Shown here: positions 1-39,940 of the stretch, piece after piece | Layout: the number at the start of each line of letters is the position of its first letter | Numbering within the stretch: the stretch's first letter is position 1 | Virus record (IMG/VR): IMGVR_UViG_3300027801_000056 | Coordinates: 1-39,940 of that record | Length of the DNA: 39,940 nucleotides | Direction: 5' to 3' (one strand) | Source of the DNA: a virus | Position numbers and translations under genes: made by a program | Notes under the pieces: model-generated | What the model was told of the DNA's origin: nothing | Databases searched by the model: none | What the model saw: the letters and a program-made list of their open reading frames with translations, nothing else

Positions 1-2
1 CA

Positions 3-137
3 GAAGATAACTATAAAGTAATGAGAGCAGCAATTGAAAAAGCTGGTTCATTCTTAGAGTATAACAAAACTTACATGACTCCGAGTGAGTATAAGAAATG
101 TGAAGTAAGATTTTCTGATTGGAGTAATCCTTTATAA
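3..137 (+). CDS. Unknown protein, C-terminal part only
   Basis: An open frame enters from the left edge and ends at TAA 135-137, giving the last 44 residues of a protein (ending DWSNPL). The next small gene begins 1 nt after this stop. I do not recognise the fragment; it is mixed polar and probably soluble. An internal ATG at 21 could also be a start, but the frame is open to the window edge, so a gene truncated by the window is more likely. Confidence 0.5.
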   Translation, partial: EDNYKVMRAAIEKAGSFLEYNKTYMTPSEYKKCEVRFSDWSNPL

Positions 138-138
138 T

Positions 139-213
139 ATGAAAAAAGAAGAAAACGAAAACGAATTGGAATATGTTTCTATATTTCATTTCTACGAACA
201 GCTAAATAAATAA
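139..213 (+). CDS. Very short acidic peptide, unknown
   Basis: A 24-codon frame starts with ATG 1 nt after the preceding stop and ends at TAA 211-213. The product starts MKKEENENELEYVS and is Glu/Asn-rich. Its tight spacing after the upstream gene is typical of the other gene junctions here. At this length coding status is uncertain, and I infer no function. Confidence 0.3.
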   Translation: MKKEENENELEYVSIFHFYEQLNK

Positions 214-230
214 ACCTTAAATAATTAGAT

Positions 231-458
231 ATGGCAGAATTGTACAAAGTAGTAAATGAAACAAATTACGTTGAGGACCACACAACACAACTTAACCATT
301 CAGAGGCAGTTGAACTTATCGCTGAATTGGAAGAGTGTTTTCCAGATGAACAATATTCTATTCATCCTGATGAGTATGTAGAACCAAAAGAAACGAAGTT
401 CTATAATAGTAACCAGGCAGATGGATGGGAAGATTTACATCATGGATATGATTATTAA
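231..458 (+). CDS. Small acidic protein, unknown
   Basis: A 75-residue acidic protein with a C-terminal stretch rich in Trp, Asp, His and Tyr (GWEDLHHGYDY). The start is preceded by an A-rich leader containing aaaccttaaataatt, the same kind of leader seen before many genes of this phage, with no Shine-Dalgarno sequence. It is the first of five consecutive small genes of similar size and acidic character. I do not recognise a family. Confidence 0.65.
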   Translation: MAELYKVVNETNYVEDHTTQLNHSEAVELIAELEECFPDEQYSIHPDEYVEPKETKFYNSNQADGWEDLHHGYDY

Positions 459-494
459 AAATAAATAAAATATTAAACTTTAAAACTTAAAAAT

Positions 495-776
495 ATGAAT
501 TGTACAATAAAAATAATGACTCAGTATCATGAAAACTATTCAGATACAAATACTCCTTATTGGAAACCAAAAGGTGGCCAAGAATTCCAAATCGTAATAG
601 ATTCGGATGTAGTAATGTATTCAAGTGATTTAACGAAACATCTTATGAAGATAGTATCATCTCAATCAGATGAGCATAATAAGTATTCTTATTTAGAACA
701 CAATGTTGAGTTTATCAAACCAGTAGTATTGGATAGTAAATCGTTGTTAAGTTTAATTCAAAACGAAGCAGCATGA
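495..776 (+). CDS. Small protein, unknown
   Basis: A 93-residue soluble protein of unknown function. It is preceded by an A/T-rich leader of the usual type in this window. Its stop overlaps the start of the next gene (ATGA), which indicates translational coupling. No signal peptide, membrane segment or recognisable motif is visible. Confidence 0.65.
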   Translation: MNCTIKIMTQYHENYSDTNTPYWKPKGGQEFQIVIDSDVVMYSSDLTKHLMKIVSSQSDEHNKYSYLEHNVEFIKPVVLDSKSLLSLIQNEAA

Positions 777-1042
777 GAATAGATTATAAAACACTAAAAA
801 GTATAAAGAAGTGGTATGGTTCGGATGATTTCGAAATAGGAGCTGCTGGTGAAGTAAGAGATGGTAGAGATGATTATAAATTCGTTGAGCCAGAAATAAC
901 ATTAAGATTCGGATATTGGCTTAGAGTTGATTTAGCCGAATTAATTGAATTAATTCCCTTCAGATTTGAAGTTATCGAAGAAGAAGTAGATGAATCTGAA
1001 TTTGGACAACCACTTTACAATTATTTAATTAAATCCAAGTAA
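773..1042 (+). CDS. Small acidic protein, unknown
   Basis: An 89-residue protein with an acidic C-terminal half (IEEEVDESEF). Its ATG overlaps the stop of the upstream gene by 4 nt, so the two are probably translated together. The alternating hydrophobic pattern (ITLRFGYWLRVDLAELIEL) suggests a small alpha/beta fold. Family not recognised. Confidence 0.65.
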   Translation: MRIDYKTLKSIKKWYGSDDFEIGAAGEVRDGRDDYKFVEPEITLRFGYWLRVDLAELIELIPFRFEVIEEEVDESEFGQPLYNYLIKSK

Positions 1043-1045
1043 ATT

Positions 1046-1297
1046 ATGAAAAATAAAGAATTATTAGATACCCGAAGGGTTAAAGGATGGAACTTTCAAT
1101 TAGTAGATGATACCTTTTATGAATGTAGGGGTGGAATGTTCTATGATGATGACCACGATGAAACTCCTGAACCATCTTTATGGTTTGCAGCAATGCAATT
1201 AGAAAACGATTTGTTAAGTGAAGGTTATTTAGCAGAAGCCAATCATTCAGAAAAAGGATGGGTTGAAGTAACAATTGAGGATAATAATAAAATATAG
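1046..1297 (+). CDS. Small acidic protein, unknown
   Basis: An 83-residue acidic protein starting 3 nt after the preceding stop. It contains an Asp/His cluster (YDDDHDE, about residues 34-40) that could bind metal, but this is only a composition observation. The next gene follows after 2 nt. No family recognised. Confidence 0.65.
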   Translation: MKNKELLDTRRVKGWNFQLVDDTFYECRGGMFYDDDHDETPEPSLWFAAMQLENDLLSEGYLAEANHSEKGWVEVTIEDNNKI

Positions 1298-1299
1298 AT

Positions 1300-1536
1300 A
1301 TGAAAGATGAAAAAAGATATGTGGTATCAGTAGATATGTACGTTTATGGTACGGATGATTATATGGCTCGTAAAAACGCACATAATATAATTGATAAGAT
1401 TGATAAAAATTATCCAAATACTAGACCATCTATTATGGAGTTAGGTGAACAACCATTCGCAACTATGAGTTATAGAAAATTAGAAGATACTTCAAAACCA
1501 ATATCTAAAGTAAAAGAAAAACCATTACCATTTTAA
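1300..1536 (+). CDS. Small protein, unknown
   Basis: A 78-residue protein, the last of the closely packed first cluster. A promoter of the phage family follows directly after its stop, so a new transcript begins here. No motif is recognised. The C-terminus is Lys/Pro-rich (VKEKPLPF). Confidence 0.65.
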   Translation: MKDEKRYVVSVDMYVYGTDDYMARKNAHNIIDKIDKNYPNTRPSIMELGEQPFATMSYRKLEDTSKPISKVKEKPLPF

Positions 1537-1550
1537 AAAATAAGAAATAA

Positions 1551-1582
1551 TTAGGATATTAAAAATATATTTCGTATATTAG
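1551..1582 (+). promoter_or_regulatory. Phage promoter 1 (TTAGGATAT / TATATTAG)
   Basis: The -33 box TTAGGATAT begins at 1551 and the -7 octamer TATATTAG at 1575, exactly 24 nt later. The -7 matches the Bacteroidetes TAnnTTTG consensus except at one position. The next ATG is at 1587, so the transcript for the 45-residue gene and the polymerase would be almost leaderless. Confidence 0.75.
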
Positions 1583-1586
1583 TATT

Positions 1587-1724
1587 ATGAATAAAACAGA
1601 ATTAACAAAATTAGACGGAAAGTATTACGTAGGACACCTCATCGATATGGGTGGGGATGGTTATGTAGATGAAGAAACTGCAGAATTAATCCTATTAGAA
1701 TATAATGCTGGAGTTACTGAATGA
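1587..1724 (+). CDS. 45-residue acidic protein coupled to polymerase gene
   Basis: A 45-codon frame starts 4 nt after the promoter -7 box and ends with a TGA that overlaps the polymerase ATG (ATGA at 1721-1724). The product starts MNKTELTKLDGKYY and is acidic. The overlap implies coupled translation with the family A-like polymerase, so it might be a small partner or only a leader ORF. The family is unknown. Confidence 0.55.
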   Translation: MNKTELTKLDGKYYVGHLIDMGGDGYVDEETAELILLEYNAGVTE

Positions 1725-2977
1725 TTATAGTAGAAACTAATAAAGAGAAAGAACAATTTCTTGAATATTGGAATAAGGAAGAATGTAAGATAATTCCAAT
1801 TTGGGAAGATTTACAAAAGCACCCTATGAATAATAAGGTGTCTTTTCTTTATGTCCGATTTTTAAATTTAGATTTCATACTTCCATTTAATCATAATGAT
1901 TGTGAGAAGTTAGAAATAGACTTATCAACCTCTAAACAAAAGAAATGGGTATGGGATAATAAGGGATTACTACAAGCAGATTTGAATATTCAAAATACAC
2001 ATGATATTCAAACCGATAGATACTTCATTACCAATGAATTATATCAATTACAAACGAAATTAGAACCTCTAACGAACTTTTACACCCGAATGGGGTTAGG
2101 TGATGACTTGGGTAAGACCATCCCTATAATGAAGTGGATAGATACTCTCAAGGGGGTTACTAATGAATTGAACCCTTCAAACGAGAAAAGTTGGGTAAAT
2201 GATACCATGATTCCTATCCTCTCAGATATCGAGAGAAAGGGAGTACGTGTCGATAGGAAAAAATTTATTGATAGGTGGCCACACAACGAAAAACAACTTA
2301 GAGGTGATATTGTTTATACAGAGTACAATCCGTACACAATAACTTCAAGACCTTCCAATCGTCATGGGGGTATTAACTTTGGAGCTTTAAACAAATCCGA
2401 TGGTTCAAGAGATGTATTCATTCCAAGAAAAGGAAAGATGTTTTTACAATTCGATTATGATGCGTATCACGTTAGGATTATTGGTAAGTTGATTAAATAC
2501 AAATTACCCGATACTTCGGTTCACCAATGGTTAGCAGACCAATATGGTTGTGATTATGGGGAATCTAAAGGAAGAACGTTTAGAATCTTATATGGAGGAG
2601 TTACGGATGAGGATAGAAAAATACCGTTCTTCGATAAAGTAGATAAGTTCATTAACAAGATGCAAAAAGAAAGTATTCGTAATGGGTTCATCCAAACACC
2701 CAAAGGAAGAAAAATTCCTATTGGTTGGATTGAAAAGCCAAACGCTCAAAAGTTCTTTAATTATATTTTACAAGCAACTGAAACTGAATTTAATATTGAG
2801 GTAATGGAGAAGTTAAGAAAATTACAACTTCCTCTTCCTATATTATATTCGTATGATGCATTTTTATATGAATTCGATGAAACTGAAATAGAAACTATTA
2901 AATTAATTAAATCCGTTCTCGAAAGTTATGGATTTCCTGTCAAAGCAGAATGGGGTAATCATTATGGAGAAGTTTAA
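1721..2977 (+). CDS. Divergent, compact family A (Pol I-like) DNA polymerase
   Basis: This 418-residue protein carries the ordered landmarks of family A polymerases: IERKGVRVD (170-178), the thumb/palm stretch SRPSNRHGGINFGALN (209-224), motif A FDYDAYHVR with D245, motif B KGRTFRILYGG (283-293), GFIQTPKGRK (322-331) and motif C LYSYDAFLYEF with D379. Both catalytic aspartates are kept. Motif C lacks the usual His-Asp-Glu: the neighbours of D379 are Tyr and Ala. It is far shorter than Pol I (about 930) and the first 160 residues show no clear 3'-5' exonuclease motifs. A full family B replicase lies at 27.8 kb, so this is probably an auxiliary or repair polymerase. Fold assignment is strong; activity is inferred. 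Confidence 0.8.
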   Translation: MIIVETNKEKEQFLEYWNKEECKIIPIWEDLQKHPMNNKVSFLYVRFLNLDFILPFNHNDCEKLEIDLSTSKQKKWVWDNKGLLQADLNIQNTHDIQTDRYFITNELYQLQTKLEPLTNFYTRMGLGDDLGKTIPIMKWIDTLKGVTNELNPSNEKSWVNDTMIPILSDIERKGVRVDRKKFIDRWPHNEKQLRGDIVYTEYNPYTITSRPSNRHGGINFGALNKSDGSRDVFIPRKGKMFLQFDYDAYHVRIIGKLIKYKLPDTSVHQWLADQYGCDYGESKGRTFRILYGGVTDEDRKIPFFDKVDKFINKMQKESIRNGFIQTPKGRKIPIGWIEKPNAQKFFNYILQATETEFNIEVMEKLRKLQLPLPILYSYDAFLYEFDETEIETIKLIKSVLESYGFPVKAEWGNHYGEV

Positions 2978-2980
2978 GAT

Positions 2981-3526
2981 ATGAAAATTTTAATTATTGC
3001 CACACAACGATCGGGATCTACGGTATTAACAAAGATATTAAGCTCCGTGTATGGTCTTGTACCTTTTTTTGAGCCATTCTTATCTAACTACATTGGAAAC
3101 CCCTATAATTCATTACTTGAAAATCATATTATTAAAACGATGATATCGGAAATTAACATTGATACATTTAATACTGAAAAATACACCCACGTCTTATATC
3201 TTACAAGAAAAAACACATTAGAATCGTCTCAAAGTTATGATTATCAAATGGAGGTAAATAGGGGACAGACCCGATATTGGCACATCCCATATGTACTCCC
3301 ATTATCTAATGAACCCACCAAATCATTTGAAAGATTTAATGAGGAATTTAATATTATCTCAAAACGGGGTGAAAATGTAATATATTATGAAGATTTATAT
3401 TGTGGTGATAAAGAAAGAGTTTATAATGTTTTAGTTAAAAATAACCTTGGTGACAAATCTAAAGAAATATATGAGTTACTAACTAAAACAAAAAAATACC
3501 GAAGGGAAACCCGTACCTTAATATGA
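2981..3526 (+). CDS. Sulfotransferase-like protein
   Basis: A 181-residue protein whose N-terminus MKILIIATQRSGSTVLTKIL matches the 5'-phosphosulfate-binding loop (TxRSGST) of PAPS-dependent sulfotransferases. The family transfers a sulfuryl group from PAPS to sugars, lipids or proteins. At 181 residues it is on the short side, but a later VIYYEDLYC segment resembles the 'YEDL' stretch seen in these enzymes. It begins 3 nt after the polymerase stop and is followed by the remnant of a P-loop kinase gene resembling APS kinase, which would supply the same donor. The acceptor cannot be told from sequence. Confidence 0.65.
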   Translation: MKILIIATQRSGSTVLTKILSSVYGLVPFFEPFLSNYIGNPYNSLLENHIIKTMISEINIDTFNTEKYTHVLYLTRKNTLESSQSYDYQMEVNRGQTRYWHIPYVLPLSNEPTKSFERFNEEFNIISKRGENVIYYEDLYCGDKERVYNVLVKNNLGDKSKEIYELLTKTKKYRRETRTLI

Positions 3527-3653
3527 TATATTGGTTGACCAACCCGCTCATGGTAAAACAATCTTAGCCAATATGTTAATGGATATACCTGAATTTTCTG
3601 AATACCTCAACCCCAAACATAAATTACGACAGTTGAAAAAAACTATAATATAA
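3523..3653 (+). pseudogene. Frameshifted P-loop kinase remnant (APS kinase-like)
   Basis: ATG at 3523 opens MIYWLTNP and then stops after a few codons. In another frame, the sequence from 3531 reads LVDQPAHGKTILANML and ends at TAA 3651-3653. Joining the two pieces restores a start of the form MIYWLTGQPAHGKT, the Walker A opening of adenylylsulfate-kinase-like phage proteins. About four bases encoding the first Gly of the loop seem to be missing. What remains is about 43 codons against 170 or more in the family, so this is a broken and truncated gene. It sits directly after a PAPS sulfotransferase-like gene, a sensible partner. The identity of the substrate is inferred. Confidence 0.5.
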
Positions 3654-3690
3654 AATATTAATATTTATATATTAGTAACAAAAACAAACT

Positions 3691-4305
3691 ATGAATTATA
3701 TTAAAATTATTGCAATACTCCTTCTCTTGTCTGGATGTGGTGTTGATGAAATACAAGCACAAAAAGATCTAAGGTCAGAAGTTATAGTAGAAACATCAAT
3801 TTACACCGTATCATATAATGAAATCTTACAACAACCAAATTGGTTAGAATATACATCAACGAATCGAGTTAAGAATGTAGATAGAGGAGGAATGGATTTT
3901 ATAATGTATCCTGGAGTTGTAACATCTGATAAACATGATTATTATAAAAATATCTACGACAAAGGACATCTTGCACCAGCTGCAACATTCTCGGATAGTA
4001 TGGATAACTTAGGAGAAACATTTTATTATTTAAATTGTGCTCTTCAGAACCAAGACTTGAATAGAGGGGAATGGAGATTATTAGAAGCTGAAGAAAGAAA
4101 ATGGGATGATAGTGAAACCTTAACAGTTTCGGTTGATTTGATATTTACTGAAGGTTATATAGTATTGAAAACTGGAGCAGCAATTCCAACTGATATGGTA
4201 AAACATATTTACTTTAATGGTAGAGGTATTTGGAGATGTTTTGAGTTTGTAAACGAAAAACCAACAAAAGGTTGGGAAGATCATGAGGTAATTCATTCTC
4301 ATTAA
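3691..4305 (+). CDS. Lipoprotein DNA/RNA non-specific endonuclease (NucA family)
   Basis: A 204-residue protein with a short lipoprotein signal (hydrophobic IIAILLLLSG then Cys16) followed by a NucA/Serratia-type nuclease domain. The catalytic signature is DKGHLAPAA with D90 and H93, and the metal-binding region reads NCALQNQDLNRGEW (115-128) with the conserved LNRG. The family cleaves DNA and RNA with Mg2+ and is normally secreted. The lipobox predicts export and anchoring in the host envelope, unusual for a phage enzyme. An export role such as destroying incoming DNA is inference. An upstream TATATTAG at 3667 resembles a -7 box, but no -33 box lies 24 nt before it. Confidence 0.85.
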   Translation: MNYIKIIAILLLLSGCGVDEIQAQKDLRSEVIVETSIYTVSYNEILQQPNWLEYTSTNRVKNVDRGGMDFIMYPGVVTSDKHDYYKNIYDKGHLAPAATFSDSMDNLGETFYYLNCALQNQDLNRGEWRLLEAEERKWDDSETLTVSVDLIFTEGYIVLKTGAAIPTDMVKHIYFNGRGIWRCFEFVNEKPTKGWEDHEVIHSH

Positions 4306-4319
4306 TATTTATAGTATAG

Positions 4320-6743
4320 ATGGATTATAAAGAAATTATAGACAGATTAATAAATGAACTTTCTTTTAGAGTTGGGATTCCTGATTTAAAAGATAAAGAA
4401 CAACAGGCAATTATATCAGAAATTCTTTCCGAATGGGGTGAATTTGATGCAAAACAAAGAATCTTTGAATTTCTTACTGAAGCAGAACCTGAAAAATCTA
4501 CTGAAGATGATAAATACACAAATACTGGTGGTAGTGGATATGTAAAAGCACAAGATTACAATAAATGGAAATCAGACCCTAAAGGTTATGAAGGACAGAA
4601 ATTTACAAAAACACCAAGTGGTAAGTATATACCAAAAACCGATGATGGTGGAGATGGTGAAGATAAAGAAGAAAAAGAACTTGGTTCTGTAGTAAAAGCT
4701 GGTTCTGATTATGCAAAAGATCAAGCGGAATTGAAAAAAAGAGTTGCAGATAAGGAAGATGGTGGGGAAAGTGATAAGAATGATAATAAATCTAAACCTA
4801 AATTTCCAAAAAAGGTATTAAATAATAAGTGGGAAGGGAAAACTACTAAAGAAATCATAGATGGTGTTTCGACATCAAATGACCCTAAAGTTATTCCAAC
4901 AAAAGGAAGTGATGATGTTTCTAAGAGAGCCATTGAATCACGACAAATTGCATTTGGTGGCAAGGCAGGAAAGGGTGGAGGTGATACTACGATACAAGAA
5001 GAAATGACTAATATTGGTAGAGAACTTCTATTCTCAAATCCAGATATTACACAAGAAGAATTAGCTAAAAAAATATCAGAAGAGGTAAAACAAAAATTTC
5101 CTGATAGCAACGTTGCTCAAAATGCTTCAAAATTAAAAAAACTATCTAATGCTTCTATAGCTGGATTTGGTTCTGCAAAAAAAATACAAAACAATCCCAA
5201 ATTTAAATATAATAAAAATCAACCAACTGGATATCCAGTAAATACTACTGATGGTATTTTGGTTAGAGATACGTTATCAACTCAACTTGTGGAGGCTGAA
5301 AAATCAGGTAATCAAGAAGACATCGACCATGCTAAAAATGAATTATATGAATTTCAGAAAAATGCAGCTGATAAATCTATTACTGGTAAAGAAGGTGATG
5401 CGGATACGATAGTAATTTACAAAGATACTAATGGTAGGGATAGAGTATGTTATATTTCCAATAAACAATCTCTAAATGACCAACAATCAAGTGGAACTAT
5501 TAATAGTTCTAAAAAGGCACTTACATTTGCATCTACCAGATTGGGATTAACTGATAATGAAAAAGAAGATGTTCTAACAATAGCTGAAGAACAATTTCAA
5601 AAGGCTAATCAATTTGATGAAACATTTGCAAAAGGTGTTAAAACTGCAGCTGAAACTCATAAGGAAAGATTATCAACACCACAAGCTCAAACATCAATGG
5701 CAAAAGCTGCACAGGCCTTGAGTGGTAGAAGTAAAATTGCTAAACCAAATGATAAACTAACACCCATTGAAAAGAAAAAGAAAGAAAGTTATATTACTGA
5801 TTCCTTAAAGAAACCAGAAGTACAGGCAAAACTTTTAGGTTTAGATGGGCCACCAAATGATGATATTACTTCCAAAGAATATAAATCATGGAAGAAGGAT
5901 ACCACCGAGCAGTATAAGATTAATGGTGGAGAATATTCTAATGAACAAATAACTCATGCGGCAACAATGGTTACTGGTACGGGTGGTATTTCGAGAGGTA
6001 ATCATTTAAGAACAAGTGAAAAAATAACTACTGTATCAAGAGATATATATAGAAAAATGAAAAAACTCATCGACGGTGGGATGAGTAAAGAAGAAGCTGT
6101 ATCTAAACTAAAAAAGGATTTTGATAAACCTAATAAAAAAGGTGAAGTGATGTATGGTGGTGTGTTTGATGAAAGTGATTTAATTGAACTATATGATAAT
6201 GATGGTTTAAGAGATATGGAAACTGCTGAAAGACAAAGGGGTGAAGATATCAGAGAAATGCAAACTGAAACAGTATCTAGATTAGTAGAAAAGGATAAAG
6301 AAGAAGGACACACTCCTCCACCAGTAAATGGTAAACGAACACAAGCTTATGTTGCTGGATTCTTTGATAGAGTACATATTACACAAAATGTAGGTGGTAC
6401 TGCTGATGGTAGAAAACTAACTGAAATGGGAGAGTATTCAGTATCACCAAAAGATTACAGAAACGCATTAGCCATAACAACTGATTTTCCAACAGAACAA
6501 GAATGGTTAGAAAAAAATCCGAAGGGTGATTATAATACCGCATTGGAAACTCATTTAATAGGAAATGTTACAGTAGAAGGTGTTGAACAAGAACTACATT
6601 ATGTATCTACTGATGGAAAGAAAAAACATATTGGTACAGATACTCATAGAACTGGTGGAAAGATATCAAAAGTAGCAGGTACATATGGTAAAGATTTCCA
6701 AGAAGAATTAGCTAGGCAATCTGAACAATCTTCCAATAAATAA
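4320..6743 (+). CDS. Large 807-residue charged protein, unknown
   Basis: This is the longest unknown protein in the window. Residues from about 50 to 230 are low complexity, dominated by Lys, Asp, Glu and Gly, and probably disordered. The middle (about 230-560) is helical with segments such as DADTIVIYKDTNGRDRVCY that look like a small beta-rich domain. The C-terminal part (about 650-807) is Gly/Thr-rich and contains GFFDRVHITQNVGGTADGRK. There is no signal peptide, membrane segment, P-loop or known catalytic motif. It stands alone between the nuclease and a small gene. A virion-associated or injected protein is possible, but nothing in the sequence proves it. Confidence 0.7.
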   Translation: MDYKEIIDRLINELSFRVGIPDLKDKEQQAIISEILSEWGEFDAKQRIFEFLTEAEPEKSTEDDKYTNTGGSGYVKAQDYNKWKSDPKGYEGQKFTKTPSGKYIPKTDDGGDGEDKEEKELGSVVKAGSDYAKDQAELKKRVADKEDGGESDKNDNKSKPKFPKKVLNNKWEGKTTKEIIDGVSTSNDPKVIPTKGSDDVSKRAIESRQIAFGGKAGKGGGDTTIQEEMTNIGRELLFSNPDITQEELAKKISEEVKQKFPDSNVAQNASKLKKLSNASIAGFGSAKKIQNNPKFKYNKNQPTGYPVNTTDGILVRDTLSTQLVEAEKSGNQEDIDHAKNELYEFQKNAADKSITGKEGDADTIVIYKDTNGRDRVCYISNKQSLNDQQSSGTINSSKKALTFASTRLGLTDNEKEDVLTIAEEQFQKANQFDETFAKGVKTAAETHKERLSTPQAQTSMAKAAQALSGRSKIAKPNDKLTPIEKKKKESYITDSLKKPEVQAKLLGLDGPPNDDITSKEYKSWKKDTTEQYKINGGEYSNEQITHAATMVTGTGGISRGNHLRTSEKITTVSRDIYRKMKKLIDGGMSKEEAVSKLKKDFDKPNKKGEVMYGGVFDESDLIELYDNDGLRDMETAERQRGEDIREMQTETVSRLVEKDKEEGHTPPPVNGKRTQAYVAGFFDRVHITQNVGGTADGRKLTEMGEYSVSPKDYRNALAITTDFPTEQEWLEKNPKGDYNTALETHLIGNVTVEGVEQELHYVSTDGKKKHIGTDTHRTGGKISKVAGTYGKDFQEELARQSEQSSNK

Positions 6744-6859
6744 AATCAACATACTAACTATAAACCCCTCCTACATAACTCAAATTGATGATTGTTAATA
6801 TAACTAATCTTTAAAGGAAGTATTTCATATTTATATGAGAACAATTATAGGGGATATTT

Positions 6860-7261
6860 ATGCAAACACAATTATTGTGTACTTTTACTAATAAAGAAGA
6901 GTTAAAAAACACGTTACAACAAATTCGTGAAACATATCATATAGTATATAACTATATTTACGTTTTACAGAATAAAAGCAACCTAGAAGAGTTATTTATT
7001 ACTTATAATATAGATACTCAGTATAAACCAACGAGTCCTTTACAAAACACTATATTAGTTCATAGAAAGAAGCAATCCAATACTCTTTATACCATCAACG
7101 CTCTAAACGAATTGGTAAAAGAAGAAAACAACGGCGTGTTGGACAAGAAATTCACAATAGATTGGGAAAAATTCAAAAACTCAATTATCGTTACCAATGT
7201 AGAAGGAACAAAGAAAATTTCTACACGAATCTTCGAGGTAATCGAATTTAACAAAAAATAA
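6860..7261 (+). CDS. Small protein, unknown
   Basis: A 133-residue protein with mixed alpha/beta character, starting after a 116-nt gap that shows no clear promoter or terminator. The N-terminus MQTQLLCTFTNKEELKNTL reads like a beta strand followed by a helix. The middle has VYNYIYVLQNK. I do not recognise the family. A promoter for the next gene begins 11 nt after its stop. Confidence 0.6.
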   Translation: MQTQLLCTFTNKEELKNTLQQIRETYHIVYNYIYVLQNKSNLEELFITYNIDTQYKPTSPLQNTILVHRKKQSNTLYTINALNELVKEENNGVLDKKFTIDWEKFKNSIIVTNVEGTKKISTRIFEVIEFNKK

Positions 7262-7272
7262 TTCACTTTTTA

Positions 7273-7304
7273 TTAGGTTAGTTCATTTATTTTTCGTATA
7301 TTTA
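7273..7304 (+). promoter_or_regulatory. Phage promoter 2 with start-site dyad
   Basis: TTAGGTTAG begins at 7273 and the -7 octamer TATATTTA at 7297 (spacing 24). A perfect dyad ATTTAC-ATT-GTAAAT covers 7300-7314, overlapping the -7 box and the expected start point. It drives the phosphatase gene at 7333. Confidence 0.75.
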
Positions 7305-7332
7305 CATTGTAAATAGCTTAAAACTTAAAATA

Positions 7333-7788
7333 ATGAAAAATGTAATATTTGATTTAGATGGTACTTTGGCTCTTATCGATGATAGGAGAGTAGTGAGTAC
7401 AAAACCCGATGGTAAAATAAATTGGGATATATTCTTTGACCCAAAGAACATAGATTTGGATAAACCAAACCTTCCAGTCATTAAAATGGCACAACTTCTC
7501 AAACAACAAGGATTTAGAATTGTTATTCTTAGTGGTAGATTAAAAACTACTAAAGATGCAACTACACAATGGTTGAAAAAATTCGATGTACCTTTTGATG
7601 TAATAAAAATGAGACCTGATAGTAATGATTTCAAATTCATGCCAGATGATGACTTAAAACAAGGTTGGTTGGATAGTTTATTTCCTGACAATAGTATCTT
7701 CGCTGTATTTGATGATAGAAACAAAGTTGTTGATATGTGGAGAAGAAACGGATTAACTTGTTTTCAAGTAGCCGAAGGAAATTTCTAA
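7333..7788 (+). CDS. HAD-family polynucleotide phosphatase (PseT phosphatase-like)
   Basis: A 151-residue HAD-superfamily protein. It shows motif I FDLDGTL (D7 nucleophile, D9), motif II in VILSGR (residues 54-59), and late acidic motifs PDDDLKQ and FDDRNKVVDMWRRNG. The ending, with WRRNGLTCFQVAEGNF, closely resembles the 3'-phosphatase half of T4 polynucleotide kinase-phosphatase, which heals 3' ends of nicked RNA or DNA. The kinase half is missing, so this is a stand-alone phosphatase domain. It has its own promoter and an A-rich leader. Confidence 0.8.
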   Translation: MKNVIFDLDGTLALIDDRRVVSTKPDGKINWDIFFDPKNIDLDKPNLPVIKMAQLLKQQGFRIVILSGRLKTTKDATTQWLKKFDVPFDVIKMRPDSNDFKFMPDDDLKQGWLDSLFPDNSIFAVFDDRNKVVDMWRRNGLTCFQVAEGNF

Positions 7789-7798
7789 AACTATAAAA

Positions 7799-8302
7799 AT
7801 GAGTGTAGGTTATAATGATAAGAAAGATAGAGATTGGGGAAGGCATTTTCTGATTAAGACTAAAGGAAGAAAAACCGTATATAATGGAGTAAATACTTAT
7901 GGTGATACTCGTGATATAAAAGATACCGAATCTACATATGGTGCAGATGTCGAACATGCACAACTGTATAATCCATTAACTAGAAATAGACCAATTTCAA
8001 TACCATATAGAAAGTCAAAAGTTGGTAAATATTGGAACAATAAAGAAACTGATTATATCCAATATGTGGGTATGAATAACACCAAACTTATTTACATAAA
8101 AAGTAATGTTATTAACTCTTATAAAGATAACCCAATTCAAAGAGGAAATTTGCCTTGGAAAAGGGATTCCACTTGGAAAGGATATACAAAAGAAGAATGT
8201 CAGAAAATCTTCAATACCTATATAGAGATTCCTAAAGACAAAGTAGAGATTTGGAATAGAATAGGCAAAGGACCTGAATCAACATGGGAAAAAATAAATT
8301 AA
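7799..8302 (+). CDS. Basic protein, unknown
   Basis: A 167-residue protein rich in Lys, Tyr, Asn and Trp with no recognised motif, starting 10 nt after the phosphatase stop and so probably co-transcribed with it. The C-terminal half (WKRDSTWKGYTKEECQKIF, then IPKDKVEIWNRIG) may be an independent small domain. Function unknown. Confidence 0.6.
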   Translation: MSVGYNDKKDRDWGRHFLIKTKGRKTVYNGVNTYGDTRDIKDTESTYGADVEHAQLYNPLTRNRPISIPYRKSKVGKYWNNKETDYIQYVGMNNTKLIYIKSNVINSYKDNPIQRGNLPWKRDSTWKGYTKEECQKIFNTYIEIPKDKVEIWNRIGKGPESTWEKIN

Positions 8303-8308
8303 AAAGAA

Positions 8309-8340
8309 TTAGGATATATGAAAATCTTTTCGTATATTAG
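8309..8340 (+). promoter_or_regulatory. Phage promoter 3
   Basis: TTAGGATAT begins at 8309 and TATATTAG at 8333 (spacing 24). The whole promoter and leader, up to about 8362, is almost identical to the promoter at 9980. The ATG of the driven gene is at 8382. Confidence 0.8.
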
Positions 8341-8381
8341 TATAAATAAATAAAGTTTAACCTTAAAAAACATTAAAAATA

Positions 8382-9536
8382 ATGAAAGAAATGAAAACCC
8401 ACAAAGATTTGGGTAGAAAAATAAGTGATTATGTAATTCCAACATACATCGAAGACCTTGAAAAAGAAGGAAGAATAAAAATCTTAGAAAGTAAGTTCAT
8501 AGGTACAAATCTGTTTCATATAGACTTGACGAATAATATTGTAAGACGATTTATCGATGGCCATAAGAGTGAAGAAGTAAAGACTAGATTTCTAAATAGT
8601 TTTAATGATGTGGGTTGGAATCCACATAAAGGACCAATATGTGTTGTTATCAAGGAGTTGGTAGATAACGAGATAAAATACCGTCCATTGGGTTATACTC
8701 ACAGAGCTGGTGCAACGGTTGATAGTAATATATCAGATATACCATCTTTAGTAATTTCAATCGTAAATGATGCAGACCCTATTACTAAAAAAGAGGCCAT
8801 TGTGGATTTATACACATTAGAACAGAGTTACGAGAGAGCTATTCAGTATGATGAAACACAGGCCGATGTTTTCTTAACATTGAATCAATGGAAAGATATC
8901 TATGTACAGAGATATCCAAATTGGCAAACCCAATCGATTACTAAGATAGAAGACTACTTAGAGAATAAGATTGTAAAGATGTGGGGGAAATATGTAACTG
9001 AGGCGATGAAGAAAAGGATATCAACGTTGTTAGGAAATAAATCAACTTATAGTGTTACAGATTATTCTACTTCAGTAATAGCTACTAACTTCTTTACCCA
9101 TAAATACAATGGTAATTTTGTATGGAATGGTATTGGTAAGATAACTAAGAATATTACATTCAATGTTAGAAATAGAGAAAAAACTCCAGCTATACAAATC
9201 GTTGAGAATGATAATACTTTGTATAAATCAATCTTTATATATGATAATGAATCTAATAGTGGTTGGGTTACTACATATAATATGTTAATTCAGTTATATG
9301 AAGATAACTCTGATTCAAAACTGATGGTATTTTTTGGTATCGGTGGTGGTAGTATCCCCACAAACAACACAGTAGATTCTCGTAGAAATACTTGGATATC
9401 ACAATGGGATATGTGGGTAAAACATCTTCCATCTCATTTAAAGAGTTACCTTCATATCGGTGGTTGGTTAGCATCTGATACAGATTTAGACAAGAACTCA
9501 ATTTTAGATTACAATGAAGTTAAAAGAAATAATTAA
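8382..9536 (+). CDS. 384-residue protein, unknown (possible ParB-like N-terminus)
   Basis: The N-terminal 120 residues (SDYVIPTYIEDLEKEGRI, then YRPLGYTHRAGA) have the flavour of ParB/sulfiredoxin-like domains, where an input sequence is followed by a conserved R/H-rich loop, but I cannot confirm this. The middle is helical with an LTLNQWKDIYVQRYPNW segment. The C-terminus is a mixed domain with VFFGIGGGSIP. It has its own promoter and overlaps the next gene by 23 nt. No function is assigned. Confidence 0.6.
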   Translation: MKEMKTHKDLGRKISDYVIPTYIEDLEKEGRIKILESKFIGTNLFHIDLTNNIVRRFIDGHKSEEVKTRFLNSFNDVGWNPHKGPICVVIKELVDNEIKYRPLGYTHRAGATVDSNISDIPSLVISIVNDADPITKKEAIVDLYTLEQSYERAIQYDETQADVFLTLNQWKDIYVQRYPNWQTQSITKIEDYLENKIVKMWGKYVTEAMKKRISTLLGNKSTYSVTDYSTSVIATNFFTHKYNGNFVWNGIGKITKNITFNVRNREKTPAIQIVENDNTLYKSIFIYDNESNSGWVTTYNMLIQLYEDNSDSKLMVFFGIGGGSIPTNNTVDSRRNTWISQWDMWVKHLPSHLKSYLHIGGWLASDTDLDKNSILDYNEVKRNN

Positions 9537-9969
9537 TAACATACCCGATACGTTTTATAACAATCTATGTGGCCAGTTACATGATGGTGAGTTACATACA
9601 TCAGAATCATTAAATTTATCATTAAGAGAAATTGATAAGACATTGGAAAAAAAATTAAATCTAAGATTTCCTTGTTCTAAAATGGTTAGAGAAAAGAGTG
9701 GTGAAGTATTTTTTGACTCATCTATTGTGAAACAAAAAACATATAGAGAACATATCATCGGTGTTTCTAAACGAATGATAGAATGTAGAAAAAGAATATT
9801 ACTTCAAAATCAAAGTAAGTTGGAGATATATGAGTATTTACAGAATACACTATATTTGGTCTATAAAGATGACAGTGAAAAATTAGAAGAAATGCAATCA
9901 GAGGAGTATATTAGAGATTCTGAAAAAAGAAGTGATATTATTGAATATTTTAATAATAGTAAAATTTAA
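9514..9969 (+). CDS. Helical protein, unknown
   Basis: A 151-residue, mostly helical and highly charged protein that starts 23 nt inside the end of the upstream gene. The overlap and lack of a separate promoter suggest one operon with it. Its C-terminus is very acidic (KLEEMQSEEYIRDSEK). No domain recognised. Confidence 0.6.
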   Translation: MKLKEIINNIPDTFYNNLCGQLHDGELHTSESLNLSLREIDKTLEKKLNLRFPCSKMVREKSGEVFFDSSIVKQKTYREHIIGVSKRMIECRKRILLQNQSKLEIYEYLQNTLYLVYKDDSEKLEEMQSEEYIRDSEKRSDIIEYFNNSKI

Positions 9970-9979
9970 ATTAAAAAAA

Positions 9980-10011
9980 TTAGGATATATGAAAATCTTT
10001 TCGTATATTTG
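9980..10011 (+). promoter_or_regulatory. Phage promoter 4, near-copy of promoter 3
   Basis: TTAGGATAT begins at 9980 and a perfect Bacteroidetes -7 TATATTTG at 10004 (spacing 24). The ATG at 10048 lies 37 nt after the -7 box. The promoter and leader repeat that at 8309 with only a few differences. Confidence 0.8.
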
Positions 10012-10047
10012 TATAAATAAATAAAGTTTAACCTAAATAAAAGTTAC

Positions 10048-10482
10048 ATGGAAGATAAAAAAGTACTTAGTACAAAATCAAAAAACCACAAATTTAATCC
10101 AATCGCAGTAAAACCTCAATATGATGAGGTTATTGCATATGATAATCCAGAAGTGGTTGAGGAAATGGAAAAACAATGGCCTGAAATGACAGCAGAATTC
10201 AAAAGAATAATGTTTACTCAATATGAATTGTTTTGTTTAAAACAATCTAACTATGGACCAGATAATATTTCTGTTGGTTCTAATTTAGAAACTGAACAAG
10301 AAAAGAAAGTTTCTTTGACCGGTTTGTGGTTTAGAATGAATGATAAAATCCAAAGGTTGAAACAATTGGTAGTATTAGGTAAACAAGATAACATCGGAGA
10401 ATCGTGTGAAGATACGTTTCAAGACTTATCAGTATATGGTATAATTGCACAATTGGTATCAAGTGGTAAATGGGCAAAATAA
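10048..10482 (+). CDS. DUF1599-type (nucleotide modification associated) protein
   Basis: A 144-residue protein whose second half matches what I know of the DUF1599 / 'nucleotide modification associated domain 1' family: a helix with LFCLKQSNYGPDNIS, then LWFRMNDKIQRLKQLV and CEDTFQDLSVYGIIAQLV. Phage members are distantly related to all-alpha NTP pyrophosphatases (MazG-like) by their helix-rich acidic layout. A role in nucleotide metabolism or base modification is suggested by the family and by the nearby methyltransferases and ribonucleotide reductase. The reaction is not established. It has its own promoter, and the nuclease gene follows after 12 nt. Confidence 0.6.
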   Translation: MEDKKVLSTKSKNHKFNPIAVKPQYDEVIAYDNPEVVEEMEKQWPEMTAEFKRIMFTQYELFCLKQSNYGPDNISVGSNLETEQEKKVSLTGLWFRMNDKIQRLKQLVVLGKQDNIGESCEDTFQDLSVYGIIAQLVSSGKWAK

Positions 10483-10494
10483 ACACGAAAGATA

Positions 10495-11016
10495 ATGAAA
10501 AATTTAAGATTTTTTAATAGTACAGAATTACACATCCAAAAATCAGTTCAATCCTCATCAGTTCATGCAAACGGAAGTGCATTGGAACTAAGAGTGCAAC
10601 GTTATTTAGAATCAATGGGAATTCCTCATATTAAGGGAAAATCCAATGGAATTGATTTTATTATCAATGGTTCTGTGTACTTAGAATGTAAAGCTCAAAC
10701 CGTAAATGGTTCGATATGTGAAAAATTACCAACTTGTGCATTTAAATATATTGAAAAATATCATTTAAACGGTGGAGATATTTATTTCCTTCATCCATAT
10801 TCTTCAATCAATATTGCAACAGCAGGACATTTTGAATTATTGGAAAACGTATTGAATACTAAAATCCACGTACTAGATTGGAAAGATTTTACATATTTAA
10901 TGAATGGTGGTGTATTTAAAGAAAGAAAACCATATCGTATTGGAAAAGATGGTGGTGGAAATTATGCACCAACAAATTTCAAAATTAATGAATTCTTTAA
11001 ATTTCAAAATAAATAA
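10495..11016 (+). CDS. PD-(D/E)XK nuclease-like protein
   Basis: A 173-residue protein with a compact nuclease signature: an N-terminal helix with E31 (GSALELRVQRYLESMG), then GID (D54) and, ten residues later, ECKAQ (E64, K66). That spacing and the beta-hairpin between them match the PD-(D/E)XK catalytic core used by restriction enzymes, resolvases and Vsr-like repair nucleases. It lies directly upstream of the SSB/UvsX recombination block, so a role in DNA processing is reasonable. The substrate is unknown. Confidence 0.65.
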   Translation: MKNLRFFNSTELHIQKSVQSSSVHANGSALELRVQRYLESMGIPHIKGKSNGIDFIINGSVYLECKAQTVNGSICEKLPTCAFKYIEKYHLNGGDIYFLHPYSSINIATAGHFELLENVLNTKIHVLDWKDFTYLMNGGVFKERKPYRIGKDGGGNYAPTNFKINEFFKFQNK

Positions 11017-11023
11017 AATTAAA

Positions 11024-11055
11024 TTAGGATATACCAATTAATTGTTGTATCTTTA
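11024..11055 (+). promoter_or_regulatory. Phage promoter 5 (SSB promoter, TATCTTTA subclass)
   Basis: TTAGGATAT begins at 11024 and TATCTTTA at 11048 (spacing 24). The spacer and -7 box resemble promoter 11 (polymerase) far more than the other promoters, sharing attgttgtatcttt. It is followed by a long structured leader of about 180 nt. Confidence 0.75.
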
Positions 11056-11063
11056 CATAATAA

Positions 11064-11184
11064 ATGGGTGAGAGGTGTATCTCGAACTCATCAATAAATA
11101 GTTAACAACTTTAACAAAAAAAGTATAAGAAAATCGGTAAATCTTATACTTATATATACACCGAGTGTTACTAGTTTAGCACTC
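11064..11184 (+). promoter_or_regulatory. Structured 5' leader of the SSB gene (three hairpins)
   Basis: Three hairpins follow one another. The first, 11064-11091, pairs ATGGGTGAGA with TCTC-GA-ACTCAT (2-nt bulge, 6-nt loop). The second, 11121-11151, is a perfect 10-bp stem (AAGTATAAGA) with an 11-nt loop. The third, 11163-11184, has GAGTGTTA paired to TAGCACTC with one G-U pair. Most other leaders here are short. T4 gene 32 autoregulates through structure in its own leader, so this may do the same; that is inference. Confidence 0.6.
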
Positions 11185-11233
11185 AAAACTTAAACTTAAA
11201 CCAATTAATAATTAACAATTAAATTTAAACAAG

Positions 11234-12034
11234 ATGGCATTAGACATTAACGCAATCAGAGGTAGACTGAACAAACTACAAAACACTCAAAGGAAATCTG
11301 ACAATCTATGGAAACCAACACCTGGTAAACATACTGTTAGAATCGCTCCTTACCAATTCGACAAGGATAATCCTTTCATCGAATTGTATTTTCACTATAA
11401 TATTAATAACAAAACTTATTTATCACCACAATCGTATGGTAGACCAGACCCTATTGTAGAGTTTGCGGATAAACTAAAACGAATGGGAGATAAGGAAGAT
11501 TGGAAAGCAGCTAAGGCTATGGAGCCGAAGTTGAGAACTTTCGTACCTGTTATCGTTAGAGGTGAAGAAGGTGAAGGAATCCGTTTTTGGGGATTCGGTA
11601 AAACAGTATATCAAGAAATTCTTGGTTACATTGCTGACCCAGATTATGGTGATATCACTGATCCAACAAGTGGTAGAGATTTAACAATTGAATATAAATC
11701 AGCTGAAGAAGCTGGCACGAGTTATCCAACTACTACCATTCGAGTTAAACCAAGTACATCTCCAATTACGGCAGATGAATCAAAGGTTGAAGGATTATTA
11801 AATAATCAAACTGAAATTACTGACTTATATTCAGAGTTATCTTACGATGAATTGAAATCAGTACTAGAAGGATGGTTAAATCCAAGTGGAGAGGGTGAAA
11901 CATCAGTAGCACAACAAACATTGACTACTAAACCAACTCAATCTACACAATCAACCCAACCTAAAGTAGAAATTAACGATCCTCAGAAAACTGATGATGT
12001 TGCCTCTGCTTTTGATGACTTATTTAACAAATAA
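11234..12034 (+). CDS. Single-stranded DNA-binding protein, T4 gp32-like
   Basis: A 266-residue protein resembling T4 gp32. It has a basic N-terminus (NAIRGRLNKLQNTQRKSDNLW), an OB-fold core rich in aromatics (YFHYNINNKTYLSPQSYG, then RFWGFGKTVYQEI) and an acidic C-terminal tail after a Thr/Gln-rich linker (DDVASAFDDLFNK), the usual protein-interaction tail. It coats single-stranded DNA during replication and recombination and works with UvsX, encoded 11 nt downstream. It contains no cysteine, so the zinc site of T4 gp32 is absent. Expression probably depends on the structured leader. Confidence 0.85.
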   Translation: MALDINAIRGRLNKLQNTQRKSDNLWKPTPGKHTVRIAPYQFDKDNPFIELYFHYNINNKTYLSPQSYGRPDPIVEFADKLKRMGDKEDWKAAKAMEPKLRTFVPVIVRGEEGEGIRFWGFGKTVYQEILGYIADPDYGDITDPTSGRDLTIEYKSAEEAGTSYPTTTIRVKPSTSPITADESKVEGLLNNQTEITDLYSELSYDELKSVLEGWLNPSGEGETSVAQQTLTTKPTQSTQSTQPKVEINDPQKTDDVASAFDDLFNK

Positions 12035-12045
12035 AAACCAACTTA

Positions 12046-13170
12046 ATGGCGAAAAAGAAAAAAGAATTGGATCTTGCAGATATCCTTGCGGATGAACTGA
12101 ACAAACAATCCAAAGACCAAAAAGTAGCATTTTTCCTTAATGAAGATGAAGCTCCTACAAATGTAGATGGGTGGATATCCACAGGATGTGCTATGTTAGA
12201 TGTTGCAATTTCTAATCGTCCTTATGGTGGATTACCAGTTGGTAGAATAACTGAAATTACAGGATTAGAACAATCAGGAAAATCATTAGTATCGGCCCAC
12301 CTCCTTGCGGAAACACAAAAGCAAGGTGGTGTTGCTGTTCTTATTGATACAGAAACCGCAGTAAGTAGAGATTTTTTAGAAGCAATCGGTGTAGACGTTT
12401 CTAAATTACTTTATGTATCAGCAGATTCGGTTGAACAAATCTTTGATTTCACAGAAACTATCATTGAAAAGGTAAGAGAAACATCAAAGGATAAATTAGT
12501 TACTATCGTAGTAGATTCCGTAGCAGCAGCCTCCACAACGAATGAGTTGGCTTCTGATTATAAGAAAGATGGATATGCTACCGATAAGGCTATTATTATC
12601 TCAAAAGCAATGAGAAAGATTACCAATATGATTGGTAGACAGAAAATCTCATTGGTGTTCACTAACCAACTTAGACAAAAGATGAACGCTATGTTCGGAG
12701 ATCCTTGGACTACAAGTGGTGGTAAAGCTCTTGCTTTTCACTCTTCTGTAAGATTAAGGTTAAAGAATATGGGGCAAATCAAAATGAAGGTAAACGCCAA
12801 AGATAAGGTGGTAGGAATGAAAGTTCGTTGTCAAGTAGTAAAAAACAGAATGGGCCCACCACTAAGGGCGGCTGATTTTGAAATTTATTTTGACAGAGGA
12901 ATAGATAACTACGGTTCGTGGTTAGGAGTAATGAAAGAAAATAATATGTTGAAACAAGCGGGTGCTTGGTATACATACGTTGATACCGAAACAGGTGAAG
13001 AAATCAAATTTCAATCCAAAGATTTCATTGTAATGATGGGAGAAAAGGAAGAATTGAGAGAACAAATTTATAAAAAGATATGTGAAGAAACAATCTTACA
13101 GTATAAAGGTGATACTCTTGATATCGAGAATATGGAAGTAGATACACATGGTGCCGGTGTTGGCGATTAA
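12046..13170 (+). CDS. uvsX: UvsX-like RecA family recombinase
   Basis: A 374-residue RecA-fold protein. Walker A is GLEQSGKS (73-80), a catalytic-Glu strand is ETAVSRDF (about 105-112), and Walker B is TIVVDSVAA. FTNQLRQKMNAMFG and TTSGGKALAFHSSVRLRL match the L2/core region of UvsX and RecA. It catalyses strand exchange on SSB-coated DNA and starts recombination-dependent replication. It follows the SSB gene closely and precedes the RNase H, as expected for a T4-like recombination unit. Length is similar to T4 UvsX (about 390). Confidence 0.93.
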   Translation: MAKKKKELDLADILADELNKQSKDQKVAFFLNEDEAPTNVDGWISTGCAMLDVAISNRPYGGLPVGRITEITGLEQSGKSLVSAHLLAETQKQGGVAVLIDTETAVSRDFLEAIGVDVSKLLYVSADSVEQIFDFTETIIEKVRETSKDKLVTIVVDSVAAASTTNELASDYKKDGYATDKAIIISKAMRKITNMIGRQKISLVFTNQLRQKMNAMFGDPWTTSGGKALAFHSSVRLRLKNMGQIKMKVNAKDKVVGMKVRCQVVKNRMGPPLRAADFEIYFDRGIDNYGSWLGVMKENNMLKQAGAWYTYVDTETGEEIKFQSKDFIVMMGEKEELREQIYKKICEETILQYKGDTLDIENMEVDTHGAGVGD

Positions 13171-13183
13171 AACAAAAATCAAT

Positions 13184-13405
13184 ATGAGTAAATTAGTTAC
13201 AATGTTGAGATTAAGTGCCGAGGCCGATAAAGCCAAAGCACTTTTATCTCTTGACTTATTAGATAATAGGGGAGTTGGTATTGGTGACCATTCTACGGAA
13301 GATTTCTACAAAAATGCAGAGGAAGCTCTGATTATGTTAGTAGATGCAGATGATAGAATAGCTACACTAGAAAAATACTTTCCACCAACTAAACAAGTTA
13401 TATAA
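13184..13405 (+). CDS. Small helical protein, unknown
   Basis: A 73-residue helical protein (MSKLVTMLRLSAEADKAKAL). An upstream in-frame ATG at 13148 exists but would overlap UvsX by 23 nt; I chose ATG 13184 because it lies 14 nt after the UvsX stop behind an A-rich stretch. It ends exactly where the RNase H gene begins. Function unknown; the position suggests a replication accessory. Confidence 0.65.
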   Translation: MSKLVTMLRLSAEADKAKALLSLDLLDNRGVGIGDHSTEDFYKNAEEALIMLVDADDRIATLEKYFPPTKQVI

Positions 13406-14461
13406 ATGAAAGAACTATACAAAAACATTTTAGATTCGGTTGAAACTGATAGAACCCAAAATGTCAATAGACACAAGAATTCTCGTGTATTAATTATTGA
13501 CGGGTTAAACACATTCATCAGATGTTGGTCATCAATACCAACTATGAATGAAGATGGAGACCACGTAGGTGGTGCGACAGGTGTATTAAAATCAATAGGT
13601 TACGCAATCAGACAAACTCAACCGACTCGTGTTGTTGTAGTGTTCGATGGTAAGGGTGGTTCAACATCACGTAAGAAAAAGTTTAGTGGGTACAAAGCTC
13701 AAAGAGATTCTAACAAACTTAGAGTAAATCGTGCTTATAAAGGCATGATGAACGATGAGGATGAAAGAGAATCTATGAAAAGACAATACGTTTGGTTAAA
13801 CGAAATGTTGGATGGACTACCTTTAACAACTATGATTTACGATGGAGTTGAAGCAGATGATATAATGGCTTATATCTCTACCACACTTCTCAAGGAAGAT
13901 GAACAAGCGGTAATTATGTCAACAGATAAGGATTTCCTTCAACTGATTGATGATACAACTATCGTTTGGTCACCTACCAAAAAGAAAATGTATAATACAA
14001 AGATGGTAAAAGAAGAATTTGGTATTGAATCAAAGAACCTTTTATTATATAGAGTATTAGATGGAGATAAATCAGATAATATCCCTGGAGTATATGGATG
14101 TGGAATCAAAACAGTAGTTAAGAGATTTCCAGAAATTACTCAAGAAGAAAAATTATCAGTAGATGATTTATTAAAACTTTGTGAAACTAAGCTTGATGAG
14201 ACAAAGGGTAAGATAAAGATATATAAAGATATTCTTGGTTCTAAAAACCAAATTTTATTAAATAGAGAACTAATGCAACTCGATGATGTTGATATTAGTG
14301 GTACTATAAAAATGAATACTTTAGATAGATTTAATGAACCTGTTCCCGCTCTAAACAAATTGGATTTTATGAAAATCCTTCTTAAATACAAAGTTATAGG
14401 AAACTTCGGTGATATCAATGATTGGTTAAAAATCACATTCGGTAACATCATTACAGATTAA
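13406..14461 (+). CDS. rnh: RNase H / 5'-3' exonuclease, FEN family (T4 Rnh-like)
   Basis: A 351-residue FEN-superfamily nuclease. The acidic metal-binding residues are visible in order: LIIDGLNTFIRC (D32), VVVFDGKGGSTSRKKKF, DGVEADDIMAYI, STDKDFLQL and VLDGDKSDNIPGVYGCGIKT (helix-hairpin-helix). In T4 this enzyme removes RNA primers and flap DNA from lagging strands, with SSB and clamp. It starts immediately after the stop of the small gene before it. T4 Rnh is about 305 residues, so there is a modest C-terminal extension. Confidence 0.9.
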   Translation: MKELYKNILDSVETDRTQNVNRHKNSRVLIIDGLNTFIRCWSSIPTMNEDGDHVGGATGVLKSIGYAIRQTQPTRVVVVFDGKGGSTSRKKKFSGYKAQRDSNKLRVNRAYKGMMNDEDERESMKRQYVWLNEMLDGLPLTTMIYDGVEADDIMAYISTTLLKEDEQAVIMSTDKDFLQLIDDTTIVWSPTKKKMYNTKMVKEEFGIESKNLLLYRVLDGDKSDNIPGVYGCGIKTVVKRFPEITQEEKLSVDDLLKLCETKLDETKGKIKIYKDILGSKNQILLNRELMQLDDVDISGTIKMNTLDRFNEPVPALNKLDFMKILLKYKVIGNFGDINDWLKITFGNIITD

Positions 14462-14466
14462 TTTAT

Positions 14467-14522
14467 TGGGTGATTGAAGATTGAGATAAAACCGCTCATT
14501 CGAGGCTACCGGACATCACCCA
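14467..14522 (+). terminator. Hairpin element, possible terminator or structured RNA
   Basis: A perfect 8-bp stem TGGGTGAT (14467-14474) pairs with ATCACCCA (14515-14522) and encloses 40 nt with small inner pairings (CTC-ATTC-GAG and CCG/CGG). It lies just after the RNase H stop and before promoter 6, the expected place for a terminator, but there is no U-run. It is clearly richer in G and C than its surroundings, so a small structured RNA is also possible. Confidence 0.5.
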
Positions 14523-14540
14523 TAAATTATTTAAAAAACA

Positions 14541-14572
14541 TTAGGTTATTACAAATATATTTCGTATATTTG
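14541..14572 (+). promoter_or_regulatory. Phage promoter 6 (helicase)
   Basis: TTAGGTTAT begins at 14541 and a perfect TATATTTG at 14565 (spacing 24). The helicase ATG is at 14598, 25 nt after the -7 box. A short TTGT-ATTC-ACAA dyad follows. Confidence 0.75.
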
Positions 14573-14597
14573 TATTCACAATTACTAAAACACTTAA

Positions 14598-15956
14598 ATG
14601 CAAGAAAACGATACTTTATCAAAATACGGACAATCCTTTCAATCAAAGGTTATTTCCGCTCTTCTTGTTGATGGTAAGTTCTTAGATACTATTTCTGAAA
14701 TAACCACTGCTAAATTCTTTGAGAATGATGCAAATAAGTGGATTATAGCGGAAATACTTGAATACCATTCAGGTTACAGACAACCCCCAACATTAGATGT
14801 ATTTAAATCACAATTATCCAAAGTAGATAATCCAATTTTAAAGAAAACAGTTATAGACCAACTACGACACGTTTTCACACAAGTTGGTAATGTTGATTTA
14901 GAATACATTAAGAATGAATTTACAGATTTCTGTAAAAACCAAAACTTAAAAGGAGTAATACTCCAATCAGTTGATTTACTTCAGGCAGGTCAATATGATA
15001 AAATAAAAACTTTAGTAGACAACGCAATGAAAGTTGGTACTGAAACTAATTTAGGACATGATTATAAGATAGATTTCGATGAAAGAGCAAATGAACTAAA
15101 ACGTTCTACTGTTCCAACCAATTGGAAACCAATCAATGATTTAATGGATGGAGGATTAGGACCAGGTGAACTTGGAGTAGTAGTTGCACCTTCTGGTGTA
15201 GGTAAAACTTGGATATTAACCGCAATTGGTGCAGATGCAGTTAAAAGAGGATTAAGTGTGGTACATTATAGTATGGAATTATCAGAACACTATGTAGGTG
15301 CTAGATATGATACTGTATTTACTCAAATTCCATCAAATAAGTTAAAAGAAAGTAGAGAAGATGTTAAACATAAAATTAATGGTTTACCTGGTAGATTGTT
15401 AATTAAGTATTTTCCACCAAAAGGAGTTTCTGTTAAGAAATTAAACCAACATATTGAGAAAATGATAATCTCAGATAACAGACCAGATTTAGTCATTGTA
15501 GATTATGCTGATTTACTATTATCGGATTCAAATAAACATGATTCAACTTATGCTGAACAAGGTGGTGTTTACATTGACCTTCGTGGTATGAGTGGAGAGT
15601 TAGAAATTCCAATATGGACAGCATCACAAACCAATCGTTCAGCAATTGATTCGGAAGTTATTGAAGCAGATAAGATTGCAGATTCTTATGCTAAAGTAAT
15701 GAACGCTGATTTTATTATGAGTTGGAGTAGAAAAGCAAAAGATAAATTGAATGATACTGCTCGTGCACATATTATGAAAAACAGATTTGGACCAGATGGT
15801 ATAACGTTCCCATGTAAGATGAACACAAATACAGGATACATTGAAGTATACGATGGTAATTCACCAGATGGAGTAATTGCACAGAAAGAAGCGGCAAGTG
15901 GACAATTGGAAACTAAGAAACTTCTACATAAAAAATATGTGGAAAATATGGGCTAA
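14598..15956 (+). CDS. Replicative DNA helicase, DnaB/T4 gp41-like
   Basis: A 452-residue RecA-fold hexameric helicase. A helical N-terminal domain (1-150) is followed by the ATPase core with Walker A APSGVGKT (197-204), HYSMELSEHYVGARYD (motif H1a/catalytic Glu region), Walker B LVIVDYADLLL, and IWTASQTNRSA (H3). HIMKNRFGPDGITFPCKMN matches the C-terminal arginine-finger strand of DnaB-type enzymes. It would unwind DNA 5'-3' at the fork. No primase (gp61) or loader (gp59) gene is visible in this window. Its stop overlaps the start of the methyltransferase gene. Confidence 0.9.
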   Translation: MQENDTLSKYGQSFQSKVISALLVDGKFLDTISEITTAKFFENDANKWIIAEILEYHSGYRQPPTLDVFKSQLSKVDNPILKKTVIDQLRHVFTQVGNVDLEYIKNEFTDFCKNQNLKGVILQSVDLLQAGQYDKIKTLVDNAMKVGTETNLGHDYKIDFDERANELKRSTVPTNWKPINDLMDGGLGPGELGVVVAPSGVGKTWILTAIGADAVKRGLSVVHYSMELSEHYVGARYDTVFTQIPSNKLKESREDVKHKINGLPGRLLIKYFPPKGVSVKKLNQHIEKMIISDNRPDLVIVDYADLLLSDSNKHDSTYAEQGGVYIDLRGMSGELEIPIWTASQTNRSAIDSEVIEADKIADSYAKVMNADFIMSWSRKAKDKLNDTARAHIMKNRFGPDGITFPCKMNTNTGYIEVYDGNSPDGVIAQKEAASGQLETKKLLHKKYVENMG

Positions 15957-17011
15957 TGATAAATTACGAATCATACGGAAAGTTCATTGAACATAATGAG
16001 TTAGATTTAGAATACCATAGGGTAACCAGAGATGTGTTTGAAATAGAAGATGTAGATTCTGCATTAGAAATTATTTTTCAATACCATCGTAAAAACGGAT
16101 TTCCTCATTATGATATTCCTACTCATGGGAGATTACAACAATTTAAATCTTTAAAACGATTTGATGAACAAACTTTATTTAAGGATGGTAAAATAGACCA
16201 AACAATGCATGGATTATCTCTTGCATGGACTTATTTTCCTCATTGGGTAGATGTGATTTGTGGTTCGAGTAAATTATCACCAATTGAATATTGGAATAAT
16301 GATGATAAGTTAAAAGAAATTATTAGAAAAACTTGGAATTGGCAAATCAAGCATGGTAATGGTTCTTTTACTTTAAATCGATTAAGACAGAATTTAAAAA
16401 TATATGGTGGTAATCAATCTGTAAGTAATTTTAGACCATCAGCAGCAAAATACATCTATAACACCTATGGTAATCAAGGAGTTGTATGGGATATGAGTTG
16501 TGGGTGGGGTGGAAGGTTGATAGGATTCCTCACAAGTGATTGTAAACGATACATTGGTACTGAGCCCTCAACTAAAACATTCAATGGATTAGAGAGGTTA
16601 AATGAAGATATAAATTCTATTAGTAAACAAGTGGAATTTCATCAATTGGGTTCAGAGGTATTTAGACCAGAAAAGGAAACCGTTGATTTATGTTTTACAT
16701 CACCTCCTTATTTTGATACTGAGAAGTATTCGGATGAAGAAACTCAATCTTATATAAAATATCCTTCTGAGGCAACTTGGATAGATGGTTTTCTAAAAGA
16801 TACAATTTCAAACTGTTATTATGGATTGAAACATGGTGGCAAAATGATGTTAAACATTACAAATACCAAAAAATATAAAACAATAGAAAATGAAACTATA
16901 CGTATTTCTTCCGAATTAGGATTCAAACACATCGATACCATATACTTGATTTTATCATCGGTATCTGGAAATGGGGAAAAGTTAGAACCCATCTTTGTAT
17001 TTGAAAAATAG
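15956..17011 (+). CDS. SAM-dependent SPPY methyltransferase, paralogue 1
   Basis: A 351-residue protein with a SAM-binding motif I, WDMSCGWGGRLIGF (178-191), followed by CFTSPPYFDTEKYS (247-259) containing the catalytic SPPY motif of amino (N4-cytosine or N6-adenine) DNA methyltransferases. The C-terminal strands KMMLNITNTKKY and IFVFEK complete the fold. The N-terminal 150 residues are a conserved family extension with FRPSAAKYIYNTY. It shares the order and signature YSDEETQS with two other genes in this window. It probably methylates a base in DNA; the target site is unknown. It overlaps the helicase stop by 1 nt. No restriction endonuclease partner is seen. Confidence 0.8.
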   Translation: MINYESYGKFIEHNELDLEYHRVTRDVFEIEDVDSALEIIFQYHRKNGFPHYDIPTHGRLQQFKSLKRFDEQTLFKDGKIDQTMHGLSLAWTYFPHWVDVICGSSKLSPIEYWNNDDKLKEIIRKTWNWQIKHGNGSFTLNRLRQNLKIYGGNQSVSNFRPSAAKYIYNTYGNQGVVWDMSCGWGGRLIGFLTSDCKRYIGTEPSTKTFNGLERLNEDINSISKQVEFHQLGSEVFRPEKETVDLCFTSPPYFDTEKYSDEETQSYIKYPSEATWIDGFLKDTISNCYYGLKHGGKMMLNITNTKKYKTIENETIRISSELGFKHIDTIYLILSSVSGNGEKLEPIFVFEK

Positions 17012-17035
17012 AGGAAAGAATATCAAAAAAATTAT

Positions 17036-17145
17036 CACACAGTTAATAAAAAAAAATAAACTATGTGAAAATAACATATTATCGGAAATCCATTCTGTTT
17101 TTAGAAATGGATGATAATTATAAACACCCCCTTAATAAAGAGGTG
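17036..17145 (+). promoter_or_regulatory. Structured intergenic region before the Hc1-like gene (three hairpins)
   Basis: The 166-nt gap holds three hairpins. CACACAGTT (17036-17044) pairs with AACTATGTG (17059-17067) with one mismatch. ATCCATTCT (17088-17096) pairs with AGAAATGGAT (17103-17112) with one bulge. CACC-CC-CTT pairs with AAG-A-GGTG (17125-17145). No TTAGG/TATATT promoter is visible here. These could be a terminator, processing sites or a leader controlling the DNA-binding protein. Confidence 0.45.
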
Positions 17146-17177
17146 GGTAATTAACAAATTAACAATTAATAAATTTT

Positions 17178-17348
17178 ATGGCAAATTCAAACGAAATTTT
17201 CGAAAACATTAAAGAGTTATATACTCAATTCGAATCAGAACACAACGGAAGTTCAAAAGCATCGGCATCAAGAGCAAGAAAAGCAATTGGTGAAATCAAA
17301 AAACTTGTAACAGATTATAGAAAGGTATCAGTAGAGGAAAACAAGTAA
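17178..17348 (+). CDS. Histone H1-like (Hc1-type) nucleoid protein
   Basis: A 56-residue protein not longer than a mini domain: MANSNEIFENIKELYTQF, then SSKASASRARKAIGEIKKLVTDYRKVSVEENK. The SRARKA...E.KKL...YRKVS pattern matches the Hc1/histone H1-like proteins abundant in Bacteroidetes (typically around 55-60 residues). They bind DNA non-specifically through the Lys/Arg helix and compact it. A phage copy beside NrdB and the methyltransferase could organise phage DNA or compete with host nucleoid proteins. It is preceded by a structured gap and an A-rich leader. Confidence 0.75.
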   Translation: MANSNEIFENIKELYTQFESEHNGSSKASASRARKAIGEIKKLVTDYRKVSVEENK

Positions 17349-17359
17349 TACGATAAACC

Positions 17360-18373
17360 ATGAGTAAACTTTTCCAAGAAAGAATTCCTTTCAAACCATT
17401 TGAATATCCAATTTATTACACCGAGGGTTGGTTGAAACAGGCACAAGCTTTTTGGCTTCATACTGAAATACCAATGCAAGGAGATGTAAAAGACTGGAAC
17501 GAAGTACTAACTGAGTCTGAAAAGAATTTGGTAGGAAATATCCTGTTGGGATTTACTCAAACAGAATGTGCAGTATCTGATTATTGGACTAATATGGTTA
17601 CCGATTGGTTTCCTAAACACGAAATAAAACAGATGGCAATGATGTTTGGTTCACAAGAAACAATTCATGCTACTGCATATTCTTATCTAAATGAAACATT
17701 GGGGTTGGAGAACTTCTCAGCGTTTTTGCACGAACCTGCAACTGCTGAGAAGTTTGAATTCCTAACATCAACTACTACTCGATGGAAACATACTGATTTG
17801 GCAACAAATCCTATTGCAAGAAAAGAAGTAGGACGTTCATTAGCAATATTCTCGGCATTCGCTGAAGGAGTATCGTTGTATTCATCATTTGCCGTATTGT
17901 ACTCATTCCAAATGAGAAATATGTTGAAAGGTGTTGGTCAACAAATGAAATGGAGTGTACGTGATGAATCACTACATTCTAAAATGGGTTGTCAACTATT
18001 CAGACATATGTGTCAAGATTTCCCAGGAACATTAGAAGATTCCAAAAAAGGTATCTATGAAGCTGCAAAACTTATTATTGATTTAGAACATACGTTCATT
18101 GATAAAATGTTTGAACAGGGTGATTTAGAAAACCTTAAAAAGAAAGATTTAAAAAACTTTATCGTAAAAAGAGTAAATGAGAAACTTCTTGAACTTGGAT
18201 ACAAGGCAGAAGAGGGTACTGATAATTGCTTTGAGTATGATAAAAAATCAGCATCCGAATTAGATTGGTTCTACCATTTGACTGGTGGATTAACTCATAC
18301 TGATTTCTTTGCAGTTAGACCTACTGATTATAGTAAGGCAAACGAAGGAGAGGATTGGGGAGATTTATTTTAA
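17360..18373 (+). CDS. nrdB: Ribonucleotide reductase, class I small subunit
   Basis: A 337-residue ferritin-like NrdB. Metal ligands and radical tyrosine are readable: E69 in TQTECAVSDYW, E100 and H103 in SQETIHATAYSYL, Y107 as the radical tyrosine position four residues after H103, E169 in AFAEGVSLYSS, and E203 and H206 in VRDESLHSKM. It generates the radical that NrdA uses to reduce NDPs to dNDPs. The first ligand is Glu where E. coli has Asp (D84), a feature otherwise noted in some metal-variant subclasses, but the tyrosine is kept. It precedes NrdA but is separated from it by a fusion enzyme gene. Confidence 0.93.
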   Translation: MSKLFQERIPFKPFEYPIYYTEGWLKQAQAFWLHTEIPMQGDVKDWNEVLTESEKNLVGNILLGFTQTECAVSDYWTNMVTDWFPKHEIKQMAMMFGSQETIHATAYSYLNETLGLENFSAFLHEPATAEKFEFLTSTTTRWKHTDLATNPIARKEVGRSLAIFSAFAEGVSLYSSFAVLYSFQMRNMLKGVGQQMKWSVRDESLHSKMGCQLFRHMCQDFPGTLEDSKKGIYEAAKLIIDLEHTFIDKMFEQGDLENLKKKDLKNFIVKRVNEKLLELGYKAEEGTDNCFEYDKKSASELDWFYHLTGGLTHTDFFAVRPTDYSKANEGEDWGDLF

Positions 18374-18376
18374 ATG

Positions 18377-18428
18377 AATTAAAAAATCAAGAAGTTACAA
18401 TAAATTGAAAAATCAAGAAGTTACAATA
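18377..18428 (+). repeat. 26-bp tandem duplication at a gene start
   Basis: Two adjacent 26-bp copies (18377-18402 and 18403-18428) differ at one base. The second copy carries the TTG that opens the following gene; in the first copy the same place is TTA. Since 26 is not a multiple of three, the copies are in different frames. The duplication therefore creates a spare 5' end directly after the NrdB stop. Confidence 0.85.
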
Positions 18429-19529
18429 ACAAGTAAAAGAATACAACTTAAGAATACCGAAGGTATGCTTAATAATGGTATTGTTATGGATGTAGTTGCT
18501 AAACCAATTACACGAGAATTCTGTAACATTGTAGGAAGTAGTAGAGGAGATATATTAGATATTGGATTTGGATTAGGATATTCGGCTAATAGTTTTTACT
18601 CAATTGGTGTTAAAAGTTATACCTGTATTGAAATCAATAAACAAATCTACAAAACTGCGTGTAATTGGGCAAAAGATAAAGATAATGTAACAATTATTTT
18701 GGGAGATTGGATAGATATTATACCCACTTTAGATAAAAAATTTGATGGTATTTTTATGGATACCTATGAAGATGAAAATTACTCAAAGTTTGAAGAATAT
18801 GCAAAATTAGTATCTAAGGAAAATTGTTGTTTATCTATTTGGGAATATCCAGGACATAAAAATCCGGAATTTTTGAATTTAAAAAAAATATTTTTTAATC
18901 CTGGTCCATATGAACTAAGAGTCAAACCATTTCACGAAATGGGTTGGAGTTATTTTGTGGCAGGTGAATTTAGAAAAGATAAATGGTTTGATTCTAAAAA
19001 TGTTTTATCAAAAGAATTATGTGATGAAATAATTAAAGAAAACAAAGATTTCGTTACAAAAGAAAACGCAGAAAGAGTGATAGATGGAATTTCACACAAA
19101 CGAAATTGGAATAAGGTTGACCTTAAATACAATAGTGAGTTTGAAGAAATTTTAAATAAAACAATTTTTTCAAGTTTTAAAAATATTGATATAAACAACA
19201 TACGATGTTGGTTTGTATCTTATGATAAGGGACAATTATATGATAGACATGTTGAAACAATTAAGGGATTGCCTTTAAATGATAAAGAACAATATGTTAC
19301 AACATATGATTTTAACTTAAATGATGGTTATGATGGTGGAGATATAGAGATATATGATATATGGCTTAAAAATGATAGAGAAACTTATTCATTAGTAAGA
19401 CCTAAAGTTGGAGAGTGTTTAATATATAAACCATATCAACATATAACTCAGAAAGAAATTACAAAAAATACAAAATACCAAATATTGGTAATGGTTAAAA
19501 ATAAAGAATTAAAAAAAAATCTAATATAA
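18405..19529 (+). CDS. Methyltransferase-2OG/Fe(II) oxygenase fusion protein
   Basis: A 374-residue two-domain protein. Residues 1-190 form a SAM-dependent methyltransferase: motif I LDIGFGLGYS (51-60), acidic CIEINKQ (74-80), ILGDW and GIFMDTYED. Residues 195-370 resemble a prolyl-4-hydroxylase-like dioxygenase: YDRHVE (H282, E284), GGDIEIYD (311-318), VRPKVGECLIY and H346 with a basic residue about 11 further on (K357), which would hold 2-oxoglutarate. The pairing suggests sequential modification of one substrate, but the substrate is unknown. The start is TTG 18405; an ATG upstream at 18374 stops after two codons. It lies between nrdB and nrdA. Confidence 0.7.
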   Translation: MKNQEVTITSKRIQLKNTEGMLNNGIVMDVVAKPITREFCNIVGSSRGDILDIGFGLGYSANSFYSIGVKSYTCIEINKQIYKTACNWAKDKDNVTIILGDWIDIIPTLDKKFDGIFMDTYEDENYSKFEEYAKLVSKENCCLSIWEYPGHKNPEFLNLKKIFFNPGPYELRVKPFHEMGWSYFVAGEFRKDKWFDSKNVLSKELCDEIIKENKDFVTKENAERVIDGISHKRNWNKVDLKYNSEFEEILNKTIFSSFKNIDINNIRCWFVSYDKGQLYDRHVETIKGLPLNDKEQYVTTYDFNLNDGYDGGDIEIYDIWLKNDRETYSLVRPKVGECLIYKPYQHITQKEITKNTKYQILVMVKNKELKKNLI

Positions 19530-19530
19530 A

Positions 19531-21312
19531 ATGGCTAAAAATTACGGTGAAGAATTGGATTGGGAACTTGATGTAGATTTTCCATCATGGGCAAATACAG
19601 AGATATATGTTAAAACTATATCTAAAGGATATTTACTTTCTGGTGAAAAACCCAAAGATGCATATTGGAGAGTTGCAACAAAAGTAGCACAAAGATTGGG
19701 TAAACCACAATTGGCAACTAAATTCTTTGATTACATTTGGAAAGGTTGGTTAAACCTTGCAACACCTGTTCTTTCAAATACAGGTACTGATAGAGGATTA
19801 CCTATATCATGTTTTGGTATAGATGTAGCTGATTCAATCTTTGATATTGGTTCTAAAAATTTAGAATTAATGTTACTCGCTAAACATGGTGGTGGAGTTG
19901 GTGTAGGTATTAATCAAATTAGACCTGCAGGTTCTCCTATCACAGGCAATGGAACATCGGATGGTGTAATACCATTCGCTAAGATATACGATTCTACGAT
20001 ACTCGCAACCAATCAAGGTTCGGTACGAAGAGGAGCGGCATCGGTAAACTTAAACATAGAACACAAAGATTTCGAAGATTGGTTAGAAATCAGAGAACCA
20101 AAAGGAGATGTAAATAGACAATCATTAAATCTACACCAATGTGCAGTTGTAGGTGATAAGTTTATGAGAAAACTACAAGATGGTAATGAAGCTGCTCGTA
20201 GAAAATGGGGAAAATTACTTCAGAAACGAAAAGCAACAGGAGAACCATATATTATGTATAAGGGGAATGTTAACAAACAGAACCCAGATGCATACAAGAA
20301 AAACGGATTAAAAGTACATATGACTAATATATGTTCTGAGATTACATTACATACTGATGAGAATCATTCATTTGTGTGTTGTTTATCTTCATTAAACTTA
20401 TCTAAATACGATGAGTGGAAAGATACTGATTTAGTATATACTGCAACTTGGTTCTTAGATGGAGTACTTTCAGAGTTTATCCAAAAAGCCAAGAATATGA
20501 AAGGATTTGAACATTCTGTTGCATCTGCTGAAAAAGGTAGAGCATTAGGCCTGGGTGTATTGGGATGGCACACTTATTTACAACAAAGAGGTATTCCATT
20601 TGAAGGAATGGAGGCACAATTCGAAACTCGTAAGATTTTCTCTCAACTAAAAATTGAATCAGAAAGAGCATCAAGAGATTTAGCTGAAGAATATGGTGAA
20701 CCACTATGGTGTAGAGAATCTGGAATGAGAAATACTCACTTAAGAGCAATTGCACCAACAGTATCTAACTCAAAATTAAGTGGTAATGTTTCTCCTGGTA
20801 TTGAACCATGGGCGGCAAACGTATTCACCGAACAAACATCAAAAGGTACTTTCATTAGAAGAAATAACGAATTAGAAAAGGTATTAAGAAAAGCAGGTAT
20901 CAATAATAAAGATACATGGGATAAAATACTAAATGATTTGGGTTCAATACAAGATTTACCAGAATTAGATGATTGGTGTTACTTAAATGGAAAAATGATA
21001 CTCCAATCAGATATAACAAATGGAGATAAAGAAAAAATATATCCAGTTAAAGATGTATTCAGAACATTTAAAGAAATCAACCAAATGGATTTGGTTAAAC
21101 AAGCAGGTGTACGACAACAATATATTGACCAAGGAGTTTCATTAAACTTGGCATTTCCTTCGGTGGTTGAACCAAAGTGGATTAACCAAGTAACGATGGA
21201 GGCTTGGAAACAGGGTATTAAAACACTATACTATATGAGAACAGAATCAGTTCTTAGAGGAGATATAGCACAAAGAGCAACTGATCCCGATTGTGTTGCC
21301 TGTGACGGTTAA
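19531..21312 (+). CDS. nrdA: Ribonucleotide reductase, class I large subunit
   Basis: A 593-residue catalytic subunit. Active-site residues are visible: C94 in PISCFG, N266, C268 and E270 in MTNICSEI, the redox partner cysteine in FVCCLSSLNL (283/284), the radical-relay pair TLYYMRTES near the end and the C-terminal shuttle cysteines CVAC (588-591). It reduces ribonucleoside diphosphates. It is much shorter than E. coli NrdA (761) and lacks the N-terminal ATP cone, so the dATP feedback off-switch is probably missing, as is common in phages. It starts 1 nt after the fusion gene and is followed by thioredoxin, its likely reductant. Confidence 0.93.
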   Translation: MAKNYGEELDWELDVDFPSWANTEIYVKTISKGYLLSGEKPKDAYWRVATKVAQRLGKPQLATKFFDYIWKGWLNLATPVLSNTGTDRGLPISCFGIDVADSIFDIGSKNLELMLLAKHGGGVGVGINQIRPAGSPITGNGTSDGVIPFAKIYDSTILATNQGSVRRGAASVNLNIEHKDFEDWLEIREPKGDVNRQSLNLHQCAVVGDKFMRKLQDGNEAARRKWGKLLQKRKATGEPYIMYKGNVNKQNPDAYKKNGLKVHMTNICSEITLHTDENHSFVCCLSSLNLSKYDEWKDTDLVYTATWFLDGVLSEFIQKAKNMKGFEHSVASAEKGRALGLGVLGWHTYLQQRGIPFEGMEAQFETRKIFSQLKIESERASRDLAEEYGEPLWCRESGMRNTHLRAIAPTVSNSKLSGNVSPGIEPWAANVFTEQTSKGTFIRRNNELEKVLRKAGINNKDTWDKILNDLGSIQDLPELDDWCYLNGKMILQSDITNGDKEKIYPVKDVFRTFKEINQMDLVKQAGVRQQYIDQGVSLNLAFPSVVEPKWINQVTMEAWKQGIKTLYYMRTESVLRGDIAQRATDPDCVACDG

Positions 21313-21374
21313 TCTAAAGTGAGTGTGATGGATAATAATAAAAACAGAATAATTAATTTAAAGGAAACAATAAT

Positions 21375-21635
21375 ATGATACAGGTAAAGAAATTTTATGC
21401 AGACTGGTGCGGACCTTGTAAGGTACTAACCCCCTTAATGGAAAATGTAAAATCAAAGTTTAATAATGTAAATTTTGAGGATATAGATATCGAAGTTCAA
21501 TACGAGATAGCTCAGAAATATTATGTACGTTCTGTTCCAACTGTTATTATTGAAAAAGATGGTGAAGAAGTACAAAGATTCACAGGAGTACAATCCGAAA
21601 TGGCGTATATAAACGCTTTAAATGAAAACTTATAG
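21375..21635 (+). CDS. Thioredoxin
   Basis: An 86-residue thioredoxin with the active site WCGPCK (C12, C15) and the cis-proline loop VRSVPTVII. It would recycle the C-terminal cysteines of the ribonucleotide reductase encoded just upstream. It is shorter than E. coli thioredoxin (about 108) because it lacks the N-terminal strand and helix. A second thioredoxin-like gene lies at 36785. Confidence 0.9.
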   Translation: MIQVKKFYADWCGPCKVLTPLMENVKSKFNNVNFEDIDIEVQYEIAQKYYVRSVPTVIIEKDGEEVQRFTGVQSEMAYINALNENL

Positions 21636-21642
21636 TAAATCA

Positions 21643-21674
21643 TTAGGATATATGAAAATAATTTCGTATATTTG
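21643..21674 (+). promoter_or_regulatory. Phage promoter 7 with start-site dyad
   Basis: TTAGGATAT begins at 21643 and a perfect TATATTTG at 21667 (spacing 24). A perfect dyad TATTTG-TAA-CAAATA spans 21669-21683. It drives the small gene at 21690. Confidence 0.8.
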
Positions 21675-21689
21675 TAACAAATAAATAAT

Positions 21690-21932
21690 ATGGCAAGTAT
21701 TAAAGTATTTATGAAGGATGAGGAAAAAGATAAACCAGTCGTTGGTATCCCCAGAGTTCCTAAAAAATTAAGTAAACAACTATCTAATCAATCAGGCACA
21801 GAAACGGTATATTTTGTTGATAAAAACTTTGGATTATCTAATGGATTAAAATCAGCAATGAATTTTTCTATTTTACATCCAATTGCACCAAATATGTGTG
21901 AAATTAATTGTGAGATTGAAAGAATAGATTAA
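21690..21932 (+). CDS. Small protein, paralogue A of a tandem pair
   Basis: An 80-residue protein related to the next gene. Both begin MA-IK, share a K-LS segment, a G-E--Y-V stretch, and end in HPI-P followed by IN--I-R. Each copy has its own promoter of the same family. The function is unknown; the small mixed fold and the lack of signal peptide suggest a cytoplasmic regulator or modifier of host proteins, which is speculative. Confidence 0.7.
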   Translation: MASIKVFMKDEEKDKPVVGIPRVPKKLSKQLSNQSGTETVYFVDKNFGLSNGLKSAMNFSILHPIAPNMCEINCEIERID

Positions 21933-21948
21933 AATTTATCCTAATTAA

Positions 21949-21980
21949 TTAGGATATGTGAAATAAATTTCGTATATTTA
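21949..21980 (+). promoter_or_regulatory. Phage promoter 8 with start-site dyad
   Basis: TTAGGATAT begins at 21949 and TATATTTA at 21973 (spacing 24). A perfect dyad ATTTAC-ATA-GTAAAT spans 21976-21990, nearly the same as at promoter 2. It drives the second paralogue at 22007. Confidence 0.8.
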
Positions 21981-22006
21981 CATAGTAAATCATAAAATAG
22001 AAAGAT

Positions 22007-22261
22007 ATGGCACAAATTAAATTCATACACAGAGATGAACCAGTAGTAAAACTCAAAGCAACACCACATATTGCATTTGATAAGAGTAAAAAGTTAAGTA
22101 GTTTAGAAGGTGGTGAACCTTTATATTATATACAAGTTGCAGAAGCATTTAGATTAAAACTTAATTCATTCTGTGATTTTAATCAAAAACATCCAATATA
22201 TCCTGATTATGGTTTAATAAACATACCGATAATAAGAGATGAACGTTCAAAAGTATTTTAA
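22007..22261 (+). CDS. Small protein, paralogue B of a tandem pair
   Basis: An 84-residue protein resembling the one at 21690 over its whole length (MAQIKFIHRDEPVVK at the start, HPIYPDYGLINIPIIRDE at the end). The pair probably arose by duplication of gene plus promoter, followed by considerable divergence. Function unknown. The HD-domain gene follows after 17 nt and probably shares its transcript. Confidence 0.7.
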   Translation: MAQIKFIHRDEPVVKLKATPHIAFDKSKKLSSLEGGEPLYYIQVAEAFRLKLNSFCDFNQKHPIYPDYGLINIPIIRDERSKVF

Positions 22262-22278
22262 AACATAAAATAGGTTAC

Positions 22279-22926
22279 ATGAAACAATATACAAACAAAC
22301 AACTCGAAGAGAATTACAATAAATTCATTGCAGCAGTAAAGAGTTTATTTACAGGCGAGAGATTAGAAAAGTTACTACATATGTACAGTATGGAAGAACT
22401 TGGACCAAATCTAATGCTACAACCTGCAAGTGGTAACATAGGTTATCATAACGCATATGATGGGGGATACATTGACCACATTATGAATGTAGTTAATAAC
22501 TCAATCAGAATGATGAAGTTATATGAAGATGTGGGGGGAACTCTTAATTTCACACGTGATGAATTGTTATTTGCAGCATTCCATCATGATTTAGGAAAAC
22601 TTGGAAAAAAGGGAGTACTTAATTACTTACCAAATCCTTCTGAATGGCACGTTAAAAACCAAGGAAAGATTTACACAAACAATCCAGAGTTACCATTCAT
22701 GGATTTAACGGATAGAACATTTCTAACGTTAAGTGATTATGGACTGGAACATACAAGTAACGAATGGTTTGGAATCAGACTAACCGATGGTATGTATGAT
22801 GATGCAAATATCAAATATCTGAAAACTTATAATCCAGGCAATACACTACGTTCGAACATACAATATATACTACATTGGGCAGACCATATGAGTACTTGTA
22901 TGGAAAGAGATATTCAAAACAAATAA
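22279..22926 (+). CDS. HD-domain phosphohydrolase
   Basis: A 215-residue protein with the HD-superfamily metal site: H67 in GGYIDHIMNVV, H103 and D104 in AFHHDLGKLGKKG, and D202 in LHWADHMS. Family members hydrolyse phosphoester bonds of nucleotides (dNTPs, dNMPs, cyclic nucleotides). The position shortly after the ribonucleotide reductase and thioredoxin genes suggests nucleotide metabolism, but the substrate cannot be determined. Its stop overlaps the start of the next gene (TAATG). Confidence 0.8.
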   Translation: MKQYTNKQLEENYNKFIAAVKSLFTGERLEKLLHMYSMEELGPNLMLQPASGNIGYHNAYDGGYIDHIMNVVNNSIRMMKLYEDVGGTLNFTRDELLFAAFHHDLGKLGKKGVLNYLPNPSEWHVKNQGKIYTNNPELPFMDLTDRTFLTLSDYGLEHTSNEWFGIRLTDGMYDDANIKYLKTYNPGNTLRSNIQYILHWADHMSTCMERDIQNK

Positions 22927-23099
22927 TGAGATTAAGAGGTGAATCACATCCACGTTCAAAACTTACTAATGAGCAAGTTTTGGAAATACGAAAACTTTTT
23001 AAACAAGGATTTTCAACAAATGTGATTGCTCGTAACTTTAAAGTTAGTAAATGGAATATTGATGAAATCGTTAATAATCGAACCTGGACACATATATGA
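22926..23099 (+). CDS. Stand-alone HTH miniprotein (NUMOD/resolvase-type HTH)
   Basis: A 57-residue protein. GESHPRSKLTNEQVLEIRKL followed by FSTNVIARNFKVSKWNIDEIVNNRTW matches the helix-turn-helix module found at the end of many HNH homing endonucleases and phage regulators. Here no nuclease domain is attached. I chose ATG 22926, which overlaps the HD gene stop (TAATG); an in-frame ATG at 22875 would overlap by 52 nt. It could be a repressor-like DNA binder or the leftover of a homing endonuclease. Confidence 0.65.
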   Translation: MRLRGESHPRSKLTNEQVLEIRKLFKQGFSTNVIARNFKVSKWNIDEIVNNRTWTHI

Positions 23100-23416
23100 A
23101 ATTAACTAAAATAGAAGATTATTTTAAAGGATGGGTTGTAGGAAACTTTAACCCATCTTTATTTAAAACAAATGATTTCGAAGTAGCAGTAAAGTACTAC
23201 AAGAAAGATGACTACGAACCAGAACATTATCATAAAGTTGCAACTGAAATAACAATTATCACAAAAGGTAATGTGGTTATGAATGGAGTATCATATACAG
23301 AAGGTGATGTTATAACAATAGAACCTGGTGAATCAACTGATTTTAAGGTAAAGGATGATGTAACAACCACCGTAATTAAATTTCCTTTTGTTAAGGATGA
23401 TAAATATATAGTATAA
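23096..23416 (+). CDS. Cupin-like protein
   Basis: A 106-residue small beta-barrel protein. Cupin motif 1 is visible as PEHYHKVATEITIITKG with H44, H46 and E51, followed by motif 2-like GDVITIEPGESTDF, where the second His is not evident. Single-domain cupins bind metal and sugars or nucleotides or act as isomerases or dioxygenases; this one cannot be assigned further. Its start overlaps the stop of the HTH gene (ATGA). Confidence 0.65.
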   Translation: MKLTKIEDYFKGWVVGNFNPSLFKTNDFEVAVKYYKKDDYEPEHYHKVATEITIITKGNVVMNGVSYTEGDVITIEPGESTDFKVKDDVTTTVIKFPFVKDDKYIV

Positions 23417-23418
23417 AC

Positions 23419-24663
23419 ATGAACACAGGAGAAGATATATTTGAGAAATATAAAAAAGCTAATTCTACTTTAGATTATCTACATATTCCTCCAAATGAGT
23501 GGGAAGAGATAAAGGAAATGTATCCAAAGGATGAGGTCAAGGCAAAATTAGCTGAGGTAGCAATGACATGGCCACCACCATTCGTAAATATTACAGAAAA
23601 GGATGCAATCAACGAATACCGAAGATTAAAAACAGTTCGTTATAATGAAATGATTAAAACTGATGAGGAATGGTTTCCACGAAAGGCAGAAGCACCAAAA
23701 TATTCATTAGAGTATGATAGAACTCCTGTTTTAATCAAAAGATACAATGGTGGAAACAAAGCATCAGATTTCTTTCATCAACGTAATAGATGGGAAGTTA
23801 GTGGTTCACAGGGACCTGGTCCACTTAGAACATGGAGAAGTATTAAGTTCATGACTTCTTTAATGGGGGCACTGTATTCTCTTAAAATGGAGGATGTATC
23901 AGCAAAAACATTAAGAACGTGTTTATCACTAAGAAAATATACAGCATCTCAATTCAAGCCTGCAGTTGCTAAAACTATATACGATTATTTCAAAGCAGAA
24001 ATCATTATTGATTTCTCTATGGGATGGGGTGATCGATTATGTGGTTTTTATGCATCCGATTACGGTAAGAAGTATATTGGTTTAGACCCAAAGGCCGATA
24101 ATCATCCTATATACGAAAAACAGGCAGAATTCTATAAAAAACATAATGGTTTCTTTGAACACGAACGAGAACACGTATTTCATATAGAAGCAGCCGAAGA
24201 TTTTGATTTCACTTCTTATAAAGACCAAGTAGATTTAATATTTACATCACCACCATATTTCAATATAGAAAAATACTCTGAAGAAGAAACACAATCTTGG
24301 ATGAGATATAAAACAATTGATGTATGGAATGAACATTTCTTACATAAGGCACTTGGTAATATGATACAGACCTTAAAAAGTGGTGGAACTATGTTAATCA
24401 ATATTTCAGATGTATTCTCAACGAGTGGTAAAGAAAGAACTTATCTTTCTATTGTAAACCCAATGTGTGAGTATTTAGAATCTCAAGGATTGATTTACAA
24501 AGGATGTATTGGAATGGCAATGGCAAAAAGACCTAATAGTGGAGGAGCAGGAACTGCAAGAGAAACTGAAGTCAATAATTGGAGTGAGGAATCACTTGAA
24601 TCTGCAGAAGAAACAAGAGACATAAAATTTGGTGAACCTTGTTGGGTATTTTCTAAACAATAA
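23419..24663 (+). CDS. SAM-dependent SPPY methyltransferase, paralogue 2
   Basis: A 414-residue paralogue of the enzyme at 15956. Motif I reads IDFSMGWGDRLCGF (197-210), the catalytic motif LIFTSPPYFNIEKYS (273-287), then EEETQSWMRY and TMLINISDVF. A conserved pre-motif FKPAVAKTIYDYF (179-191) matches FRPSAAKYIYN of paralogue 1. Its N-terminal 170 residues differ from the others and may set specificity. It probably methylates an amino group of adenine or cytosine in DNA; no cognate restriction enzyme is visible. It begins 2 nt after the cupin gene. Confidence 0.8.
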   Translation: MNTGEDIFEKYKKANSTLDYLHIPPNEWEEIKEMYPKDEVKAKLAEVAMTWPPPFVNITEKDAINEYRRLKTVRYNEMIKTDEEWFPRKAEAPKYSLEYDRTPVLIKRYNGGNKASDFFHQRNRWEVSGSQGPGPLRTWRSIKFMTSLMGALYSLKMEDVSAKTLRTCLSLRKYTASQFKPAVAKTIYDYFKAEIIIDFSMGWGDRLCGFYASDYGKKYIGLDPKADNHPIYEKQAEFYKKHNGFFEHEREHVFHIEAAEDFDFTSYKDQVDLIFTSPPYFNIEKYSEEETQSWMRYKTIDVWNEHFLHKALGNMIQTLKSGGTMLINISDVFSTSGKERTYLSIVNPMCEYLESQGLIYKGCIGMAMAKRPNSGGAGTARETEVNNWSEESLESAEETRDIKFGEPCWVFSKQ

Positions 24664-24674
24664 AATAAAACATT

Positions 24675-24866
24675 ATGGCAAAAACATATATAGAATTAGA
24701 AGAAGTAAAGGAATTATGTATTAAGGCATTTAATGATGCACGAGAATTTCACTCAATAGATGGTATGGTTGATATCAATCAGATATCCGATTTACCTAAA
24801 GATTTAATACCAAATGTATTCGATAGTCATTCTTGGATTAATAATAATATAACAAACCAAACATGA
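24675..24866 (+). CDS. Small acidic protein, unknown
   Basis: A 63-residue protein starting 11 nt after the methyltransferase stop and overlapping the next gene by 4 nt (ATGA). It has an acidic helical N-terminal half (YIELEEVKELCIKAFNDAR). No family recognised. Confidence 0.6.
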   Translation: MAKTYIELEEVKELCIKAFNDAREFHSIDGMVDINQISDLPKDLIPNVFDSHSWINNNITNQT

Positions 24867-25159
24867 AAACAGTAATAAAGGAATACAAAGAAGCCCACAA
24901 AAAGGAAGTTTGGTTAGATGGTGTATTATATAACTTCATCTATGGATTTCTTGGAGCAGTAGTGATTGTAGCATTAACTCTTAAAATAGATATTGCTGTA
25001 TTATTAGCATACCTCGTATATTACTTCTTTTTGGGTAAGGTGGTTAACCGACCTAAATATGTTACCTCTTTAGGCAAGTTCATTATATTCCCAATCCCAA
25101 CGGCAATAGGGGCTTTTATAGGTTACAAAGTAACTCCAATGTTAATTGCCTTGTTATAG
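24863..25159 (+). CDS. Small membrane protein
   Basis: A 98-residue protein with two or three hydrophobic segments: YGFLGAVVIVALTLK (about 28-42), IAVLLAYLVYYFFLG (44-58), and IIFPIPTAIGAFIGYKV (about 74-90). It should sit in the host inner membrane. Phage membrane proteins often act in superinfection exclusion or lysis timing, but nothing here identifies the role. It is translationally coupled to the upstream gene. Confidence 0.65.
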   Translation: MKTVIKEYKEAHKKEVWLDGVLYNFIYGFLGAVVIVALTLKIDIAVLLAYLVYYFFLGKVVNRPKYVTSLGKFIIFPIPTAIGAFIGYKVTPMLIALL

Positions 25160-25177
25160 AAAATAAACACGAAAAGA

Positions 25178-25209
25178 CTTGTATATTCCAATAATAAGTC
25201 GTATATTAC
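25178..25209 (+). promoter_or_regulatory. Phage promoter 9 (CTTG type) with 16-bp palindrome
   Basis: The -33 position holds CTTGTATAT (25178), resembling the host TTTG, and the -7 box is TATATTAC at 25202 (spacing 24). A perfect 16-bp palindrome TATTACATATGTAATA covers 25204-25219. An upstream aaataaacacgaaa is shared with promoter 10. It drives the gene at 25257. Confidence 0.75.
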
Positions 25210-25256
25210 ATATGTAATAGAGAGAGATATTACACTAAACCTTAAAAACATTAAAG

Positions 25257-25568
25257 ATGAAAAGTAAATTTGAAATTTGGATTGAGAAAGTTAATAGTGA
25301 AAGAAAAGTATATTGGGATAATAATTTCTCATATAAAGAATATGAAGAGTTGGTAGTTACTAAAGGTAATAAGTACATGAAAGTTATGGATGGCTCATCT
25401 GTTTGGGGATTCATCTCTATGGTAGATGGTTTATTAAAAAACTCACCAATTAAAAAAGGAGATTTATTAAAACCAGCTGGTTGGAGAACACCGGCAAAAC
25501 ATAGTAGAGGTAACATCTTCGATGGAACTGATACGTGGACTTACCATGGACCAAGTTATTTGAAATAA
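25257..25568 (+). CDS. Small protein, unknown
   Basis: A 103-residue protein behind a complete promoter and a standard leader (accttaaaaacattaaag before ATG). The C-terminal part is rich in Trp, Gly and Lys (LKPAGWRTPAKHSRGN, then GTDTWTYHGPSYLK). The middle (GDLLKPAGW) hints at a small beta-barrel. Function unknown. Confidence 0.65.
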   Translation: MKSKFEIWIEKVNSERKVYWDNNFSYKEYEELVVTKGNKYMKVMDGSSVWGFISMVDGLLKNSPIKKGDLLKPAGWRTPAKHSRGNIFDGTDTWTYHGPSYLK

Positions 25569-25590
25569 TTTGAAAATAAACACGAAATAG

Positions 25591-25622
25591 CTTGTGTAAT
25601 TCAATAAAAAGTCGTATATTAC
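25591..25622 (+). promoter_or_regulatory. Phage promoter 10 (CTTG type) with imperfect palindrome
   Basis: CTTGTGTAA begins at 25591 and TATATTAC at 25615 (spacing 24). The start-site dyad TATTAC-TTAT-GTAATA covers 25617-25632, a one-pair variant of promoter 9. The similarity to promoter 9 extends upstream through aaataaacacgaaa. Confidence 0.75.
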
Positions 25623-25666
25623 TTATGTAATAAGAAATGATAATTAAACCCTTAAAACCAATTAAA

Positions 25667-25933
25667 ATGAATAAATTAGAAATGTTTCAAGAATCAATCG
25701 AAGGAGTTAAGTTTACTAAACCACAAAAAGGAATAGTTAGTTTACTTCTTAAAGGATGGACAATAAAAACTGTAAATAAACACCACATGAGTGGTGGACA
25801 AATGATGTGGAAATCACCACATTCAGATTACTTAGAACACGCTGGTAAAGTTTACAAAGCATTTTTCAATGTTTTCTATCAAATCAAAAAACAAAAAGGA
25901 ATTGAAGTTCCTTATAACTTATTTTTAAAATAA
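25667..25933 (+). CDS. Small basic protein, unknown
   Basis: An 88-residue protein. An upstream in-frame ATG at 25637 exists, but ATG 25667 is preceded by the usual aaaccaattaaa-type leader at a normal distance from the promoter, so I prefer it. GWTIKTVNKHHMSGGQMMW with several His and Met residues, followed by KAFFNVFYQIKKQKG, gives a basic character. Function unknown. Confidence 0.6.
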   Translation: MNKLEMFQESIEGVKFTKPQKGIVSLLLKGWTIKTVNKHHMSGGQMMWKSPHSDYLEHAGKVYKAFFNVFYQIKKQKGIEVPYNLFLK

Positions 25934-25958
25934 TCAATAAACCTTAAAACCTTAAATT

Positions 25959-26144
25959 ATGTTAAAATCACTTAAATCAAGATTACTTACCTATCTTTTC
26001 ACAGACTGGGTAAAATCAGAAACGGATATTGAAACATTACAAATATCTGCTAAATTCATAAAACAAAGAGAAATAGAAATCTCAGGAATCAAACCAGTAA
26101 TGGGATTCCGTTCTTACTCAGAGGATAACCAAATTAATGGGTAA
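25959..26144 (+). CDS. Small protein, unknown
   Basis: A 61-residue protein preceded by the aaccttaaaaccttaaatt leader typical here. Its N-terminus (MLKSLKSRLLTYLFTDWVKS) is amphipathic and it overlaps the metalloprotease-like gene by 8 nt. No family recognised. Confidence 0.6.
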   Translation: MLKSLKSRLLTYLFTDWVKSETDIETLQISAKFIKQREIEISGIKPVMGFRSYSEDNQING

Positions 26145-26562
26145 GTATAAGTTTAAAAATAGAAAATTTCCAAAGGAATTTCAATCCGTATGTGATTATA
26201 TAAAAAGTACCAAAGGAGTTGTTGTCAAATTAGGACATATAACATCTTTTATGGGACACTTTAATCGCACTATATACATTCATCACAACTATGATTTAAC
26301 AAATAATGGATTATATGCCTTACTTCATGAAGTAGGACATTCATTACAACCACCTACTTCAGTTGGTTCAAACTCATATAAGAATATCGATGATGATTTA
26401 AACAAACGAGAGTTTGAAATGGGTAGGTTTGTAAATGAATTAGATGCATGGAAAATAGGATTAAATGTTGCCAAAGAATTAAATCTTAAAATAAATAACG
26501 ATGAATGGAATAATCAAAAAAATGAGGCTCTTCTTACTTACTGGCCTAATAACTCTAAGTAG
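26137..26562 (+). CDS. Zincin-like metallopeptidase
   Basis: A 141-residue protein with a zinc-peptidase HEXXH motif in LYALLHEVGHSLQPP (H64, E65, H68), preceded by a beta-strand stretch RTIYIHHNYDLTNNG, the arrangement of ImmA/IrrE-like and related small zincins. A third ligand is likely the Glu in NELDAWKIGLNV (about residue 100). No signal peptide is seen, so it would act in the cytoplasm, perhaps on a host regulator; that is inference. It overlaps the following lipoprotein gene by about 41 nt. Confidence 0.75.
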   Translation: MGKYKFKNRKFPKEFQSVCDYIKSTKGVVVKLGHITSFMGHFNRTIYIHHNYDLTNNGLYALLHEVGHSLQPPTSVGSNSYKNIDDDLNKREFEMGRFVNELDAWKIGLNVAKELNLKINNDEWNNQKNEALLTYWPNNSK

Positions 26563-27706
26563 TTGTGAAAAAGATGAATTTGATGGAATAGATATCCCAC
26601 CCCCTATATCTCAGACAATTTACAAAGAATCCTATTTAAATCAAAGAAGTGGAACATACTTCATTTGGGGAAATGGATCTGAAAGTTATAGTTTGAATAT
26701 CGGAAAAAATGAAACCGGTGGCACGTTGGAATTCTCACAAGGGGCATCATACTATGATGTAAACAATGATGGATTTCAAGATATTTTAGCATGTCCATAC
26801 TATGATGATGGTACAATACGAAGAGCATCTGCTCATTGGTTTATTAATGAAGGAGATGATAAAACTTACATAAAAGATTCTTCTTTTATAAATGTTAATA
26901 CGGATGGATTTACGGGACATAAGATATTAAAAACCGATGTAAATAATGACAATCTAGCTGATTTCATTTTATTGGGAGTTGATGAAAGTCAACCAGGAAA
27001 CTATGGAGGAAACTTTACGGTATTAATTCAACAACCAGATTCTACATTTAATGTTAATGAAATTGATAATGGATTTGGTCTATGGTATCATAACGGAGCT
27101 GCTGGAGATATTAACGGTGATGGGAATGTTGATGTGATAACTGCTCAATATATTTGGTATGGTGATGGTATTGGTAATTTTACAAATTCTAATTTTGATT
27201 TACATCAATATACCAATCCTATTTTAACGTATGAAATTATTGATATAAATAAAGATGGATTTAACGATATGGTATTGGGCACACATGAGATTTATGGATA
27301 TACTACATCAATTGTGCTTGGTAAATCAGATGGATTTGATACTTCAAATATAGTAATCCCACTCCCAAACACTAACACAGAATATACCATGGATATTGAA
27401 TTCATGGATATCGATAACGATGGTGATTTGGATATAATTGAAGGAAGATATGATGGTAGTAGCTCTGAACTTGTGTTATATATAAATAATAATTTAAATT
27501 TCACATTAGACACAACAATACTTTCAGAATCACCAGATGGCGGTGGTATAAATGGAAGTAGTGATAACTATGGATGGACTCAATTCAAAATAGATGACAT
27601 TGATAAAGATGGGGTTGATGATATTATTTGTGAAAATTATCATGATGGCATTTATAATGGATTGAAAATGATAAATGGAGTGTGGGTAAAACATACTTTT
27701 AATTAA
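26522..27706 (+). CDS. Lipoprotein with FG-GAP/VCBS repeats
   Basis: A 394-residue exported protein. I chose ATG 26522 instead of 26501 because it gives a clean lipoprotein signal MRLFLLTGLITLSSCEKDE with lipobox Cys. The rest is a repeat protein of FG-GAP/VCBS type. Calcium-loop motifs D-N-D-G or D-I-D-G recur at least six times: DVNNDGFQDI, DVNNDNLADF, DINGDGNVDV, DINKDGFNDM, DIDNDGDLDI and DIDKDGVDDI. Such domains form beta-propellers that bind Ca2+ and adhere to glycans. A phage copy would sit in the host envelope and may alter the cell surface. Confidence 0.8.
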   Translation: MRLFLLTGLITLSSCEKDEFDGIDIPPPISQTIYKESYLNQRSGTYFIWGNGSESYSLNIGKNETGGTLEFSQGASYYDVNNDGFQDILACPYYDDGTIRRASAHWFINEGDDKTYIKDSSFINVNTDGFTGHKILKTDVNNDNLADFILLGVDESQPGNYGGNFTVLIQQPDSTFNVNEIDNGFGLWYHNGAAGDINGDGNVDVITAQYIWYGDGIGNFTNSNFDLHQYTNPILTYEIIDINKDGFNDMVLGTHEIYGYTTSIVLGKSDGFDTSNIVIPLPNTNTEYTMDIEFMDIDNDGDLDIIEGRYDGSSSELVLYINNNLNFTLDTTILSESPDGGGINGSSDNYGWTQFKIDDIDKDGVDDIICENYHDGIYNGLKMINGVWVKHTFN

Positions 27707-27723
27707 AAATAATTACAAAACAA

Positions 27724-27755
27724 TTAGGATACATCAATAAATTGTTGTATCTTTG
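27724..27755 (+). promoter_or_regulatory. Phage promoter 11 (polymerase, TATCTTTG subclass)
   Basis: TTAGGATAC begins at 27724 and TATCTTTG at 27748 (spacing 24). Its spacer (aataaattgttg) and -7 box resemble the SSB promoter. The expected start codon of the polymerase lies 34-37 nt after the -7 box, the same as at promoter 4. Confidence 0.75.
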
Positions 27756-27788
27756 TATTAATAAAAATAATAACACTTAAAAACTAAA

Positions 27789-30308
27789 GTTATTTATCAA
27801 AATATCTATTATCAACGAGAAAAGAACTTAATACATCTTTGGGATGATCAGAGAGGTTATAGTGCATTTCCATATACACGATATGCATATGAACATGCAA
27901 AACGAGGTGAGTATAAATCTATATATGGTGACAACTTAACTAAGATTTACAAATTCAAAGGAGATGATCCTACTTTGTTTGAATCTGATGTACCTGAAAC
28001 CACACGAGCATTAGTAGATATGTATTCCGATACGGATAATGTATCTACTGGTCATATCATTCTTACTTATGATATTGAGTGTGAAATGACAAGTGGTATA
28101 CCAGACCCATTAGAAGCTACAAACGAATTAACATCAATTGCACTTCATGATTCTGCTACCAACCAATATTGGGTATTGGTGATGGATAAAGAAGGAAAGA
28201 TGTTAGAAAAAACAACAGATAAGGCAATTGTACTTCCTTTCAGAACCGAAGAAGAGATGTTAATAAAATATCTTGAATTGTATGAAATGATTAATCCTTC
28301 AATCGTTACAGGATGGAATATTGATTTCTTTGATACACCTATGTTATACAATCGTATTAAACGATTGATGGGAGAAAAACAAGCAAATAGATTATCTCCA
28401 ATAGGACAATGTTTCTGGTCACCTTATCGTAAGAGATATTTCATGGCCGGTGTATCTTATTTGGATTACATCACATTATATAAGAATTACAATTTTGGTG
28501 AACTTGCAAATTATCGATTAGATACAGTTGCTCAGAAAGAATTGGGCAGAGGTAAAATAGAATACCAAGGAAACTTGGATGAGTTATTTAAAGAAGATAT
28601 TGAAAAGTTCATTGAGTATAACTTGGTGGATGTTGAATTGGTTGTGGGATTTGAAGAAAAACTACAATTCATTGATTTATGTAGAGGTATCTGTCATGCT
28701 GGACACGTTCCGTATGAAGATTTTGTATATTCATCAAAGTATCTTGAGGGTGCAATGTTAACCTATCTTCGTAGAAAAGGATTAGTTGCATGTAACAAAC
28801 CTGCTGATAGGAGAGAACGAATGGAAGCTCTTAAAGCAAACAAACAAGAAAAATTCATTGGGGCTTATGTAAAGGCACCAATTGTTGGTAAATATGAATG
28901 GATTTATGATTTAGATTTAACATCTCTATATCCTTCAATCATTATGAGTATCAACATATCACCCGAAACCAAAATCGGTAAGATTAAAGATTGGGATGCA
29001 AATGAATTTATAAAAGGTAGTGTTGATACATATCAAATTGATGATGATACAATTACAAAAGAAAATTTAAAAGAATATTTAGAAAAATCTAAATTCGCAA
29101 TCGCATCAAATGGAGTATTATACAGAACAGACACCGTTGGGTGCATTCCTGGTATACTTGATTTGTGGTTTAAGAAGAGGGTTGAGTATAAAGATGAAAT
29201 GGTAAAATATGGAAAAGCAGGAAACAAAGAAAAATATGCCTTCTATCACAAACGTCAGTTGGTTCAGAAGATTTTACTTAACTCTTTATATGGGGTGCTT
29301 GGTCTTCCTGCCTTTAGGTTCTATGATGTTGATAATGCTACCGCTGTTACCACGACAGGACAGACAGTTATTAAATCAACTGCTGATATGGCTAACATCA
29401 AGTACAACAAGGAATTGGGTACTCCTGATTTGGATTCTAATATATACATCGATACTGATTCTGTATTCTTCTCCGCAGTTCCTTTAATGGATAAACGACT
29501 TCCTAATTGGAAAAATGAAGAACAAGATGTAATTGCTGGTTATGTAAATGATATTGCAGAAGAAATGCAAGATTACCTCAATGATTTCTATGATATCCTA
29601 TCTAAAAAGGTATTCAATATAGATAAAGATAAACACAGATTAGAAATTAAAATGGAAAATGTTGCAAAAGCAGGATTGTGGATTGCAAAGAAAAGATATG
29701 CACAATGGATTATATCAGATAATGGTGTACCATGTGATAAGTTGGATGTAAAAGGATTGGATGTTAAGCGTTCATCGTTCCCAAAGGCATTTCAAGAATG
29801 TATGGGAAAAGTTTTGATTGATATACTGAAGGGTGTTTCTGAGGAAGAACTTACAGAATATGTATTGGATTTCAAAAAGAATATGGTAAATAGACCTAAC
29901 TCTGAAATCGCTAAGAATACGGCAGTAAAGAATCTTAAGAAATATATGCCGAAAGGTAAACGAGTACCATTTACTACAATGAAAGGAACTCCTGCTCACG
30001 TAAAAGCAGCAATTGCATATAATGACCTTATAAAACATTTTGATGTACCGTTCAAATACGGACCGATGGTAAATGGTGATAAAGTAAAGTGGGTATATCT
30101 TAAAACAAATCCATTAGGATTAAATGGTTTAGCATTTACTGGTTGGAAAGACCCACCAGAAATAGAAGAGTTTATAAACACCTACATAGACCACAACAAA
30201 ATCTTTGAAAGAGAGTTACGATTCAAGTTACAAGATTTCTATGATGCAATTGGATGGGGAGAAATGATTAGTGAACAAAAGACAGCAGAAAAGTTTTTTA
30301 CCTTTTAA
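27789..30308 (+). CDS. Replicative DNA polymerase, family B (T4 gp43-like)
   Basis: A complete family B polymerase of about 839 residues. Exonuclease motifs are DIECEM (Exo I), GWNIDFFDTPMLYNR (Exo II) and YNLVDVELV (Exo III). Polymerase motifs are DLDLTSLYPSIIMS (A), KILLNSLYGVLG (B) and YIDTDSVFF (C). The first ATG/GTG/TTG in frame is TTG 27975, but the frame is open back to a stop at 27771-27773. The 62 codons from 27789 encode a typical gp43 N-terminus (IYQNIYYQREKNLIHLWDD). The start must therefore be unusual: GTT 27789 or ATT 27792. It ends with an apparent clamp-interaction-like FFTF. It is the main replicase, working with gp45 and gp44/62. Confidence 0.9.
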   Translation, partial: VIYQNIYYQREKNLIHLWDDQRGYSAFPYTRYAYEHAKRGEYKSIYGDNLTKIYKFKGDDPTLFESDVPETTRALVDMYSDTDNVSTGHIILTYDIECEMTSGIPDPLEATNELTSIALHDSATNQYWVLVMDKEGKMLEKTTDKAIVLPFRTEEEMLIKYLELYEMINPSIVTGWNIDFFDTPMLYNRIKRLMGEKQANRLSPIGQCFWSPYRKRYFMAGVSYLDYITLYKNYNFGELANYRLDTVAQKELGRGKIEYQGNLDELFKEDIEKFIEYNLVDVELVVGFEEKLQFIDLCRGICHAGHVPYEDFVYSSKYLEGAMLTYLRRKGLVACNKPADRRERMEALKANKQEKFIGAYVKAPIVGKYEWIYDLDLTSLYPSIIMSINISPETKIGKIKDWDANEFIKGSVDTYQIDDDTITKENLKEYLEKSKFAIASNGVLYRTDTVGCIPGILDLWFKKRVEYKDEMVKYGKAGNKEKYAFYHKRQLVQKILLNSLYGVLGLPAFRFYDVDNATAVTTTGQTVIKSTADMANIKYNKELGTPDLDSNIYIDTDSVFFSAVPLMDKRLPNWKNEEQDVIAGYVNDIAEEMQDYLNDFYDILSKKVFNIDKDKHRLEIKMENVAKAGLWIAKKRYAQWIISDNGVPCDKLDVKGLDVKRSSFPKAFQECMGKVLIDILKGVSEEELTEYVLDFKKNMVNRPNSEIAKNTAVKNLKKYMPKGKRVPFTTMKGTPAHVKAAIAYNDLIKHFDVPFKYGPMVNGDKVKWVYLKTNPLGLNGLAFTGWKDPPEIEEFINTYIDHNKIFERELRFKLQDFYDAIGWGEMISEQKTAEKFFTF

Positions 30309-30340
30309 TTAGGTAAATCCAAATAAATTCCGTATATTTG
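30309..30340 (+). promoter_or_regulatory. Phage promoter 12 (upstream of GroEL operon)
   Basis: TTAGGTAAA begins at 30309 and a perfect TATATTTG at 30333 (spacing 24). The leader up to 30411 holds two hairpins: ATGACA-ATA-TGTCAT (30342-30356) and TATAGT-AAATGA-ACTATA (30372-30389). It likely serves the small gene at 30411 and groEL. Confidence 0.75.
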
Positions 30341-30410
30341 TATGACAATATGTCATGTTCAAGTAAAGTGGTATAGTAAATGAACTATAATATGATAATT
30401 AAATAAAGTT

Positions 30411-30773
30411 ATGAGTGAAAAAATTTATGTAAGAAAGTGTGAAAGATACACAGTATGGGATGCCTCCGAACCAATTGAAGTTGATATAGAAAAACTTCGT
30501 AAATGTGAACCACCATATGAAGGCAAAACCAATGAGGATTTACTAACATACCTTACAGATAATGTTTGGGATAATTATGAGTGGAGTGATAATGAAACCA
30601 ATATAGAAATATATGGCACCGATGGGGTATATGATGTATCATTACAGGATTGTGATATGGAAAATTATTCAGATACAAGAAATAAAGGAGCCGATGAATG
30701 GTTGGAACTTGGTGTTCCAAATGAAGAATATTCAAGATATGGATATTTCGAAACCAAAACAACTAACGTATAA
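30411..30773 (+). CDS. Acidic protein, unknown
   Basis: A 120-residue, strongly acidic protein. It contains repeated Asp/Glu/Trp patterns (VWDNYEWSDNETNIEIYGTDG) and no recognised domain. It lies between promoter 12 and groEL, 29 nt before the groEL start, so the two are probably one transcript. It could be a chaperonin partner, but this is guilt by position only. Confidence 0.6.
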   Translation: MSEKIYVRKCERYTVWDASEPIEVDIEKLRKCEPPYEGKTNEDLLTYLTDNVWDNYEWSDNETNIEIYGTDGVYDVSLQDCDMENYSDTRNKGADEWLELGVPNEEYSRYGYFETKTTNV

Positions 30774-30802
30774 AATAAAAAAAACAAAAACAAGAATAAA
30801 TT

Positions 30803-32422
30803 ATGGCAGTAAAACAATTAAAGTTTGATGTAGCGGCAAGAGAATCTTTAAAGATAGGTTTGGATACATTGGCAGATGCAGTAAAAGTTACATTAGGACC
30901 AAAGGGTAGAAATGTACTATTACAGAAAGAACATGGCCAACCACATATTACAAAAGATGGTGTAACTGTAGCTAAAACAATAGAGTTAGAAGATGTTTTT
31001 GAAAACATGGGAGCTCAATTAGTTAAAGAAGTTGCTTCCAAAACAGGAGAAGAAGCCGGAGATGGAACAACAACCGCAACGGTTCTCGCACAAGAAATAG
31101 CAAGATTAGGATTTGAATACGTAGAAAACGGGTCAAACCCAATGGAACTTAAAAAGGGAATAGATGAGGCCGTTAAGTTGGTAGTAACTGATTTAGAAAA
31201 ACAAGCAATTGTTGTAGGTTCTGATTATGATAAAATAAAACAAATTGCAACAATATCTGCAAACAATGATACTATAATTGGTGAATTAATCGCAGATGCT
31301 TTCCAAAAGGTTGGTACTGATGGAGTAATCACAGTTGAGGAATCTAAGGGTATCCAAACTTCAATGGAACTTGTAGAAGGAATGCAATTTGATAAGGGAT
31401 ACTTATCCGCTCACTTCGTAACCAATGTAGATAAAATGGCATCTGATTTAGAAAATCCATACATCTTATTATATGATGGTAGGTTATCTAATATGAATGA
31501 CATTTTAACGTTGCTAGAAGGTATATCAGGTGAAAGTAAACCTATCCTTATTATAGCAGATGATGTAGAGGGAGAACTACTTGGAACACTTGTAGTTAAC
31601 AAACTTAGAGGAACACTTAAGGTTTGTGCAGTTAAATCACCTGCATTTGGTGATAGAAAGAAGGAAATGATGAATGATATAGCAGTATTAACTGGTGGTA
31701 CATTCATTTCCTCGGAAGTTGGATTGAAAATAGAAGAAGCTGATATATCAATGTTGGGAACGGCAGAAAAAGTTACTATCGGTAAAGATTCTACTACAAT
31801 TGTAAATGGAGGAGGTAATTCGGAAGAAATAGTTAAACGAATTGAACAAATCAAATCACAAATAGAAACTACTACATCAGATTATGACAAAGAAAAACTT
31901 CAAGAAAGATTAGCCAAATTAAGTGGTGGTGTTGCAGTCCTTTATATAGGAGCTGGTTCTGAAGTTGAGATGAAGGAGAAAAAAGATAGAGTAGATGATG
32001 CACTTCACGCTACACGAGCAGGTATTGCTGAGGGTATTGTTGAAGGGGGTGGAATTGCATTATTAAAAGCATCTGATTCTTTACTAAACGTAGAGTTGAA
32101 TGAATCAACTTCATTTAAAGATGGATATGATATTCTATACACTGCACTTTCGGCACCAATTTCACAAATTCTAAAAAATTGTGGTGTAACTGAAGATTCG
32201 GTTCTTCTTTATATTAAAGAAAACGGCGGTGGATATGATGCAAAAAACGAAAAGTTTGTAGATATGTTCGAAGCTGGTATCATTGACCCTAAGAAAGTAA
32301 CACGAATTGCACTTGAAAACGCAGCATCTGTTGCAGGGATGATATTAACTACCGAGTGTATGGTTGTTAACAAACCAGAAGAGAAACCACACTTTCCTAT
32401 GATGCAAATCCCAGGAATGTAA
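30803..32422 (+). CDS. groEL: Phage-encoded GroEL chaperonin
   Basis: A 539-residue chaperonin, close to the bacterial length (548). ATPase residues match GroEL numbering: [14 protein letters not shown] with D52, [14 protein letters not shown] with D87, and [20 protein letters not shown] near residue 396 for the third catalytic Asp. It forms a double ring that folds proteins inside a cage with GroES. The C-terminus ends in PMMQIPGM with no Gly-Gly-Met repeat tail. A GroES gene is present at 35093, so both halves are phage-encoded but not adjacent. It probably folds capsid or polymerase proteins. Confidence 0.96.
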
Positions 32423-32438
32423 AATAAATACGAAAAAG

Positions 32439-32470
32439 TTTGGTAGTATCAAATAATTTTCGTATATTTG
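32439..32470 (+). promoter_or_regulatory. Promoter 13, host-type -33 TTTG (clamp)
   Basis: TTTGGTAGT begins at 32439 and TATATTTG at 32463 (spacing 24). Both boxes fit the Bacteroidetes host consensus TTTG / TAnnTTTG, unlike most others here which use TTAGGATA. It may therefore be read by the unmodified host polymerase. It drives the clamp gene at 32501. Confidence 0.8.
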
Positions 32471-32500
32471 TATAAATTAAAATAAATTAAGTAAATAAAC

Positions 32501-33214
32501 ATGGAAAAACAATCATTAAATAGATTTGTATCTAAATACAATCTAGCAGGTTTAGTAGAATCTGTAAAATGGGAATCAAAAGATGGTTCTCTAACTACCT
32601 CATTCATATCAGATGATAAATCTGTATTGGGTTCGGTCTCAATGAAAGAATTCGAAGGTAATAACGCCGAGTTTGGTGTATATGATACCTCTAAACTTTC
32701 AAGAATGTTATCAGTTCTTGGTAATGAAGTAGACTTCTCGATATTAGATATTGATGGTAAATCTGTTTCTTTGAAATTCAAAGATGCCTCAACATCGGTA
32801 AATTATATGTTAGCTGACTTATCAGTTATTCCTAATGTTCCGGATTTGAAACAATTACCAGAATTCAACGTAGAAATTAAATTGGATACTAATTTTATCT
32901 CAACATTTATTAGAGCAAAGGGTGCTTTAGTAGATGAGAATAATTTTACATTCATTTGTAAAAATAACAAAGGAAGTATTATATTAGGACATTCTAATAT
33001 TAACACAAACAGAATTAACATTGATGTTGATTGTACGTGTGATGGAGATGTGAAACCAATCTCATTCTCAGCAACGTATCTAAAAGAAATCCTTGTTGCA
33101 AACAAAGAAGCAACGGATGCAACTTTGAAGATTTCATCTCAAGGACTTGCACATATCCACTTCAATATTGACAATTACGAAAGCAATTATTATCTTGTTG
33201 AAATAGCTAATTAA
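32501..33214 (+). CDS. Sliding clamp, T4 gp45-like
   Basis: A 237-residue protein with the PCNA-fold pattern of T4 gp45 (228 residues): two similar halves of alternating strands such as SLTTSFISDDKSVLGSVSMK and VSLKFKDASTSVNYMLADLS, and a final VEIAN. It encircles DNA and holds the polymerase. Assignment also rests on genetic context: the clamp loader genes gp44 (35734) and gp62 (37870) lie downstream. It ends with TAATG overlapping the next methyltransferase. Confidence 0.8.
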   Translation: MEKQSLNRFVSKYNLAGLVESVKWESKDGSLTTSFISDDKSVLGSVSMKEFEGNNAEFGVYDTSKLSRMLSVLGNEVDFSILDIDGKSVSLKFKDASTSVNYMLADLSVIPNVPDLKQLPEFNVEIKLDTNFISTFIRAKGALVDENNFTFICKNNKGSIILGHSNINTNRINIDVDCTCDGDVKPISFSATYLKEILVANKEATDATLKISSQGLAHIHFNIDNYESNYYLVEIAN

Positions 33215-34845
33215 TGAACTACTTTTACGAACGAAGTAAATTTTCCGAGTTTAAATCAAACACAACTTACCACCAGTTATTAGAAATGACTGATGGTGAG
33301 TTTAGTGATTGGGCTCGTTTGTTGCGTAAAGAAGTAACTGAACAATGGGATGAGCGTGGAACTCCACCTGTAATTGGTAGAGATGAAGGTGGTATTATTA
33401 AGAAATTTAATAAACTTAAATCAAACCCATCAGATTATTGGGAAAAAGATTTAAGTGGAGATGAAACATCACTGGGTATTATAAAAAACTTTAACAAAGA
33501 TGCATCCGTAGTTAATCAGTTTTTTCCAACAATGTTGAAAACAAAAATATCATCAGGTAAATCTGCTGATAACGGCCTAAGTATTTACGACCATTTTTCA
33601 GACCCAGATATGGAAGAGAAGTTTGTTCGTATAATGAAAAGAGCAGTAAAAAGAGATTCCATGTATTCGTGGTCACGTTCTGTTGTTGACAAACGAGATG
33701 AGAACCCATTTTGGAATGGACAAGGTGCAATTGATTTCATCAAAGATGTACATGATGGTAAGGTTTTTAATGGTAAATATTCTGGTTTAGATATTTGGAT
33801 ATCAAAAGTAAAAACACGTACACTTGAAAACTATGGTACATTTAATCAGGAGTATATTGGTACTAAAAATCTATACCTAAACGCATCACAAGTACAACAA
33901 CTAAAAGATGATGGATATTTAAGTTATACTCAATTATCCAATATAAAAACAATCGAAGATTCGAGTACATCTGAGGCAGGAACTACTACTGATTATGCTT
34001 ATCAAATCAGATGGTATGAAAAGGATTCAGGTATATTTCCAAAGATATTGCAAGTATTCAGATTAAGTTGTGGCCAACCAGCCGTAAACTTTCCAGCATT
34101 AACCGCAAAGTGGTTATATGAAAACTATACAAAACACATTGACCAAGAAGAACCATATGTTGTATATGATTCATCAAGTGGATGGGGTGGTAGAATACTT
34201 GGAGCAATGAGTTCTCGTAAGAAAATTCACTATGTTGGTACAGACCCTAATCCAGATAACTATCTTAAAGATTTAGGTAAATCTCGTTATGAGTATGTTG
34301 CAGATTTCTACAACAATAATTGTATTGATGATTTCTCAGAAACTTTTGGTAAATTCTTTTCGGTAGAAAAACAAGGAAACACATATGAATTATTTCAAGA
34401 TGGTTCTGAGCTAATTAAGAATAACCCAAAATTCCAGAAGTATAAAGGTAAGTTAGATTTCTCTTTTACATCACCACCATATTTTAATAGAGAACAGTAT
34501 TCACAAGATGAGACTCAATCTTTTAAGGCGTATGGTGAGTATGAAGATTGGAGAGAAAACTTTCTAAAACCAACTTTAACAACTATTTATGAATACTTAA
34601 AAAACGATAGATATATTGTTTGGAACATTGCAGATATTAAAATTGGAGAAAGTACTTATTATCCATTAGAGCAAGATTCAATAGATATACTTGAAGAACT
34701 TGGTTGTGAGTATAAAGGAAAACTAAAAATGTTAATGACAAGAATGGTGGGATTAGACCCATCTAAAAGTGGAATTAAAAACGCAGTAAAATACGATGGA
34801 AAGGTTTATAAATTTGAACCAATGTTCGTATTTCATAAAAAATAA
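33214..34845 (+). CDS. SAM-dependent SPPY methyltransferase, paralogue 3 (long form)
   Basis: A 543-residue paralogue of the enzymes at 15956 and 23419. Motif I is VYDSSSGWGGRILGA (317-331), catalytic FTSPPYFNREQYS (418-430) with DETQS following, then IVWNIADIKIG. The pre-motif GQPAVNFPALTAKWLYENY (287-305) corresponds to FRPSAAK and FKPAVAK. The N-terminal 280 residues are a large extra domain not shared with the shorter copies, containing IVGRDEGG-like turns and a Trp/Tyr-rich block. It probably modifies DNA bases. It follows the sliding clamp by a 1-nt overlap, so it could act at the replication fork. Confidence 0.8.
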   Translation: MNYFYERSKFSEFKSNTTYHQLLEMTDGEFSDWARLLRKEVTEQWDERGTPPVIGRDEGGIIKKFNKLKSNPSDYWEKDLSGDETSLGIIKNFNKDASVVNQFFPTMLKTKISSGKSADNGLSIYDHFSDPDMEEKFVRIMKRAVKRDSMYSWSRSVVDKRDENPFWNGQGAIDFIKDVHDGKVFNGKYSGLDIWISKVKTRTLENYGTFNQEYIGTKNLYLNASQVQQLKDDGYLSYTQLSNIKTIEDSSTSEAGTTTDYAYQIRWYEKDSGIFPKILQVFRLSCGQPAVNFPALTAKWLYENYTKHIDQEEPYVVYDSSSGWGGRILGAMSSRKKIHYVGTDPNPDNYLKDLGKSRYEYVADFYNNNCIDDFSETFGKFFSVEKQGNTYELFQDGSELIKNNPKFQKYKGKLDFSFTSPPYFNREQYSQDETQSFKAYGEYEDWRENFLKPTLTTIYEYLKNDRYIVWNIADIKIGESTYYPLEQDSIDILEELGCEYKGKLKMLMTRMVGLDPSKSGIKNAVKYDGKVYKFEPMFVFHKK

Positions 34846-34851
34846 ATTATC

Positions 34852-35100
34852 ATGACTAAAGCAGAAATAGTACAAGAATTATTAGATAAAGGATATATTA
34901 ATGCTGAAAAAGCAGTAGTACTGTTAACTAATGAAACTCAACAAGGTGGTATTACTTATATACCATATCAATCAAATCCATATTGGACAACAAATCCAGA
35001 TTGGACGGGACATCCGACTGTACCATATTGTGGAACATCAACTTCCGGAGGAACTATAACCGATAACACAACAAACACAAACAAAAAAGAAGATGAGTAA
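34852..35100 (+). CDS. Small protein, unknown
   Basis: An 82-residue protein with a helical N-terminus (MTKAEIVQELLDKGYINAEK) and a Tyr/Trp/Pro-rich middle, ending in a Thr/Asn-rich tail (TTNTNKKEDE). It overlaps the GroES start by 8 nt. Function unknown; a virion or tail-related small protein is possible but unsupported. Confidence 0.6.
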   Translation: MTKAEIVQELLDKGYINAEKAVVLLTNETQQGGITYIPYQSNPYWTTNPDWTGHPTVPYCGTSTSGGTITDNTTNTNKKEDE

Positions 35101-35395
35101 ATTTACACCATTAGGAGATAGAGTTTTGGTAAGACCAGATTCAAAAATAGAAGAAAAGAAATCAAAAGGAGGATTAATCCTTACTGATTCAATTCAGAGA
35201 GGAACGAAAGTATATGGAGAAGTAGTATCCGTAGGAACTGGTATCTTTTCACAAAGTGGAGAACGTATTCCAATTACAGTTCAAGTGGGTGATAAGGTAT
35301 TATACACCAAACAAGAAGCAACTAACACAATTAAGATTGATGGTGAGGAACTTCTTATGTTCAATGAACACGAATTATTAGGATTCGAAAGATAA
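35093..35395 (+). CDS. groES: Phage-encoded GroES co-chaperonin
   Basis: A 100-residue GroES. The N-terminus FTPLGDRVLVRPDSKIEE, the mobile loop KSKGGLILTDS that contacts GroEL, and VVSVGTG with VGDKVLYTKQEAT are typical. Length matches bacterial GroES (97). It is 2.7 kb downstream of groEL, with the clamp and a methyltransferase between, and in the reverse order of the usual groESL operon. The pair would allow folding with a phage-specific cage. Confidence 0.93.
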   Translation: MSKFTPLGDRVLVRPDSKIEEKKSKGGLILTDSIQRGTKVYGEVVSVGTGIFSQSGERIPITVQVGDKVLYTKQEATNTIKIDGEELLMFNEHELLGFER

Positions 35396-35454
35396 TGATA
35401 TCCCACATCATAAATCAAAGTAGGGATAACACAGTAAAAAAGATTGTGAAATTA

Positions 35455-35486
35455 TTAGGACAGTCCAAATAAATTTCGTATATTAG
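35455..35486 (+). promoter_or_regulatory. Phage promoter 14
   Basis: TTAGGACAG begins at 35455 and TATATTAG at 35479 (spacing 24). It serves the small gene at 35512 and the clamp loader. A weak hairpin TATCCC...GGGATA (35399-35428) precedes it, just after the GroES stop. Confidence 0.75.
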
Positions 35487-35511
35487 TATAAATAATTAAA
35501 TAAAGATAAAA

Positions 35512-35733
35512 ATGAATTTACAACAAGTATGTAAGAAATTCCGAATTTCGGAGAATTTTCTTAACTCAAAAACAGATGCGTTATTAGTAGCCGCATCTTC
35601 ATTGAATGATATCATCGGTGAACTAAATAAAACCGAAAAAAGAGGCATTGACGAAAACGGTAAACAAAGTCTTATTACCAAACTAGAAACGTTAATCGAT
35701 TTCCTTAAAGAAGTTAAAAGTTCGGGTGTATAA
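35512..35733 (+). CDS. Small helical protein, unknown
   Basis: A 73-residue, mostly helical protein ending at 35733, directly before the clamp loader start. Its pattern (ALLVAASSLNDIIGELNKTEKRG, then LETLIDFLKEVK) fits a two-helix hairpin, reminiscent of small partner proteins of replication complexes. Family not recognised. Confidence 0.65.
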   Translation: MNLQQVCKKFRISENFLNSKTDALLVAASSLNDIIGELNKTEKRGIDENGKQSLITKLETLIDFLKEVKSSGV

Positions 35734-36684
35734 ATGGCATTTTTCGAAGAAAAAGAAACAAAAGAGACAAACAATACTCTCTGGACCGAAAAATATCGTC
35801 CAAAAAATCTTCAAGAGTATGTAGGTAATGAGCATCTTAAACAAAAGGTTGCAGATTACTTAGAGAATGCGGATATTCCACATTTACTATTCTTTGGTAA
35901 GGCCGGTACTGGTAAAACAACACTTGCTAGACTTATTGTAAACTCAATAGATTGTGACCATATTATTATTAACGCATCTGATGAAAATAATGTAGATACG
36001 GTTCGTAATAAAGTAAAAGGATTTGCTTCAACAGTAGGATTTAGAAATTCAAAGATTGTTATCCTTGATGAGTTTGATTACATGACACCAAATGCACAGG
36101 CAATCCTTCGTAATTTGATGGAAACCTTTTCAAAACATTGTAGATTTATTCTAACGTGTAATTATGTTGAGAAAGTTATTACACCAATTCGAAGTAGAAC
36201 ACAAGAATTTCAGATTGTACCACCAACCAAAAAGGATGTTGCAGTACAGATATCACAAATACTTGGTAAAGAAAATATTAAGTTTGAACTGAAAGATTTA
36301 GTTCCTATTATTGATGCATCATATCCAGATATTAGAAAAATTATTAATACTTGTCAACTAAATTCCTCAAAAGGAATCTTAAAGGTAGATGTTAGTAATA
36401 TAATGAATTCTGATGTTAAGATAAAGATTATTGATTTACTGAAAGGTAACGATGATAAGAGAAATAAGTACATGAAGATTAGACAAGCAGTAGCTGATTC
36501 ACGTATTCAAGACTTCTCTGAACTATATGGGTATCTTTATGAGAAGATTGATGAGTACGCTGGTGATAATACATCAAACGTAATATTAACTCTATCAGAA
36601 GGACAGTATAAGGATAGTATGTCGGTGGATAAAGAAATCCCGTTTATGGCTACTATTATACAAATTGTAGGTATGATTGGGTAA
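35734..36684 (+). CDS. Clamp loader large subunit, T4 gp44-like
   Basis: A 316-residue AAA+ ATPase. The N-terminal LWTEKYRPKNLQEYVGNE is the typical box II of clamp loaders, Walker A is GKAGTGKT (55-62), Walker B/DExx is VILDEFDYMT, sensor 1 is LTCNY, and the arginine-finger motif is IRSRTQEF. T4 gp44 is 319 residues. Four copies with one gp62 load the clamp (gp45) on DNA. gp62 is encoded downstream at 37870, after several small genes. The frame starts without spacing after the small gene. Confidence 0.93.
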   Translation: MAFFEEKETKETNNTLWTEKYRPKNLQEYVGNEHLKQKVADYLENADIPHLLFFGKAGTGKTTLARLIVNSIDCDHIIINASDENNVDTVRNKVKGFASTVGFRNSKIVILDEFDYMTPNAQAILRNLMETFSKHCRFILTCNYVEKVITPIRSRTQEFQIVPPTKKDVAVQISQILGKENIKFELKDLVPIIDASYPDIRKIINTCQLNSSKGILKVDVSNIMNSDVKIKIIDLLKGNDDKRNKYMKIRQAVADSRIQDFSELYGYLYEKIDEYAGDNTSNVILTLSEGQYKDSMSVDKEIPFMATIIQIVGMIG

Positions 36685-36686
36685 TT

Positions 36687-36788
36687 ATGATAAACAAATT
36701 AAAAAAACTTTGGAACTATCTAACTTGGTTAGAAGAACAAAGAATTAAAGCATCTATCTATTGTGGTAGTGTAGGACCTTTACTATGA
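36687..36788 (+). CDS. 33-residue basic peptide, unknown
   Basis: A 33-codon frame starts just after the clamp loader stop (MINKLKKLWNYLTWLEE) and overlaps the thioredoxin-like start by 4 nt (ATGA), the usual coupling pattern of this phage. Basic, Trp-containing amphipathic helix. Whether it is a functional protein is uncertain. Confidence 0.45.
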   Translation: MINKLKKLWNYLTWLEEQRIKASIYCGSVGPLL

Positions 36789-37099
36789 TAAAATTAGAAA
36801 CAGATTCACTTAATCATTATGTTCAAACTATACCAAGATTAATGGCTATGTTTGGTACTGATTGGTGTGGGAATTGTGATATTCTTAAACCAGAGTTTCT
36901 TAAACTGTCTCAACAAAAAGAAAATAGAGAAATTCCATTCGTATTTGTTAATCCTGATGATTTCCCTATCAGTAGAGAAATGGTTGATTTAACCAACATA
37001 CCAATGATTGTTGCCTTCAAAGAAGGAAAGGTAGTATCAAGTGAGTATGGAAATAAAAAAGAAATAGTTTCAAAAGTTTTATCGATTTTATTAGGATAA
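36785..37099 (+). CDS. Thioredoxin-like protein (WCGNC)
   Basis: A 104-residue thioredoxin-fold protein with the active site FGTDWCGNCDILKP (C28, C31) and the cis-Pro loop TNIPMIVAFK. The Asn between the cysteines (CGNC instead of CGPC) resembles some glutaredoxin/NrdH-like variants and would shift its redox potential. It is the second such gene in the window (the first is at 21375). Its partner is unknown. Confidence 0.8.
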   Translation: MIKLETDSLNHYVQTIPRLMAMFGTDWCGNCDILKPEFLKLSQQKENREIPFVFVNPDDFPISREMVDLTNIPMIVAFKEGKVVSSEYGNKKEIVSKVLSILLG

Positions 37100-37122
37100 T
37101 TCATTTATTTTTCGTATATTAC
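37091..37122 (+). promoter_or_regulatory. Phage promoter 15 with 16-bp palindrome
   Basis: TTAGGATAA begins at 37091 and TATATTAC at 37115 (spacing 24). The perfect palindrome TATTACATATGTAATA covers 37117-37132, identical to promoter 9. The box overlaps the end of the thioredoxin-like gene. The leader to the ATG at 37232 is unusually long, about 105 nt. Confidence 0.75.
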
Positions 37123-37144
37123 ATATGTAATAAGTGATTACAAA

Positions 37145-37207
37145 ATGCCTTTCTATGGTGGTAAACTGAAATAATAGGTTTGGTTGGTTCGAGTCCAACG
37201 TTAGGTT
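37145..37207 (+). ncRNA. tRNA-like T-arm element in a leader
   Basis: GTTGG-TTCGAGT-CCAAC (37183-37199) is a perfect 5-bp stem with a 7-nt TTCRANY loop, exactly a tRNA T-arm. It is followed by GTTAGGT, where the 3' acceptor strand would be. No matching 5' acceptor strand, D-arm or proper anticodon arm is found upstream, so this is not a complete tRNA. A 9-codon ORF MPFYGGKLK (37145-37174) also lies here. It could be a degraded tRNA or a leader element mimicking one. Confidence 0.35.
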
Positions 37208-37231
37208 CTAATTGAATTAAACTACAAAACA

Positions 37232-37402
37232 ATGAATAAAGACTTAAAGGAAATATTAAAAATAACGAACTTACTCAAAGAAGATTTTGAGATGTTAAAA
37301 GATGGAAGATGGGATATTAATTATCCAGATGGTGATTCTATTAATGCATCATTAGATAATGTAGATAAGATTATAGAAATTATTAAAAATATCAATGAAT
37401 AG
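37232..37402 (+). CDS. Small helical protein, unknown
   Basis: A 56-residue protein, MNKDLKEILKITNLLKEDFE and then a short Asp-rich turn and LDNVDKIIEIIKN, giving two amphipathic helices. It overlaps the SWIM protein gene by 8 nt. Function unknown. Confidence 0.6.
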   Translation: MNKDLKEILKITNLLKEDFEMLKDGRWDINYPDGDSINASLDNVDKIIEIIKNINE

Positions 37403-37583
37403 TTGGGAATACACCGAGATGGGTTCTCGTAATAAAAAAACAAAAGAGTTATCGTATTATACGGTAACAGTAACAGATTATAAGATAGTAGATTGTGAAT
37501 GCCCAGCACGTTCTTTCCGTTCATTTTCTCCTTGTAAACACATGAAGAGATTACACGAAAAATTAGGACACTTATCAATATAA
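37395..37583 (+). CDS. SWIM zinc-finger miniprotein
   Basis: A 62-residue protein carrying a complete SWIM zinc finger, CxC...CxH: C34, C36, C47 and H49 in VDCECPARSFRSFSPCKHM. SWIM fingers bind DNA or proteins and occur in recombination and helicase complexes as larger modules; here the finger is nearly the whole protein. It sits between the clamp loader subunit genes, so a replication or transcription adaptor role is possible. The following zinc-ribbon gene begins 22 nt downstream. Confidence 0.75.
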   Translation: MNSWEYTEMGSRNKKTKELSYYTVTVTDYKIVDCECPARSFRSFSPCKHMKRLHEKLGHLSI

Positions 37584-37605
37584 ACTAAACAAAAAACAAA
37601 TAATT

Positions 37606-37869
37606 ATGGCAAAAATATTAGGAGGACCAAATTCTCAACCTCAACCACAAGGACAACCAAAGATAGATTTATCAAAGGCAACAGAGATGGAGTGTCAAGA
37701 ATGTAAAGGAACGGTATTCATTCCAGCAAATAAATTCTTAAAGGTATCCAAAATAGTAACAGGTACACCAAATGATGCAATCATACCAGTAGAATTATAT
37801 CTATGTGGAGATTGTGGTGAAATAGTTGAAGAATTATTACCAAACGAATTGAGGAATAATAAAAAGTAA
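37606..37869 (+). CDS. Zinc-ribbon protein
   Basis: An 87-residue protein with a Gln/Pro-rich N-terminus and a two-knuckle zinc ribbon: C30-x2-C33 in MECQECKG and C67-x2-C70 in LYLCGDCGE. Zinc ribbons of this kind bind RNA polymerase, DNA or proteins. It stops exactly before the gp62 gene. In T4 the small RNA-polymerase-binding protein gp33 or RpbA act near the clamp; this gene has no visible homology to those, so the function is open. Confidence 0.7.
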   Translation: MAKILGGPNSQPQPQGQPKIDLSKATEMECQECKGTVFIPANKFLKVSKIVTGTPNDAIIPVELYLCGDCGEIVEELLPNELRNNKK

Positions 37870-38319
37870 ATGGCACAATCACTTTTTGACCACATAAAGG
37901 CAATTACACAATTTCAAGACCCAAAGTATTGGGATACTCTTGATGATGATTCAAAAAAAACATGGAGTAATTACATGATACATAGATTTCTTTCTATGAA
38001 TCCAGAGTGGATAGAAGTTTTATCTGAAATACAACCATATACCCAAACACTTGAACCAAAATATCTTTATTTATTATTAATAGGATTGTTACCTAAAGGA
38101 AAATATTATTTAAAATACGTAAAGGGAAAGAAAACCGATAAATACGAAAGTTTTTTAATTGATTTAATTAGACAAGATTTTCAATGTTCATCAAGACAAG
38201 CAGAAGAATATACAGAGATATTATATGCAAGTAAGGAAGGTAGAGAAAGCATATTGTATATCTGTACTAAATATGGTATTGAGAAAAAACAAATTACTAA
38301 ATTAAAGTTGAAACTATAA
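37870..38319 (+). CDS. Clamp loader small subunit, T4 gp62-like
   Basis: A 149-residue helical protein whose layout resembles T4 gp62 (187 residues): MAQSLFDHIKAITQFQDPKYWDTL and then KTWSNYMIHRFLSMNPEWIEVL, SEIQPYTQTLEPKYLYLLL and LPKGKYYLKYVKGKK. gp62 completes the gp44/62 clamp loader. It begins directly after the zinc-ribbon gene, and the radical SAM gene starts at its stop. The match rests on the overall pattern plus context, not on a catalytic motif. Confidence 0.75.
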   Translation: MAQSLFDHIKAITQFQDPKYWDTLDDDSKKTWSNYMIHRFLSMNPEWIEVLSEIQPYTQTLEPKYLYLLLIGLLPKGKYYLKYVKGKKTDKYESFLIDLIRQDFQCSSRQAEEYTEILYASKEGRESILYICTKYGIEKKQITKLKLKL

Positions 38320-39596
38320 TGAAATCGAATACTTTTTGTATATTACCATATGTTCATCTTTATACTGAACCAAAGGGTGAAATGAAACCTTGTTGTATTG
38401 CCGATGGATTTGATGAACCCATTAATCTCAAAAAAATGAGTATCGAAGATGGATTCAACTCCCCTCAAATGAAACAACTCCGTAAAGATATGGAGGAAGG
38501 TAAGAGAAATAAAGTATGTGATATTTGTTATAAGAGAGAAGATGCAACAGGACATAGCCCTCGTATAGATGTGTTTAATCCAAATATTTTATGGAAGAAA
38601 CCAAAACTTGAAGAAGATTATTCAGTATCTTCTGATTTTCAACATATAGATATTCGTTTTTCAAATCTATGTAATTTTAAATGTAGAATGTGTAATCATG
38701 ATTTTTCATCCAATTGGTATGAGGATATGAAAAAGATACGGCCTCAGAATGTAAGAGAAACGAAAGTTTTAAAAGCAACACCTACAATCGTGGAAGATTT
38801 GATACCACATTTATCTAAAGTTAAAAGTTTTTACTTTGCAGGAGGTGAACCATTGATTATGCCAGAACATTATAAAGTTCTAAAATATTTACATGATACT
38901 GGTTCTAAAAAAACGTTTTATATTAAAAATAAAGATAACAAACATGATACTACTGAATTAATAGATATCTCTATTCATTATAATACTAACTTATCTATAT
39001 TACGATTCGAAAAAACAAATCTAATACCCATTTGGAAAGATTTTCAACAAATATTTTTATCTATATCATGTGATGGTATTGGTAAAGTGGGAGAATATCA
39101 AAGAACAGGATTCGATACGGAAATATTTGAAAAGAATCTAAGAGAAATAAAAAAACATTTTAGACCAGTTAATATACAAACTTCAGAAGGACATGGATTA
39201 AAATATAATTTTCAATATACTACAACTAATATGAACGCTTATCATATATTTGATTTTATTGATTATATGTTAGATAATGAACATATAACCGAATCATCAC
39301 AAATAGATTTTTATTATGCCTGGGGCCCTAATGAAATTGCATTAAGTAAGATTATGCATACTGAAAAAGTAAAATTAAAAGAATTCTATGATTCAAAAAA
39401 ATCAAAGTATTCTGATAAAACCATAACAGAAATAAATTCTATTATAAATTTTATGATGGATAGTGATATAAATCAAGATATAGATAATAGAGGAAATTTC
39501 TATGAAACTGAATTATATATAAGAAATTTAGATAAATTACATGGTGGTAATTTTGAAGAAATTTCTCCAATAAAAATAACACCTCTAAAAAAATAG
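38319..39596 (+). CDS. Radical SAM protein with twitch-type N-terminus
   Basis: A 425-residue enzyme. The radical SAM cluster motif CxxxCxxC is C118, C122 and C125 in RFSNLCNFKCRMCNHDF, followed by SAM-binding YFAGGEPLIM (GGE). The N-terminal 80 residues carry extra cysteines (C7, C25, C26, C67, C70) in FCILPYVHLY and EMKPCCIADG, the SPASM/twitch-like cluster region, here placed ahead of the core. Such proteins modify peptides or nucleotides. It is in the same position in other T4-like phages of marine bacteria as far as I recall; the substrate is unknown. Confidence 0.8.
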   Translation: MKSNTFCILPYVHLYTEPKGEMKPCCIADGFDEPINLKKMSIEDGFNSPQMKQLRKDMEEGKRNKVCDICYKREDATGHSPRIDVFNPNILWKKPKLEEDYSVSSDFQHIDIRFSNLCNFKCRMCNHDFSSNWYEDMKKIRPQNVRETKVLKATPTIVEDLIPHLSKVKSFYFAGGEPLIMPEHYKVLKYLHDTGSKKTFYIKNKDNKHDTTELIDISIHYNTNLSILRFEKTNLIPIWKDFQQIFLSISCDGIGKVGEYQRTGFDTEIFEKNLREIKKHFRPVNIQTSEGHGLKYNFQYTTTNMNAYHIFDFIDYMLDNEHITESSQIDFYYAWGPNEIALSKIMHTEKVKLKEFYDSKKSKYSDKTITEINSIINFMMDSDINQDIDNRGNFYETELYIRNLDKLHGGNFEEISPIKITPLKK

Positions 39597-39603
39597 TTAT
39601 ATC

Positions 39604-39940
39604 ATGGCAAGAGTAAGTTATTCACAGTACGGAATGTACTCAAGTTGTCAACAACAATATAAGTTAAATTATATTGATAAGTTGGGAATATCAAACGCTA
39701 ACATCCATCTCATATTTGGCAGCAGCATGCACGAAGTGGTACAGCATTTCTTAGATGTAATGTATAATGTATCTAAAAAACAAGCACTCCAACTACCTCT
39801 CGAATCAATGTTAAAGGATAAGTTAGTAGAGCACTTCAAGAAATATAAAGAAAAGATGGGTGAAGATGACCCATGTACTCAAGCCGAACTTGGTGAGTTC
39901 TTTGAAGATGGAAAGCAAATCTTAAAATACTTTACTTCTA
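39604..39940 (+). CDS. RecB/Cas4-like PD-(D/E)XK exonuclease, N-terminal part
   Basis: An incomplete gene running off the right end. The first 112 residues start MARVSYSQYGMYSSCQQQYK and continue IHLIFGSSMHEVVQHFLD, with the G-x3-H motif (H43) of RecB-family nucleases; the catalytic D/ExK lies beyond the window. The N-terminal SYSQYGMYSSCQQQY matches the Cas4/AddB-like helix of these families. It probably trims DNA ends for recombination. The start lies 7 nt after the radical SAM stop. Confidence 0.75.
   Translation, partial: MARVSYSQYGMYSSCQQQYKLNYIDKLGISNANIHLIFGSSMHEVVQHFLDVMYNVSKKQALQLPLESMLKDKLVEHFKKYKEKMGEDDPCTQAELGEFFEDGKQILKYFTS

Follow-up and report, generated by a model that had tools for sequence, protein, structure and literature searches.

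A thumbless family A DNA polymerase of the divPolA1 group at the head of a conserved block of phage replication genes

The window, that is, the whole stretch of 39,940 nucleotides of the IMG/VR record IMGVR_UViG_3300027801_000056 that was analysed, encodes a compact family A DNA polymerase in addition to a T4-like replisome. Because the corresponding group has already been named divPolA1 by Yutin et al. 2024 (Virol J 21:200, PMC11348598), the gene is a new member of that group. In the following we present evidence that it has a palm and fingers with both catalytic aspartates, distinctive replacements at otherwise canonical Pol I positions and essentially no thumb, and that it lies beside a recurrent set of replication genes. 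On these grounds we tentatively propose, with a probability that falls somewhat short of even, that divPolA1 is a distributive accessory polymerase, which carries out short-patch synthesis together with a flap nuclease (FEN) in the manner of a DNA polymerase I split into two polypeptides.

Identification of the polymerase and its relatives

The polymerase gene and the features recognized in and next to it are:

1587..1724, plus strand: 45-aa ORF, overlapping the polymerase start by ATGA, present in close relatives only
1721..2977, plus strand: divPolA1 polymerase ORF with an ATG start, 418 aa; compact, thumbless, probably exonuclease-inactive family A enzyme
1721..2170, plus strand: N-terminal domain (approximately residues 1-150), of a degenerate 3'-5' exonuclease type according to AlphaFold2 secondary structure and PMC11348598
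2453..2476, plus strand: motif A, DYDAYHVR, residues 245-252; D245 corresponds to D705 and H250 lies at the E710 position
2567..2596, plus strand: motif B, KGRTFRILYG, residues 283-292; K283, F287 and Y291 correspond to K758, F762 and Y766
2846..2863, plus strand: motif C, YSYDAF, residues 376-381; Y378, D379 and A380 correspond to H881, D882 and E883

The divPolA1 group was described from 14 phages, including Flavobacterium phage immuto, as sitting alongside a regular DNA polymerase of family A, B or C, with a truncated thumb, replaced exonuclease aspartates, a preserved palm and replication genes downstream; a role in replication was inferred for it, and no mechanism was given (PMC11348598). 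A text search of the literature for the name divPolA1 recovered only that paper and its preprint, and a literature search found no report of activity for any member. The window polymerase likewise is additional to a regular DNA polymerase, keeps the palm residues, has a truncated thumb and is followed by replication genes. It is homologous to immuto35A_1 (MW353176; tblastn 3e-33, residues 34-414), with which it also aligns in the family alignment, and is 27% identical to the immuto divPolA1. Other near full-length relatives are found in a 484-kb uncultured phage (1e-43) and in Microcystis phage Mel-JY01 (2e-34), and weaker matches are to the C-termini of mycobacteriophage Pol I proteins. As a single sequence it scores below the gathering cut-off of the Pfam DNA_pol_A family (E=2.6e-4, 20.5 bits; cut-off 34.3), and it matches PHROG 17 (DNA polymerase) at 6e-14. 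A search of IMG/VR with the window polymerase recovered 9 close relatives, and one with the family alignment at least 558 confirmed related contig stretches, most of these relatives being contig fragments. The gene also occurs on seven contigs binned into bacterial MAGs, which are probably phage since most of them have the same gene neighborhood.

The ratio dN/dS of the polymerase gene against its close relatives is 0.17-0.22, which indicates purifying selection and, together with the invariance of the motif residues, rules out a chance ORF or a pseudogene. The 45-residue gene was originally described as coupled to the polymerase, whose start it overlaps by ATGA; however, tblastn matches to it are limited to 7 close relatives, and it therefore lies outside the core block described below.

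Predicted fold and active site

The AlphaFold2 model of the polymerase (mean pLDDT 93.7, pTM 0.90) contains a palm and fingers, and Foldseek searches with it recovered Pol theta (1.7e-18) and the Klenow fragment (1kfd, E=4.5e-18, TMq 0.72). The right-hand fold on which the original assignment depended is therefore recovered in its palm and fingers, with the thumb lacking. A phmmer search of PDB with the single window protein found nothing relevant, and a family profile was needed for a match: the 61-sequence family alignment recovers Klenow at 3.3e-9. In a one-sequence search against E. coli PolA the family profile (E=8.7e-14) aligns in two parts, 523-558 and from 629 on, both of which use the same stretch of the profile, and the PolA thumb (~558 to ~645, roughly 90 residues) has no counterpart in this alignment. 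The equivalent region of the model contains only one short helix (179-185). Judged by alignment and model together, the thumb of the window polymerase is essentially absent.

In the model the N-terminal third resembles an exonuclease-type domain that has degenerated. The initial annotation had noted no obvious exonuclease, which holds insofar as no working one is recognizable, but the domain is not simply missing. No conserved exonuclease aspartate motif is evident in the N-terminal part, where the alignment to PolA is unreliable, and MAFFT --add alignment with Klenow misplaces this third of the protein, which was left out of the residue mapping. Because of this unreliability, the domain was identified from the model and from the structures compared in the published work.

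Alignment of the family profile with E. coli PolA pairs the two catalytic aspartates D245 and D379 with D705 and D882, in agreement with the motifs A, B and C first reported for the 418-residue protein, and also shows retention of K758 (K283), F762 (F287), Y766 (Y291), R668 (R210), N845 (N347) and Q849 (Q351). The positions that have changed are E710 (H250), R754 (Y279), H881 (Y378) and E883 (A380). In 90 of 90 full-length sequences D245, H250, K283, F287, Y291, R210, Q351, Y378 and D379 are invariant, and for the aspartate pair and the equivalents of K758, F762 and Y766 this invariance extends down to 27% identity. Accordingly, the steric-gate position of E710 is a histidine and the position of H881 a tyrosine in all 90 relatives, whereas the E883 position is divided between Ser (77) and Ala (13), and that of R754 between Tyr (72), Val (13), Ile (4) and Gln (1). 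The altered motif C reported earlier, Y-D-A in the window protein, is hence one form of a family-wide Y-D-[SA] motif with an invariant Y378 and D379. Thus, while the palm and fingers fold and the core catalytic residues are common to divPolA1 and the Klenow fragment or bacterial Pol I, the window protein has 418 residues as against about 605, has neither a thumb nor a recognizable working proofreading domain, and shows none of the canonical Pol I features of thumb, E710 steric gate and HDE motif C, with E710 replaced by His, H881 by Tyr and E883 by Ala or Ser, and R754 lost. The changes at E710 and H881 are specific to the family and suggest altered selection of the sugar or the base. The catalytic residues conserved in 90/90 sequences, combined with a dN/dS of ~0.2, point to a working enzyme.

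The conserved block of replication genes

Downstream of the polymerase the window encodes the following proteins:

6860..7261, plus strand: p133, conserved block protein, a relative of immuto35A_2; confident model with no known fold match
11234..12034, plus strand: single-strand DNA binding protein (SSB); phrog_1192 E=1.1e-20
12046..13170, plus strand: UvsX-like recombinase; phrog_97 E=2.6e-74
13406..14461, plus strand: FEN, flap/5'-3' nuclease of the Pol I N-terminal type; phrog_107, Taq Pol I 6e-19
14598..15956, plus strand: DnaB/gp41-like replicative helicase; phrog_19 E=1.5e-75

These form a block in the order divPolA1 - p133 - SSB - UvsX - FEN - DnaB, with the polymerase at its head. The same order was observed by tblastn in the loci long enough to show it, including those of immuto and Mel-JY01, although UvsX of immuto and a few others is too divergent for the window query and is represented by a gene in that place annotated as a recombinase. 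The genomic context looks fixed across many environmental phages, while the genes inserted between the polymerase and p133 vary among loci. In the window the inserted genes include those for a DNA/RNA non-specific endonuclease (3691-4305; PF01223 E=1.9e-19), whose N-terminus resembles that of a lipoprotein (LLLSGC) and which recurs in the vicinity of divPolA1 in 30 of 99 loci, and for an 807-aa protein (4320-6743) without a significant Pfam or PHROGs match, which lies between the polymerase and p133 in ~21 of 99 loci.

A scan seeded with p133, which shares some contigs with the polymerase-seeded scan, placed divPolA1 upstream of p133 in every locus that had 8 kb of flank or more (29/29), and in 11/13 of those with 4-8 kb; the two loci without it may be due to truncation, because the observed distances reach 7.1 kb. 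In several deep lineages p133 starts within about 60 bases of the end of divPolA1, as in immuto (1326 to 1346), Mel-JY01 (21188 to 21239), L112 and L115. The model of p133 is confident (pLDDT 93.8), but a Foldseek search with it gave no credible match (best E=0.1), and the window protein has no Pfam or PHROG match worth reporting and no PDB sequence match; its immuto relative shows only a weak match to phrog_5996.

FEN is closest to the 5'-nuclease region of Taq Pol I (6e-19) and to another Pol I chain (2e-16), with T4 RNase H recovered only at 5e-5. The two synthetic-repair halves of Pol I, namely the 5' nuclease and the polymerase, thus share one block as separate proteins. Distance-matrix correlations with the polymerase are 0.79 for FEN, 0.79 for DnaB, 0.72 for p133, 0.71 for SSB and 0.52 for UvsX; since all block genes correlate with the polymerase, co-evolution measured in this way is not decisive. 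Of the six proteins in the block, the polymerase evolves fastest (median distance 1.34). The conserved block, the loss of the thumb, the degenerate N-terminal domain and the histidine at the E710 position are all absent from the initial annotation.

The regular replicase and the primase

The rest of the replisome is encoded further downstream:

27975..30308, plus strand: family B gp43-type replicative DNA polymerase with an exonuclease domain; phrog_262 E=2.9e-182
32501..33214, plus strand: probable sliding clamp (processivity factor); phrog_947 E=2e-4, a weak match
35734..36684, plus strand: gp44-like clamp loader; phrog_168 E=1.2e-77
37870..38319, plus strand: gp62-like clamp loader small subunit; phrog_225 E=2.3e-16

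The family B replicase named in the initial annotation is accordingly present, and its description of a second, compact family A polymerase beside a T4-like replisome stands, with gp43, the probable clamp, the clamp loader, UvsX, SSB and DnaB all on the same contig. A family B replicase also occurs in 8/8 searched IMG/VR contigs of more than 70 kb, in Mel-JY01 and in LR756508. In immuto no family B match was obtained, and a 777-aa full-length family A enzyme is encoded instead; hhalign of the divPolA1 family with this one replicase gave a signal too weak to be of use. As these genomes carry another replicase, divPolA1 itself is unlikely to be the replicase. For the 484-kb phage (LR756508.1), the matches to its gp43-like polymerase fall into four segments spanning 7.7 kb (259594-267281; L015-L018), a pattern suggestive of inserted elements or of a split gene.

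Several other genes lie among the replication genes of the window. GroEL (30803-32422; phrog_5725 E=2.5e-174) and a GroES-like protein (35093-35395) are encoded close to the family B polymerase, and GroEL/GroES near the regular DNA polymerase of divPolA1 phages were noted by Yutin et al. (PMC11348598). An FG-GAP repeat protein (26501-27706) with a lipoprotein-like N-terminus (TLSSCEK) is encoded immediately before the family B polymerase. Three proteins with a TSPPY motif (15956-17011, 23419-24663 and 33214-34845), all matching phrog_12517 and DNA methyltransferase PHROGs, probably form a set of paralogous methyltransferases scattered through the replication region.

A DnaG-type primase is encoded in all three long phage records with divPolA1. 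Replacement of a missing primase by divPolA1 was considered and rejected: the long relatives without a primase match (G010/G011, G013 and G017) are fragments lacking other genes of the region, and W01-W03 carry a primase. In those fragments no portal gp20 was found, and gp23 was found in G017 only; G010 and G011 share no more than a partial overlap at their ends and do not join into a circle.

Possible functions of divPolA1

The roles suggested in the initial annotation, namely gap filling, repair or lesion bypass, are reasonable candidates. Under the split Pol I proposal, divPolA1 would be distributive and make short stretches of DNA for want of a thumb and of proofreading, with p133 and/or SSB as partners that might hold it on the template. 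Together with FEN it would act in trans, the pair potentially combining removal of primers or flaps with gap filling on the lagging strand or on recombination intermediates, while bulk synthesis would be left to gp43 or its substitute. This interpretation is favored by the conserved catalytic residues and the low dN/dS, the missing thumb, the coexistence of a separate replicase, the linkage in the block and the affinity of FEN to Pol I 5'-nuclease domains. Against it, an ordinary Pol I engaged in gap filling does not usually have His in place of E710, Ser/Ala in place of E883 and a lost R754; FEN and the polymerase are linked only as neighbors, with SSB, UvsX and DnaB in the same block; and the distance-matrix correlations do not single out FEN. 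Moreover, T4 is not known to need such an enzyme for the maturation of its Okazaki fragments.

Alternatively, divPolA1 might be a recombination or lesion-tolerant polymerase, acting in the extension of UvsX D-loops or in synthesis across damaged or modified bases of the template by means of its altered nucleotide-binding pocket (H250, Y378, S/A380). The presence of UvsX and SSB in the same block, the apparent lack of a working proofreading domain and the location of the invariant changes in active-site motifs A and C are consistent with such a role, but among the block genes it is UvsX whose distances correlate least with those of the polymerase, no lesion-repair gene was seen fixed in the block, and active-site changes alone are no demonstration of bypass; we hence regard it as unlikely. 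Somewhat less likely still is that divPolA1 and p133 form a two-subunit primer-making enzyme by analogy to CCPol-MP of SCCmec elements (Bebel et al. 2020, PMC7581432). CCPol is likewise of the A-family; it has no exonuclease domains, the last helix of its thumb is shortened, and its gene adjoins those of a small protein, MP, with which alone it primes, and of a helicase (PMC7581432). The close succession of divPolA1 and p133 in several deep lineages and the confident p133 model without a known fold would suit p133 as a candidate counterpart of MP, to which it is likened by gene position. However, divPolA1 keeps an exonuclease-like domain, a DnaG-type primase is encoded in the three long phage records that carry it, and of the E710 and F762 equivalents, both of which are kept in CCPol, divPolA1 keeps F762 (as F287) but has His in place of E710.

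A more far-reaching version, which we consider a long shot, is that p133 serves as a template clamp replacing the thumb in a two-subunit enzyme, which would represent a class of phage polymerases with its own nucleotide selection through a histidine steric gate. Such an enzyme could initiate or reinitiate synthesis, either de novo or using ribonucleotides, and would form the constant part of a replisome whose replicase is exchanged. Least probable of all appears a mainly structural or regulatory role as a non-processive, replisome-binding remnant in which catalysis is no longer needed: the loss of the thumb and exonuclease, the substitution of several neighbors of the catalytic site and the rapid evolution of the polymerase might be accommodated by it, but it is at odds with the aspartate pair and the K758, F762 and Y766 equivalents remaining invariant across 90 divergent sequences.

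For the favored split Pol I interpretation there is a viral precedent in ASFV PolX, reported to be a thumbless gap-filling repair polymerase, though of family X and with an unrelated fold (PMC5330486). A further parallel is divPolA2 of the barbaviruses, also a second thumbless A-family enzyme beside PolB, which by its published description differs in its N-terminal domain and in a variable gene neighborhood (PMC11348598).

Implications

Relative to the original description of the group (PMC11348598), the extension to at least 558 stretches, the His/Tyr signature of the active site, the p133 neighbor, the Pol I-type FEN and the linkage counts are new. The replicase of these phages has been swapped between families, yet the thumbless polymerase stays with SSB, the recombinase, the 5' nuclease and the helicase; an accessory enzyme that stays the same under a changing replicase would show which step of replication cannot be swapped. 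As an A-family enzyme that naturally lacks a thumb and has a new residue at the steric gate, divPolA1 offers a direct test of the roles of the thumb and of E710, and the gene block with p133 provides concrete candidate partners for a family that was named in 2024.

Follow-up and report, generated by a model that had tools for sequence, protein, structure and literature searches.

A T4-type phage DNA polymerase gene with a probable AUU start codon and the recurrence of weak starts among its relatives

The polymerase gene polB of an uncultivated virus, whose 39,940-base linear record is referred to here as the window, almost certainly begins at an AUU codon, as judged from its alignment with related sequences. 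It belongs to a group of environmental phages which repeatedly start polB at AUU, AUC or UUG while partner genes start at AUG, and this habit probably holds the polymerase down. Comparison with relatives shows where translation starts, that the AUU start recurs, that it is confined to polB among the genes that were scored, and that it is paired with a ribosome-recruiting element. To our knowledge, very few bacterial genes have been described with an AUU start. No phage polymerase starting at AUU was found in the open-licence literature by title and abstract, a search that does not prove its absence.

The polymerase gene and its start codon

The protein encoded by polB is a complete member of the T4-type family B polymerases (gp43), since both the polymerase and the 3'-5' exonuclease domains are present (PF00136, 131 bits; PF03104, 64.5 bits; Pfam); the match to PHROG 262 spans residues 6 to 836. 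A structure model with a mean pLDDT of 48 was given no weight. Directly upstream of polB, positions 26501-27706 encode an FG-GAP repeat protein without a PHROG match.

A preliminary description of the window had read the frame as open upstream to 27774 and devoid of in-frame ATG, GTG or TTG between 27789 and 27974, and both statements are correct: the stop codon TAA at 27771-27773 is followed by CAC TTA AAA ACT AAA GTT ATT TAT CAA AAT ATC TAT, and the earliest canonical codon in frame is TTG 27975. GTT 27789 and ATT 27792 had been proposed as possible starts. Only ATT holds, because it aligns with the ATG or TTG starts of relatives. The codon in front of it differs among the AUU phages (GTT, GCT, CTT, GTC, ATT, AAT), which argues against GTT 27789. 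To the earlier question whether relatives have ATG at 27789, the alignment answers that their start falls on ATT 27792 and, in a few of them, one codon earlier. The polymerase of Microcystis phage Mel-JY01 is 52% identical to the window protein across 838 residues, and its annotated ATG aligns exactly with the ATT codon. Initiation of polB at AUU is thus strongly supported by comparison with relatives, and the window gene resembles infC in that AUU stands where relatives have AUG and no other start is available. The features discussed here are listed in Table 1.

Table 1. Features at the start of polB in the window
Feature	Position	Strand	Remarks
Bacteroidetes-type promoter (putative)	27724..27755	+	TTAGG -33 region; -7 box TATCTTTG at 27748-27755; pattern scan
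Proposed stem AATAAC/GTTATT	27769..27794	+	Unsupported as a functional element
A-rich leader CTTAAAAACTAAA	27776..27788	+	A at -11, -12 and -13 of ATT (27779-27781)
polB start codon ATT (predicted)	27792..27794	+	Aligned with ATG/TTG starts of relatives and of Mel-JY01
T4-type family B DNA polymerase (polB)	27792..30308	+	838 codons and stop; PF00136, PF03104, PHROG 262

The putative promoter layout of polB recurs before several window genes in the pattern scan. A spacing of 37 nt between the end of the -7 box and the start, which had been pointed out for ATT 27792 and for one other gene, was found again, the second case being ATG 10048 with a box ending at 10011. The promoter region (27693-27765) is 80% identical to the intergenic stretch 10992-11064, where the -7 box reads TATCTTTA. 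In the polB loci of nine relatives (L015, L023, L025, L029, L031, L033, L036, L137 and L169), 5 nt separate the end of the -7 box from the codon that contains the ATG or comes just ahead of it, and judged by this spacing their polB transcripts may have no leader or hardly any.

Start codons among related phages

Relatives were collected from IMG/VR, and the start codons counted here are a sample, with figures that hold among the matches listed. Of the 80 relatives listed, 79 reach the start and align with the window through the first codons; they place ATG or TTG on the ATT of the window, a few of them one codon earlier, and five have ATT themselves. A wider census by codon-blind searches, in which the window was left out, identical regions were merged and regions with less than 30 nt upstream were skipped, yielded 119 distinct start regions among the matches listed, with 4 of 280 loci off-pattern. 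ATG was found in 72 regions, TTG in 26, ATT in 11, ATC in three and GTG in one, and in the remaining six, GCA or GCG stands at this position directly behind an ATG. No other codon was seen at the polB start in these 119 regions. Free drift would not have kept the polB start codon within one base of ATG. A codon-specific search for ATT at this position returned 14 contigs, no two of which share a metagenome number, and searches for ATA and CTG at the same position found neither. In all 15 AUU contigs, the window included, no in-frame ATG, GTG or TTG lies between the upstream stop and the ATT. The 14 ATT regions considered below comprise the 11 of the census, the window and two found by the codon-specific search alone.

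When the start codons are mapped on a tree of 117 polB protein rows, nine changes are needed for ATT, ten for AUU and AUC taken together and 23 for all start labels; the starred branches alone force nine changes for ATT. The tree was built quickly and without bootstraps after removal of three short rows, and two of its rows sit on long branches. ATT is found on deep branches (L083, L087, L085, L091) as well as on shallow ones (the window, L003, L077). The AUU start may be old and often lost, or it may have been gained repeatedly. The AUU leaders without a Shine-Dalgarno sequence resemble each other more than random sets do (five representatives, the motif having first been spotted by eye), and this shared leader speaks for an old or exchanged module. 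In L083 (281-2218, minus strand), the polB frame ends after 646 residues and unlike sequence is inserted; the interruption is perhaps an intein, an intron or a split gene.

Weak starts and the other genes of the same contigs

As a control, open frames from 182 of the 280 loci (contained loci removed) were clustered, and families of six or more members were scored. Poor alignment led to the removal of three of the 99 polB rows and of 49 rows from other families, and 11 further rows were removed as gaps. The 96 polB starts scored comprise 59 ATG, 24 TTG, ten ATT, two ATC and one GTG, and the 500 starts of the other families 481 ATG, 17 TTG and two GTG; the figure of 17 TTG is an upper bound, since several come from families with an unclear start. 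AUU or AUC thus opens 12 of 96 polB genes and none of the 500 scored control genes. Fisher tests that ignore kinship gave p = 2e-19 for non-ATG starts and p = 2e-10 for AUU/AUC. Ten control rows had no canonical start (four CTA, three AAC, two AAT, one AGA; none AUH) and are probably misplaced starts; the families of three of them were inspected. Among the genes scored, AUU and AUC starts are therefore restricted to polB. The partner replication genes all carry ATG: the sliding clamp (75/75; a family named by a weak PHROG match), the clamp loader (37/37), the helicase (13/13) and UvsX (8/8).

Ribosome-recruiting elements before the weak starts

Translation initiation in Flavobacterium johnsoniae has been reported to depend on low structure, on A-3 and A-6 and on an upstream A-motif at -12/-13 (PMC8710568). 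The window leader shows two initiation signals of Bacteroidia, the A-12/A-13 motif and low structure. A at -11 to -13 is invariant in the seven AUU leaders without a Shine-Dalgarno sequence, and A-12 together with A-13 is present before all 40 weak starts that lack one (7/7 ATT, 3/3 ATC, 30/30 TTG), compared with 14 of 66 ATG polB genes and 150 of 500 control starts. These positions were counted from the aligned start, and because the phages are related the counts are not independent. Counted by lineage, the motif is present in 14 of 14 weak-start lineages and in five of ten ATG polB lineages, a modest contrast (p = 0.006); against the 150 of 500 controls, p is 8e-8. A-3, the other F. johnsoniae element, is found at just one of the seven AUU starts without a Shine-Dalgarno sequence. 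U at -1 precedes six of seven ATT codons without and six of seven with a Shine-Dalgarno sequence, 3/3 ATC and 24/30 TTG, compared with 255 of 500 controls and 17 of 66 ATG polB genes, which is suggestive of a preference for U before weak starts.

A second element, GGAGG, is located 5-7 nt before the ATT in seven of the 14 ATT regions. The window has no Shine-Dalgarno sequence before its AUU, and the GGAGG regions belong to three other lineages, with L091 carrying the A-motif too. Elsewhere Shine-Dalgarno sites are rare: they precede none of the 83 polB genes that begin at ATG or TTG, ten of 500 control starts (seven of them in one family with an unclear start) and none of the 61 genes of the L085 contig that were scored at canonical starts. 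Within the five GGAGG loci examined, a single further GGAGG stands at a suitable distance from a possible start; it belongs to a frame in L084, which is taken to lie inside a helicase gene.

Alternative explanations

The strongest competitor holds that AUU is the start but neutral, in that little polymerase is needed and weak starts come and go by drift, with no role in regulation. The occurrence of ATG, TTG, ATT, ATC and GTG among close relatives, together with the 23 label changes on the tree, would fit this view, and AUU may be tolerated rather than selected. However, the partner replication genes keep ATG in a comparable setting and a recruiting element always accompanies the weak starts, which makes neutrality a rather unlikely account. 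Much less probable is a hairpin operator of the gp43 type that covers the start and represses translation. The gp43 proteins of T4 and RB69 repress their own translation via a hairpin, and a weak stem over the window start had been proposed from the complementarity of AATAAC and GTTATT. The complementarity exists on paper, but the fold (-1.0 kcal/mol) is weaker than the mean of shuffled sequences (z = +0.76; 160 of 200 shuffles fold at least as well), and the pairs are broken without compensation in L083 and L093, as judged by eye from the alignment. The window thus does not show what a gp43 translational operator would have, a hairpin across the ribosome binding site that is both stable and conserved. 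The phage systems share with T4 and RB69 that the dose of the same polymerase would be set at translation initiation; they differ in that gp43 combines an AUG start with a hairpin operator, whereas the window gene has a weak codon and no stable hairpin.

Three further readings can practically be dismissed. A start at TTG 27975, the first canonical start in frame, would leave the preceding 61 codons untranslated, but over codons 2-61 dN is 0.07-0.20 and dS ranges from 0.8 to saturated (window against each of eight relatives), which indicates purifying selection on this segment; relatives start at the aligned ATG, and the codon aligned with TTG 27975 is TTA in 72, TTG in 21, CTT in 14, CTA in eight and CTG in two of 117 sequences including the window, thus an ordinary leucine codon. 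Frameshifting occurs in phages, and ribosomes could begin upstream in a different frame and then slip into that of polB, but the stretch from the -7 box to the ATT contains no ATG, GTG, TTG or CTG in any of its frames, and the upstream genes vary among the AUU lineages while the position of AUU is constant. A sequencing or assembly error of ATG, conceivable as the window comes from a single metagenome record, is contradicted by the 14 further contigs from as many metagenomes with ATT at the same codon. Tests were thus made of GTT 27789, of TTG 27975, of entry by frameshift, of a sequencing error and of the hairpin, and all five were rejected.

Proposed mechanism and known AUH starts

The preferred explanation is an AUU start combined with a recruiting element, which would result in a low polymerase level that depends on the state of initiation; we consider this likely. 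The ordinary initiator tRNA presumably reads AUU 27792 as formyl-methionine. The weak codon would lower initiation of polB, and a recruiting element at a fixed distance would make it usable, in the window through A-13, A-12 and A-11 in an unstructured leader and in some other lineages through a GGAGG Shine-Dalgarno sequence. The outcome would be a low dose of polymerase, made slowly and governed by how the host ribosome initiates, chiefly by free IF3, much as in infC. That AUU limits polymerase synthesis, proposed earlier as a deliberate restraint, is probable and finds indirect support in the recurrence of the codon, its concentration in polB and its pairing with recruiting elements, from which we infer the lowered dose; the GTT start and the hairpin of that proposal were given up. 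Sensitivity of polymerase synthesis to IF3 is, by analogy with known biochemistry, somewhat favoured over insensitivity. IF3 was reported to disfavour AUU read by the CAU anticodon (PMC10158994), and in Staphylococcus aureus, AUU and AUA starts with an extended Shine-Dalgarno sequence yielded, in poor medium, about 10% of what AUG gave (PMC13009471). A phage-borne initiation apparatus was also searched for: no tRNA gene, and hence no phage initiator tRNA, was found in the window or in 16 scanned loci, 12 of which are pieces of three virus records of L085, L087 and L088, and no IF3 gene was found in ten contigs.

For E. coli, one report names infC and pcnB as the only genes starting at AUU (PMC9410913). 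The infC gene of many Bacteroidota (L303-L417, L449-L468) seems to start at AUA, AUU or AUC, often after GGAGG. In 62 of 110 named loci, GGAGG is followed by one of these codons, the scan taking the first fitting codon after GGAGG, so that a shift by one codon may have exchanged AUU and AUA, and 40 of the 62 have no ATG, GTG or TTG before the conserved core. In a second set inspected by eye, 19 of 20 genomes lack these codons before an AUC at the expected place, and the Shine-Dalgarno sequence is weaker or absent. In a further set, the IF3 frame was found in 23 of 31 loci (none in eight), and GGAGG with AUA in only three of the 23. The likely hosts thus have a precedent for reading AUH starts, which annotation based on ATG, GTG and TTG would miss. 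The phage genes share with infC an AUH start, often with a Shine-Dalgarno sequence, in a dose-sensitive gene, and in the Bacteroidota loci examined infC has the same layout of GGAGG and AUH. However, infC is controlled by its own product, IF3, whereas the polymerase is no initiation factor, and most AUU lineages use the A-motif in place of a Shine-Dalgarno sequence rather than together with it. The conserved AUU/AUA starts described for cvfC1 and ccpN of S. aureus likewise pair a weak start with a strong upstream recruiting element (PMC13009471); those are bacterial genes with an extended Shine-Dalgarno sequence, whereas here a phage polymerase is concerned and half of the ATT regions have none.

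Host and ribosomal protein bS21

The host likely belongs to the phylum Bacteroidota, to which the promoter type, the A-motif, the AT-rich sequence and a GroEL match to Bacteroides phages point. The GroEL chaperonin gene (30803-32422) shows 68% DNA identity over about 1.2 kb to Bacteroides phages DAC16 and relatives. Phages of Bacteroidetes that encode bS21 have already been described (PMC9723584), and ribosomes without bS21 are reported to expose the anti-Shine-Dalgarno sequence (PMC9976891). Among the relatives, eight of 20 contigs searched encode bS21, including all five of 230 kb or more (records of L012, L068, L061, L184, L185, L206, L123 and L048; G001-G006, G014, G017), and none of nine further contigs of 17-47 kb does. 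No contig searched combines bS21 with a GGAGG polB start; neither the 71-kb contig of L085 nor the contigs of L091 and L092 gave a bS21 match. A link between bS21 and the GGAGG starts is a conjecture. It is tempting, if doubtful, to imagine that these phages key polymerase dose to the host initiation machinery, in that the AUU/AUC starts copy the infC design and read IF3 while the GGAGG starts favour ribosomes with a free anti-Shine-Dalgarno sequence, for example those without bS21. If true, the phage, by remodelling the ribosome itself, would at the same time switch polymerase synthesis. The rpsU gene, which encodes bS21, is described in Flavobacteriales as carrying an extended Shine-Dalgarno sequence (PMC9976891); it shares with the phage genes the use of this sequence as a special signal where other genes have none, but its pairing is much longer than that of the phage GGAGG.

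Significance

The polB starts are a real feature and draw on known initiation chemistry, which these phages apply over and over to a single gene. Since this one replisome gene is given AUU time and again across a group of phages and AUG is retained by the partner genes examined, the strength of the start codon looks like a setting to which polymerase dose has been tuned. Gene prediction restricted to ATG, GTG and TTG will truncate or miss the N-terminus of this polymerase. Moreover, the A-motif and Shine-Dalgarno lineages form a natural test set for what makes AUU usable, in phages whose likely hosts hide the anti-Shine-Dalgarno sequence.
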